A DNA stretch of 64,000 nt from NCBI RefSeq assembly GCF_041381155.1, contig NC_091139.1:5766383-5830382 (forward strand), written 5' to 3'. Shown here in pieces: positions 1 to 64,000 of the stretch. The notes under the pieces were generated by a model that ran no database searches, was not told the DNA's origin, and worked only from the letters and a program-made list of their open reading frames with translations. The translations under genes were made by a program, and so were the position numbers. The stretch comes from Argopecten irradians (taxonomy: Eukaryota; Mollusca; Bivalvia; Pectinida; Pectinidae). Every line of letters starts with the position of its first letter. The first letter of the stretch is position 1.

Positions 1-608
1 CGGGGCCCCAAAAGGGAAATACATGTAGAGGTAAATCCTATAAATCGCTACTTGTCCTAGAGTTCTGCATGTATTGTAACCAAACTTGGCCAAAAACATC
101 CTTGGGGGGAAGGGGGACAGAACTTGTATAACTTTTGACTCTGACCCCCGGGGGCAGGAGGGGCGGGGCCCAATAGGGGAAATAGAGATAAATCCTATAA
201 ATCGCTACTTGTCCTAGAGTTCTGCAGAGATCGTAACCAAATTTGGCTACAAACATCCTTGGGGGAAGGGGAACGGAACTTGTATAAATTTTGGCTCTCA
301 CCCCCTGGGGGCAGGAGGGGCAGGGCCCAATAGGGGAAATAGAGGTAAATCCTATAAATCGCTACTTGTCCTAGAGTTCTGCATGTATTGTAACCAAATC
401 TGGCCAAAAACATCCTTGGGGGAAGGGGGACAGAAATTGTATAAATTTTGGCTCTGACCCCCCCTGGTGGCAGAAGGGGCGGGGCTCAATAGGGGAAATA
501 GAGGTAAATATTCAAATTCCTTCAGAAAAGAAACAAAGAACCAGTATTCAGAACAGTACTTGGCATTACAAACCAGGTGAGCGATACAGGCCCTCTGGGC
601 CTCTTGTT
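1..608 (+). mobile_element. Pearl/Helentron-like element, family 1, cut by window edge
   Basis: About 3.5 tandem core repeats of roughly 155 bp (the phrase AAATCGCTACTTGTC recurs near 46, 201 and 357), then a unique tail from about 500 with a GGCCCTCTGGGCC hairpin at 588-602 and the end CTCTTGTT at 601-608. The same cores and tail occur in the complete copy at 24421-25720, so the head of this copy lies left of the window. Pearl and Helentron-type elements of bivalves are known for this layout; assignment to them is by architecture only. No protein is encoded; the open frames on the minus strand are by-products of the repeat. Confidence 0.75.
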
Positions 609-1984
609 GACTGCAAATTCAATCAAACGTTCAAACTATCATTCAAAATCAAAGGAGTAGATATGATAGAACCAGTATTTGGCCTTAATTTTTGAGGCCG
701 AAAAATATAAACTCTGATCCACATCAATTTCACATCAATAAATACTCTCATACTTGCCATTTTTACATCAAAACATAACTTTTTACATTTGTTCACGATG
801 TGCTCCACCTATGATGTCATCAATTGATGATTTTCCTCTTCTCGCCAAATTTTGCTAGAAATTCATCATCTTTAGGTTAGAAAAGGCTTGAAATGGATTT
901 GGCCGCCACCTTGGAGCACCTTTATATTTTGCATGGATATGCGTTAATACATGATACACAATGTGTGAAAATCTCTTTCTGCTCCACGAAGGTGGCCACA
1001 TTCATTTTTAGAGAAAACCACTCAAAAAGTATGATTTTTCAAGGATTTTTGTGAAAAATGGCGGGAAACTGCATGTTGATGACGTCATAGTGGACATAAT
1101 TGGCACATGCCGGATATTTTTGGGATGTTATATGTTAGCAAATGTATTCAACTGCTATATGGCAAAATATGTTGTTCTTTATTGGAGAATTAATTTTGGG
1201 GCAATATTCGAGTCTTAACGTACCTTCTCCTTTTTTAATTTCAAATATTGACTTCAATCCCCCATACAATTTATGAGGTAGTTTTGTATCATTGCAGATG
1301 TAGTTGCTATGGTAACTATCCTAAATGTGCATTAATAATGCAAATATGTAAATTTTGTCAATACTGGCATTTTTGTTCATTCAGACATCAGAGAGTGCAT
1401 ATTGGAACAGTTTTATACTTAAAAGCGCCTATCACGATTGCTCTCTGCTGTTTCTTACAGAATGACTATCACAAAATAGGCCAAAAATGAAAAAAAAAAT
1501 CACTTAATTTATATGCATACTGAAATAATTTGAATGGTAACTAGAGCAACTAAAGTGGCGAAATGAGAAAACTGACAATATAATTGAATCAGAGATGCAC
1601 CGGAGTACAAAGTACTACCAACAAGGGCAGATAACTCTGTAATATGCTAATAGAGAATGATGACACTTTATTGCTTGATTCTTGATAAAGTGTATGTGGA
1701 TTTATCATGAAACTTACTAATACCGGTATGTACCATAATTTCCTTACTGGCAAATCAAGAGGAGTTTTTCATAAGTTAATCACTACCAAAAGCTACGGTC
1801 ATTTTGAGAATTATAATGCGTAGTCTTTAGTAGTAACAGACAAATACAATTTCAAAATCAATTTTGGCAGTATACCATATGTAGTTCAGAACTGCAACAA
1901 GAATTCCACGGAGGTGGATGTGTCGCCTGCACAGCATCACGAAAAATAGTTATTTACAGTTGAAAATATTGTTAAAAATTAGGT
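609..1984. other. Intergenic DNA, no gene seen
   Basis: AT-rich sequence without a convincing coding frame or splice pattern. One feature stands out: an imperfect inverted pair, GGCCGCCACCTTGGAGCA near 900-917 against TGCTCCACGAAGGTGGCC near 980-997, which probably marks an old palindromic insertion. Confidence 0.5.
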
Positions 1985-2540
1985 GAAGTAATCAAGTAGT
2001 CAAATATTGATGGATTCTGACCAGTATAGAATCCATCTAAGATATAAAGATTATATGATTATATCATTGATATAAAGCAACAGACCAAATTTGCTTGAAA
2101 TCGGACAAGAAATACTAAAGATATCGAGCGGAAATCATAGATAAATCTGTTTTGACGATTTTAAAGTCCCGTAATTATAACTCTTGCAAATATTGACAGA
2201 TTTTGACCATTATTGAACTCATCGAGATCTCATTGATATAAAACATTTTATAAAATTTGGTTGAATTGGGGCAATAAATATTTAAGTTATTGAGTGGAAA
2301 CCATGGATTTTTCTATTTTGACGATTTTAAAGTCCCGTAAATCTTGCAAATATTGACAGATTTTAACCATTACCATTAACCAGTTAACTCATCCGAGATC
2401 TCATTGATATGAAGCTATATACCAAATTTGGTTGAAATCGGACAATAAATACTTAAGTTATCGCACGGAAACCGTTTCCCGGACGCTGATGCCGTAGCCG
2501 ACATATAGCGATACCCAAGTGTCGCTCTTGCGTTGCAGGT
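1985..2540. repeat. Three-unit tandem repeat, about 165 bp per unit
   Basis: The phrase TTTTGACGATTTTAAAGTCC occurs twice (near 2151 and 2317), and TTGACAGATTTTgACC and TCATTGATATgAAGC recur with it, giving three diverged units. The array ends in a CG-rich segment with GGACGCTGATGCCGTAGCC near 2474, a sharp change from the surrounding AT-rich DNA. This looks like the core array and one end of another interspersed element. No coding capacity. Confidence 0.6.
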
Positions 2541-3040
2541 TACACAAAAATCATGATGAGTACATAAGGTCAAAATCTTATTAGTTATTAGTTTTAATCC
2601 ACAATTTCATTTCACCTTACTTTTTACTGAATTCATTTTCTTCTCTTCAAGATCAATAATGAAAACACAAAATCTTGTATCGAACAGTGTAAAGTTAAGT
2701 TTCATTAGTTGAACAATATACGGGTACAATGTATTTTCTTTGACATTCAATAATGTTCTTCACTTCAAGATGTTTAGATAATACAAGATTTCATATTAGA
2801 AAATGCCAAAATAATGGCAAAAATGATGACATTTTCAAGTGATGAGGAACACATAAATCAATACATAGTGGTCGTAACAATGACTGAATCAAGTAATGTT
2901 TTATTGGTTGAACAGAGAGTTTCCTTTGATATATTATATTGTTCTTCATTTCTAGTAGATGAAACATTCTTTTGTTTCAACCTTCTTATAATGAAACATT
3001 AAAATTAATTCAGAATTATTTGAGCCACATAAGCCCCTAG
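2541..3040. other. Intergenic, nothing recognised
   Basis: AT-rich. The open frame at 2814-3002 on the plus strand has no family resemblance and no splice context, and is taken as chance. Confidence 0.4.
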
Positions 3041-3046
3041 TTTATT
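3041..3046 (-). terminator. Candidate polyadenylation signal of the minus-strand gene
   Basis: TTTATT on the plus strand reads AATAAA on the minus strand, 210 bp beyond the stop at 3256. It is the first canonical signal downstream of that stop. Confidence 0.5.
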
Positions 3047-3255
3047 TAGGCCACTATGTGTACACATGTATATTGTATCATATCATCAAACTTCCATCCA
3101 AACTTCCTTAATCTAACAAAGTGAATTACTTCCAATGGAAAATCAGGTATGAAAGGAAGTTAAAATGTTAAATTAACATCAAACTTTTCGAGTTAAAAGT
3201 TTATGTCCGATAGAGGATGGCTTGCACATAACCAACCACTAACAACAAAATAAAC

Positions 3256-6200
3256 TCATTTACTATTAGGACAAAAGCTGAACTTCAATGGTACAGAAGG
3301 TGAAACAAAATTTCCTTTTGTTTCCACCTTCTTATAATGCTGAATATGACCTTTTAACTCTGCATGCAAACCTGACTTATCAAGACCATATTTGGTAGCC
3401 ACTTTTTGATCTAGATCTGTGAAAACGGTGAAGTTCAATAAAAGCCAAACAACAACGATCAGTTCATTTGTTAGGATCTCCTTCCCTGGAACCCATAACT
3501 GCAGCCACTTACTCGACAAAAGCAAGCAGTCAGATTCCGAGTCATACAAACATACACATACTTTGTCAGACGAAACTCCAATAGTTGGAATTAAGAAATG
3601 AGACAGGTGACTTCCATTCCGGTTCACTTGAGCAAATCCATTGGATATACCTGCAGCCAAGATTCTGTCCAAAAGTTTTGATTCCAAAACGGTGCCAGGT
3701 TTCTTACTGGCTTTAACTTCAACACAAATATCACTATTCCCATCAGTTTCTATCTTTCTCTGTTTACTTGTAGGTTCAGCGTCTGCATCCTCCTCTTCAC
3801 CCTCTTCACTTTTTTCTTTACCAGATTCAGTTTCAGCGTCCTCTTCAGTTTCTTCATCACCGAGTATCACAGCAATTGTGTCATTCAACATCATATCTAC
3901 TCTTCCATGCCATGTTCTTGATGATCCTGTTCATAAAACAAAAATCAAAGAAATTTGCATAAAAAAGCTACACACTGAAAAACAAGAATCAAAATGGGCA
4001 TGTCTTTGTATGTTTACTTATTCACCCCTGAAGACAAACTTAAGCTCTTCTGAATCAAAGACTGGATCAGTCCATTATGAAATTTCAGGGGTGAATAAGA
4101 TACTCAAGTAACCTTGAGTTTTGGTAAAGTTCATTCATGATTCGTGGTCCGTGTTGTTTTATTCTGGCAGCAACACATTGTTACTCACAATAACAGGTTT
4201 AAGAGCATGATGTGTTTTAGTTTAGATTCTAAGTTAAAATGTTGATAATAAATTAACAAAGTCTTGATGGATATATACTTTACGATTTGAAGTTGGAAGT
4301 AACTTATCTACATATTGTAAATTGTACACTTTAAATGCAGTTCTTATATTGTACCGGTATTCTTAATGTGACTTTTGAATTTGATCTTAAAAAAAATGAC
4401 CATCAAATTGGAATTTTTTTAGATACGAAATAGGATTTTTAGGGGAATGGACTCACTATTGCAGGAAAATCCTTGTATTCAGTAAATTGGCTTCTTTACC
4501 AAAACCAATTTTTCCTATAGGATTATAAAGAACAGATTGCTATCCCCCTTATTGGGCCACTCCCTTCCAACTCCCCTCTGGGAAGTCATGTTTATACATT
4601 GTATATTCTTTGTCCAAGCACAGGAGTTTGACGTTCTGTCAACAATATATAGTATACATATATAAAAAAAAACCTACCGGTATATACTATATAAATTATA
4701 TTTCATTGACAGAACGTCCTGTGGTCCAAGAATGCTAAAGACTAAATTTCATCAAGATGACACCAGTAGTTCCTGATCACTAGGGATTTATTTCTAAGAT
4801 TTACCTCCATATTCCATTTAGCTCTGCCCATACACGATCCATTTCTTCATGACAACCATTTGGTCATTCAGGAATTTATAAAGGATTCATAACTATTGGA
4901 TACAGCTAGTGCTGTTTATATGGAAAATAAGTAGGATCTTGAATGGAATGTCACAAAATCTTATCTCACCTATAGCTGTATTTCCACCATAAATCGTCGC
5001 TTTACAGCCACAGAAACACTCTTTTGGAAGCTGCTTTGCAAATTGATTAACTTCAAATTTCTTGCCTGGGACCAACTGTGAGAACAGGTGATGGGCCAGT
5101 CCAACCATTACTTGTGTTGACCCGGTTATTTCATTTGATGAAGTGCCTTTGGTAAGTTTCCATATTGCCTCTTCGTGTTTACTTCGATCTAAGGAAACAA
5201 CATGGGAACAATTTTAACAGTCATAATGTTACAACAGAGCACATTATTTTCACATTATATAATCATTGGCTCCAATAGGGATTGAACTTGGTACTTCTAT
5301 CTTACAAGTCTGAGTTACGCTCAACCAATTGAGCAACCATTGAGCTATAGAGAAGTTATAATTGCAATTATTATATATGGGGCAAAGACGAAATTCTAAC
5401 AGTATGGACAAAATATACATTGTCGGATTTTTGAGGCAATCTGCCTCTTTATCAAGACACAAAAAGAACAAATAAAATAACATATTAAGGACGGTCACAA
5501 ATGTTCACAAAAAACAAAACTTAAACAATGAACACACACATATATGTGTAGAAAATATAGATAAAATATATTGTATAGGGACATTGGTGATGCATATGTA
5601 GCAGGATTGGACTTGGTCGATCATCAGTGACCAGGTAGCTCAGTTGGTAGAGCACTCGGCTAGTGTTCGGAGGGTCCCGGGTTTGAATCCCAGTCTTGCA
5701 GCTACATTTTCTCTTCTCCTGTTACAGAATTGGCACCCAACTAAATAACCCACAGTGGTGGTGTTTGGAAGGGTCTTGCATGTCTTCGAGGACGAAGACT
5801 TCGAGAAAGGAGGGAGGAGTGTAGCGGGATTGGACTGGGTCGATCATCGGTGACCAGGTAGCTCAGTTGGTAGAGCACTCGGCTAGTGTTCGGAGGGTCC
5901 TGGGTTCGAATTCCAGTCTGGCAGCTACATTTTTTCCTCTCCTGTTACACATATTGTTACACATATTGTCCTTTCTCAATATTATATACTAATATTAGAA
6001 GTTGCCTAACTAAATGATATACAAAACTAGAGTAAACAATTCCAATGGACCATGCAAATTCTGCCTTTTTTAGTCTCAAACTTAATCAGGACTTCGAGAT
6101 ACTTTATATCAATAAATTTGGGGAAATAAGCTTAAGTGCAAGTTGTATTTCCATCTAGTCCATGAATATTAAGCAGTTTAGCATTCTACGCAAACTGTTC

Positions 6201-8367
6201 GGAGTTGATGTACATGGTATTAGTTTGGAATGGTCACTAATGAAAATTGGTCACAGATTATAGAGGCCTGAATGGATTAGTTACTAGATGGCTACCAGAT
6301 GGCCATGTTGTAACTTTTTTCCCAATCACTTGAAATGTATGTGGCAAAAAATATAGTATAGACCATGCCATGGGGAATCAACATGTCATTTTCAGTCATA
6401 GTTTTCAATAAGTTGACAATTATCATATCTTGCATCTTGTTGGCGATTGCTCATGATCACTTGCTACCTAAATAACTGACAAATGATCTAGATTTGAAGT
6501 TAAGGCTTTTGAGTTATTGAATAGAAGTCAATTTTAGCCTTTTGATTTATCCCTGTGACCTTGAATGAGGCCAAGGTTTCAAAACATGTTTCAGGCTCAA
6601 TATGTATCATACATCTAAGTAGCTACTGTTGTAGCGGAAAAGATATCACAATCTCAGTCAGAAGGTGATATCTTTCTGCTACAACAGTGGCTAACATCTA
6701 AGATACTTCGTTATTGACAAGAAGTCATTGAAAATATAAGACTGTTGGGAGTCAAGATCATGTGATCTTGAAAGTCAGGATCATTAATTTGAACACTTGA
6801 AATTTGTGAACAATGCCGTGCACACGCCAATCTCTGAGAGGGCTATTAAGGGACAGTAGCGGAAAAGTCTGTCAGAAGGTGATATCTTTTCCCCTACAAC
6901 AGTAGCTCAGTACATTTTTCTCAACAAATATTCAAAAGAAAAAGCTTACTGAATCAAATAACCTGGAAGCCCTTTTATTCCATTTCTAGCATACTACAAG
7001 GATCAGGACTCATATAATTAGTTAATGACAAGAAGTCATTCAAAGGTTTATGCCTATTTGGTTCCTGTGAAGTTGAATGAAGGTCAAGGTCCTATGAACA
7101 AACTTGGTAATTCTTCATTCAATTGAACAATTTCATTACAGACTCAATGTTAGGTTTCTAGACTTCTTAGTTATTGATAAAAAATATAAGAAGTTTTTGA
7201 AAGATTTTAGCCTATTTGACAGAAGCTGACATGCATGTGCCGTTCAATGAAGGTTGATACAAGGTCAATAATTTTAACAACTTTGTAGCACTTCATGCAA
7301 GCATACTATATATGCCCATTATCAGTCCTCCTATTAAAGCTCCTTAGTTACTGACTAGCCATTCAAAATGTTTATCCTATATGATTCGTGATTATGTGAC
7401 CTTGACTTGCACACTTGGAAGCCCTTAATATATATATATTCCAGGATCATACCATGCTACAGACTGTCATCCAACTAGCTAGTAGCTGTTGTTGTAGCGG
7501 GAAAATATCACCTTCTGACTGATTTCAGTCAGAAGTTGATATCTTTTCAGCTACAACAGTAGCTATCACCCAACATATAGTTAACAAGAAGTTGGTCAAA
7601 GGTTTTAGCCTATTTGACCTCTATGACCTTGAGTGAAGGTCATGGTCATCCATTTGAACAAATTTGGCAGACCTTCAGCCAATATCAGAAATTTGACCCC
7701 TAGCTGTACATGGTGACTTTAAATGAAGGTCAATGTCATCCACTTGAACAAACATTAACTTTGTAGTCCTTCATACTGGCATCACAGCTACAGCTAGCCA
7801 CAGGAATATTTAGTCACTATAGCTACTTTTTATTCCGATCTATCAGTTATTTCACTCTGTCAACGATTAGTTTGTGCTGTCAGAGTGAAATGAAGGGAAG
7901 TAACTTCGATAGATCAGAATAGGTCATTTGGTTTTTAGAAAAATTTAAGTTATTGAAATGGAAGCCAGTACTAATACTGTACCTCGCAGAAATTCAAACA
8001 ATGTCAAGAATGATTGGCGACAAGCAGATGAGCAGTAGTGTTTCCTGATTGCATCTACTCCATCCGCCAGAAATTCTTTTAAAATATCTTCAATAAGAAT
8101 ATCCTTCAAGTAAAGACCCTTGCATTCAGGATAGCCTTCGATATAGTTTTTGAAATATGCCTCCGTGTGTTCATAGTGAAGTCGAAGATATACCGATGCA
8201 TCATTGAATGATTTCCCTTCAATGGCATTACTTCTTTGTATAATTATGTTTAAAAATGAAGGTAGGAGAAATCCAGAATCGGAAATGATATGTTTGAAAA
8301 CACTTCTGACAACGGTTTCCTCTTTTGATCCACTGTAGTCATCGAGAACATACTGGTTTGTCGGCAT
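3256..8367 (-). CDS. Unknown 424-residue protein with PD-(D/E)XK nuclease-like residues
   Basis: Three coding exons on the minus strand: 8367-7983, 5188-4970 and 3926-3256. Both introns are GT-AG and both junctions are phase 1, so the 1275 nt read through without a stop. The start ATG at 8367 has an in-frame stop about 50 nt upstream. I do not recognise the protein. Residues 1-128 look helical. Residues 130-202 carry a CFCGC cysteine cluster. From about 205 the order is GRVD (Asp212), a variable loop, a very acidic insert (about 225-252), VEVKA (Glu271, Lys273), then FAQ (Gln301). A G-x-x-D ... E-x-K ... Q series is the usual signature of PD-(D/E)XK nuclease folds, so a DNA-acting enzyme or an inactive relative is possible; this is inference. 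It lies head to head with IFT52. Gene structure is fairly sure, function is not. Confidence 0.7.
4016..4100. mobile_element. Short palindromic MITE (CACCCCTGAA family)
   Basis: Ends are ATTCACCCCTGAA and TTTCAGGGGTGAAT in inverted orientation. The interior shares GGACTGGTCT-like and CTTTGATTTAGAAGAG-like text with copies at 43390-43475 and 55527-55615. It lies in intron 2 of the minus-strand gene. Confidence 0.55.
4619..4723. mobile_element. Foldback MITE with 7-bp flanking repeat
   Basis: Inverted arms (CACAGGAGTTTGACGTTCTG and CAGAACGTCCTGTG) enclose an AT-rich palindrome around TATATAGTATA/TATACTATATA. GTCCAAG flanks both sides (4612-4618 and 4724-4730), which reads as a target-site duplication. 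Intronic and non-coding. Confidence 0.6.
5262..5358 (-). repeat. tRNA-derived SINE fragment
   Basis: On the minus strand an A-box-like TAGCTCAATGG (with a second GCTCAATTGGTTGAGCG) is followed by a B-box-like GTTCAATCCC. Spacing is tRNA-like but the D-arm text is partly duplicated and the anticodon arm does not pair, so this is a SINE relic and not a tRNA gene. Confidence 0.45.
5590..5955 (+). repeat. Two tandem tRNA-derived SINE heads
   Basis: Two copies about 222 bp apart each carry a full A box (TAGCTCAGTTGGTAGAGCA at 5636 and 5858) and a B box (GGGTTTGAATCCC at 5680; GGGTTCGAATTCC at 5902). Acceptor and T arms can pair but the anticodon arm cannot, which separates them from true tRNA genes. 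Both are preceded by the same phrase GGTCGATCATC and followed by CAGCTACATTTT. The spacer of the first copy contains TTGGCACCCAACTAAATAAC, related to text in the SINE near 23800. RNA polymerase III promoter elements look intact. The pair lies in intron 1 of the minus-strand gene. Confidence 0.7.
6620..6693. mobile_element. Foldback element, copy 1
   Basis: Arms AGCTACTGTTGTAGCGGAAA and its near-complement (TCTGCTACAACAGTGGCT) form a hairpin around GATATCAC/GTGATATC. ACATCTAAG flanks it at 6611-6619 and 6694-6702, a perfect 9-bp target-site duplication. Nine bases is typical of Mutator-like insertions, so that class is possible. Confidence 0.65.
6850..6907. mobile_element. Foldback element, copy 2 (partly deleted)
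   Basis: Same family as 6620-6693: GGACAGTAGCGGAAAAG on the left and GATATCTTTTCCCCTACAAC on the right, but the left arm lacks part of the GATATCAC segment. Confidence 0.55.
7484..7564. mobile_element. Foldback element, copy 3 (most complete)
   Basis: An almost perfect hairpin: the left arm runs from AGCTGTTGTTGTAGCGGG to CCTTCTGACTGA (7484-7522) and the right arm from TTTCAGTCAGAAG to CTACAACAGTAGCT (7523-7564). The loop is only a few bases. Transcribed within the pre-mRNA, it would fold into a stem of about 38 bp. Confidence 0.65.
7838..7925. repeat. Inverted repeat
   Basis: Outer arms CCGATCTATC and GATAGATCAG and inner arms TTTCACTCTGTCA and TGTCAGAGTGAAAT face each other, giving an imperfect hairpin close to the 5' splice site of intron 1 of the minus-strand gene. 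Likely a small MITE. Confidence 0.5.
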
Positions 8368-9582
8368 TTTAGAAATATATACGTTATTCCAATAATCAAT
8401 GGAAGTAAATAATTTTTACTGAGAGAACCTCTCGCGGCAGTTTTATCCTATAGTAGAAGTAAACGATGTCAACCAGCGATTCAAATCGAGTTCATATTTT
8501 TTGGCGCACCTTGAGCAAATTACAGGAATAATCTCAGTCAACCAGTGGCTTGAACTAAGCGTTAAATCTGCGTAGTCAACAAGGGTCTGGTTGACCGAGA
8601 CTAATAAGAGTTCCCATAATGCTTTGCGCACATAGTTTTGATATGGCGCCGACAGCTGAGGTAAAGTGAATCTATGGGCGGATAAATATTGAATTAACGT
8701 TTTATTTTGAGACTTTGATTTCAACTTTTACTACAGAGCGTCACAACATTTAATTTCTCGAGTGTGAGCGTTTCTTAAACGTGTGTTTTCACGGTAATTA
8801 TTTCAATACCTTAATGATTTCTTGTTGTCATGCGTGCCGATTTTTACTTTGATATTTTCATCAATCTTTACTGTGTTTCTTTTAGTTTTGCCTCTGGTTT
8901 TATATTCATTTTGATTTAAATCATTTATTTTATAAAGCAGTTGACCAGTAAAACTCAAATTGAAACACGAGATCGTGACCGTTACACGATTGAACGATCA
9001 TAATGGTCATTCCATATATAATTATTAATGTTTGCTAAATGAATATTTGTTCGAATTTGTTAATCTCTAATCAGTCAACTGACATGTTTGTATGTATGAT
9101 ACCCTTTTGTAACAATAAACATACATGATATATATTTAAAATATACAGAGTGACATTTAAAAATTGTCCTCTTATGTTATGGGAAGTACAATTGAACATG
9201 TCTGAAACTATGCTTTTATGGGCACAGTTACTGTAGTAACCATCATATTAGCTCAAGTCTATTTTGAATAACATGCTTATCATTATATTGTTTTTTGATG
9301 ACTTTTTATCTGCATATTGTCATACAACTGACGTGTACAGTAATAAACGTTAAGTATTGAATAAATTATCTATCGGCTATGAAACTCTTAGGTGCGCAAG
9401 ATCATATGCCGGTATTGTATATGTGTATAAAAAACTATGCTTACATATTTATGATGAAGTGATTATGTTGGTCCATGCAGAGATTCGTTATTATTGTATT
9501 TTATGGTATACTTCTTCCTTCAAAATGTACCTTTTAATGTAAATGTTTCTATTTTACTTATAACTTTGTTAATTTTTTTCAG
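8368..9582. promoter_or_regulatory. Divergent promoter interval between the unknown gene and IFT52
   Basis: The start codons of the two genes point away from each other, and a 5' noncoding exon of IFT52 must lie here because its ATG exon begins at a splice acceptor (9582/9583). I see no TATA box placed to decide either start. A minus-strand frame at 8443-8724 is open for 93 codons and looks protein-like (it has a CSRC motif), but it contains no ATG and cannot be joined cleanly to the next exon; it may be 5' leader. The half nearer IFT52 is AT-rich. Confidence 0.4.
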
Positions 9583-12500
9583 AACAACATGGATGACAAA
9601 GCACAAAGAAACACTATTGTGTTCAATGCATGTAAAAGTGAAGTGTTCACACCAAGCAATGGACTAAAGACTCTCAACAGACGGTTACGTTCAACATGGA
9701 AGATTGTAAGGTATATAAAGGAATTTAAATCTTTGCTATTTACTGGATTTTTCAATCTTAAAGGCCCATTACCTTTCCGGAGCAAAATATAAAGGTTTCT
9801 TAAAAAACATTAATAACACCAGAAAATGCATACCGATGATCTAAAATAAGGTTTCGACACCAAACATATGCAAGATTGCCTGCGTAATATATGAAAACAG
9901 TGGAGAGTCAATTCGCTGTTTTGCCGTCTGGCGCAGTGATAGTCAACTACCGCGCGGTATTTAGGACGACGGCGGGAAACATAATACGACCCACTTTATG
10001 AAAATAAACATTTTATTTATTTCAATCAAATCGTTCATATGTAGGTTCCCATAGTACCCTAGTAGTGCATATTGCATTTTGGGACTGATCGGTCAATAAG
10101 ATGGCCGCCAGGTAGCCATCTTGGATTTTGATAGTTAAAGTTTGTTACCGCTATTTCTCAGAAAGCACTGAAGGGATCTTTCTCAAATTTCATATGTAGG
10201 TTGCCCTAGGACCCTAGTTGTGCATATTGCATTTTGGGACTGATCGGTCAACAAGATGGCCGACCAGCCGCCATCTTGGATTTTGATAGTTAAAGTTTGT
10301 TACCGCTATTTCTCAGAAAGCACTGAAGGGATCTTTCTCAAATTTCATATGTAGGTTCCCCTAGGACCCTAGTTGTGCATATTGTATTTTGGGACTGATC
10401 GGTCAACAAGATGGCCACCAGGCAGCCATCTTGGATTTTGATAGTTAAAGTTTGTTACCGCTATTTCTCATAAAGTATTGAAGGACTCTTTCTCAAATTT
10501 CATATGTAGGTTCCCGTAGGACCCTAGTTGTGCATATTGCATTTTGGGACTGATCGGTCAACAAGATGGCCGACCAGCCGCCATCTTGGATTTTGATAGT
10601 TAAAGTTTGTTACGGCTAATTCTCAGAAAAGTACTGAAGGGATCTTTCTCAAATTTCATATGTAGGTTCCCCTAGGACCCCAGTTGTGCATATTGCATTT
10701 TGGGACTGATCGGTCAACAAGATGGCCGACCGGTGGCCATCTTGGATTTTGATAGTTAAAGTTTGTTACCCGCTATTTCTCAGAAAGTATTGAAGGGATT
10801 GTTCTCAAATTTCATATGTAGGTTCCTCTTGGACCCTAGTTCTGCATATTACATTTTGGGACTGATCGGTCAACAAGATGGCCGACAAGCAGCCATCTTG
10901 GATTTTGATAGTTAAAGTTTGTTACGGCTATTTCTCAGAAAGTATTGAAGGGATTGTTCTCAAATTTCATATGTAGGTTCCCCTAGGACCCTAGTAGTGC
11001 ATATTGCATTTTGGGACTGATCAGTCATCAAGATGGCCGCCAGGTAGCCATCTTGGATTTTGATAGTTAAAGTTTGTTACCGCTATTTCTCAAAAAGCAC
11101 TGAAGGGATCTTTCTCAAATTTCATATGTAGGTTGCCCTAGGACCCCAGTTGTGCATATTGCATTTTGCGACCACCATCTTGGATTTTGATAGTTTTAAA
11201 GTTTGAAAAGCAGAAAAAAGAATTGTAAGTTTGAAAAGCAGAGAAAAGATCCCTCTTTCATTTGTCAGACATAGATCAATCTTTGGTGGGCGCCAAGATC
11301 CCTCTGGGATCTCTTGTATTTATTTTAATCAAATCGTTCAGAAGGTGATGATAAATATAGTATTAACGGTAAGTTAATAATTTTTAAGACTCTACAAAAT
11401 TATCGATCTTGTTGTAGATTCCCATTGTAAAAATTAAAAGCCGTTTCGGAAAGGTAGTGGGCCTTTAAGGGATTTAACAAGATGAATAGAACAAAAATAG
11501 AATATACCCAAGGTATGAAGTTTAGATTTTTATTTCAACGCAAGCCCACTTCATTTTTTCAATGTGAAACAAAAAATTAAAATGCTGTAGAACAGCTTTA
11601 AATTCTTGCATTATTATCAAAATAGATGATATTAAATTGATGTTGTATTGTATATTATTTTGGTTTATTGGATGTAAACATTTGGAATATACAGGTACAG
11701 ACATTTAGTAGCATAGCAGCTGCAGGTGGCAAAGTAACAAAAGAGTGTAGCATTGATTCTGTTGATTGGTTGAAATCATTGATGTCCAAATTGAAAGTTT
11801 CATGTCTGCGATCAAATGAGCCGAACAGATTTTAAAGCTTAAATAAATATCTAAAATGCTTTGATTTATTCAAAGATGATGATTGTATATATAAAGTTCT
11901 GTAACTTTGTATTACTCTCTTTGAGAATCTATGTAATACTGATTTTTTTTTCAGCAATAAAGATGAAGTTACACTTGACAGACTAGCTGGGGCAAGCATG
12001 TTTGTATTATGTGGCAGTCGAGAAAAATTCACTGGAGGAGAGGTACATAAGTTATCAGTGATTTTTTGAATTCTTGAGAAAATTAATGTTGAAGGCTTTC
12101 GAAGAATATTTTAAATACACAAAAATAAAATTTATTCATGCTAGCTTATGGTGATAAGTACAACACTTGATACATTTTGAATAGCATGAACTACTGTTGA
12201 ACTCTTTTACTGACATAGCTATATAGTCTATGAAGTTTTACAAATGACTCAATGTGGTTCATTAGTTTTACAAATGACTCAATGTGGTTCATTTTTTGTC
12301 TGGTGGAAAGATTTAGATTCATTATTGGTTATTATAGACCTGAATAAGGGACCACTTATTAAGCTCACTTGTTGAATCATATGGGCGATTATATATATAT
12401 AAAAAACCCAACAATACAGTGCCTCTGTTAAATTCATATTACCACGTGCACTGTCACTGATAATACAGTTAGAATGTAGAAAGAGTATTAGTTCATTAGT

Positions 12501-15500
12501 TCCATGTAAAATGTCTCTGCATATTACAAATCATGCCTACAAACAATTTTACAGTTGGTGTCTAGATTTTGTGGTCAGTATCGCCAAACTGGCCATATGG
12601 GCTGGATCTAGTAGCACCAAACTGGCCATCTCTCACTTAGTCAAAATAGAAGGTCTGTATTCCGCTTCCAGCCCTGCAATATTGTTTAAAATGGTGTTTT
12701 TGTATTCTTTAGAAAAATGTTGTTTATATTGTTTTCTAACAGTTTGATGTGATGAAGAAATACATGCAGAATGGCGGAAGTCTCCTTGTAATGTTGGGGG
12801 AGGGAGGCGAGTCCAGGTTTGACACAAATATCAATTTCCTCCTGGAAGAATTTGGTGTGATGATTAACACAGGTGAGTTGGCTAATTTTGTGAATTTGAA
12901 ATTGCAGTGTTCATATTTAACAGTTTCCTCAACAGGGCATACCAATGGGGGTTAAATTTTGTGATTCATAAAATTGTAATACATTGTTGGTCAGTATTCT
13001 TAATAGATAATTTTGAGGTATTCATAGTTCATACAATATGTTTCCAATGACTGTTGTTTGAATGTCTCAACTACTTCATTCAATATTTAATTTTAAGCAG
13101 ATCATATTGAACGTTTATTTCAAACCTTTCTATTTTTCAGATTCTGTTGTAAGAACGTCATATTACAAATATTTCCATCCAAAGGAGGCCTTAATCGCCA
13201 ATGGTGTTCTTAACAGGTATGTTGGATTGATTTTTATCACAGAAATAAAAGATTTATTTTTACTTTTACTTTACAAATTGAATCATACTAGACAGAGCTT
13301 AAAAAAGTGATATCTCTTCACTTAAATTCACATTAGATTCTAACATTTATCTATTCTGTCATTGGATAATAAAAAAAGTTACCTGCCCTTGTGTGTAGGT
13401 ATTTATTGTGACATCCAATTGTGTTTGTGAGCTTGATATGATATTTTCCAAAGAAAAACTACATAATGTATGTGAATTTTGCTGTCAAGTTATGAGCTCA
13501 TAATTGATACCTTTCAACAAGGGAGAGAACTCTATGATATACAAAAACTGAATAATGTAGTGGATAATGTTTGAACAATGAATTGCTTATTTACAAATTG
13601 AAGTTTATAATAAAGAAATTATTTTGTATTGATTACTTTTAGAGCTGTCAGTCATGCTGCAGGGAAAACCTTTTCTGTAACTGAAGATGAAGAAAACAAT
13701 GCACAGTAAGTGAAGTTTTATCGCAAATCTCCTAGGAAGGACAATTTTTATTCATTTTTGATGTAAAAAAGGGTTGGTGAAGACGTAAATCACTTTTGTG
13801 TTTTATACAGTCAAACCCTGTCTATAAAGACCACACAAGGGGACTTAGAAAAATGGTCTCTATGGCAAAGTGGTCTTTCTATAGAGGTGGTTGTTATTAG
13901 GCAGGTATGACTGTACATGTAACTTTTACAGCTCTTATTTTTAAATCAGCACAGAAAACATGTTTGTGCACATTGAATGATTCTATGAATAGTGTAAGAG
14001 AAAATTATTTATATTTTGAAAATTTTGAGAGAAATTTTTATTATGATAAAGAGAGGATTTCTTTACAAGTAAATTATATTCAGTATTTCCCAAGTATTAT
14101 TTGTCATGAACATTATTATGTTACAGAGCACTATCATTTCTCTACCCTTATGGAGCCACATTAAATGTAATGAAGCCATCAGTGGCAGTCCTATCGACTG
14201 GTAGTGTGTCTTTCCCCCTCAACAGGCCAGTCTGTAGTCTTTATCATTCCAAGGTAAGCTTTCTTGACACCCTCAATATCATCCTAAGTTCTGGTCCATT
14301 GAAATATTTGTATCATCTTCTTCTAAGAATCAAGATCAAGATCAACATCACTCTTAGTAAAATACGGTTATAATGAATCTCTGACGACAAAGGAAGTTAC
14401 TTTGTTATAAACATAGTTTGTGATACACATCTTGCAAACAACACATTGGAACCTTGGCAAGGAGTGAAAATGCTATGTTATTATCATGATGTTAGTGTAA
14501 ACATGTTTGATAAGCATTATTTACTGTTAGTAATACCAATCAATGTCATAGATTGAGGGAGATTACTCTAGATTTATATAACAAATAGAATGTACATAGA
14601 CATGTATTAGAAATATATGGTTTTTACATAGTCTTGTATAAAATATGGTTTTGTTTTTAAGGTGCTCTGAAAATCATCAGCCAAAAAAACACACAAAAAA
14701 AACACCAAGAATTCTTTTCTGTCATAAAAAATGCAAAAATGGTTGAGGAAGAGTTGCAAAAATTCTATTCTTTATACTGTTGATATAGTAAATAATTTGT
14801 TATTAAATTAATAAATTTTGTTTTTTGTCTTAGGGAAATGGAAAACTTGCAGTTGTTGGTTCAACTCACATTTTCAGTGATGGATATTTAGACAAAGAAG
14901 AAAATACGAAAATCTTGGTAAGTTTACAAAACAAAATTGAAATAATTAAATCAGATGTTTATGGATGTGAGTATTTGCATGTTCAATAAGAGAGTCTGGT
15001 AATTATGTAAATGGACAGAATTAAAATAAACTTTATTTATTGTACATTGATTGCAAAATAAGTTTTAATATACAACTTTTACAAATCGATATTGACAGTC
15101 CAGATAGATGTATTAAACGTGCAAAGGATTTTAAAGAGGGAGGAAACTGGAGTGTCAGAAGAAAGTATTAGAAGATAGAAGTAGAATACTGTATTTGACC
15201 CTATAAGCGCCCACTTCCCTATAAGCATCCCTCCCCCTTTTTAGGCTTATAATTTCCTCACTTTAAATTAAATGCAGACTAAAAATATGAAAACTTTGAT
15301 GGTTTTCATACCAAGTTCTTTTGCAAATTGATTTATGGTTACTTTGTAGAATAATTTTATGAAAGGCAAGTCCAAATTTGTTTCTATTAAGCACCCCTGA
15401 GTTGGTTCGATTTTTTAAGCGCCCTAGGTGCTTATAGGGTGGAATACAGTTTGTGCTTTATGGTCAGGCAAATTGAGGGTGTTCTTAGGTTTTAGATGAA

Positions 15501-18500
15501 ATCTAAATAGTAGTTATGCCAGAGTATGATATGATATATTCAAATTATGTGTTTTTTTTCTAGGATGTTTTGATACGTTTCCTGACAACAGACGACATTC
15601 GACTAAACCCAATAGACGCAGAAGATCCAGAAGTAAGTCTAGGATTTAAATGTTTTTTTGTTTTTTATGTTTGATGGATTTACCCATAATGGTCTTTCTT
15701 TGATATCAATAAATCATTAATCAATGCTAACAATGCAGTGTAAAAAGGAATGTGATTGTTACATTGTAGATTCCTAAGAATTTTATTTAGCAAAAATGTT
15801 TTATATCCTGACTAAAAGATGCATTTTCAAGAATTGCTTGACAGTGCAACAAGATCTCTTAAGGACAATATTTCAATTTAATATCCTCTGCTGTTGTCAT
15901 CATGCACACAAGTGGACAGAAACCATATATACCACAATAGTTCTATTCTGTAAAATAGAAACAGGGGATGGATAATACTTATTTCAAATTAACAGTAGAA
16001 TCCTTAGCCCTAAGGTAGTGCTGTGAATCACTCTGTCCATGTCCCTGTACTAGCTCATTCCTAGTTGTCCTTCCTTTCCAGATATCGGACTACAACATGT
16101 TACCAGACGTGGCGAGGCTGGCTGGGGACCTAAAGACATGTTTACAGGAGAGTGATGATGTTCCAAGGGACATAACATCGTTATTTGACAATTCACTTTT
16201 TAAACTTGACACAAGTCTTGTTCCAAAAGCCATCAAGTGAGTGCATCAAATGTACACTATTATACCTCACCTACTGCTAAATATTTCTATAATTGTACTA
16301 TTTTTTGTGGTATTCACTACTTAAGTGATGTTTAAACCAGTTCAATGATATATCAGACATATAAATATATGAAATTAAATTTAAAATTGATGTGGTAAAA
16401 TCTTCTATTTGGCCAGTTCAACTCGTCAAACTTTTTGTTTGTACAGTGATTTAAAAATAATGATGACATTTATTTTAGAAATTCAGAATTTAATATTTAG
16501 TTATGTCTATAACAGTGTAATGCAGGTGAGACATTTTATTGCTCACAGTTCATTTATCAAATTTAGGTAGGCATTATGTTGTTGTGGCTAGTCAATTTTT
16601 CTCCTGCGTTAATTGTATTAATATTATCATCTTTTTTCCACAGAGCATTCACAGAGCTACATACAAAACATGAGCCTTTAACATTAATCACCCCTTCATT
16701 TGAAACGCCATTGCCTCCACTTAATCCTGCCGTAAGTATACAAGTTTATTTCTGATATTTCTTTATGAAATCGTATTTTGAGATAATCACAATTTTCATT
16801 TGAAGTTTATACTAGAAATACAACAATTGGTTATAAAGATAAATTTAAAATGAAAAATAATTGAAATAATTTCTTTTATGTTGCAATGAAGATGGTTTTT
16901 GTAGAAATCTATGCAACATTAATCAAACCTTTGACCAGTTCAGTTATACATTGTATTCCCTTAAAGATTGTATTTATATTTTTGTGCTTAAGGTAGCTCC
17001 ATACTTTTGGGAAAACCCATGTCATTTTTTTCTAACAGGTCTTATTTTCTTGCATTTTTCATGTAGATTTCAAATCTGTAACGATAAATGGGTGTTCTCG
17101 GATTACTTTTTGAGATATTTGAGCTTGAAATATACCATCCATGCAAATTTGCTGACCGAAAATAGAAAAATTCGTAAAATTATGTTTTCTGTAATATTAG
17201 GGTGAATATAGTCTCGATCCTGTTGATTTTTTGTCCTAAATTTCTTACGATAGAACAATATACAAAACTATTTTATTTTTACAAATGCTAACTAATTTTT
17301 GTTATTTCCCAGGACCGTTTCTATACGTTATTATCATGTTTTGCCATATTTTCGCCCGTAAAAAATCAATGAATAGGCCAAAAAGGAAATGAAAACCCAT
17401 GTCAATTTCACAATATTTGTATATGATATGCCCAAGGTAATATGTTTTTCAAATATCATATAAAAACACAGGATCCTCGATCAAAATTTCACAATTTTGT
17501 GAGCTTGAAGTTTGTATCTCGCAACCCTACCCCCGTTTCATCCAGTGCTAAGATGAGTTATATTTGACTATTTTTTGAAAATCATGCCGCAAAAAAACAT
17601 TCCACATCAGTTCATACGCTTTTGTGATATTATATCTGGTTTATGTCTGTTTGTTTTTATGATTTTCTCCAAATTGTGTGTTTAAAAGAAATCCGTATGC
17701 GATTTTTTTAGAATTCCGGAATTTTGGTCCGGCCGGGTCCCCTCTTATGATTTATAGCGACGAACGGCACTTCCGGTGTTTAAAAATCCATTCCCATTTA
17801 CGACAGGGACCGCAAAAACCACAGAGATAGCATATAATTTTCACTTCACTGCTTTTATTTGATTTATTTAATGATTTTAAACATTCAATATTATATGTAG
17901 ACAATTTTCACCCATTGAAAAAATATCCAAGTGTGATGTCGTGGCGTATCGGAAACCATTCTGGAATTCAAAACAACCTCCGCAACTTCCGGTATAGCGT
18001 CATATAAATTGGCGCGATTTTCAAAAGTATGGACCTACCTTAATATAATGTAAGTTTAACAATCCTTTTCTTTTGATTTCTTTACATACTCATTTTTGAT
18101 TTTCAGGTGTTTCCTCCCACTTTCCGGGAATGCCCTCCACCCTGTTTGGATCTGTTTGATTTAGATGAACAGTTCTCGTCAGAAAAAGTCAGACTAGCGC
18201 AACAAACTAACAAATGTAAGCTATTAAGGCCAGACTTTGTATTGTTGTCTATCATTTTCTAGTCATTCTCTTATCTCTTTATATCTAATATTAAAAAACA
18301 AAGTTTATATTTCATACATATAATTAATTCAACAATGGAATAATTTAACTTTTATCACTGACCAACCGGCAAATGAAAATGTATGTATATATTAGCCTTG
18401 CAAATTTCTCTCATTCAGTTTCAGAACATATCTTTTGAACATGTGATTTTTGTCCCAGTTTCAGAACAAATTCTTCTGAACACGTGACTTTTGTTCCAGT

Positions 18501-19699
18501 TTCAGAACAAATTCTTCTGAACACATGATTTTTGTTCCAGTTTCAGAACAAATTCTGTTGAATGTATGATTTTTGTCCACAGGTACAGATGATGACCTGG
18601 AGTATTATGTTCGAGAGTGTGGTGACATACTGGGGGTAACAACACGACTACCGGCTGAAGCACGTGATGCCAAACACATTTTGGAGTACATCTTTGCTCA
18701 AGTTGTAGAATTCAAGAAACTTAATCAGGTATCGACTTCTTTACTACTTGAATTTGTTAATTTGATAATTGGATTGTAATCTTATAAAAATTATATAAAA
18801 AAATATATACATTATAAATTTTCGTAATTTTTCAATGTAATTGTGATATTATGATGTACTTATGACATAGATATGATGTACCTGTAATGTTTTTGTATAT
18901 CTGTGACATCAAGATGTACCTGTGACATTTTATTGTACCATATGGCATTGTGATGTACCCATGACATAAAATACTTTTGACATATTGGTGTACAGCTGAC
19001 ATTATGATATGCGTATGACATTATGATATACTTATGACATTGTGGTGTACAACTGACATTATGATATATACATTTGACATTATAATATACTTATGACATT
19101 ATGGTGTACAGCTGACATTATGATACCCATTTGACATTATGATATACTTATGACATTATGGTGTACAGCTGACATTATGATACCCATTTGACATTATGAT
19201 ATACTTATGACATTATGGTCTACAGCTGACATTATGATATATACATTTGACATTATGATATACTAATGACATTACGGTGTACAGCTGACATTATGACACG
19301 CATATGACATTATGATATACTAATGACATTACGGTGTACAGCTGACATTATGACACGCATATGACATTATGATATACTAATGACATTATGATGTATAGCT
19401 GACATTATGACACGCATATGACATAATGATATACTTATGAGATTGTAGTGTACAACTGACATTATGATATAAACATTTGACATTATGATATACTTATGAC
19501 ATTATGGTCTACAGCTGACATTATGATATATATATTTGACATTATGATATACTTATGACATTATAGTGTACAGCTGACATTATGCTATACCTGTGATACA
19601 TTATGATGTGAATCTTTGTTCCAGGATCAGGACTATGACCGTGACACAGCCCAATATGGAGGTGACGGGGCAGGCGGCTCGGACGCACTGGTTCTTTAG
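9583..19699 (+). CDS. IFT52: Intraflagellar transport protein 52 (IFT-B core)
   Basis: Coding exons: 9589-9710 (exon begins 9583), 11955-12042, 12743-12872, 13141-13216, 13643-13705, 14127-14253, 14834-14917, 15564-15632, 16082-16236, 16644-16731, 18107-18215, 18583-18728 and 19625-19699. All introns are GT-AG and phases agree, giving 1332 nt and 443 residues; the human protein has about 437. Landmarks are NTIVFNACKSEVF at the N terminus, MLGEGGESRFDTNINFLLEE, YFHPKEAL, MKPSVAVLSTGSV, LDKEEN, DAEDPE, ELFDLDE-like LDLFDLDEQFSSEK and DAKHILEYIFAQVVEFKKLN. The first 270 or so residues form the GIFT domain; the C-terminal region is where IFT46 binds in known systems. IFT52 bridges IFT88, IFT70 and IFT46 in the IFT-B core and is needed to build cilia. 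The C-terminal tail after KKLNQ is short and Gly/Asp-rich. No disruption seen. Confidence 0.96.
10015..11340 (+). mobile_element. Headless pearl/Helentron-like array, family 3, in IFT52 intron 1
   Basis: Eight tandem cores of about 155 bp each begin near TCATATGTAGGTT (10035, 10189, 10344, 10499, 10657, 10811, 10966, 11124). Each core carries AAGATGGCC and GCCATCTTGG in inverted orientation. The tail near 11270-11317 has CTTTGGTGGGCGCC, then the hairpin GATCCCTCTGGGATC and the end CTCTTGT. The usual CGAAG-type head is absent. ATTTATTT(C/T)AATCAAATCG with TTCA flanks both sides (10015-10037 and 11318-11340, one mismatch). Confidence 0.7.
13806..13915. mobile_element. TA-flanked MITE in IFT52 intron 5
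   Basis: Ends TACAGTCAAACCC and GGTATGACTGTA are inverted repeats; the interior pairs TCTATAAAGACCAC with GTGGTCTTTCTATAGA. The TA at each end fits Tc1/mariner-type target duplication. Length 110 bp, non-coding. Confidence 0.65.
14340..14415. repeat. Possible MITE fragment in IFT52 intron 6
   Basis: ACGGTTATAATGAATC and TTACTTTGTTATAA resemble the ends of a short palindromic element. Too eroded to delimit. Confidence 0.25.
15187..15450. mobile_element. MITE of the TTTGACCC/AAGCGCCC family in IFT52 intron 7
   Basis: Terminal inverted repeats TACTGTATTTGACCCTATAA and TTATAGGGTGGAATACAGT. It has a longer interior than the other copies in the window and belongs to the same terminal-repeat family as 20791, 32300, 39268 and 46861. 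Confidence 0.65.
16988..18043. mobile_element. TTAA-flanked inverted-repeat DNA element in IFT52 intron 10
   Basis: The left end TTAAGGTAGCTCCATACTTT mirrors the right end AAAGTATGGACCTACCTTAA with one mismatch. TTAA at both ends matches the target-site preference of piggyBac-type transposons. The 1.06 kb interior has no transposase frame, so it is non-autonomous; it contains CG-richer patches near 17730-17780 and 17990-18015 that differ from the intron. Class is inference from the TTAA only. Confidence 0.6.
18416..18582 (+). repeat. 40-bp minisatellite repeating a splice-acceptor-like sequence
   Basis: Four units of 40-42 bp start CAGTTTCAGAACA and end with a T-rich tract and CAG (at 18456, 18497, 18538 and the real acceptor 18580-18582). 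The last unit runs straight into IFT52 exon 12 at 18583, so the true 3' splice site is the end of the array and the intron carries several decoy acceptors just upstream. Confidence 0.75.
18850..19615. repeat. GACATTATGATATAC tandem repeat in IFT52 intron 12
   Basis: Subunits of about 19-20 bp built on TATGACATTATG combine into a larger unit of about 58-62 bp that contains GTGTACAGCTGACATTATGA. The larger unit recurs at least eight times, with a locally near-identical run at 19260-19400. The array ends a few bases before the acceptor of exon 13. Confidence 0.75.
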
Positions 19700-20790
19700 C
19701 ACCTGATAACAAGACTTTAGTATTTCTGATAGATCTGCAGACGACACATTAAAGATCTCTCACATATAGTGCATTGAAGTTGTGAAGAAACTAACTGTGA
19801 TAATTATAATAACAGACTTATTTATGACAGACTTGTACTGGAAAGGAATCGTCAACAGATAAACATTGATGTCAAAGACATTGACATACAAAAAACAGGC
19901 CTTACATTTGGTTCTAACATTTCCATCAGTAGAGTTTTCTCAATGACACCACTAGGAATAAGTCCAGTCACCTGATCATGTCTCAGTTCATGGTCAAGAT
20001 ATACATGTGGTATGGATTCTTCCTTAGAGTGCTGTATAGGAAAGTCGCACATTTTGTGGTTTTAAAGTAACTGGTGATGATCCTTTTCTTAATGTGAAGA
20101 TACATAGGTAAAAACAGCATGATTTCAGTAATTTCTGATTTCAACAACATTACATTATGTGGCTTACTATTAAAAATGACACCATAATAGCATGCTAGAC
20201 AGATTAAAAAATGACTTATAGATGACATTATTAAATCTATCTGCATTCTTTAATTATATTGAGTTGGCAACATTCATGAATGTAGTTTATGTAATGTAAG
20301 TCACTTTTAAAGGGGAGATAACTATGGATAAGCTATAAACTGGGGTGAATGAACTGTCTATTATAATGATAAATCCATTATAACATACCGGTATTAAGAT
20401 AAATACTGGTACATAATTCTATAGACCTAAGGTTGTAGTGACCGTTGTGTTGGTCATCTATATCAGTGTTCGTAAAGTCAATTATCTCTTCTAAAAAATT
20501 CTTATTCATATATCCATCTGTCCGCTTGTTCATCTATTCACTCAATCACTCCATTCAAGAATTTAGTTTCTCAAAATTTATGAAAATGATTGATCTGTTA
20601 GTTAAGTGTTATTGAAAGAAGGGCCACATATGTTACCCGGTAAATGAATTTTTTTCTCTCATTTTTTTCACATTTCCGTCCCTGTAATAATTACGATACC
20701 TTTTCAATGTTTTTATTTGTTTTTGTAGTAACTATAAGTAGTGTATTGCTTGTCTATTCAAGGTCACTGATAATTGTCCTTTTAATAATA

Positions 20791-20989
20791 TACCGTATTC
20801 GACCCAATAAGCGCAGAGTTTTTAAAATATTGAAAAAATGAAAAGATGCTAATAAGACGAAATTATTGCAAATCTATGAAGTTTAGTGTAGTTTTGGTCT
20901 TTATTTATGCCTGGTCAATTGAAATCAAGGCCTCGAAAAGGGGGAGGGCGCTTATAGGGACATGGACGCTTATTGGGTCAAATACGGTA
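20791..20989. mobile_element. MITE of the TTTGACCC family in the IFT52 3' region
   Basis: Perfect ends TACCGTATT and AATACGGTA, with inner GACCCAATAAGCG and CGCTTATTGGGTC. It is the most symmetrical copy in the window, and TA at both ends fits a TA target. It sits between the IFT52 stop and the candidate polyadenylation signals, so it may be transcribed in the 3' UTR. Confidence 0.7.
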
Positions 20990-21116
20990 TATGATAAATA
21001 TATTTCATGGAAACAGAAGTTACTTAAATACTGTATAACTATTAAAGGTTATCAACATCAATTTTTTCATTTTCATTATTCAGTAATACTTTTTCACTTC
21101 GAATTATTACTATAGT

Positions 21117-21545
21117 AATAAATGGTAACATATAGCTTAAATTGTTTTGATATTTCTTTGTTTAAGATGTAAAGTACCACAAGATATATTTTGACATGAA
21201 ATAAGAAAATACATAAAAAGTCTCATACATATACATTCTAATTTTAAAAATCTATTAATGTGATTTGCTCCTTTCAAAATTTCTTTTGTAGCAGTATTAT
21301 AATCTGTTTTAGCCGACATTTCATTCCAAATTAGTTGAAATGCAAAAAAGTTATTGACAAAATTCCGTTTACTATTCGAAGAGACTTTGAAGTTCAAAAA
21401 GTTATAAGGGATATGTTATGAAGAAAAATTACATATCATGTTTCTCAGTAAATCTACATCATGCTCTACAGTATATGAAATAAATGTACAATTGTTTGTG
21501 AATAATCTTTTTGTACATTGAAAATGTATAAGATCTGTAAATAAA
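21117..21545 (+). terminator. Candidate IFT52 polyadenylation signals
   Basis: AATAAA occurs at 21117-21122, 21479-21484 and 21540-21545, the last followed by a T-rich stretch with GTGTG (21566-21580). The order suggests a 3' UTR of up to 1.8 kb. Which one is used cannot be told from sequence. Confidence 0.4.
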
Positions 21546-22690
21546 TGAAGATTATTTATTATTTTTTTGTGTGTTTATTTTTTTTATTGGTTAATTAAAT
21601 GCCTGCATGAATATATTATTCAACTTATTCTTCCATATGTTTCACAAGTATAGCAAATATACATGGAAAGTTGAAAGAAATAATTTATAGGTTGAGGCTG
21701 TTTTTGATTATACAATGTGTATATAGATATATACAGTTTGACTGGTTTAACCTAGTTGTTTGTTTATGAATTAAAGACGGATTTTTCAGTTTTCAGATGA
21801 GCCTTAAGACAATGCCCTCTTTGGCCTATATTGAAAACTGCAGGTCAGTCAGGATTTGTACTTGAAATAATAACTTAATTTAACAAATGGTCAAATTTAA
21901 CAGGTTATTTGATTAAACAAAAACAGCCTAGGTGTCCAAGGATCTTATTAATCATAAAGTGCCCCTCCCCTTCTCTGGAGGAGTTGGAGTTGTATTAACG
22001 CCCATATCCCATGGATTTAAGGATGTTTTACAACATATGATGCTTAACATCAGCATTGTATCCCATATTAACATGAATTTGAGGGTTTCGTACATGTGAA
22101 TTATGCGTCTCAACGAAAGTTTAAAAGCCATATGCATGTTTGCTGCAACAGACTTTCTTCGTAACAACTTACATTTTGGTTCACTGAAAATAATCTATCT
22201 CAATTGTTCTGACCAGTGTGACGTCAGCCTGAATGGCCCTATATATAAGTACAGTGAATCAGAAACATATATTTCTGAGTGAATACAATAGGAGAATGGC
22301 TTAAAAATAATACTGCATGTGCTGTGATAATTAGCATTTAATTTATTTCAATTATTTTTTGAAGAGATTATAAGTGTAGCATTAATATTAAGCCAACATT
22401 TTTGTGCGTACATATATACAAAATTATCAGTCTTGTTAGGTTGTGTACCCAGACTTTAACATTTTTCCAAAACCAGAAGCAGACGCCTGTGATTGTACTT
22501 TCTATTTCATAAGAAAAGATACAAAAAAATAATTTATCTAAAATAATTAATAAAAATATATTCAACTCTTAATACAACAGTTAAAGCGAAGAAGTATTCT
22601 TGTAATGGTTTATCCTAATAGAAGTGAAAGAAATTCGGGCACTCGTTAAAGGCAAAAGTAGTCGATAAACGATACCGGAAGAACAATATT
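21546..22690. other. Intergenic, no gene seen
   Basis: AT-rich DNA between IFT52 and the PATJ-type gene. A GC-rich patch near 21958-22015 (GTGCCCCTCCCCTTCTCTGG and CCCATGGATTTAAGG) resembles text at 63900-63990 and is probably a worn dispersed repeat. Confidence 0.4.
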
Positions 22691-22895
22691 GAAATATTAT
22701 TGAAAGTTGCAGTTTTTATTGCCAGTGCAGTCAACAGAGCAGTTCGTCTTCGACTTGTAAACAGAGCCTACGAATACTCGTCAAGGTATGTTTAATTACG
22801 AGATATTTTTAAATGATTAACATTTTTAAGCCAAGTGATTAACATCGTTCATCTTAAATACAATGGAAGAAAATAAACGGACAAATTTCAAGGTA
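22691..22895 (+). promoter_or_regulatory. Possible 5' noncoding exon(s) of the PATJ-type gene
   Basis: Two good donor sequences follow a CG-richer stretch: TCGTCAAG before gtatgt at 22785 and TTTCAAG before gtaagg near 22892. Since the coding start at 26137 lies in an exon that begins at a splice acceptor (26083/26084), at least one noncoding exon upstream is expected and this is the best place for it. No TATA box is seen. Weak evidence. Confidence 0.3.
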
Positions 22896-23699
22896 AGGTG
22901 CCCCAGGGGTCAAGACTCGTCAAGTGGACATCTTTGGACACATACGACAAAATTGTTACTCGATTTCTGTGTCAAATTATTTTAGTGAACCTTTTGACTC
23001 AAATATTTTTTGCTTATAATGTAAAAAGGCGTTTAATTAACTTGAGAACTTGTGAAATACCACACATTCCAAAGGAAGGTAAGCTTTCTCAGGTGTCTCC
23101 GTGGGCGGGGCTATCTACAGGTGAATGGCACTTCGGATGCATAAAAATCACATTTGTCCTAATTTACAACATATCGTGATGTCGAATCTTCGTTTTATAA
23201 CGCGATTGCTACGTATAGAACAATTGTTTACCAATCGCATTTAAATTGTGACAGATCTGCATGCGAGAGTTATCTCCCTTCTAACATGATGAGTAATGTA
23301 TAACCATTGCATGCAGCCATGCCAGTTGATTAAAAAAAATGTTGACAACATAACATCCCTACCATGCATGTCCATGTGTCTTTGTAATTTCTGTCTACAT
23401 GATTTTGTTTTTTTCTCGTATATTAGATTCACATATTATGTGCATTTATCTGATCATGAAATAACTTCCATATGATTTTGACCAGTTTGCGAGTGTTTAA
23501 TTTCACGATATTCATTTTCGCAAAAAAACACACCTGTTCACTTTTTTGCAACATAGTTTCATATATTGACAGTAAAACATCCCTGTCCTCTTCACCCTTT
23601 ACTTAAAATTCACCTAATATTTCAGTGTAAAAGGAGCAGGTCAATGTGGTTTGTACATACATGTATATAAATACGATCACTGTCACTGACAGAGCAATG

Positions 23700-23960
23700 C
23701 TTTTTTGGCTCAGTCGTACAGCAGAATCACACCAGAGATCCCGGGTTCAATTTCTGGCCGGGGCACTCCATGGGAACCATGTGTATTTTTTCGTTCTTTT
23801 ACATTGGCACTCAAATCAATAACCCATGGAAGGTAGCCATGGGTTTGAGAGTCTAAATGTAAAAGGAGCGGGTTGGTGCAGTTTGTACAAATACACATAT
23901 GTAGTGGTTCGATTCCTGGTCTTGGCATTCAACAGAAATCATGTGTTCTTCCCTATTCAG
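23700..23960 (+). repeat. tRNA-derived SINE relics
   Basis: GGCTCAGTCGTACAGCAGAA followed by a B-box-like CCCGGGTTCAATTTC (23741), then TTGGCACTCAAATCAATAAC, related to the SINE at 5590. A second B-box-like GGTTCGATTCCTGG lies at 23908. Intergenic or in the 5' intron of the PATJ-type gene. Confidence 0.5.
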
Positions 23961-24420
23961 ATCTACACCTGAGAATCAGTTTAATTTAGAGTGATGGATA
24001 AAGTTGAGTAGGGTATCTATATAATTGGAATGGACACACAGACATGTAGGCCTGTATGTTTTCAATCCTATTTTGATACATATTCCTCGAACGCACTATC
24101 AGTACTAGAAAATGCCCAACAGTTTTCTGATGCGGACCGTCATAAATTCATCTGCGCGGTTCAAAAAGGAGCATGACATACTCAATCTATCGAGAAAAAG
24201 AATTGAGTAGCCTTTGGTTGAAATCAACGGGGTTTATATATGCTATCAATTCACCAATGACTGTAAATACAGTTTGATAAGCACAGTGTTAATGGGATGA
24301 AGTTAATATAGAAGTTGCTACACACTACATTTTAGATAAAGTACCTAGGCACCATAAAGTGTTTATGATTGGTTAAGGCAGCGTTCAAAAATAATATTAC
24401 TCGATCATTACTATTTGACA

Positions 24421-25720
24421 TTTTTAGCTCACCTGGCCCGAAGGGCCGGTGAGCTTATGTCATGGCGCGGCGTCCGTCGTCCGTCGGCGTCCGTCGGCGT
24501 CCGTCTGTCCGTCAACATTTCCTTTAAATCGCTACTAGTCATAGAGTTCTGAATGGATTATAACCAAATTTGGCCAGAAACATCCTTGGGGGAGGGGGAA
24601 CAGAACTTGTATAAATTTTGGCTCTGACCCCCCAGGGGCAGGAGGGGCGGGGCCCAATGGGGATATAGAGGTAAATCCTTTAAATCGCTACTAGTCATAG
24701 AGTTCTACATGGATTGTAACCAAATTTGGCCACAAACATCCTTGGAGGAAGGGGAACAGAACTTGTATAAAGTTTTGCTCTGGTCCCTCGGGGGCAGGAG
24801 GGGCGGGGCCCAATAGGGGAAATAGAGGTAAATCCTTTAAATCGCTACTAGTCATAGAGTTCTGAATGGAATGTAACCAAATTTGGCCACAAACATCCTT
24901 GGGGGGATGGGAACAGAACTTGTATAAATTTTGGCTCTGGTCCCTCGGGGGCAGGAGGGGCGGGGCCCAAAAGGGGAAATAGAGGTAAATCCTTTAAATC
25001 GCTACTAGTCATAGAGTTCTACATGGATTGTAACCAAATTTGGCCACAAACATCCTTGGAGGAAGGGGAACAGAACTTGTATAAAGTTTTGTGCTCTGGT
25101 CCCTCGGGGGCAGGAGGGGCGGGGGCCCAATAGGGGAAATAGAGGTAAATTCTATAAATCGCTACTTGTCCTCGAGTTCTACATGGATTGTAACCAAATT
25201 TGGCCACAAACATCCTTGGGGAAAGGGGAACAGAACTTGTATAAATTTTGGCTCTGACCCCCCAGGGGCAGGAGGGGCGGGGCCCAATAGGGGAAATAGA
25301 GGTAAATCATTTAAATCGCTACTAGTCATAGAGTTCTGAATGGAATGTAACCAAATTTGGCCACAAACATCCTTGGGGGAAGAGGAACAGAACTTGTATG
25401 AATTTTGGCTCTGGTCCCTCAGGGGCAGGATGGGCGGGGCCCAATAGGGGAAATAGAGGTAAATTCTATATATCGCTACTTGTCCTAGAGTTCTGCATGG
25501 ATTGTAACCAAATTTGGCCACAAACATCCTTGGGGGAAGGGGAACAGAACTTGTATAAAGTTTGGCTCTGATACCCCAGGGGCAGGAGGGGTGGGGCCCA
25601 ATAGGGGATTTAGAGGTTAATATTAAAATTCCTTCAGAAAAGAAACAATGAACCTGTATTCAGAACATTACTTGGCATTGCAAACCAGGTGAGCGATACA
25701 GGCCCTCTGGGCCTCTTGTT
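24421..25720 (+). mobile_element. Complete pearl/Helentron-like element, family 1
   Basis: The head TTTTTAGCTCACC leads into a hairpin around TGGCCCGAAGGGCC, then a CpG-rich run of GGCGTCCGTC repeats to about 24515. Seven cores of about 155 bp follow (AAATCGCTACT near 24526, 24681, 24837, 24993, 25155, 25311 and, slightly changed, 25469). The tail near 25620-25720 has CAGGTGAGCGATACAGG, the hairpin GGCCCTCTGGGCC and the end CTCTTGTT. No protein. Head and tail both carry GGTGAGC, so the ends share an inverted or direct motif. Confidence 0.8.
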
Positions 25721-26083
25721 AATTTACCAATGGCCAAGTAATAATGAAACTGTTGCTGATATATGGTACAGAATTATGAAATCAGAAAAATTACTATAAA
25801 TATTATAAAATGCAGTAATAATTGCGCATGCACCAAAAGCAAAATCAATTATTTTAAATTTTTGAGTTAATTAGACATATATATATATATACACAATTAA
25901 ACACCAATTATTGTTCAAATGATGGGTACCATTTATGCTCTAGCTGTCTGTGGTAGAGCATCTTTAACTAAATATGTATGTATTTTTTTAACCTTTAAGT
26001 TTTCAATGACAGACCACAGATGAATGTCAATCACTGACATAAAGTATTACATATTTTATCTTGTTTGTTTTGCTTTTTTCTAG

Positions 26084-27104
26084 GTCAGCTACAGGACTAT
26101 TTACTTGGATAGGAAAGTGATGTTCAAGTAAACATCATGTCTCTTGTATCAGGTAAGTAGACAGCACATATTTAATTTTCTTTTGATATGAAAATAGACT
26201 AGTAATGCATCTACGTAAAGCCAGCGGAACACAGTATATTTTGAATCATAAAGATCTGCACTAATTGGCACTCCATTAAGTGGGTTTGTTTATACTGGGA
26301 GAAAACCATACATAGAAACATTTAAAAAAACAAATTTGAGTGTGCGAGCTATTTGAAGAGTTAACGTTGGTAAGCTATTTATAGATATAGCTAGGAGAAG
26401 GGGAAAGAAACATTAAAAAAAATTAATTTTGGTTTTACAGGTCTGTGGCATCTTTTTATAAAATGTTGGTAGCTTATGAAATAATAAAATAAAAAAGAGA
26501 AGAAGTCACCTTTGGAAGAATATGTATGAATGACCAGATAATCCATTATCAGTATTTGTATTTTTACAGACAGCGAACAAGCCTCCGGATATCTGGAGCA
26601 CCTCCAGACTCGACTGTGGGAGCAGGGAGACCACTCTCAGGATGATGACATCACATCTATCATGGCTATGCTGGATAGTCCATTGTTTCGACAGCTCCTC
26701 ACACTTCAGGAATCACTCACAGAACTCAAACAGGTTGCAAATACATATCCTGTCAATGACGACACATTTGAGATCTCCACGTCAGGGGAGCTAATCCTGA
26801 ATATGCCTCCCGATAGCATCAACAGCAGCAACCACCATGAACAGCCTTTCAGCGAGAGCACAGCAGATGCCTCAACCCTGAACTACACAGGGGCAGAGAA
26901 CCCGATTGTCACCCCGGCGTACAACATAGAATTCCAGAGGGCGCTGGAGCGAGCTTCTCAAGGCAGAGAGATAGAGATTATCAAACTGTTCAAACCTGAG
27001 AATAGTAGTCTGGGATTCAGTGTTGTGGGCCCGAAACGGATGGAAAACCAGGTGGATATGGGGATTTATGTACAGGAGATTCAGCCAGTGGGTATAGCTG
27101 CAAG
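26084..27104 (+). CDS. PATJ: PATJ/MPDZ-type polarity scaffold, first coding exons (5' part only)
   Basis: Exon 26084-26152 starts after a T-rich acceptor and contains the ATG at 26137; its 16 coding bases join in phase 1 to exon 26570-27104, which ends in phase 2 at gtaagt. The 183 residues seen start MSLVSDSEQASGYLEHLQ. Residues 10-60 (RLWEQGD, MLDSPLFRQLLTLQESL) match the L27 domain of PATJ and MPDZ, which binds the PALS1 L27. A Ser/Asn-rich linker follows, then PDZ1 begins at about residue 140 with EIEIIKLFKPE, the carboxylate loop LGFSVVG and GIYVQEIQPVGIAAR. The rest of PDZ1 and later PDZ domains must be encoded further on. In known systems the protein joins Crumbs and PALS1 at the apical membrane of epithelia. 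Invertebrates usually have one such gene, so PATJ and MPDZ cannot be told apart here. Confidence 0.88.
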
Positions 27105-27289
27105 GTAAGTGTTACTAGTTTATATTGGTGGTAATATATTAGTGTAGTCAAAATACTGCAATATATATATAACAGTCAAACTTTGATATCTGGTTATGTT
27201 TTTCGAAACAAAAACATTGACTTATGTCAAGAACTTAAGTCCATTCAACATGTAACTTTAGTAAAACATTTTTACACAAGTCTGTTTTT

Positions 27290-28751
27290 TTTTAGGTCAT
27301 CTGACCCGAAGGGTCAGGATGACCTATAGTCATCATGCTTCGTCCGTCGTCGTGCGCCGTGCGCCGTCCGTAAATTTTCACATTTCAATCTTCTTCTCAA
27401 GTTTGACCAGTGGGATTGAGCTGAAACTTACATGAAATGATCCTGACATGGTCCCGACAAAGTGTTGTTATTTTTCGGGTCGATCCGAAATCCAAGATGG
27501 CCGCCACAGCCGCCATCTTGAAAACACATTTTGAACTTCTTCTCAAGTTCTACCAGTGCGATTTGGCTGAGACTTGCATGAAATGATCCTGACATGGTCC
27601 CGACAAAGTGTTGTTATTTTTTGGGTCGATCCGAAATCCAAGATGGCCGCCACAGCCGCCATCTTGAAAACACATTTTGAACTTCTTCTCAAGTTCTACC
27701 GGTGCGATTTGGCTGAAACTTGCATGAAATGATCCTGACATAGTCCCGACAAAGTGTTGTTATTTTTCGGGTTGATCCAAAATCCAAGATGGCCGCCACA
27801 GCCGCCATCTTGAAAACACATTTTGAACTTCTTCTCAAGTTCTACTAGTGCGATTTGGCTGAAACTTGCATGAAATGATCCTGACATGGTTCCGACAAAG
27901 TGTTGTTATTTTTCGGGTCGATCCGAAATCCAAGATGGCAGCCACAGCCGCCATCTTGAAAACACATTTTGAACTTCTTCTCAAGTTCTACCGGTGCGAT
28001 TTGGCTGAAACTTGCATGAAATGATCCTGACATAGTCCTGACAAAGTGTTGTTATTTTTCGGGTCGATCCGAAATCCAAGATGGCCGCCACAGCCGCCAT
28101 CTTGAAAACACATTTTGAACTTCTTCTCAAGTTCTACTAGTGCAATTTGGCTGAAACTTGCATGAAATGATCCTGACATGGTTCCGACAAAGTGTTGTTA
28201 TTTTTCGGGTCGATCCGAAATCCAAGATGGCGGCCACAGCCACCATCTTGAAAACACATTTTGAACTTCTTCTCAAGTTCTACCGGTGCGATTTGGCTGA
28301 GACTTGCATGAAATGATCCTGACATGGTCCCGACAAAGTGTTCTTATTTTTCGGGTTGATCCAAAATCCAAGATGGCCGCCACAGCCACCATCTTGAAAA
28401 CACATTTTGAACTTCTTCTCAAGTTCTACAAGTGAGATTTGGCTGAAACTTGCATGAAATGATCCTGACATGGTCCCGACAAAGTGTTCTTATTTTTCGG
28501 GTTGATCCGAAATCCAAGATGGCCGCCACAGCTGCCATCTTGAAAACACATTTTGAACTTCTTCTCAAGTTCTACCGGTTCGATTTGGCTGAAACTTGCA
28601 TGAAAGGAGCCTGACATGGTCCCAACAAAGTGTTGTTACATCTCTGGTTGATCCCCAATCGAAGATGGCAACCATGACACTATATCTAATTAATTTCCTA
28701 TATAATTATTAAGGTACTCAGATGACCGTTAAGGCCCATGGGCCTCTTGTT
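27290..28751 (+). mobile_element. Complete pearl/Helentron-like element, family 2
   Basis: A T-run and AGGTCATC head with the hairpin CTGACCCGAAGGGTCAG, then TCGTCCGTCGTCGTGCGCCG. Nine cores of about 146 bp follow (CTTCTTCTCAAGTT near 27389, 27537, 27683, 27829, 27974, 28121, 28266, 28413 and 28558). Most carry CCAAGATGGCCGCC and GCCGCCATCTTG as an inverted pair. The tail at about 28710-28751 has CTCAGATGACC, the hairpin AGGCCCATGGGCCT and the end CTTGTT. The repeated 62-63 residue minus-strand frames are products of the array. Confidence 0.8.
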
Positions 28752-29029
28752 TTTTGAGAAATCGGAGCCTCAGGTACGAACAGACCAACAAAAGCTGTTG
28801 TGATATTGGAATACGATATTTTTAAAAGTTTGTTTTGTTAAATATTTATTGCATGTTTTATTGAATATTTATTGCAGTGAAACTGTGATGTTTAAAGTTT
28901 TAGTGTTAATAAATACAAAGTTACAAAGTTTGGCTGTGTTACATTTGTGTGCTTTAATTGCAATTAAAACCCCTTAATAAATTAAACGTTACCGGAACTC
29001 TTTTATCACGTTCACTTCTTCCTTAATTA

Positions 29030-29935
29030 TTAGCTTGCCTCTCTAAGAGAGGGGGATTTAATAGCGTCGGAAATTCCAAGACTTAGGTGCAAGTGTTGTG
29101 ACATTAGTACCGTTATCTATCACAAGTGACATTGATGGCTTAGGATTAAAATTGGTATGATGAGTATACACATATGGACAATCATTTTTTAGCTCGCCTA
29201 TTCGAAGAATAGGGGGAGCTAATGTTGTCACCCCGGCGTCGGCGTCAGCGTTGGCGTCCCATTTCACGTTAAAGTTTTTTAGCAAGTTTCTGTTTCGTCA
29301 ATTGTTTAAGCTTAAGTCATCATAAATGTTTATGATTTTATTTTCCTAATGTGTATGGATGCTGAACGTGATAATACAACCAATTTGGGGCCCTTTAGGG
29401 ATTTTTTGAGTCTGTTAATTTGTCATATTTCCATGTTAAAGTTTTTGAGCAAGTTTCTATTTTGTCTATTGTTAAAGCTTAAGTCATCATAAATGTTTAT
29501 GATTTTATTTTCCTAATGTGTATGGATGCTGAACGTGATAATACAACCAATTTGGGGCCCTTTAGGGGGTTTTTGAGTCTGTTAATTTGTCATATTTCCA
29601 TGTTTAAATAGTAAATACTTGAACATCAACTTCTTCTGAATAGGCGAGCTTTGCTGTTCTTCAACAGCTCTTGTTAAAAGAGCAAAATGCTAGTTTTGGA
29701 GAATTTCAAGAGGTCCGATGGACCAACATGGCCGGGTAGGTTATGGTGCAAGTGCTAAAATACTCCTGTCTGTCACAGCTGTTATTGATGTATGATTTCT
29801 ACAGTAATATAGGATTATAAGCGTTGTGATTGGTATGGACATTCATTAAAAGGAGAAAAATGCTGGATTTCGAGAAATTCAAAATTCCCAATGGGCTAAA
29901 ATGGACAGGTTAAGGTGTTGGTACGGTGTTGTGAA
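29030..29935. repeat. Pair of diverged direct repeats, one interrupted by an element
   Basis: The sequence GGACAATCATT ... AAAAGAGCAAAATGCTAG around 29176-29690 matches GGACATTCATTAAAAGGAG and AAAATGCTGG at 29837-29866. The second copy is continuous while the first is split by the family 4 element at 29187-29675. Confidence 0.6.
29187..29675 (+). mobile_element. Small pearl/Helentron-like element, family 4
   Basis: The head TTTTAGCTCGCC leads into a hairpin CCTATTCGAAGAATAGG, then GGCGTCGGCGTCAGCG. Two cores of about 165 bp share TAAGTCATCATAAATG (29312 and 29478) and TTTGGGGCCCTTTAGGG. The tail has GAATAGGCGAGC, the hairpin GCTGTTCTTCAACAGC and the end TCTTGTT at 29669-29675. The paralogous site at 29837-29866 lacks it, which fixes the boundaries to within the flanking T bases and shows no target duplication. 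Confidence 0.75.
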
Positions 29936-30021
29936 ATGTTGTTATCTTCTCTTGAAATGGCTGTGAAACAGTCTTTGATTGATGTTGTCAGGTGGAATTT
30001 AGAACAGCTTCTGCCAAAGTG

Positions 30022-30104
30022 ACAGCAAGGCCATCGTATCCCTGGTTGTATATGGCTTAGGTCATCCAGAAACTTTCTGGATGGCCTATACAACCAGGGA
30101 TATG
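30022..30104. repeat. Long near-perfect hairpin
   Basis: GCCATCGTATCCCTGG near 30029 pairs with CCAGGGATATGATGGC near 30093, and CATCCAGAAA pairs with TTTCTGGATG at the loop. Arms are about 37 bp with few mismatches and a loop of about one base. It could be a small foldback element or a hairpin RNA source. Confidence 0.6.
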
Positions 30105-30418
30105 ATGGCTCAGCTATCACCTGGTGTAAATTCAAAAGTCTTGGCTTTTCCCACCTTTGAATAACACTGAAAGATAGGATACGCTTAGACTTTAAAAGTA
30201 GCAATATTTTTGCAAGGATCGACACCCAAGTATTTTTTGTATGCGAACGAGTTCAATCATTAACTAATGACTATGGTCATGCTGTTCTATTTAAATTCAT
30301 TGAGATTGCACATGCTTATTAGCAACCACCAATCACTGCTTTGTTTTAAAAAATGATGCATGCTCAAAAGAAGTTTAGTTACCGTGGAAAGAAATCTATA
30401 ATGTTTGAGATCTGGCCT

Positions 30419-30516
30419 TGCACCATAAAACTTTGTCAGACAGGTGTTTTCTCAAGTCTGTAAAATCTTATTCTTGAGTGAAAAAAACTGTCTGAGAATA
30501 GTTTTATGGTGCTGGG
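30419..30516. repeat. Foldback element
   Basis: TTGCACCATAAAACT pairs with AGTTTTATGGTGC, TCAGACAG with CTGTCTGA, and TTTTCTCAAG with CTTGAGTGAAAA; the arms are about 40 bp with small mismatches. A GC-rich GGGCGCCGGCCGGCGC patch follows directly at 30515-30530. Confidence 0.55.
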
Positions 30517-30530
30517 CGCCGGCCGGCGCT

Positions 30531-31742
30531 AGTCGATAAGACATGCGCATTACAATTTCTTGTTTTTGTACATGTGCATACAATATGAAACTAAAGCAAG
30601 TTTGATCACACTTTAGTTTCCCTACAGTGACTGTAGTTTGTGACGGAACTCATTCATACATATACCTATTAGTTCTTATGATTAAAAGGTCGTAGGTCAC
30701 ATGTTGTTCATTAATTAGTGCCAGGTCATTTTAGAAACAAATTTTGAGGACATCAAATTAAAAGAACTGAACTATTTTGACAAGATAAAAAGTCTTTGCG
30801 CCAATTGCAAGATTTCCACAGGAGTTGGTAACTCAATCCTTGATAACATTTCCCCACATTATTAATATAAGGAACATTTCACAACTGTATGTGTCCTTTC
30901 GGATAGATTTACATGTCAACAGTTGGATATAATTATATTATAACTGATGTTTAATTTGCTATAGTAATTAAATCTGCTGTCGTTGGAGTAGTGTAACAGC
31001 TAGACTGATGTATATGCCTATTGTTCAGAATAATTCTATTCATTACGGCAAACTTTTTGAAATTTTTAAAAATTTAACTATTATGCTTTGTTTCCATTTG
31101 TACCGTCATCCAATCCTAATATTTTAATGACCTTTCAGGGTACATGACACCATGTACAAAACACCAGTATTTTAATGTCTTTGTTTATTTTATGCAACAT
31201 GTACATGTGCATATATATATATGTGTGTGTGTCTACTAGACCTCATTTATATTCATTAAAATCATTCTACATATCAAATCAGGCTTTAGGCCACTAACAT
31301 GGAATTGGTAGGGCTTTACATTACATAACGTATGTACACATGCATCTGCATATTGTCAAGATACACCGTTTTAACCTTCTGGACGTCTGATTATTACACC
31401 ATCATATGTATATGTACAGTATCTGCAAGGTAGGGAATTCATTCAATATTCTCTATAAATTATCATTTTGTGAGTTGTTTCATCAAAGTAAAAAATATAT
31501 TTGTTAAGATAAACAGTTTTAACCATCTGGAAATCGATTTAGAACTGATCAAAATGAGAACATCCTTGTTAAGTTGGAGATTGCACAATCATATATGTTA
31601 TATATCAAGTATATATTTCCTCAAGGTGGCCAATTTAATATTTTCGAAGAATTTTTGTTTTGTGATTTATTTTGTCATCACAGTGCAATTATTTTTTATC
31701 GTATTAACTCTACAAAAAAAGGGAGATTTCCTCAGATTTGTA
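30531..31742. other. Intronic, no gene seen
   Basis: AT-rich. It contains a short AT then GT microsatellite at about 31209-31231. The plus-strand frames at 31470-31780 overlap each other and show no family resemblance. Confidence 0.4.
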
Positions 31743-31834
31743 ATGCCTTATTCGACCCAATAAGTGCCCAGGGCGTTTAAAAAATTGAAAAAATGCAAAG
31801 GTGCGCTTTTAGGGACATGGGCGCTTAAAGAGTA
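31743..31834. mobile_element. Shortened MITE of the TTTGACCC family
   Basis: TTATTCGACCCAATAAGTGC on the left and GGGACATGGGCGCTTAAAGAG on the right (given as two parts of the family ends) enclose a deleted interior. Confidence 0.5.
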
Positions 31835-32170
31835 ATAATAGTTTAGCTCAATTGATTTGAAATCAAATAATATCACAATGCTATTAAGAATAATAACAGT
31901 TTTATGAATAAATGAGATATAAAATCAAATAATATCACCAAGCTATATAAATGAATGATAGTATCACGAATAACTAGGAAATATAAAAATGCATTATTAG
32001 ATTAATGGGATTGGAATTAGGTGATCACATTACATGTACACAGTTTAGAGTTCTTTATGGTGGTACCCTAGAGTATAGAATTTGGATCATAGCCTTGGTT
32101 TATACCGCTTTCTATTAACCTTAATCCTTTATCATACAGCCATTAACCTATATCTATTATCTGTACATTT

Positions 32171-32497
32171 TACTGTATTTGACCCAATAATCCCCCCCTC
32201 CCCACCATATATATATGATACCTGCTATCAATTAAGTGCCCTCTTCCTCTTTGCAAGCTAGACCTTAAGTTCATGATCACATAACTTTAAATTTAATTGC
32301 CATATTTGACCCAATACGCGCCCGGGGGGTTTAAAAATGAAAAAATGAAAAGGTGCTTAACAAGACAAAATTATTGCAAACCTATACAGTTTTGTGTAGT
32401 TTTGGTCTTATTTGTGCCCAGGCAAATGAAATTGAGGCCTCAAAAAGGGGGAGGGGTGCTTATAGGGGCATACACGCTTAATGGGTCGAATACGGTA
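32171..32497. mobile_element. MITE of the TTTGACCC family, plus a partial copy
   Basis: A partial left end lies at 32171-32200 (TACTGTATTTGACCCAATAA). A full copy runs from 32300 (CATATTTGACCCAATACGCG) to 32497 (ATGGGTCGAATACGGTA). The interior shares TTGCAAACCTATACAGTTTT and GGCCTCAAAAAGGG-like text with the copies at 20791 and 39268. Confidence 0.6.
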
Positions 32498-33600
32498 ATT
32501 TTTTATCAAATGCAGACTGAAAATATGAATACTTTTATTATTTCTTTATTTGATTTAGTTTGCAAATTAAATGATTGATTAGAGGTTACTTAGCAATATG
32601 TGAAATAATTTTGTGAATTCAAAGTCTAAATTTAAACGCTATAATTTTGTAAGTGCTCTTGCTAGTAATGACGCTTATTCCTATGGATTACAAACGCAGT
32701 GATGGAGTCTATTAATTCAATCAGCTTTTAAAATGGTTAAAAATGATGTTGATGGACTATGATAGGGTAGATTAAATTATTTAGGGCTACAGAGTTTCTG
32801 AATTAACACGGATCCATAACAGTTTGAGAAGATAACCAGTAGACAAATTTGGTGTCTTCAAAAAGCCAGCATACCACATAAATTTGAGCAGGCCATGTTA
32901 AAACATTGATCTCATTTTAGCTCTTATATTCCTTTGAATTAATTAAGATAAGAAATCACAATATCTTGAAGTGTGCTATACCACCACGTTTAACTGTGTA
33001 TCCTGGATTATTTAGATAAATGAACCTTTGGATAATTTTTTTTGTATGTTTGAGAATTTTTTCAAAAAGTTTATTATTTAGATTAATTACATAATGGTTT
33101 ACCTTTAAGTTATAGAAAATATGTAAGGGTATGATCATTAATTTTTCTGAATTCAAGTATAAAAACATTTTCTAAAATATCTTGATTCACACAAAATTTA
33201 TTTAATGTATTCTTTCCGAGCAATTTGGTTCAGGCCAAAGGATTGAGGCAATGAGATAGGTTCAGTTGCAGCAATATTAAAATCAATGTGTGTAGTGTGT
33301 ACCTGTACCGTGTGTGTTGACCAATCAAATCAATTTATTGGCACTTGTATTAGCCTTAGCAATACAAATTAAAAGACTTTGTGACTAGATGCTCAATTGT
33401 GAAGTAGCTGGTAATAAAATAGATACACAATCAAGGTTAAAAATATGCAAAACGTTGCATCCAATTTCAGGTATTAAGGGTTGAATAGGAAAGAATGCTT
33501 AAAGCTGACAATGCAAGTTAAAAAGTTTTAAATTGAGATTAAAAAAAATTAAGTATCTTGTATTTCAAGAATCGTTTATGAAACAACCCCCATTCGAGGT
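32498..33600. other. Intronic, nothing recognised
   Basis: AT-rich DNA with no coding signal or obvious repeat. Confidence 0.35.
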
Positions 33601-33651
33601 CAGCCATTTTTATTTTTCGCTCTGTCTGTATCTGGTGCTCTCACCGACCCC

Positions 33652-33720
33652 TATATAAAGCGCGTGAATTGACACACGTGCGCTCAGTCTATACACGTAC
33701 ATACACACCCGGCAGTTGTC
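33652..33720 (+). promoter_or_regulatory. Candidate core promoter: TATA box, E-box and initiator
   Basis: TATATAAAG at 33652-33660, the E-box CACGTG at 33675-33680, and TCAGTC at 33684-33689, which matches the metazoan initiator (A+1 at 33686). TATAAA starts 32 bp before that A. AGTTG at 33714-33718 resembles a downstream promoter element but is one base off the ideal place. GC content rises here relative to the flanks. The order and spacing are those of a focused RNA polymerase II promoter, on the plus strand, inside the presumed PATJ intron. A donor-like CAG/gtatat lies near 33769. Confidence 0.4.
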
Positions 33721-34929
33721 CAGTGTGTATCACCTACCATTACGTAAACAAAACACTTACCTATACAGGTATATGGGGCTTGTTTGGCAACAAAATACAT
33801 CACAACCTCTAAGCTCTCATTTACATGTTTGTCAAAATAAAATTTCCACACCAATGAATAGAAATCCAAATGATTAACCGTCCACATATCTCCATGTATA
33901 TTATCGTAACCGATGTACTCGACTGGCCATGTGCACGTGACTACCTGTCCCGAACAAGCTTAATGTTAATGAGTCACTTTAACAACAGTGAAATACTTCT
34001 GTACTCAGTGTCAAATACAATTCCAAGATGACCATATATATACATGAAACATTATGTTACTTTGAAGATGCAAGAAATAAATTGGCAATTAAGGAAAATT
34101 TTAATTAAGAGGACGCTATAATTAAAAAAAACTTTTATCCGTACAGTTGTAATAAAAATACTCTTTAGAAAATTCGTTTTAAATGTTCTGTACAGTTATA
34201 ATAAAAAAAAATCTTCAGAAAATGTATTTGGGAAAATCTAATATAATAGAGTATGATATTTGATAGGGTAATATTATTTAACATTTCAGGATACATTAAA
34301 TTTTATCCATTTATTTAACTCCCTGCTACGGTTTCATTTATGTTAAGGATTCTTCATCAATTTCAACTATTGATAATGTGATCCTTGGGCTTGATTTATT
34401 GGTTTCTGTATAGCCAGTAAAAATCAATATTCTGTTTGTGTGCCAGTTATCTCCCCTTAGTCGTGCATCGGTATTGTGCCTATTTTGACAGGTGGCAGCA
34501 GAATTCGGATCAATATCTTCTGTCCTCATTGACGAGCCATGATTACAGAAAGTGTGTGGCTACAGTTATGTGTTGAAATGCTTCTATAACTCTGCTGGCC
34601 CTCTCTACTGTAAGCAAGCTAGGGCTTGTTTGTATTAGGTTTGGTATGAATTATTAAGTGTTCAATAAAACTCCATGTAAGTGAATGCTCGGCAAATATA
34701 ATGCCGCTTGGTTAACATGTGAAATAAAATTATGCAAGAAAGGCTAATGATTATGTTGTTTGGGAGTCAGATAACTTGAGCCATCTGGTGTGATGTGCTC
34801 TGGTGCTAGACTGTAATGGTGGATGGTCTGAATAGATCTGTAATAGAAGGATATACAGAGAGACTATTGTACTGTATTGATCTGTCAGAAATACTGCCTT
34901 ATAGAACACTGTGTGCTGGTGGTGAGCAC

Positions 34930-35420
34930 ACGTACATACACATTGGCACACGTGCTGCACTAGCTTGCCAATCTCTTTGGGTCTCCCGAATCCTAGTTAT
35001 CCCCGAGGGTTCTCCGAATCATCAGCCTCGGAATCATCCTCTGAGTCACAGGATCCGGGTCCAGAATCAACACCTGATGATCACAGCATGACCCCGCGGT
35101 CTTGTTACAGACATCAACAGTGTGTGATTGTGAATGGTGTCGGGGTGTAGGATATGTATATACAGGCTGTAAAGCCTAGGGACTTTAGTCCAGAGGAACT
35201 ATTCCTGGACGCGGCTATCCGCGTGTTTGGAATCGGAGTTTGGCACCTCAAGTGAGGACATTGACAGTTGTGACACCGGCGGGCTTAATGCAGGAGGTGT
35301 ACCAGAGGTTCAGCCCTCCAACCTGTCAACACTGTGTCGTACATAGGGAAGGCTTTCTCTGACGAGCCTGACACACCAATTAACACAGAAGAAGGATCAA
35401 TGTTTTAATATCAAACAGCA
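34930..35420 (+). other. Coding-like GC-richer stretch of unknown origin
   Basis: Short overlapping plus-strand frames have acidic, Ser-rich composition unlike the surrounding DNA: 34965-35147 contains SESSASESSSESQDPGPES, and further frames near 35225-35340 and 35344-35406 contain TSSEDIDSCDTGG and SDEPDTPINTEEG. No single frame covers the stretch. It may be exons of a nested or alternative transcript starting near 33686, or a degraded host gene fragment. I do not recognise a family. Confidence 0.3.
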
Positions 35421-36115
35421 TTATTGAAAAAAGTAATGAAACCGCTGGATATTTAACCCTGAGGATGCTAATGGATCTCATTTTCAGGAAGTAGTGCTAC
35501 GTTTTGACATTTTCAATTTTGTAAGAAATGGTAGAATTAGGGCATGATTTTGTGGGTCAACCCTAATGTTGTTTAGGATGTAATGTAATGACACTACTGC
35601 CATATCAAAGAAAATTAACACATATCTACAGGACAATTGGTAAGATTCTACAATACAAAAATATTTTTGAAAACTACTTGCTCAAAAGTCCAGTATGTAA
35701 GTGTTTGACAACTTCAATTAGAAAAAAATTCCGGGAGTAATGACTTTCTGGAATAATTGCTTCAGGTATCGTATAAGCTCCTGTCGTCGCTAATGAAGAA
35801 CAGCATCCTGTAGCGATACATTGGGGCTGATGAGTAACACTCCATCGTGTTGACGACCTTACGATGTCATACCGGTATATATAATTATTTAACACTCGGC
35901 GGAGGAGCTGAAAACCGTATTAGATACCTGTATGTAAAATAACACAGGAAAGATAATAAATTTTGGATGAAGACGAGTTATACTCTGATGGACTTATAGC
36001 TAGATATATGTAGTGACCATCGCAGCCAAATAATTACTGTGTGGTTCAAGTGTATTAACATTGATCTAACATGTTCTACAACTGAGTGAAAAATATTTTA
36101 ATCCTTTCCAAGGAC
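35421..36115. other. Unique sequence left of the tandem duplication
   Basis: No coding signal. The segment ends at the left breakpoint, CCAAGGACATTGGG, where the duplicated unit begins. Confidence 0.4.
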
Positions 36116-37360
36116 ATTGGGTGGAATTAACGAAACACATTAGGGCCATTTGGAGGACAGTGGAAGTGGACTAGGCTTGTACACCCTGTCCAGCGAGAGA
36201 GACTTCCTGTCTGTGACTAGTGGCTCGGAGAATTCTATATAGGTATCAATATATATATAGACTGTCCCCCAATACAGCAGTAGGCTAATATTGAAGTGCT
36301 AATTAATTAGTGTCATGACCCAACTCTCCGTTGACTAGTTTTTCTGGTAATCAGACGAAACCTAATATGTCATAGAGTATCAGTATCGGACTACAACCAC
36401 CAATAGGGGATATATACTCATTATAGTGTAACGGGATCAAAACAACGCTCCTCTAGAATGTCTACATTAAAAACATGGGACTCAACAAAACTGCATTTCT
36501 TGGATGATTATTATAGCATGACGTCTTTGATTCTCAACTGTGTGTAAATATCAAATTCCATTGGTAACTGGCTTTTCTTGACTATTGTATGCACAGAAGT
36601 GAAGGATCATATTATAATGGAGAAATTCTGAAATAGCAAGAGATCCTGTAGTGAAGAGATTATCAGAACAAGCCAACTGGCGTGTGGAATCCATCAACCT
36701 TTACCAGTGTAAGGTTGCCTGACCCGTAATGCTTAGCTTTATACCTGCAATGGACTTACAGAATTCTTGTCAAAGGGCTCAATGCACAATCCAGTCTTTG
36801 AAGATTTCTCATTAGTAATATTTGTTGCAGAATCTGGTCCAACAGTATATATATATATCTAATGAAAGAAGTATTCCATGCACAAAGCAATCGTAAAAGT
36901 TAAGAAGAAATTGAATACATGCCACAAGTGGTATGTTCTTGTGTAATAGGTACATATATGAGCATGAAGTTAGTGCATTATAGACTTAGCATCAGTTTAT
37001 TAGACGAGACAATTTTAACGCTAAAATCTTTAAAACAGTGAAATAGTTCTTTTGGGATACGTGATTACATGTGCGTGTATGGATGTTAAAGTTTCATTGG
37101 AAAGCCCTACCTAGGGGGTAAGACGAGGAAATACAGCTCTGTGTACCTGTAGGGGTGGAAGCCATGCAACTTATATGAAGACCTGCATTAATAATGATCA
37201 TGTAAGTTCTTGGTGTTGTGTCCTGATAGCCAGTGGCAAACATTAGGTCTCAAGATAATTAAGTCTCTACATGAAAACCAGGCAGGCTGCAGGAGAAAGT
37301 GTCTGTCAGTCAAGTGAAACATGTCTGTCACTCAGATTAAATTGGCAAAATTTAGTAGCG

Positions 37361-38347
37361 TGTCTGTCTGTGTGTCTGATCTAACTGGTGAGGTATACCA
37401 TGTCTGTCTGTGTGTCTGATGTAACTGGGGAGGTGTACCATGTCTGTCTGTGTGTCTGATGTAACTGGGGAGGTGTACCATGTCTGTCTGTGTGTCTGAT
37501 GTAACAAGGGAGGTGTACCATGTTTGTGTGTCTGATGTAACTAAGAAGATGTACTGTGTCTGTCTGTGTGTGTGATCTAACTTTGGAGGTGTACCATGTG
37601 TGTCTGATGTAACTGGGGAGGTGTATCATGTCTGTCTGTGTTCTGCTCTAACTGGGGAGGTGTTCCATGTCTGTCTGTGTGTCTGATGTAACTGGGGAGG
37701 TGTACCATGTCTGTCTGTGTGTCTGATGTAACTGGGAGGTGTACCAGGTCCTAACTGGGGAGGTGACCATTCTGTCTGTGTCTGATGTGGGAGGTGTACC
37801 ATGTCTGTCTGTTTGTTAACTGGGAGGTGTACTGTCTGTCTGTGTTCTTTACTGGGATGTGTGTCTGTCTGTGTTCTGTTACTGGGGAGACTCTGTCTGT
37901 TGTAACTGGAGGTGTGTGTCTGCTCTAACTGGGGAGGTGTACATGTCTGTCTGTGTGTCTGATTAACTGAGGTGTACCTGTCTGTCTGTGTGTCTGATTA
38001 ACTGGGAGGTGTAATGTTGATTTAACTGGGGAGGTGTACTGTGTCTGTCTGTGTGTCTGATCTAACTGAGGTGTACTAACTGAAGTAACTCGGGGAGGTG
38101 TACTGTCTGTCTGTCTGTGTGTCTGATTTCCTGTCTGGTTTACTGGGGAGGTGTACTGTGTCTGTCTGTGTGTCTGATCTAAATTTAGAGGTGTACCATG
38201 TCTGTCTGTGTGTCTGATGTAACTGGGGAGGTGTACTGTGTCTGTCTGTGTGTCTGATCTAACTTTGGAGGTGTACTATGTCTGTGTGTCTGAAGTAACT
38301 CGGGAGGTGTACCATGTCTGTCTGTGTTTCTGATGTAAATGTGGACG
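37361..38347. repeat. 40-bp minisatellite, copy A
   Basis: Unit about 40 bp built from TGTCTGTCTGTGTGTCTGAT and GTAACTGGGGAGGTGTACCA. Clean units flank a ragged middle (about 37735-38160) with many missing bases. The array is about 990 bp, nearly twice that in copy B. Confidence 0.85.
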
Positions 38348-38565
38348 TATGCATTATGCCTTGACTTGCATATCATTAAGCTTTCTGCTTCTGTGACAAT
38401 TCATATACCTAATCAAAAATGAAAATGTTCATAACTTTAAATGTTAATTATATGATTGTAATAATTATATAGTATTTACATATGGAATTTGCAATATTTT
38501 ATTGAAAAGCAAAAGAAGAAAAAATATCGTAAATATGATAAGCTACACTGCATTTAAAAAAGTAA

Positions 38566-38800
38566 CAGGCTGCGGTGCCCAAGTGGTTTTAAAAGATGTC
38601 CAGACATATTATTTATTACATGCCCTCCACCTTTGGGTTATGAGTTCAAATTCCATGTGGGACAGTTGCTAGGTACTGACCATGGCCACTGGTCTGAGGT
38701 TTATATTTGGATTTTCCGGTTTTCCTCCAACATCAAAGCTAGGACGTCCTTGCATGACCCTGACTGTTAATAGTACCTAAAACTAAAACAAAGCAAACCA
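38566..38800 (+). repeat. tRNA-derived SINE, copy A
   Basis: The head GGCTGCGGTGCCCAAGTGG (A-box-like) and GAGTTCAAATTCC (B-box-like, 38643) lead to a body with GGTTTTCCTCCAACATC and the tail GCATGACCCTGACTGTTAAT, then an A-rich end. The body and tail phrases are shared with the SINEs at 61497 and 44763, so these form one superfamily. Confidence 0.65.
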
Positions 38801-39267
38801 AATTCAAAAGCAATTCATTTTCCTGGTGGATCGTTTTTTCACTGAACAGTCTGCCACCAGGCAAGGAATCTTGTGATAACTCCATTCAAGGTTATTGCTT
38901 TTGATATCACTTTATCTCTGAATGGGTAGATATGATCAATATGGATTGTTTTCTTTGTTTTCCTGTGTTATTTAAAAGCCATTCAGAGTAGAGGTGTAAC
39001 ATGTGTTTATGTACGGTACATTTATGAAATGTGTGTCGGACATTAGTGGAACAGGTTTTTGTATGATCAGCCTTAGTCACACAGACAAAGACAGTATTGA
39101 TTCATCCCTAGGAGTAATTGAACTGGTCTGGAGTTTTGTATTTAGTCAATGACGTGTTAATTGAATTTATGGTATTATGTGAATTTTAAACATAAAAATG
39201 ATCTTCATTTTATGTACAATGGCTTAAATACAAGAAATAATAAGCATTGTCCTTAATTAATATCCCT

Positions 39268-39474
39268 TACCGTATTTGACCCAATAAGCGCCCAGGGCGT
39301 TTAAAAATTTGATAAAAACGTAATGAAAAGATACTTATAAGACAAAGTTATTGCAAAGCTTTACAGTTTTGTGTAGTTTTGGTCTTTATTTATGCCTGGG
39401 CAATTGAAATCAAGGCCTCAAAAAGGGTGAGGGGCGCTTATAAGGACATGGGCGCTAATTGGGTCAAATACGGA
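39268..39474. mobile_element. MITE of the TTTGACCC family, copy A
   Basis: Ends TACCGTATTTGACCCAATAA and TTGGGTCAAATACGGA; interior with GTTTTGTGTAGTTTTGGTCT as in the copies at 20791 and 32300. Confidence 0.7.
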
Positions 39475-40203
39475 AATTACAAATTAAATATTTAATTCAC
39501 TTGTGTTATAATTGAACGGGTGCATAAGTCAATCAATATACTTTAGTGACCATTGGTGTTCATAACTTATAAGACATAAAATGAAAAATGAAGCAATTTA
39601 TGTATATGTCCTACACCAAAATTATTACTTGTATGTGATAAACATAATACATAGTATGGTATTCTTAGTAGACCTACTTAGATTAAATATCAAGGAGAGA
39701 ATAAAATAATGAATTTGCACATTTGCAAAAATGCATGTGAACCAATTTATTTCCCCATTTACAATGTATCTTTGTTAATCTACTGGAAGCACTGATGTAA
39801 TGACATATTAGAAATACAGATTAATGCTTTCATTTTTGGTATGCCCCGTTTAATGAAGATTAATGGTATCTATACATGTGTAGTTCAATCAGGAAGGGAA
39901 CTAGTACAATACAAAATAACAATGTAATAGAACAATAGACCATTAGTATGATATATATGATTTCTGATTAGCTGTACCATAATAGATGTAAATTAGGGAC
40001 ATGGTGGTTCGCTGTGGCTTCCTCCACACATCCAAAGTAATTAACAGTATTAATTGATATAATGACATATTGAAGTAAAGTGCAGTCACACAATACAGTA
40101 GAATAGTAGATCAAGTACAATAGATATATACATTCTGATATAATTGGCCATAAATGTTATAATAATCAAGGACATGATGATTTACAGTGGCAAAGTATTC
40201 AGT

Positions 40204-41586
40204 CCATGTAATTACACATGTACATCCTCCACACACTCTGTCTGTGTAATTACACATGTACATCCTCCACACACTCTGTCTGTGTAATTACACATGTACA
40301 TCCTCCACACACTCTGTCTGTGTAATCACATATGTACATCCTCCACACACTCTGTCTGTGTAATTACACATGTACATCCTCCACACACTCTGTCTGTGTA
40401 ATTACACATGTACATCCTCCACACACTCCGTCTGTGTAATTACACATGTACATCCTCCACACACTCTGTCTGTGTAATTACACATGTACATCCTCCACAC
40501 ACTCTGTCTGTGTAATTACACATGTACATCCTCCACACACTCTGTCTGTGTAATTACACATGTACATCCTCCACACACTCTGTTTGTGTAATTACACATG
40601 TACATCCTCCACACACTCTGTCTGTGTAATTATACATGTACATCCTCCACACACTCCGTCTCTGTAATTACTATGTACATTCTCCCACACACTCTGTCTG
40701 TGTAATTACACATGTACATCCTCCACACATTCTGTCTGTGTATTTACACATGAACATCCTCCACACACTCCATCTGTAATTACACATGCACATCCTCCAC
40801 ACACTCCGTCTGTGTAATTACACATGTACATCCTCCACACACTCCGTCTGTGTAATTACACATGTACATCCTCCACACACTCCGTCTGTGTAATTACACA
40901 TGTACATCCTCCACACACTCTGTCTGTGTAATTACACATGTACATCCTCCACACACTCCGTCTGTGTAATTACACATGTACATCCTCCACACACTCCGTC
41001 TGTGTAATTACACATGTACATCCTCCACACACTCTGTCTGTGTAATTACACATGTACATCCTCCACACACTCCGTCTGTGTAATTACACATGTACATCCT
41101 CCACACACTCCGTCTGTGTAATTACACATGTACATCCTCCACACACTCCGTCTGTGTAATTACACATGTACATCCTCCACACACTCTGTCTGTGTAATTA
41201 CACATGTACATCCTCCACACACTCCGTCTGTGTAATTACACATGTACATCCTCCACACACTCCGTCTGTGTAATTACACATGTACATCCTCCACACACTC
41301 TGTCTGTGTAATTACACATGTACATCCTCCACACACTCCGTCTGTGTAATTACACATGTACATCCTCCACACACTCCGTCTGTGTAATTACACATGTACA
41401 TCCTCCACACACTCTGTCTGTGTAATTACACATGTACATCCTCCACACACTCCGTCTGTGTAATTACACATGTACATCCTCCACACACTCCGTCTGTGTA
41501 ATTAAACATGTACATCCTCCACACAATCCGTCTGTGTAATTACACATGTACATCCTCCACACACTCCATCCATGTAATTACTCATT
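40204..41586. repeat. 38-bp minisatellite, copy A (about 36 units)
   Basis: Unit of 38 bp: GTGTAATTACACATGTACAT followed by CCTCCACACACTCtGTCT. GTGTAATTACAC is a perfect 12-bp palindrome. Units come in two types, CTCTG (T) and CTCCG (C); from about 40800 onward they alternate mostly as T-C-C, a 114-bp higher-order period. No spacers, so it is not a CRISPR array. Confidence 0.9.
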
Positions 41587-42954
41587 CATGTACTAAAGTG
41601 ATGTATATATCGAATGCTGATCAAATGAGGTGTATTTCCATTACCCCCTCTTGATATTTGTAACACATCGTTAATTGAAATCTGCGGGGAGATTCTAGGC
41701 ACAAACGTTGATAATATCATTCATATTATTTTGTTAATAACTGCCATTGTTTCATGTCATCTATGATACAAATACAAATCTGCAGTTGTTTTGTACACAT
41801 CTCAATTCGATCCAACATTTTTCATTTACCGTTCTAAATATAAGTTTAGGTATTTTCCATTTTTATATTGCTACTTGACTGTTTTATGGAACAGGCACCT
41901 GTTTATCTTCAGTGTACGTTGATATTGATCCTGATATTGGGAATATAATGTATTATACGTACATCATAAATCAAACTCCTATGTTCTATGGTTAGAGGAT
42001 GGAAACCTGTTATTAGTTCACTTACAATAACTGTATTTTCGATAACAAATGGTCCAGGACGGCGATGGAAATATCAAATAATATGTAGCTTTTAACATTA
42101 GTGTGGAGAATCATGATAACTTGCAAGCACTTGTACATGTATTACTTAATATAGTGTTGTTATGTTTCTGATAACATTTAGAGTACTCTTGGATCCGCAC
42201 AAAAAATATAAAATTTATAAGTGCCATTCAAGACTTAAACTACAGTAACTTGGATATACCCAATATGAATAACTGATGTACTATAGACTTGATGTATAAC
42301 TTGGAGATACCTTATGTTCTGAAGGTCAGTTCTTAACAGTAATTCAGAGACTGATGGGTTAGGAGGGGTTTGGATGGGGTTTGGATGGATAGTGTTACCA
42401 ATGTCTGTTCTATTGCATTCAACATCTTATATTTCTTGTCATTGGCGGAGAGGGGGAATGAATGGAAGGGGATAGGATCGGGGTGGACATGTACATGTCT
42501 TGTCCCATATTGTGTCCTAGCTGTTAACGTCCTCTTGTATCTCACCCTAGCCATTTCTACCCCCTTACTATAACAAGGCTAAATAAATATCGTAATTATA
42601 AATGAATACGAATGATTTCTTTCTCTATTCTTCACATTTAAGGGAAATAAGGTCATTAATTGTAAGGATAATTTCTCTAGCTTCATATAGGTATGCTAAA
42701 TCCTTTCTCAGAGTTAAACCCAAAGAACTGACTTACTGGTATTTAACTTTGAGACTGTAAGGGAAAGCAAATGGCTTATAGGCAGTCGTCCTCCATTTTT
42801 ATTGTTGCATTTCCTAACTAGCTCATTCATCCAAGAAGTTATACATGTTGAACTGTTTGGTGTCAAGTCTCAATTGGATATAGCTAACAGGCAGATTTCT
42901 TGGATTATCTCCCCTTACAAATTATAAGATCATGTCTGTCCTACTTGTCTTATA
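41587..42954. other. Unique part of copy A, no gene seen
   Basis: Colinear with 53653-55047 in copy B. The frames near 42333-42573 lie on both strands over the same bases and recur in copy B only because of the duplication; no family resemblance. Confidence 0.4.
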
Positions 42955-43075
42955 TCAGGGGGTTGGGGAGTGGTTAAGATGTCCCAGTATATTACCACAA
43001 GCCCTCCTCCACCTCTGGGATGTGGGCTCAAAAACCAGGTGGTTCAGTTGCCAGGTACTACACCATTATGTCATA
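42955..43075 (+). repeat. SINE head fragment, copy A
   Basis: GGGGAGTGGTTAAGATGTCC then CACCTCTGGGATGTGGGCTC and CAGTTGCCAGGTACT match the head of the SINE at 61497; the body is missing. It is followed by CAAAGATGGCCGCCA. Confidence 0.5.
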
Positions 43076-43389
43076 AAGCATCAAAGATGGCCGCCATAGA
43101 ATCTGCTGATGATTGCAATTTCTTGGAGAAATTTTTCAGTGCTTTTTTTGTGCAATTGTTTTGCATTCATTTAGGATTACCCATGTTTAAGCCTATTACT
43201 GCTTTTAACATAAAATGTGTACCAGACTATATTTACCATATAGTTAATGCTTTCGAGAATCGTTTTCAATAAACAAATTTCTTTTGTCTGTTGTAAATAA
43301 GCCAAAAAATCTCTTTTAAGAAATATATAAGATTTAAATTAATTAAGATATTTTTCTTAGGCTGTTCCCTGGTGTAACTTTAACTTCAA

Positions 43390-43475
43390 CTCTTCCACCC
43401 CTGAAATTTCATAATGGACTGGTCTGGTCTTTGATTTAGAAGAGTCTAAATGTGTGTTCAGGGGTGTATGAGTTA
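43390..43475. mobile_element. CACCCCTGAA-family MITE, copy A
   Basis: CACCCCTGAAATTTCATAAT at the left and TTCAGGGGTGTATGAGTT at the right; same family as 4016-4100. Confidence 0.5.
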
Positions 43476-44376
43476 AATAACCCTGGCTCTTAATATTGAT
43501 ATAGAGATGTAAAGCACAAACAAACAAGCATGAAGATTTGTCTTTCAGTCACCTGATTCCAGTGTAAATGTCTACATATGATAAGTGGATTCCATCAAAG
43601 CTATTTCAGAATGGAAATATAGCACTCTGTTAGGTATAGGCTTTCAAACCAGGTAAAGTGTCCCGAAATAGTCGCATTCCATCATGATCAAGTGATTAAC
43701 GACTAATGAGGTGATAAATCAGGCCATACTGTTATGTAATTATAGAATGATGAACGACATCACATTGACAAATTTCACTATCACTCACAATGCCAATTAT
43801 TATCGCCATGGTCCTGCGACGACGTCATGTCTGTATTTTGTCATTACAAACTTGATGCTTCTTTTGTAAGTCGTTTCCGTGGTAACAGGCTACAATTTTT
43901 TTTCTTGGCGAATTTGTTTATTATGCTTGGTGTCTCACTGAAGGTTTATGGAATTGCAAGAGTGGTTTGTAAATTTGGAGTTAAACATCTCCTGGATGTA
44001 TTTATCCTATTAGTCATCATATAGAAATTAAAAAAAAAAAAAGATAATTCTTTCATGAATAGTAATGAAAGCTTTAATACAGTTGCAGATTTATTGAAAT
44101 TTCACTGCACATGACATTGATGGAACTGTCAGTATATAACAGTCTGTAGGCTTGCGAATCTTAGCCAACTAATTCAGTGATATGCAAATTTCTGTTTCCC
44201 TATATATAATCAAGGGTTACATTAGAGCTGATTGGCCTACGGGGATATCAGATTGTTGATCTTGCCTTTCTTTGATAAATTCTCATGAATAATAATTCTG
44301 TTTTCTTCCTTGTCTTTTCATTATTGTTAACATGTAGCTTGTTTTATGTTTTGAATGCTTCAGAAACATTATTTAA

Positions 44377-44518
44377 GGATTAATTTTGAAGAGATTTTTT
44401 ATGTTATGGAGATAACACAAAAATCTGAGTGCACTCTAAGTAAACCACAAAGAGAGTACACTCATATTTTTGTGTTAATTATATCTCCATAACATAAAAA
44501 ATCTATTCAAATTAATGC
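44377..44518. mobile_element. Foldback element with arms of about 65 bp, copy A
   Basis: GGATTAATTTTGAAGAGATT pairs with ATCTATTCAAATTAATGC at the base, TTTTTATGTTATGGAGATAA with the ATCTCCATAACATAAAAA arm, and GAGTGCACTCT with AGAGTACACTC near the loop. Confidence 0.65.
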
Positions 44519-44762
44519 TTATAATTCAGTTTACTAAAAAAAGATTTCCTCTTGATCAGTATTTGAAATTCATTTTGGGACTCCTTTTGTCTTTGAAATC
44601 ATTATGCCGTTGTCTCAGCCAATCAGAAGCGACGTTACAAACGGTGATGCCATATTTACCGTTATGGGCTGACAAAGTAAATTTTTAAACCAATGAAAAT
44701 ACTCGCTGATTTTGATTTTTATAATAGCCAATTCTCCTATATGTAGAAATAGGATTATCACA

Positions 44763-44995
44763 ATGGCCTTAGTGGTCAGGATCTTCCAACAATCAACAAA
44801 TTATTGTCACAAAGCCCTTCACCTCAGTGTTACAAATTTGTCAAACACACAAGGGATAGTTTCCAGTTACTGACCATATGTGGGTGGTTTTTCTCTTGGT
44901 ACTCTGGCTTTCCTTTGTCTTCTATACCCCAGGCATGTCCTATAATGACCCAGGCAGTTAAAGACTTAAAACACAAACAAATCCATTTGATATAT
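44763..44995 (+). repeat. Worn tRNA-derived SINE, copy A
   Basis: TGGCCTTAGTGGTCAGGATC, CTCAGTGTTACAAATTTGTC, CCAGTTACTGACCATATG and ATAATGACCCAGGCAGTTAA follow the order of the SINE at 38566, with an A-rich end. Confidence 0.5.
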
Positions 44996-45049
44996 AACTC
45001 TACCAATGTGATCTCTCGATAATTTTGAGACTGACCTTTCATGCCTTTT

Positions 45050-46860
45050 GAGGAGTTTTCTAATGCAACATTAATTTGAGCAATTTTCTATGCATTATCT
45101 TTGAATACCGTGTGAAGATCTTGCATGTTTTTAGTTTTAAAAAATGACATCTGCAATTACACTAATAAAATTTGTATTCGGTTGGGATTAAGTGAATAGT
45201 CGGGCAAAGAAAACCAGTCTAAATGCGTTCATTGGCCTTACCAAAAGTTCTCACATATTAAACGACGGTCAAGTTCTGTTATGTTTCCCAGTTCTGACCA
45301 TTGAAAGAAAGAAAAGTTGAAAGCATTGAAAGCGAGGCTGCGTGGAAATGTAACCACAGACATAGTCAGTCGGGAGTACGTTTAGGTTTCCTATACATTA
45401 AAATTAATTATTTTCTACGTACCACAGATTTTGACGAGAAAGTTTATTTTTCTATTCCATAAGAAATAATTCTTGTACATTCACAGTGCCATTTTTACTG
45501 TCTTTAAGCCATCCTTGCCCGACTGATCACCTTTAAAATGTCCACATGTCCAGTGGTCATGATTGCCAACTGAAATAATTACAGTCCCTTCACATACACT
45601 AGAGTTTCTACCCTCTGAATATCATGGTATGATTCTCACTTTCAAAGAATGGCATCAGCAATTACATCGAAAAATGTAAATGATGGTTTAATTGGCACGG
45701 ATATGTATTAGGGCAATCTGGTGGTTCAACACCGAAAAACCCTTTTACAGAATTTAGCGCTGCATGTACATGAATTAATGATTTAAAGACTAAGGGCGAA
45801 AAGTGCTAAAATAAAACTACTGCCAGAATAAGTATGTTTTCGGTAATTTCTGTGTATTGGCGTTCATCAGTTACGACATGGTACAATGACATCGACTATA
45901 AAACTTAATGAAGCTGATTAGGGTTGACGACAGGGTTATAAACACTAGCTGACTCCGTTCACACAAACCATTATGTTTTATGTTGTAAGTCATGCCAGAT
46001 ACATACAGAAGCCACCAATAATGGTGCTATTTATAGAGCAAGTGGGAGTGAATTAGTACCAACAAATGTGTTACAAAGTGAAATTATCCCAACTAAAAAT
46101 AATCAATATTGACTACAGAGACTGGGCGTTCGTGCGGGTCAGGGTCAAATGTTTAACTCGTTGCGATTCTGATTTAATTACGACTGGAGCAGAGGTTTAT
46201 TTTAAGGAATAAAAGTAGAAAAAGAGATCAATGTTATTACCCAAGGACTTATAAACTTAAGGTGATTGTATTTTATGGCATTTGTGCCATTATATATCTC
46301 TCTTAATACCATGATGACAAAGCTGCAATTTTCTTTTTACGCGAAACAGAGAAATCTGAAGCCTAAGATAATTTAACAAGCTTATAAAAATACAAACCAG
46401 CGTAACCCTTTTTCAGGTTATGATTTTTTATGATGCAATATTTCATTGAAGTGATAACATTATAAAAGAAAATTATCTATTGAACCATATCTCTAAAGAA
46501 TAAACATTGTAACGATAATTCAATTTAATTGATTAGTTAGAAAATTTTGATATTGCATCACAAAGTTTTATGCAATTTTGATAGAATTATTAGAGTAGAA
46601 TAATTTGTGTCTTAAGAAATAAAAGTGTCAGGACTTGACATTCTGTGAACACTGAATTCCCTGGCTGCCATATTTAGAACACATCCTTTCTTCTATAAAT
46701 TGAGTCTCGGAATCTCTCAGCCGCTTTGTCCATCTAGTTTACGACCTTAGTGAAAGGTTACAATAATACATGTACCGTTATAGAATCCAGAGGACAGTTA
46801 GCTATTAGTGCTGTGGCTTATTTTATATTGGTATCCATGACACATGACCTGTCAGCCGGA
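45050..46860. other. Unique part of copy A, no gene seen
   Basis: Colinear with 57190-58980 in copy B. No open frame, splice pattern or repeat of note. Confidence 0.4.
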
Positions 46861-47061
46861 TACCGTATTAGACCCTATAAGCATCCAGGGAGTTTAAAAA
46901 ATTGAAAAAATGAAAAGGTGCTAATAAGACAAATAAGTGCAAAGCAAAGTGCAAACCTATACCGTTTTGATAGTTTTTAGTGTTTATATATGGCCGCACA
47001 ATCCTCAAAAGTGGGAAGGGCGCTAATAGGGACATGGGCGCTTATTGGGTGGAATATGGTA
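46861..47061. mobile_element. MITE of the TTTGACCC family (variant), copy A
   Basis: Ends TACCGTATTAGACCCTATAA and TTATTGGGTGGAATATGGTA; the right end text recurs about 200 bp on (near 47225-47275), pointing to a local duplication of the end plus flank. Confidence 0.6.
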
Positions 47062-49689
47062 AGAATATTCAAAAGCATAACGACAAACAATGATGTGTTT
47101 TGTGCCATCATCATGAAATATTGAGCCATTATTTATGGTCCTTCTCCCTTTGTTAACTGTGATCTTATTAAGAAATGATGAGGTCACACTGACATTTTCA
47201 TGTATTACAAATTACAATAGGATAAACAGGGACATATGGGTGCTATATTTTTGGAGGTTGGAATACGGTGTATTTTTCAAAAATGCATACCACAAACAGC
47301 CGGCACACTAATTTGTAAGTAGCCATCATCATATGAAATAATGAGCATTAATGTTATGGTCCTACTTAGTTATAACTTGTATTTTACCAAGTATTCAAAT
47401 TACAATATTTCTTATATGCCTTCATCATGAATATAAGGGCAATAGGTTTAAGCAACATGTTAGATACTGAAGCTCCTGTTACCGAATTTCATATAGAGAG
47501 ATGGGGGTCATTTTTGTCCTTATAAGAACAGCGTCAGTAGTAGAGAAGCCTGAAGAAGGAATTTAATCCCCTTTTCTCCTCACTTATTACTTTATCTGTT
47601 TTGCAGTATAACACGGAGGCCCTACCAGTTATTTCTGTTTACCTGTGTTTTTATCTTATTAATGGCTAAGCAAAATAATGGGCAGGTCTGCATATTTAAG
47701 GAATCTCATACAAACAATAAATATTGGTGGTCCTGTATTTTTCTGGCCAATTGAGTGTATACTAATATTTCAATTATGAGCAATCCGAGTACAGATTGAA
47801 ATATGGAATCGAGATGTGATTTTTCAATTAAGCCTGAGGCAAGTTTTAATGGTAAATGTTCAAAAGAATAACTGCTGACTAAGGATGTCTATCTTCTCCT
47901 TGTAAATAATGTATGATAGTATTTATGGATCCAGCACTAAAGGATTTCTAACAAAAGAGAAAATTTTTTTTTTTTTTACTTTTCTAAAACCGATACGTTT
48001 CTTTGAAAATAATGACAGATAAAGTGTATTCTTTTTATCCATGCACAGAACACATTATTAATTTGAAATTGAACGTTGAGGGACACAACAAATATGATTG
48101 GTTACAATAGTTTTAACATGATACAGTATTCCTGAAAAATAGGATAAGTAAGTTAGCCACTGAACTTGATCTTAGTTAATAGAACCCACCCATGATATTA
48201 ATGTAGGCAATTTAATACTGTTGTCTAAAATATAAGAAAGGAGGAGGGGTAAAGAAAAAAATAAAAAAAAAAGAAAAAAATCCTACTATCCATAAAAACA
48301 ACTGACATAGAACATTCTACTATGTGGCTGGCCAAGGAACTCTTAGGCATCTCTGTTATAAGCATTGGACATTAGAAAACTAGTGCATAAATCGTCATCA
48401 AGGTTATAAATAATCTGATCCAAACATGCAATAATTCATCAAAATTGGGTGGAATTAACGAAACACATTAGGGCCATTTGGAGGACAGTGGGATTGGACT
48501 AGGCTTGTACACCCTGTCCAGCGAGAGAGACTTCCTGTCTGTGACTAGTGGCTTGGAGAATTCTATATAGGTATCAATATATATATAGACTGTCCCCCGA
48601 TATAGCAGTAGGCTAATATTGAAGTGCTAATTAATTAGTGTCATGACCCAACTCTCCGTTGACTAGTTTTTCTGGTAATCAGACGAAACCTAATATGTCG
48701 TAGAGTATCAGTATCGGACTACAACCACCAATAGGGGATATATACTCATTATAGTGTAACGGGATCAAAACAACGCTCCTCTAGAATGTCTACATTAAAA
48801 ACATGGGACTCAACAAAACTGCATTTCTTGGATGATTATAATAGCATGACGTCTTTGATTCTCAACTGTGTATAAATATCAACTTTCCATTGGTAACTGG
48901 CTTTTCTTGACTATTGTATGCACAGAAGTGAAGGATCATATTATAATGGAGAAATTCTGAAATAGCAAGAGATCCTGTAGTGAAGAGATTATCAGAACAA
49001 ACCAATTGGCGTGTGGAATCCATCAACCTTTACCAGTGTAAGGTTGCCTGACCCGTAATGCTTAGCTTTATACCTGCAATGGACTTACAGAATTCTTGTC
49101 AAAGGGCTCAATGCACAATCCAGTCTTTGAAGATTTCTCATTAGTAATATTTGTTGCAGAATCTGGTCCAACAGTATATATATATATCTAATGAAAGAAG
49201 TATTCAATGCACATAGCAATCGTAAAAGTTAAGAAGAAATTGAATACATGCAACAAGTGGTATGTTCTTGTGTAATAGGTACATATATGAGCATGAAGTT
49301 AGTGCATTATAGACTTAGCATCAGTTTATTAGACGAGACAATTTTAATGCTAACATCTTTAAAACAGTGAAATAGTTCTTTTGGGATACGTGATTACATG
49401 TGCGTGTATGGATGTTAAAGTTTCATTGGAAAGCCCTACCTAGGGGGTAAGACGAGGAAATACAGCTCTGTGTACCTGTAGGGGTGGAAGCCATGCAACT
49501 TATATGAAGACCTGCATTAATAATGATCATGTAAGTTCTTGGTGTTGTGTCCTGATAGCCAGTGGCAAACATTAGGTCTCAAGATAATTAAGTCTCTACA
49601 TGAAAACCAGGCAGGCTGCAGGAGAAAGTGTCTGTCAGTCAAGTGAAACATGTCTGTCACTCAGATTAAATTGGCAAAATTTAGTAGCG

Positions 49690-50236
49690 TGTCTGTCTGT
49701 GTGTCTGATGTAACTGGTGAGGTATACCATGTCTGTCTGTGTGTCTGATGTAACTGAGGAGGTGTACCCTGTCTGTCTGTGTGTCTGATGTAACTGGGGA
49801 GGTGTACCCTGTCTGTTCTGTGTGTCTGATGTAACTGGGGAGGTGTACCATGTCTGTCTGTGTTCTGCTCTAACTGGGAAGGTGTACCATGTCTGTCTGT
49901 GGTCTGCTCTAACTGGTGAGGGTATACCATGTCTGTCTGTGTGTCTGATGTAACTGGGGAGGTCCACCATGTCTGTCTGTGTGTCTGATGTAACTTGGGA
50001 GGTGTACCATGTCTGTCTGTGTGTCTGATGTAACTTGGGAGGTGTACTGTGTCTGTCTGTGTGTCTGATTTAACTTGGGAGGTGTACTGTGTCTGTCTGT
50101 GTGTCTGATGTAACTGGGGAGGTGTACTGTGTCTGTCTGTGTGTCTGATCTAACTTTGGAGGTGTACTATGTCTGTGTGTCTGAAGTAACTCAGGAGGTG
50201 TACCATGTCTGTCTGTGTTTCTGATGTAAATGTGGA
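49690..50236. repeat. 40-bp minisatellite, copy B
   Basis: Same unit as 37361-38347 but only about 550 bp, mostly clean units. Confidence 0.85.
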
Positions 50237-50453
50237 CGTATGCATTATGCCTTGACATGCAGATCATTAGGCTTTCTGCTTCTGTGACAATTCATATACC
50301 CAATCAAAAATGAAAATGTTCATAACTTTAAATGTTAATTATATGATTGTAATAATTAAATAGTATTTACATATGGAATTTGCAATATTTTATTGAAAAG
50401 CAAAAGAAGAAAAAATATCGTAAATATGATAAGCTACACTGCATTTAAAAAAG

Positions 50454-50695
50454 TAACAGGCTGCGGTGCCCAAGTGGTTTTAAAAGATGTCCAGACATAT
50501 TATTTATTACATGCCCTCCACCTTTGGGTTATGAGTTCAAATTCCATGTGGGACAGTTGCTAGGTACTGACCATGGCCACTGGTCTGAGGTTTATAATAG
50601 GATTTTCCGGTTTTCCTCCAAATCAAAGCTAGGACGTCCTTGCATGACCCTGACTGTTAATAGTACCTAAAACTAAAACAAAGCAAACCAAATTC
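50454..50695 (+). repeat. tRNA-derived SINE, copy B
   Basis: Duplicate of the SINE at 38566-38800 with a few base differences. Confidence 0.65.
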
Positions 50696-51150
50696 AAAAG
50701 CAATTCATTTTCCTGGTGGATCGTTTTTTCACTGAACAGTCTGCCACCAGGCAAGGAATCTTGTGATAACTCCATTCAAGGTTATTGCTTTTGATATCAC
50801 TTTACCTCTGAATGGGTAGATATGATCAATATGGATTGTTTTCTTTGTTTTCCTGTGTTATTTAAAAGCCATTCAGAGTAGAGGTGTAACATGTGTTTAT
50901 GTACGGTACATTTATGAAATGTGTGTCGGACATTAGTGGAACAGGTTTTTGTATGAGCAGTCACACAGACAAAGACAGTATTGATTCATCCCTAAGAGTA
51001 ATTGAACTGGTCTGGAGTTTTGTATTTAGTCAATGACGTGTTAATTGAATTTATGGTATTATGTGAATTTTAAACATAAAATGATCTTCATTTTATGTAC
51101 AATGGCTTAAATACAAGAAATAATAAGCATTGTCCTTAATTAATATCCCT

Positions 51151-51357
51151 TACCGTATTTGACCCAATAAGCGCCCAGGGCGTTTAAAAATTTGATAAAA
51201 ACGTAATGAAAAGATACTTATAAGACAATGTTATTGCAAAGCTTTACAGTTTTGTGTAGTTTTGGTCTTTATTTATGCCTGGGCAATTGAAATCAAGGCC
51301 TCAAAAAGGGTGAGGGGCGCTTATAAGGACATGGGCGCTAATTGAGTTAATACGGAA
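51151..51357. mobile_element. MITE of the TTTGACCC family, copy B
   Basis: Duplicate of 39268-39474. The right end has changed to TTGAGTTAATACGG. Confidence 0.65.
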
Positions 51358-52081
51358 ATTACAAATTAAATATTTAATTCACTTGTGTTATAATTGAACG
51401 GGTGCATAAGTCAATCAATATACTTTAGTGACCATTGGTGTTTATAACTTTATAAGACATAAAATGAAAAATGAAGCAATTTTTGTATTTGTCCTACACT
51501 AAAATTATTACTTGTAAGTGATAAACATAATAAATAGTATGGTATTCTTAGTAGACCTACTTAGATTAAATATCAAGGAGAGAATAAAATTATGAATTTG
51601 CACAGTTGCAAAAATGCATGTGAACCAATTTATTTCCCCATTTACAATGTATCTTTGTTAATCTACTGGTAGCACTAATGTAATGACATATTAGAAATAC
51701 AGATTAATGCTTTCATTTTTGATATGCCCCGTTTAATGAAGATTAATGGTATCTTTGTAGTTCAATCAGAAAGGAAACTAGTACAATACAAAATAACAAT
51801 GTAATAGAACAATAGACCATTAGTATGATATATATGATTTCTGATTAGCTGTACCATAATAGATGTAAATTAGGGACATGGTGGTTCGCTGTGGCTTCCT
51901 CCACACATCCAAAGTAATTAACAGTATTAATTGATATAATGACATATTGAAGTAAAGTGCAGTCACACAATACAGTAGAATAGTAGGTCAAGTACAATAG
52001 ATATATACATTCTGATATAATTGGCCATAAATGTTATAATAATCGGGGACATGATGATTTACAGTGGCAAAGTATTCAGTC

Positions 52082-53652
52082 CATGTAATTACACATGTAC
52101 ATCCTCCACACACTCTGTCTGTGTAATTACACATGTACATCCTCCACACACTCTGTCTATGTGTAATTACACATGTAATTGCACATGTACATCCTACATC
52201 CTCCACACACTCTGTCTGTCTGTAATTACACATGTACATCCTCCACACACTCCGTCTGTGTAATTACACATGTACATCCTCCACACACTCTGTCTGTGTA
52301 ATTACACATGTACATCCTCCACACACTCTGTCTGTGTAATTACACATGTACATCCTCCACACACTCCGTCTGTGTAATTACACATGTACATCCTCCACAC
52401 ACTCTGTCTGTGTAATTACACATGTACATCCTCCACACACTCTGTCTGTGTATTACACTCTGTCTGTGTAATTACACATGTACATCCTCCACCACTCTCA
52501 TTACACATGTACATCCTCCACACACTCTGTCTGTGTAATTACACATGTACATCCTCCACACACTCTGTCTGTGTAATTACACATGTACATCCTCCACACA
52601 CTCTGTCTGTGTAATTACACATGTACATCCTCCACACACTCTGTCTGTGTAATTACACATGTACATCCTCCACACACTCTGTCTGTGTAATTACACATGT
52701 ACATCCTCCACACATCTCTTTACACATTCATCCACACACGTCTGTGTAATTACACATGTACATCCTCCACACACTCCGTCTGTGTAATTACCATGTACAT
52801 CCTCCACACACTCCGTCTGTGTAATTACACATGTACATCCTCCACACACTCGTCTGTGTAATTACACATGACATCCTCACACACTCTCTGTGTAAATACA
52901 CATACATCCTCCACACACTCCGTCGTGTAATTACACATGTACATCCTCCCACACACTGTCACACATGTACATCCTCCACACTGTGTAATTACACATGTGA
53001 CATCCTCCACACACTCTGTCTGTGTAATTACACATGTACATCCTCCACACACTCCGTCTGTGTAATTACACATGTACATCCTCCACACACCGTCTGTGTA
53101 ATTACACATGTACATCCTCACACACCTGTCTGTGTAATCCTACTCACATGTACATCCTCCACACACTCCGTCTGTGTAATTACACATGTACATCCTCCAC
53201 ACACTCCGTCTGTGTAATTACACATGTACATCCTCCACACACTCCGTCTGTGTAATTACACATGTCTGTGTAATTACACATGTACATCCTCCACACACAC
53301 TCCGTCTGTGTAATTACACAGCCACACACTTTGTCTGTGTAATTACACATGTACATCCTCCACACACTCTGTCTGTGTAATTACACATGTACATCCTCCA
53401 CACACTCCGTCTGTGTAATTACACATGTACATCCTCCACACACTCTGTCTGTGTAATTACACATGTACATCCTCCACACACTCTGTCTGTGTAATTACAC
53501 ATGTACATCCTCCACACACTCTGTCTGTGTAATTACACATGTACATCCTCCACACACTCCTCCGTCTGTGTAATTAAACATGTACATCCTCCACACAATC
53601 CGTCTGTGTAATTACACATGTACATCCTCCACACACTCCATCCATGTAATTA
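52082..53652. repeat. 38-bp minisatellite, copy B (about 41 units)
   Basis: Same unit as in copy A. The middle (about 52440-53330) has many shortened units and loses the T-C-C order. The open frames reading CNYTCTSSTHSVCVI on the plus strand are the unit in translation. Confidence 0.88.
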
Positions 53653-55047
53653 CTCATTCATGTACTAAAGTGATGTATATATCGAATGCTGATCAAATGA
53701 GGTGTATTTCCATTACCCCCTCTTGATATTTGTAACACATCGTTAATTGAAATCTGCTGGGAGATACTAGGCACAAACGTTGATAATATCATTCATATTA
53801 TTTTGTTAATAACTGCCATTGTTTGATGTCATCTATGCTAGAAATACAAATCTGCAGTTGTTTTGTACACATCTCAATTCGATCCAACATTTTTCATTTA
53901 CCTTTCTAAATATAAGTTTAGGTATTTTCCATTTTTATATTGCTACTTGACTGTTTTATGGAACAGGCACCTGTTTATCTTCAGTGTACGTTGATATTGA
54001 TCCTGATGTTGGGAATACAATGTATTATACGTACATCATAAATCAAACTCCTATGTTCTATGGTTAGAGGATGGAAACCTGTTATTAGTTCACTTACAAT
54101 AACTGTATTTTCGATAACAGATGGTCCAGGACGGCGATGGAAATATCAAATAATATGTAGCTTTTAACATTAGTGTGGAGAATCATGATTTTACGTTTAC
54201 TTGTTTTTAGTACATGCAAGCACTTGTACATGTATTACTTAATATAGTGTTGTTATGTTTCTGATAACATTTAGAGTACTCTTGGATCCGCACAAAAAAT
54301 ATAAAATTTATAAGTGCCATTCAAGACTTAAACTACAGTAACTTGGATATACCCAATATGAATAACTGATGTACTATAGACTTGATGTATAACTTGGAGA
54401 TACCTTATGTTCTGAAGGTCAGTTCTTAACAGTAATTCAGAGACTGATGGGTTAGGAGGGGTTTGGATGGGGTTTGGATGGATAGTGTTACCAATGTCTG
54501 TTCTATTGCATTCAACATCTTATATTTCTTGTCATTGGCGGAGAGGGGGAATGAATGGAAGGGGATAGAATCGGGGTGGACATGTACATGTCTTGTCCCA
54601 TATTGTATCCTAGCTGTAACGTCCTCTTGTATCTCACCCTAGCCATTTCTACCCCCTTACTATAACAAGGCTAAATAAATATCGTAATTATAAATGAATA
54701 CGAATGATTTCTTTTTCTATTCTTCACATTTAAGGGAAATAAGGTCATTAATTGTAAGGATAATTTCTCTAGCTTCATATAGGTATGCTAAATCCTTTCT
54801 CAGAGTTAAACCCAAAGAACTGACTTACTGGTATTTAACTTTGAGACTGTAAGGGAAAGCAAATGGCTTATAGGCAGTCGTCCTCCATTTTTATTGTTGC
54901 ATTTCCTAACTAGCTCATTCATCCAAGAAGTTATACATGTTGAACTGTTTGGTGTCAAGTCTCAATTGGATATAGCTAACAGGCAGATTTCTTGGATTAT
55001 CTCCCCTTACAAATTATAAGATCATGTCTGTCCTACTTGTCTTATAT

Positions 55048-55165
55048 CAGGGGGTTGGGGAGTGGTTAAGATGTCCCAGTATATTACCACAAGCCCTCCT
55101 CCACCTCTGGGATGTGGGCTCAAAAACCAGGTGGTTCAGTTGCCAGGTACTACACCATTATGTCA
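55048..55165 (+). repeat. SINE head fragment, copy B
   Basis: Duplicate of 42955-43075. Confidence 0.5.
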
Positions 55166-55194
55166 TAAAGCATCAAAGATGGCCACCATAGAAT

Positions 55195-55305
55195 CTGCTG
55201 ATGATTGCAATTTCTTGGAGAAATTTTTCAGTGCTTTTTTTTGTGCATGCTGATGATTGCAATTTCTTGGAGAAATTTTCTAGTGCTTTTTTTTGTGCAA
55301 TTGTT
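55195..55305 (+). repeat. Short tandem duplication private to copy B
   Basis: GCTGATGATTGCAATTTCTT with the following GAGAAATTTT and poly-T/GTGCA text occurs twice in a row here (55197 and 55248) but once in copy A (43101). Confidence 0.8.
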
Positions 55306-55526
55306 TTGCATTCATTTAGGATTACCCATGTTTAAGCCTATTACTGCTTTGAACATAAAATGTGTACCAGACTATATTTACCATATAGTTAATGCTTTTG
55401 AGAATCGTTTTCAATAAACAAATTTCTTTTGTCTGTTGTGAATAAGCCAAAAAATCTCTTTTAAGAAATATATAAGATTTTGATTAATTAAGATATTTTC
55501 TTAGACTGTTCCCTGGTGTAACTTTA

Positions 55527-55615
55527 ACTTTATCTCATTTACCCCTGAAATTTCATGATGGACTGTTCTAGTCTTTGATTTAGAAGAGCCTAAGTGTGTG
55601 TTCAGGGGTGTATGA
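55527..55615. mobile_element. CACCCCTGAA-family MITE, copy B
   Basis: Duplicate of 43390-43475; the left end here reads TTACCCCTGAAATTTCATGA. Confidence 0.5.
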
Positions 55616-56520
55616 GTTAAATAACCCTGGCTGTTAATATTGATATAGAGATGTAAAGCACAAACAAACAAGCATGTAGATTTGTCTTTCAGTCACCTGA
55701 TTCCAGTGTAAATGTCTACATATGATAAGTGGATTCCATCAAAGCTATTTCAGAATGGAAATATAGCACTCTGTTAGGTATAGGCTTTCAAACCAGGTAA
55801 AGTGTCCCGAAATAGTCACATTCCATCATGATCAAGTGATTAACGACTAATGAGGTGATAAATCAGGCCATACTGTTATGTAATTATAGAATGATGAACG
55901 ACATCACATTGACAAATTTCACTATCACTCACAATGCCAATTATTATCGCCATGGTCCTGCGACGACGTCATGTCTGTATTTTGTCATTACAAACTTGAT
56001 GCTTCTTTTGTAAGTCGTTTCCGTGGTAACAGGCTACAATTTTTTTTCTTGGCGAATTTGTTTATTATGCTTGGTGTCTCACTGAAGGTTTATGGAATTG
56101 CAAGAGTGGTTTGTAAATTTGGAGTTAAACATCTCCTGGATGTATTTATCCTATTAGTCATCATATAGAAATTAAAAAAAAAAAAAGATAATTCTTTCAT
56201 GAATAGTAATGAAAGCTTTAATACAGTTGCAGATTTATTGAAATTTCACTGCACATGACATTGATGGAACTGTCAGTATATAACAGTCTGTAGGCTTGCG
56301 AATCTTAGCCAACTAATTCAGTGATATGCAAATTTCTGTTTCCCTATATATAATCAAGGGTTACATTAGAGCTGATTGGCCTACGGGGATAACAGATTGT
56401 TGATCTGCCCTTTCTTTGATAAATTCTCATGAATAATAATTCTGTTTTCTTCCTTGTCTTTTCATTATTGTTAACATGTAGCTTGTTTTATGTTTTGAAT
56501 GCTTCAGAAACATTATTTAA

Positions 56521-56661
56521 GGATTAATTTGAAGAGATTTTTTATGTTATGGAGATAACACAAAAATCTGAGTGCACTCTAAGTAAACCACAAAGAGAGT
56601 ACACCCATATTTTTGTTTTAATTATATCTCCATAACATTAAAAATCTATTCAAATTAATCC
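56521..56661. mobile_element. Foldback element, copy B
   Basis: Duplicate of 44377-44518. The base of the stem, GGATTAAT against ATTAATCC, pairs perfectly here while copy A has one mismatch. Confidence 0.6.
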
Positions 56662-56902
56662 TTATAATTCAGTTTACTAAAAAAAGATTTCCTCTTGATC
56701 AGTATTTGAAATTCATTTTGGGACTCTTTTGTCTTTGAAATCATTATGCCGTTGTCTCAGCCAATCAGAAGCGACGTTACAAACGGTGATGCCATATTTA
56801 CCGTTATGGGCTGACAAAGTAAATTTTTAAACCAATGAAAATACTCGCTGATTTTGATTTTTATAATAGCCAATTCTCCTATATGTAGAAATAGGTTATC
56901 AC

Positions 56903-57135
56903 AATGGCCTTAGTGGTCAGGATCTTCCAACAATCAACAAATTATTGTCACGAAGCCCTTCACTTCAGTGTTACAAATTTGTCAAACACACATGGGATAG
57001 TTTCCAGTTACTGACCATATGTGGGTGGTTTTTCTCTTGGTACTCTGGCTTTCCTTCGTCTTCTATACCCCAGGCATGTCCTATAATGACCCAGGCAGTT
57101 AAAGACTTAAAACACAAACAAATCCATTTGATATA
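56903..57135 (+). repeat. Worn tRNA-derived SINE, copy B
   Basis: Duplicate of 44763-44995. Confidence 0.5.
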
Positions 57136-58980
57136 TAACTCTACCATGTGATCTCTCGATAATTTTGAGACTGACCTTTCATGCCTTTTGAGGAGTTTTC
57201 TAATGCACATTAATTTGAGCAATTTTCTATGCATTATCTTTGAATACCGTGTGAAGATCTTGCATGTTTTTAGTTTTAAAAAATGACATCTGCAATTACA
57301 CTATAAAATTTGTATTGGTTGGGATTAAAGTGAATAGTCGGGCAAAGAAAACCAGTCTAAATGCGTTCATTGGCCTTCCAAAAGTTCTCACATATTAATA
57401 CGACGGTCAAGTTCTGCTTATGTTTCCCAGTTCTGACCATTGAAAGAAAGAAAAGTTGAAAGCATTGAAAGCGAGGCTGCGTGGAAATGTAACCACAGAC
57501 ATAGTCAGTCGGGAGGACGTTTTAGGTTTCCTATACTTTAAATTAATTTCTACGTACGCAGACAGATTTTGACGAGAAAGTTTATTTTTCTATTCCATAA
57601 GAAATAATTCTTGATACATTCACACCATTTTTACTGTCTTTAGCCATCCTTGCCCGACTGTTCACTTTAAATGTCCACATGTTCCAGTGGTCATGATGCC
57701 AACTGAAATAATTACAGTCCCTTCAATACACTAGAGTTTCTACCTCTGAATATCATGTATGGATTCTCACTTTCAAAGAATGGCATCAGCAATTACATCG
57801 AAAAATGTAAATGATGGTTTATTGGCACGGATATGTATTAGGGCAATCTGGTGGTTCAACACCGGAAAAACCCTTTTACAGAATTTAGCGCTGCATGTAC
57901 ATGAATCAATGATTTAAAGACAGGGCGAAAAGTGCTAAAATAAAACTACTGCCAGAATAAGTATGTTTTCGGTAATTTCTGTGTATTGGCGTTCATCAGT
58001 TACGACATGGTACAATGACATCGACTATAAAACTTAATGAAGCTGATTAGGGTTGACGACAGGGTTATAAACACTAGCTGACTCCGTTCACACAAACCAT
58101 TATGTTTTATGTTGTAAGTCATGCCAGATACATACAGAAGCCACCAATAATGGTGCTATTTATAGAGCAAGTGGGAGTGAATTAGTACCAACAAATGTGT
58201 TACAAATGAAATTATCCCAAGTAAAATAATCAATATTGACTACAGAGACTGGGCGTTCGTGCGGGTCAGGGTCAAATGTTTAACTCGTTGCGATTCTGAT
58301 TTAATTACGACTGGAGCAGAGGTTTATTTTAAGGAATAAAAGTAGAAAAAGAGATCAATGTTATTACCCAAGGACTTATAAACTTCAGGTGATTGTATTT
58401 TATGGCATTTGTGCCATTATATATCTCTTAATACCATGATGACAAAGCTGCAATTTTCTTTTTACGCGAAACAGAGAAATCTGAAGCCTAAGATAATTTA
58501 CCAAGCTTATAAAAATGCAAACCAGCGTAACCCTTTTTCAGGTTATGATTTCTTATGACATATTTCATTGAAGTAATAACATTATAAAAGAAAATTATCT
58601 ATTGAACCATATCTCTAAAGAATAAACATTGTAACGATAATTCAATTTAATTGATTAGTTAGAAAATTTTGATATTGCATCACGAAGTTTATGCAATTTT
58701 GATAGAATTATTACGAGTAGAATAATTTTGTGCTTAAGAAATTAAAATGTCAGGACTTGACATTCTGTGATACTGAATTCCCTGGCTGCCATATTTAGAT
58801 CACATCCTTTCTTCTATAAATTGAGTCTCGGAATCTCTCAGCCGCTTTGTCCATCTAGTTTATGACCTTAGTGAAAGGTTACAATAATACATGTACCGTT
58901 ATAGAATCCAGAGGACAGTTAGCTATTAGTGCTGTAGCTTATGTTATATTGGTATCCATGACACATGACCTGTCAGCTGG

Positions 58981-59181
58981 TTACCTTATTAGACCCTATA
59001 AGCATCCAGGGAGTTTAAAAAATTGAAAAAATGAAAAGGTGCTAATAAGTCAAATAAGTGCAAAGCAAAGTGCAAACCTATACCGTTTTGATAGTTTTAG
59101 TGTTTATATATGGCCGCACAATCCTCAAAAGTGGGAGGGGCGCTAATAGGGACATGGGCGCTTATTGAGTGGAATATGGTA
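58981..59181. mobile_element. MITE of the TTTGACCC family (variant), copy B
   Basis: Duplicate of 46861-47061. The right end and about 110 bp of flank recur at 59335-59465 (GGGTGGAATACGGTAGTATT), a clearer version of the local duplication seen in copy A. Confidence 0.6.
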
Positions 59182-60214
59182 GTATTTTCAAATGCTTAAC
59201 ACAACAATAATGTGTTTTGTGCCATCATCATGAAATATTGAGCATTATTTATGGTCCTTTCTTTGTTAACTGTGTCTTATTAAGAATTGATGAGGTCACA
59301 ATGACATTTTCATGTTTCAAATTACAATAATAACAGGGACATGGGTGCTTATTGGGTGGAATACGGTAGTATTTTCAAATGCTTAACACAACAATAATGT
59401 GTTTTGTGCCATCATCATGAAATATTGAGCATTATGTATGGTCCTTTCTTTGTTAACTGTATTTTCATGTTTCAAATTACAATATTTCTTTTTATGCCTT
59501 CATCATGATATAAGGGGCATGGTTTTAGCTTCATGTTAGATAATGAAGTCCTGTTACGATTTCATATAGAGATGGGGTCATTTTTGTCTTAGACAGTCAG
59601 AGCCTGAAGATGATTTTCTCCTTTTCTGTTGCATTAAAACGGAGGCCTACCTGTTATTCTGTTACCTGTGTTTTTATCCTATTATGTAAGCTAATTATGG
59701 AGGCTGCATATATGGTATCTCAACAAAAATTTTGGTGGACTGTAATTTTGCCAATTGTCTAATATTTCTATTGAGCAATCCGAGTCAGATTGAATATGGA
59801 TCGAGATGTGATTTTTTCAATTGCCTGAGGCAAGTTTAATGGAAATGTTAAAAGATATCTGTGACTAAGTTGTTTCTTGAAAATAATGTGATAGTATTTA
59901 TGATCAGCATAATGTTTCTAACAAAGAAAATTTTTACTTTTCTAACTGATAAGTTTCTTTGAAAATAATGCCAGTAAAGGTTTCTTTCCATGCACATTAC
60001 ATCATTTATATTTGAATTTGAAACGTTGAGACACAATTTGATTGGTTACTATAGTTTAATTGTTACATTTCTGAAAATGGATAAGTAAAGTTAGCCAGTT
60101 ATCTTGATCTGTTTAATAGACCACCATGATATTAATGTAGGCAATTTATTACTTTGTATAATATTAGAAAGGGAGGGGGGAAAGAAAAAAAAATCCTACT
60201 TTCCATTAATATCT

Positions 60215-60265
60215 GACATTGATCATTCTTTGGTGGCTGCCAGGATCTCTTTGGAATCTCTTGTT
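60215..60265 (+). mobile_element. Worn pearl-like tail (family 3 type)
   Basis: TGATCATTCTTTGGTGGC, CCAGGATCTCTTTGG and AATCTCTTGTT resemble the family 3 tail at 11270-11317. The corresponding place in copy A (about 48310-48355) is more eroded. Confidence 0.5.
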
Positions 60266-60353
60266 AGACATTTGTGACATTAGGAAATCTTGTGCTATAT
60301 ATCGTCATCAAGGTTTTTATGATCTGTCCAAAAATGTCAATAATTCATCAAAG

Positions 60354-61496
60354 TTGGCAGCCATTAAAGTTACGTTTTCCTGGTGATTTTTAAAAATTTG
60401 AATCCGCTTTTAAATCTAGTTAATGCCCTAATTACAGAAATGAGTGATTAATTAGCTCAAGATTCTTTCTGTGGAAGATTTGGTTAATCTATTTTACAAT
60501 GTAATTATCAACAAGAGAACAAACCTGATCGAATGATGAATATTTTCTATCATTATACATTGTTATTATAACCATGCAAGCCATTTATTTAAAGACACGA
60601 ACAATGTAAATTAGTTACAGAAAATAAATGATTTGATTGTTGATAGCACACCATCACACCTTGCTTCAAAACTTTCATGTTAAAGAGGTATATGGTGCAT
60701 ATCGACTTGTTTTGACCGAAAAGTGATAATATTCATAGTTTAAAAAAAAAGAGAAAAAAAATATGTTTGTGAATATAGATCTAAGTAATACTAACTCTTA
60801 TAACATGAATCTTGAGTTTAAAGCAACAAAATATTTGTTTCTACAAGGTTGACGTTATATTCTAGATATAATATACTATTATAAAACTTGAGATTATTTT
60901 TGTTTCTCCTAACATTTGTATTTGCTTTAGTAGAGACCATTATCCCTAGCTGCCAAACCGTCTTATTTAAAACCTTGCCATTATGGATAATTACAACTGT
61001 ATTAAAAAATATCCCTGATTCAATTCTGGAAGCAGATTCTAAAATGAAAAATGTAGTTGTTTGTTGAATATGAACATTGACAAAACAGAATAACCGATCA
61101 AGACGCCTTTCTGTTTGGAATTATGTAATCTTCTATATGATTTGTAATAATTATTTTAGAAAAAAAACGATGTGATTTTAATTGACCGGAGTTTACTATT
61201 ATCTGGGATTTCAGTGATTGTTAATGTTCCTTGCCCAAACAAAAAACATTGTTGATTAGTGGTGAGGGACGTTTGTTGTAGCTGATGGTTACCTTATACA
61301 TATTTGAAGAGAATTCACCGTAATGCATGTTATTTTACATTTGATGGTTTATACCTTCAAAACAAAAAAATATTTATAGATAGGCTGTCTGTTACAGCTA
61401 CCCCAGGGACATAGATACGGGTTAAATTGTGTTAAAGTTGGTCAAATGGAACCTAAAGAAAGTCTAGCTTTAAAGCATGTGGTCTTAATTATAATA
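60354..61496. other. Intronic sequence right of the duplication, no gene seen
   Basis: AT-rich, single copy in this window, no coding signal. Confidence 0.4.
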
Positions 61497-61735
61497 CAGT
61501 GAGGACTGAGTGGTTCAGATGTCTAGACATAATAAAAATACCACAAGCCAGGAATCCACCTCTGGGTCTCGAGTTTGAATCCGGGCATGTTGGGGCAATT
61601 GCAAGGTACTGAGACTCTGGTCTTTGGTTTTCAGGCTTTTCTCCACTAACAAGCCTGGCATGTTCTTACATGACCCTGGTAGTTAATATGACGTTGAACT
61701 GGAAAAAAAAAATAAAAAAAATAAAGAAAATCCAA
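61497..61735 (+). repeat. tRNA-derived SINE with A-rich tail
   Basis: GAGGACTGAGTGGTTCAGATG (read as A box GGACTGAGTGGTTCAG) and a B-box-like GAGTTTGAATCC at 61570, a body with GGCTTTTCTCCACTAAC, the tail TACATGACCCTGGTAGTTAA and GACGTTGAACTGG, then A-rich sequence at 61700-61728. This is the best preserved member of the SINE superfamily that also includes 38566 and 44763. Confidence 0.65.
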
Positions 61736-63887
61736 ACCCTTATTACAATAAGTGGTGGTTACCATGCGGAGGTGTCCAGTATAAGCAGGTGGTCTTCACA
61801 CCGCAGTTGTTGCTAAGGAAGGTTTTACTGTAAATCCAAATATGCTGTACTAGACTTTTACAATTTTTTTTAAATTTTCGTATACTGTGTTACAGTGTTG
61901 ATCCTGTTGATATCCTCGGGGGTACTATCACATCCTTGTACATCTTGGTTTGTAACACTGGTGTTCTAGCTATCCTCCTGCGCACCATCTCAACTTCTTC
62001 GCAGACGTCATTGATTTATATTGTATGCCATAAACCAAATCAGACTTGATGTAATCCATTCTCAAGCCAAAAGTGCAGTCATCTTGTTACTTCTTTGTTC
62101 CAATATTTACAAACCACAGAATAGAATGATTTTTTTATGATAAGATAAATATGACCCGCTGCCGGAAGCGTACTATGAACATGATTGCCTGGAAATTGAT
62201 GTGTGTGTTAAAAGATTTGAGATTTGTTGCTATTCAAAGCATTCGAAAAAGCAGTTTGGGATTTTTCATCAATTTGTTATCATATAGATTTATGCGTTTT
62301 CATGAATTTTAGTGCCTGCGAGTGCGTTTTCACGTATTTTAGTGCCTCCGAGTGCGTTTTCATGTATTTTAGTGCCGACGAGATGTCAAAACATTTTCTA
62401 CATGTTACTACATAAGGGAAATTGATACTGATGTTAAAAGTGATTTCAAATATCTATTGTTGGACATATTTAAAGTACATATGATATACATGTTTCACTA
62501 TCATGAAATGTATGATGCTTTCTCTGTGTCATCCTGTTATTCCCGAGTCATATTCTATATAACAACAGAAAGCAGGAGCTAGATTTCAGTAGAATCTACA
62601 GCAGCTTTTAAGTTTTGAGCAGGCATTTTGCACTGCTGAAGTACTGCTGGATAGCTTAACTGTAGACACTTCTGTACTCTTAATTGCACAAGTATTATAA
62701 GTTCGTTCATTTAACTCGTTAGGAGAAAACAGTACTGCTGACTAAACTATGTTGATTGACACATTTATCACATTAATTGTTAAGTCGTCAATCATATGGT
62801 AATTCAGAGCTGTGAAGCTCTTTTTTGATTTACAACTGCGAACGGGATCCATATTGTATGAGATAATCAAATTCAATGTTTTTGAAATATGCAGTTTTAT
62901 CTGGCGAATTCCCTTTTGTCTTGATAACTGTGAATGGCTTTCATGGGTAATTGTATGCAGTTACCTGAAATTAATCTTGAAAGGGAGAATTGATTTATTT
63001 GACAACTGCAAGTGATCAAAATAAAGCCGTAATATCAAAATGATTCCGGTGTAAATAATTAACAGTTGTGATGGTATGTTTGGCCAGGAGTAAGTGCTTT
63101 CTGTTCTGGAAACATTGGACCATACAAATGATTTACAATGTTGTGTAATGACAGGAATCCTGTGGGACAGTGTGTATATACCTATATTCTGATGGTATAC
63201 AGGTCTGATGGAATCAATACCTGTACAATGGCGTTGTTTTTCTGCCGTGCCAACATACTAGTCTATGCTGAATATTGGCCAATTTTACCAGAGGCATATT
63301 CCGTACAAGACCTCATAAGGACACACAATGAATCCCGAATGGCCAGCAACCATAGCACATATAGTTCTAAATACCTTCACTACTTACACTCTTGGCTTCG
63401 TTGATATCTTGGTTACGCTTATATTTCTTAAAGTACCGAGATCAGGGTAGCGTTCATTAGATAACCTTTGGGGTTACACCATTTTCTTGTGGCGAATCAT
63501 CTATCGGTCCTTCAGGTGCTGACACTACAATTGCAAGGTACCATTGCAGCGATAATCAATGACTTTGTCATTCGTTTGGTTCTAAGAACGCTAAGAAAGA
63601 TTTATTGTATGAAAGCTTTTGTAGATTTCCATTTACATGCATTGTGAAAGAAATTGACAACAACGGTATGTTAACGGCCTTTTAAACATAGAAATTCAAA
63701 ATGGAACTGATACCCTTTCAATTCCAGCCATTATCCTTCCTCACGTCAACCATGCATATATGTCTTCGGCATTTTAAAATGCTTGCCTGTCATGGGTAAC
63801 GACCAAATAAATGTTCATGACATCCCTGTTCATTTGAACGTAACTCTTAGATTACAGTTACTTCAGATGTTCAGGAGACGTAGACCT
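61736..63887. other. Intronic, no gene seen
   Basis: Contains a small tandem repeat (see 62290). The frame at 63138-63404 reads plausibly near its end (AEYWPILPEAYSVQDLIRTH) but has no acceptor/donor pattern I can support and no family I recognise. Confidence 0.35.
62290..62385. repeat. 34-bp tandem repeat, about three units
   Basis: GCGTTTTCATG(a/t)ATTTTAGTG and CCTGCGAGT recur at about 62294, 62328 and 62362 with few changes. Confidence 0.7.
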
Positions 63888-64000
63888 ACCATATTTATTG
63901 TAATCAGCGCCCCTCCCTTATAAGTGGCCCTCAATTTCTCTTTTGAATGAGTTGAATTTATATAAACACCCCTATTCCATGGGTGTAACAATGGTTTACA
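63888..64000. repeat. Dispersed-repeat fragment at window edge
   Basis: ACCATATTTATTGTAATCAG and GCGCCCCTCCCTTATAAG recall the TTTGACCC MITE ends, and ACCCCTATTCCATGGGTG recalls the patch at 21958-22015. Cut off by the window end. Confidence 0.35.

Follow-up and report, generated by a model that had tools for sequence, protein, structure and literature searches.

Gene context and layout of the repeat

The window, meaning the whole 64,000-bp stretch analysed here (C6:5766383-5830382), was compared with itself, and pieces of it with the assembly from which it comes, which comprises 845,758,899 bases in 1508 contigs. Matches there extend to multi-megabase positions on C1-C16, suggestive of a chromosome number of 16. 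On the plus strand of the window lies an open frame (26542-27108; coding end at 27104, directly before a GT donor at 27105) that encodes an L27_2 domain (40.5 bits against a Pfam cut-off of 27) and the first half of a PDZ domain, for which the best match among PDB sequences is "Multiple PDZ domain protein". The second half of the PDZ domain is found from 64924, just beyond the window, after an AG acceptor, with the frame continuing across the splice; its Pfam score (PDZ_6, 19.9 bits) is under the cut-off of 27. The domain that is split in this way is presumably the first PDZ of an MPDZ/PATJ-like gene. The predicted intron runs from 27105 on the plus strand through the end of the window (64000) to 64923 and measures 37.8 kb as assembled, or 25.5-25.9 kb minus one copy of the repeat described below.

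The repeat is the one large direct repeat that a self-comparison of the whole window revealed. Copy A (36116-48443, 12,328 bp) and copy B (48444-60352) align with each other from end to end, have the same (plus) orientation and are directly adjacent, and both are within this one GT-AG intron, as judged from the predicted gene structure. Self-BLAST and MAFFT alignment thus bear out the preliminary description of the locus, which was of a direct head-to-tail duplication of about 12 kb without a spacer. Its limits for copy A and for the start of copy B stand as well, but it placed the end of copy B at 60353 (for a length of 11,910 bp), and exact matching showed that the right flank already starts with this base. 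Ns are absent from the junction between the copies and from the whole window, as well as from the surrounding 314 kb. No Pfam family (E ≤ 0.001) was found in five of the six frames of copy A (three plus and two minus), and its three plus frames had no match among PDB sequences (E ≤ 0.1). Pfam families were likewise absent from the three plus frames of 27100-35900 and from all six frames of 60300-64000. At the other end of the window, a candidate tRNA at 5852-5923 on the plus strand scored 36.7 bits with the Rfam model, whose gathering score is 29.

The 1-kb flanks on the left (35116-36115) and on the right (60354-61353) have no other match in the window at an E-value of 1e-4. When four pieces of the unit were searched against the genome, the matches listed included, beyond A and B themselves, just short interspersed repeats (in three of the searches, 40 of 4293, 224 and 3049 candidates, respectively, were scored), and both flanks had no further long match among those listed (40 candidates scored per search). 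The left flank region does contain a repeat of about 460 bp (33498-33959) with copies of up to 99% identity on contigs C9 and C14 among the matches listed, which suggests an interspersed element with recent activity. Minisatellites are dense across all 314 kb around the junction, and large arrays flank the window on either side, at C6:5640391-5649559 (about 278 units of 33 bp) and C6:5859961-5869074 (about 9.1 kb, with unit lengths of 30 to 90 bp).

Differences between the two copies

The unit includes three quiet blocks (36116-37360, 38346-40206 and 41586-44999 in copy A), in which the copies differ by 91 mismatches in 6,500 aligned bases (1.4%), with a transition to transversion ratio of 47:44 and 14 indel events. 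In the MAFFT alignment, copy B also carries 21 and 53 bases more than A at two places. Two minisatellites differ in length between the copies. The 40-bp array has 24.8 units in A (37361-38345, plus strand) and 13.8 in B (49690-50236), while the 38-bp array has 36.3 units in A (40207-41585) and 2.4 + 39.0 in B (52084-53657, plus strand). These differences in the body of the copies, including the 1.4% divergence, look like real variants rather than read errors.

The arrays also differ in how cleanly they read. The 40-bp array of A and the 38-bp array of B are rich in indels (109 deleted and 23 inserted bases in the former, 127 and 16 in the latter), whereas their counterparts, the 40-bp array of B (6 deleted, 2 inserted) and the 38-bp array of A (3 deleted, 1 inserted), are nearly free of them. 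Since each copy thus holds one indel-rich and one nearly indel-free minisatellite, the quality of the consensus is uneven in both.

The preliminary description had the copies nearly identical over most of their length. This holds for the quiet blocks, but not for the end of the unit, where 47305-48443 and 59391-60352 share only 74.7% identity. In bins of 100 bases, the noise in copy A appears as an isolated, indel-rich patch at about 45.0-45.7 kb (45000-45700, plus strand). The stretch at 45.8-46.9 kb is quieter. The noise then rises at 47.0-47.2 kb and leads into an insertion-rich end from 47200 to 48443 on the same strand, in which each full bin contains 7 to 42 inserted bases and the last 44 bases contain 2. 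The profile thus has a patch, a lull and, near 47.2 kb, a step, and does not climb smoothly. Around the patch (45000-46100), MAFFT placed 15 events of extra sequence in A against 7 in B, with 3 transitions and 15 transversions.

The noisy end is strongly one-sided. An alignment with linear gap costs (47300-48443) counted 883 matching and 61 substituted positions, with A carrying 200 additional bases and lacking 19, and MAFFT (47301-48443) gave 38 events extra in A (186 bases) against 5 extra in B (6 bases), with 225 mismatches in 957 aligned bases. The two methods divide the tail differently between gaps and mismatches, but both make it one-sided, and a sign test on the MAFFT events yields 2.5e-7. 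The transition to transversion ratio of the tail (83:142) also differs from that of the quiet blocks (p = 0.017), which is weak evidence when taken alone. Ordinary mutation does not produce such a pattern, with numerous small insertions confined to one copy and few substitutions. Insertions do dominate among PacBio read errors, according to a passage in PMC6879543. The noise of the minisatellites, which is rich in deletions, is unlike that of the tail. The tail noise reaches position 48443, the last base of A, and B is clean from 48444 onwards: its first 1,245 bases differ from those of A by 16 mismatches and a single indel.

Assignment of the changes by repeat relatives

Pieces of interspersed repeats within the unit have relatives elsewhere in the genome that tell which of the two copies was altered. 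One such repeat lies in the patch (45190-45536 in A, plus strand, corresponding to 57328-57669 in B). Against two good relatives within the C6 sequence examined, the version in A required 10 gap openings in each case (18 and 12 gap bases) and reached 88.4% and 87.7% identity, compared to no gap openings at all and 94.7% and 93.0% identity for the version in B. With a third, weak relative, both copies show gaps. A second test was provided by a repeat piece in the tail (60188-60281 in B, plus strand), which matched all six relatives that were fetched (L008-L013) at 80-84% identity, while its counterpart in A (48231-48385) retrieved none of the six at an E-value of 0.01.

Control repeats outside these regions behaved differently. 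For a repeat located before the patch (44370-44706), the two best relatives gave 8 and 9 gap openings with A and 6 and 7 with B, so that A is just slightly worse, and for the block at 38346-40206, all six of the listed comparisons slightly favour A over B. Relatives of the segments at about 46.86-46.98 kb and 47.00-47.06 kb showed no excess of gaps in A. Because the repeat relatives match B clearly better, the changes in the patch and the tail are assigned to A, and by this comparison of sequences they are shown to be private to that copy in these two regions, not throughout its last 3.2 kb.

The control repeat at 44370-44706 (about 337 bp) is dispersed in the genome; it also aligns in inverted orientation, both with itself and with its relatives, in the manner of a fold-back element. 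In the tail of B, an 85-bp piece (59194-59278) recurs about 187 bp further on (59381-59465) with 96.5% identity; the counterpart of this piece in A is poorer.

The junction and the origin of the tandem

A tandem duplication mediated by microhomology has direct, adjacent copies with sharp ends and an uninterrupted microhomology at the junction. The copies at this locus are direct, head-to-tail and sharp-ended, and no spacer separates them. However, matching outward from the junction (48443/48444) extends for 0 bp on both sides. The preliminary description had proposed a microhomology of 4 bp, and the three breakpoint strings that it quoted are indeed present in the sequence, but the TTGG that they share lies one base in from the junction, behind an A/G mismatch. 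Among random pairs of breakpoints in the window, drawn with the tandem arrays unmasked, 2.7 to 5.9% have a 4-mer in common at matching offsets when a distance of 1 to 5 bases is allowed. The microhomology count has no deciding force alone, since one miscalled base in the noisy end could conceal a true TTGG. With a strict microhomology of 0 bp and error-like sequence in A right up to the junction, the young, microhomology-mediated duplication that had been proposed is left without support.

The reading that we consider highly probable is that two overlapping contigs, each representing one allele, were concatenated without being merged, to produce a false tandem in the intron. The first contig would comprise the left flank and one allele of the 12-kb intronic stretch, its end resting on very few raw long reads. 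The second would begin within the other allele of this stretch and continue into the right flank. Allelic differences, minisatellites of unequal length and the noisy end are plausible reasons why the overlap would have gone unrecognised; the contigs would have been placed next to each other without Ns. The apparent left breakpoint would then be the start of the second contig and the apparent right breakpoint the end of the first. This reading is favoured because the insertion-rich noise that is private to A halts exactly at the junction, where B restarts clean; the uneven consensus of the minisatellites and the prevalence of insertions among PacBio errors also speak for it. We infer that the two copies represent different alleles and that the junction joins two contigs, through some step in the assembly. 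The preliminary description had mentioned two haplotypes joined in series as its other possibility, which agrees with the A-private noise and the clean restart of B and would make the copies allelic.

Several observations count against a join of two contigs. The segments at about 46.86-46.98 kb and 47.00-47.06 kb lack a gap excess in A, the noise of the minisatellites is rich in deletions, and there are no Ns, so that a real join would have been closed without the usual scaffold gap. The shape of the noise, a patch and a step, also counts against it, because a patch of raw-read sequence over a true junction would give the same shape. In that case, a true young tandem duplication, or one allele of a polymorphic one, would underlie the locus, its copies having been assembled separately and the end of A closed by gap filling or with one unpolished read, and the noise would be a defect of quality over a true junction. 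The onset of the noise near 47.2 kb, stepwise rather than graded, and the lack of Ns at the junction are consistent with such a duplication, the 1.4% difference in the body suits it as well as it suits alleles, and its microhomology might be masked by one wrong base in the noisy tail of A. However, it needs a raw-read patch that ends exactly at the junction, which a contig end provides for free, and normal coverage over a true junction should presumably have allowed a clean consensus; the strict microhomology of 0 bp does not favour it either. Overall, a true young duplication is unlikely, with a chance that is small but not negligible. If it were real, the locus would hold a very recent and perhaps still polymorphic 12-kb tandem in the PDZ-splitting intron, with two minisatellites already changed in length and only the junction badly sequenced, a picture that we regard as rather doubtful and that, being still intronic, would be of modest interest.

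An old tandem duplication, in which the 25% divergence of the tail reflects the true age and the remainder was homogenised by gene conversion, would account for the sharp contrast between the tail and the blocks at 1.4%. However, ageing should affect both copies and do so mainly by substitution, whereas the changes belong to A wherever outside relatives can tell, and the tail has 200 inserted bases against 61 substituted ones, which makes this explanation highly improbable. The region is rich in repeats, as would suit non-allelic homologous recombination (NAHR) between repeats flanking the unit, but the 1-kb flanks are without another match in the window at the threshold given above and neither side of the junction shows any identity (0 bp); NAHR was rejected as exceedingly improbable.

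The concatenation of two allelic contigs has its closest parallel in heterotype false duplications, whose "flanking contigs" form is given in the legend to Extended Data Fig. 5 of PMC8081667; joins through unsupported stretches are mentioned in PMC9516828. The order in this form is the same as here: left flank, copy 1, copy 2 and right flank on one scaffold. Order and orientation are observed directly at this locus, and the two copies would stand for the two haplotypes. The likeness may extend to a difference between the copies at a level that alleles could show (1.4% in the quiet blocks) and to about 1.2 kb of error-like sequence that ends at the putative join, but there is no N gap between the copies here. 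Judged from these sequence features, the locus is likely a member of the "flanking contigs" form. Homotype false duplications at contig boundaries, as described in PMC8081667, are similar in having tandem copies of long-read length with unequal consensus quality. In contrast, the present copies differ beyond read error, having unequal minisatellites, 21 and 53 extra bases, and 91 substitutions in the quiet blocks at a transition to transversion ratio of 47:44, and a homotype origin, in which the differences would be errors only, does not fit them.

Tandem copies that are nearly identical and sharp-ended are easily mistaken for young duplications. Two warning signs can be read from sequence alone: insertion-rich noise on one side that ends at the junction, and repeat relatives that assign this noise to one copy.

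Another direct pair is located on the same contig, outside the window, at C6:5656284-5659139 and C6:5665146-5668014 (L022-L023 and L023-L024). Its two members share 97.1% identity over 2,888 alignment columns with about 6 kb between them, and may be a transposable element or a further duplication, whether genuine or artefactual.
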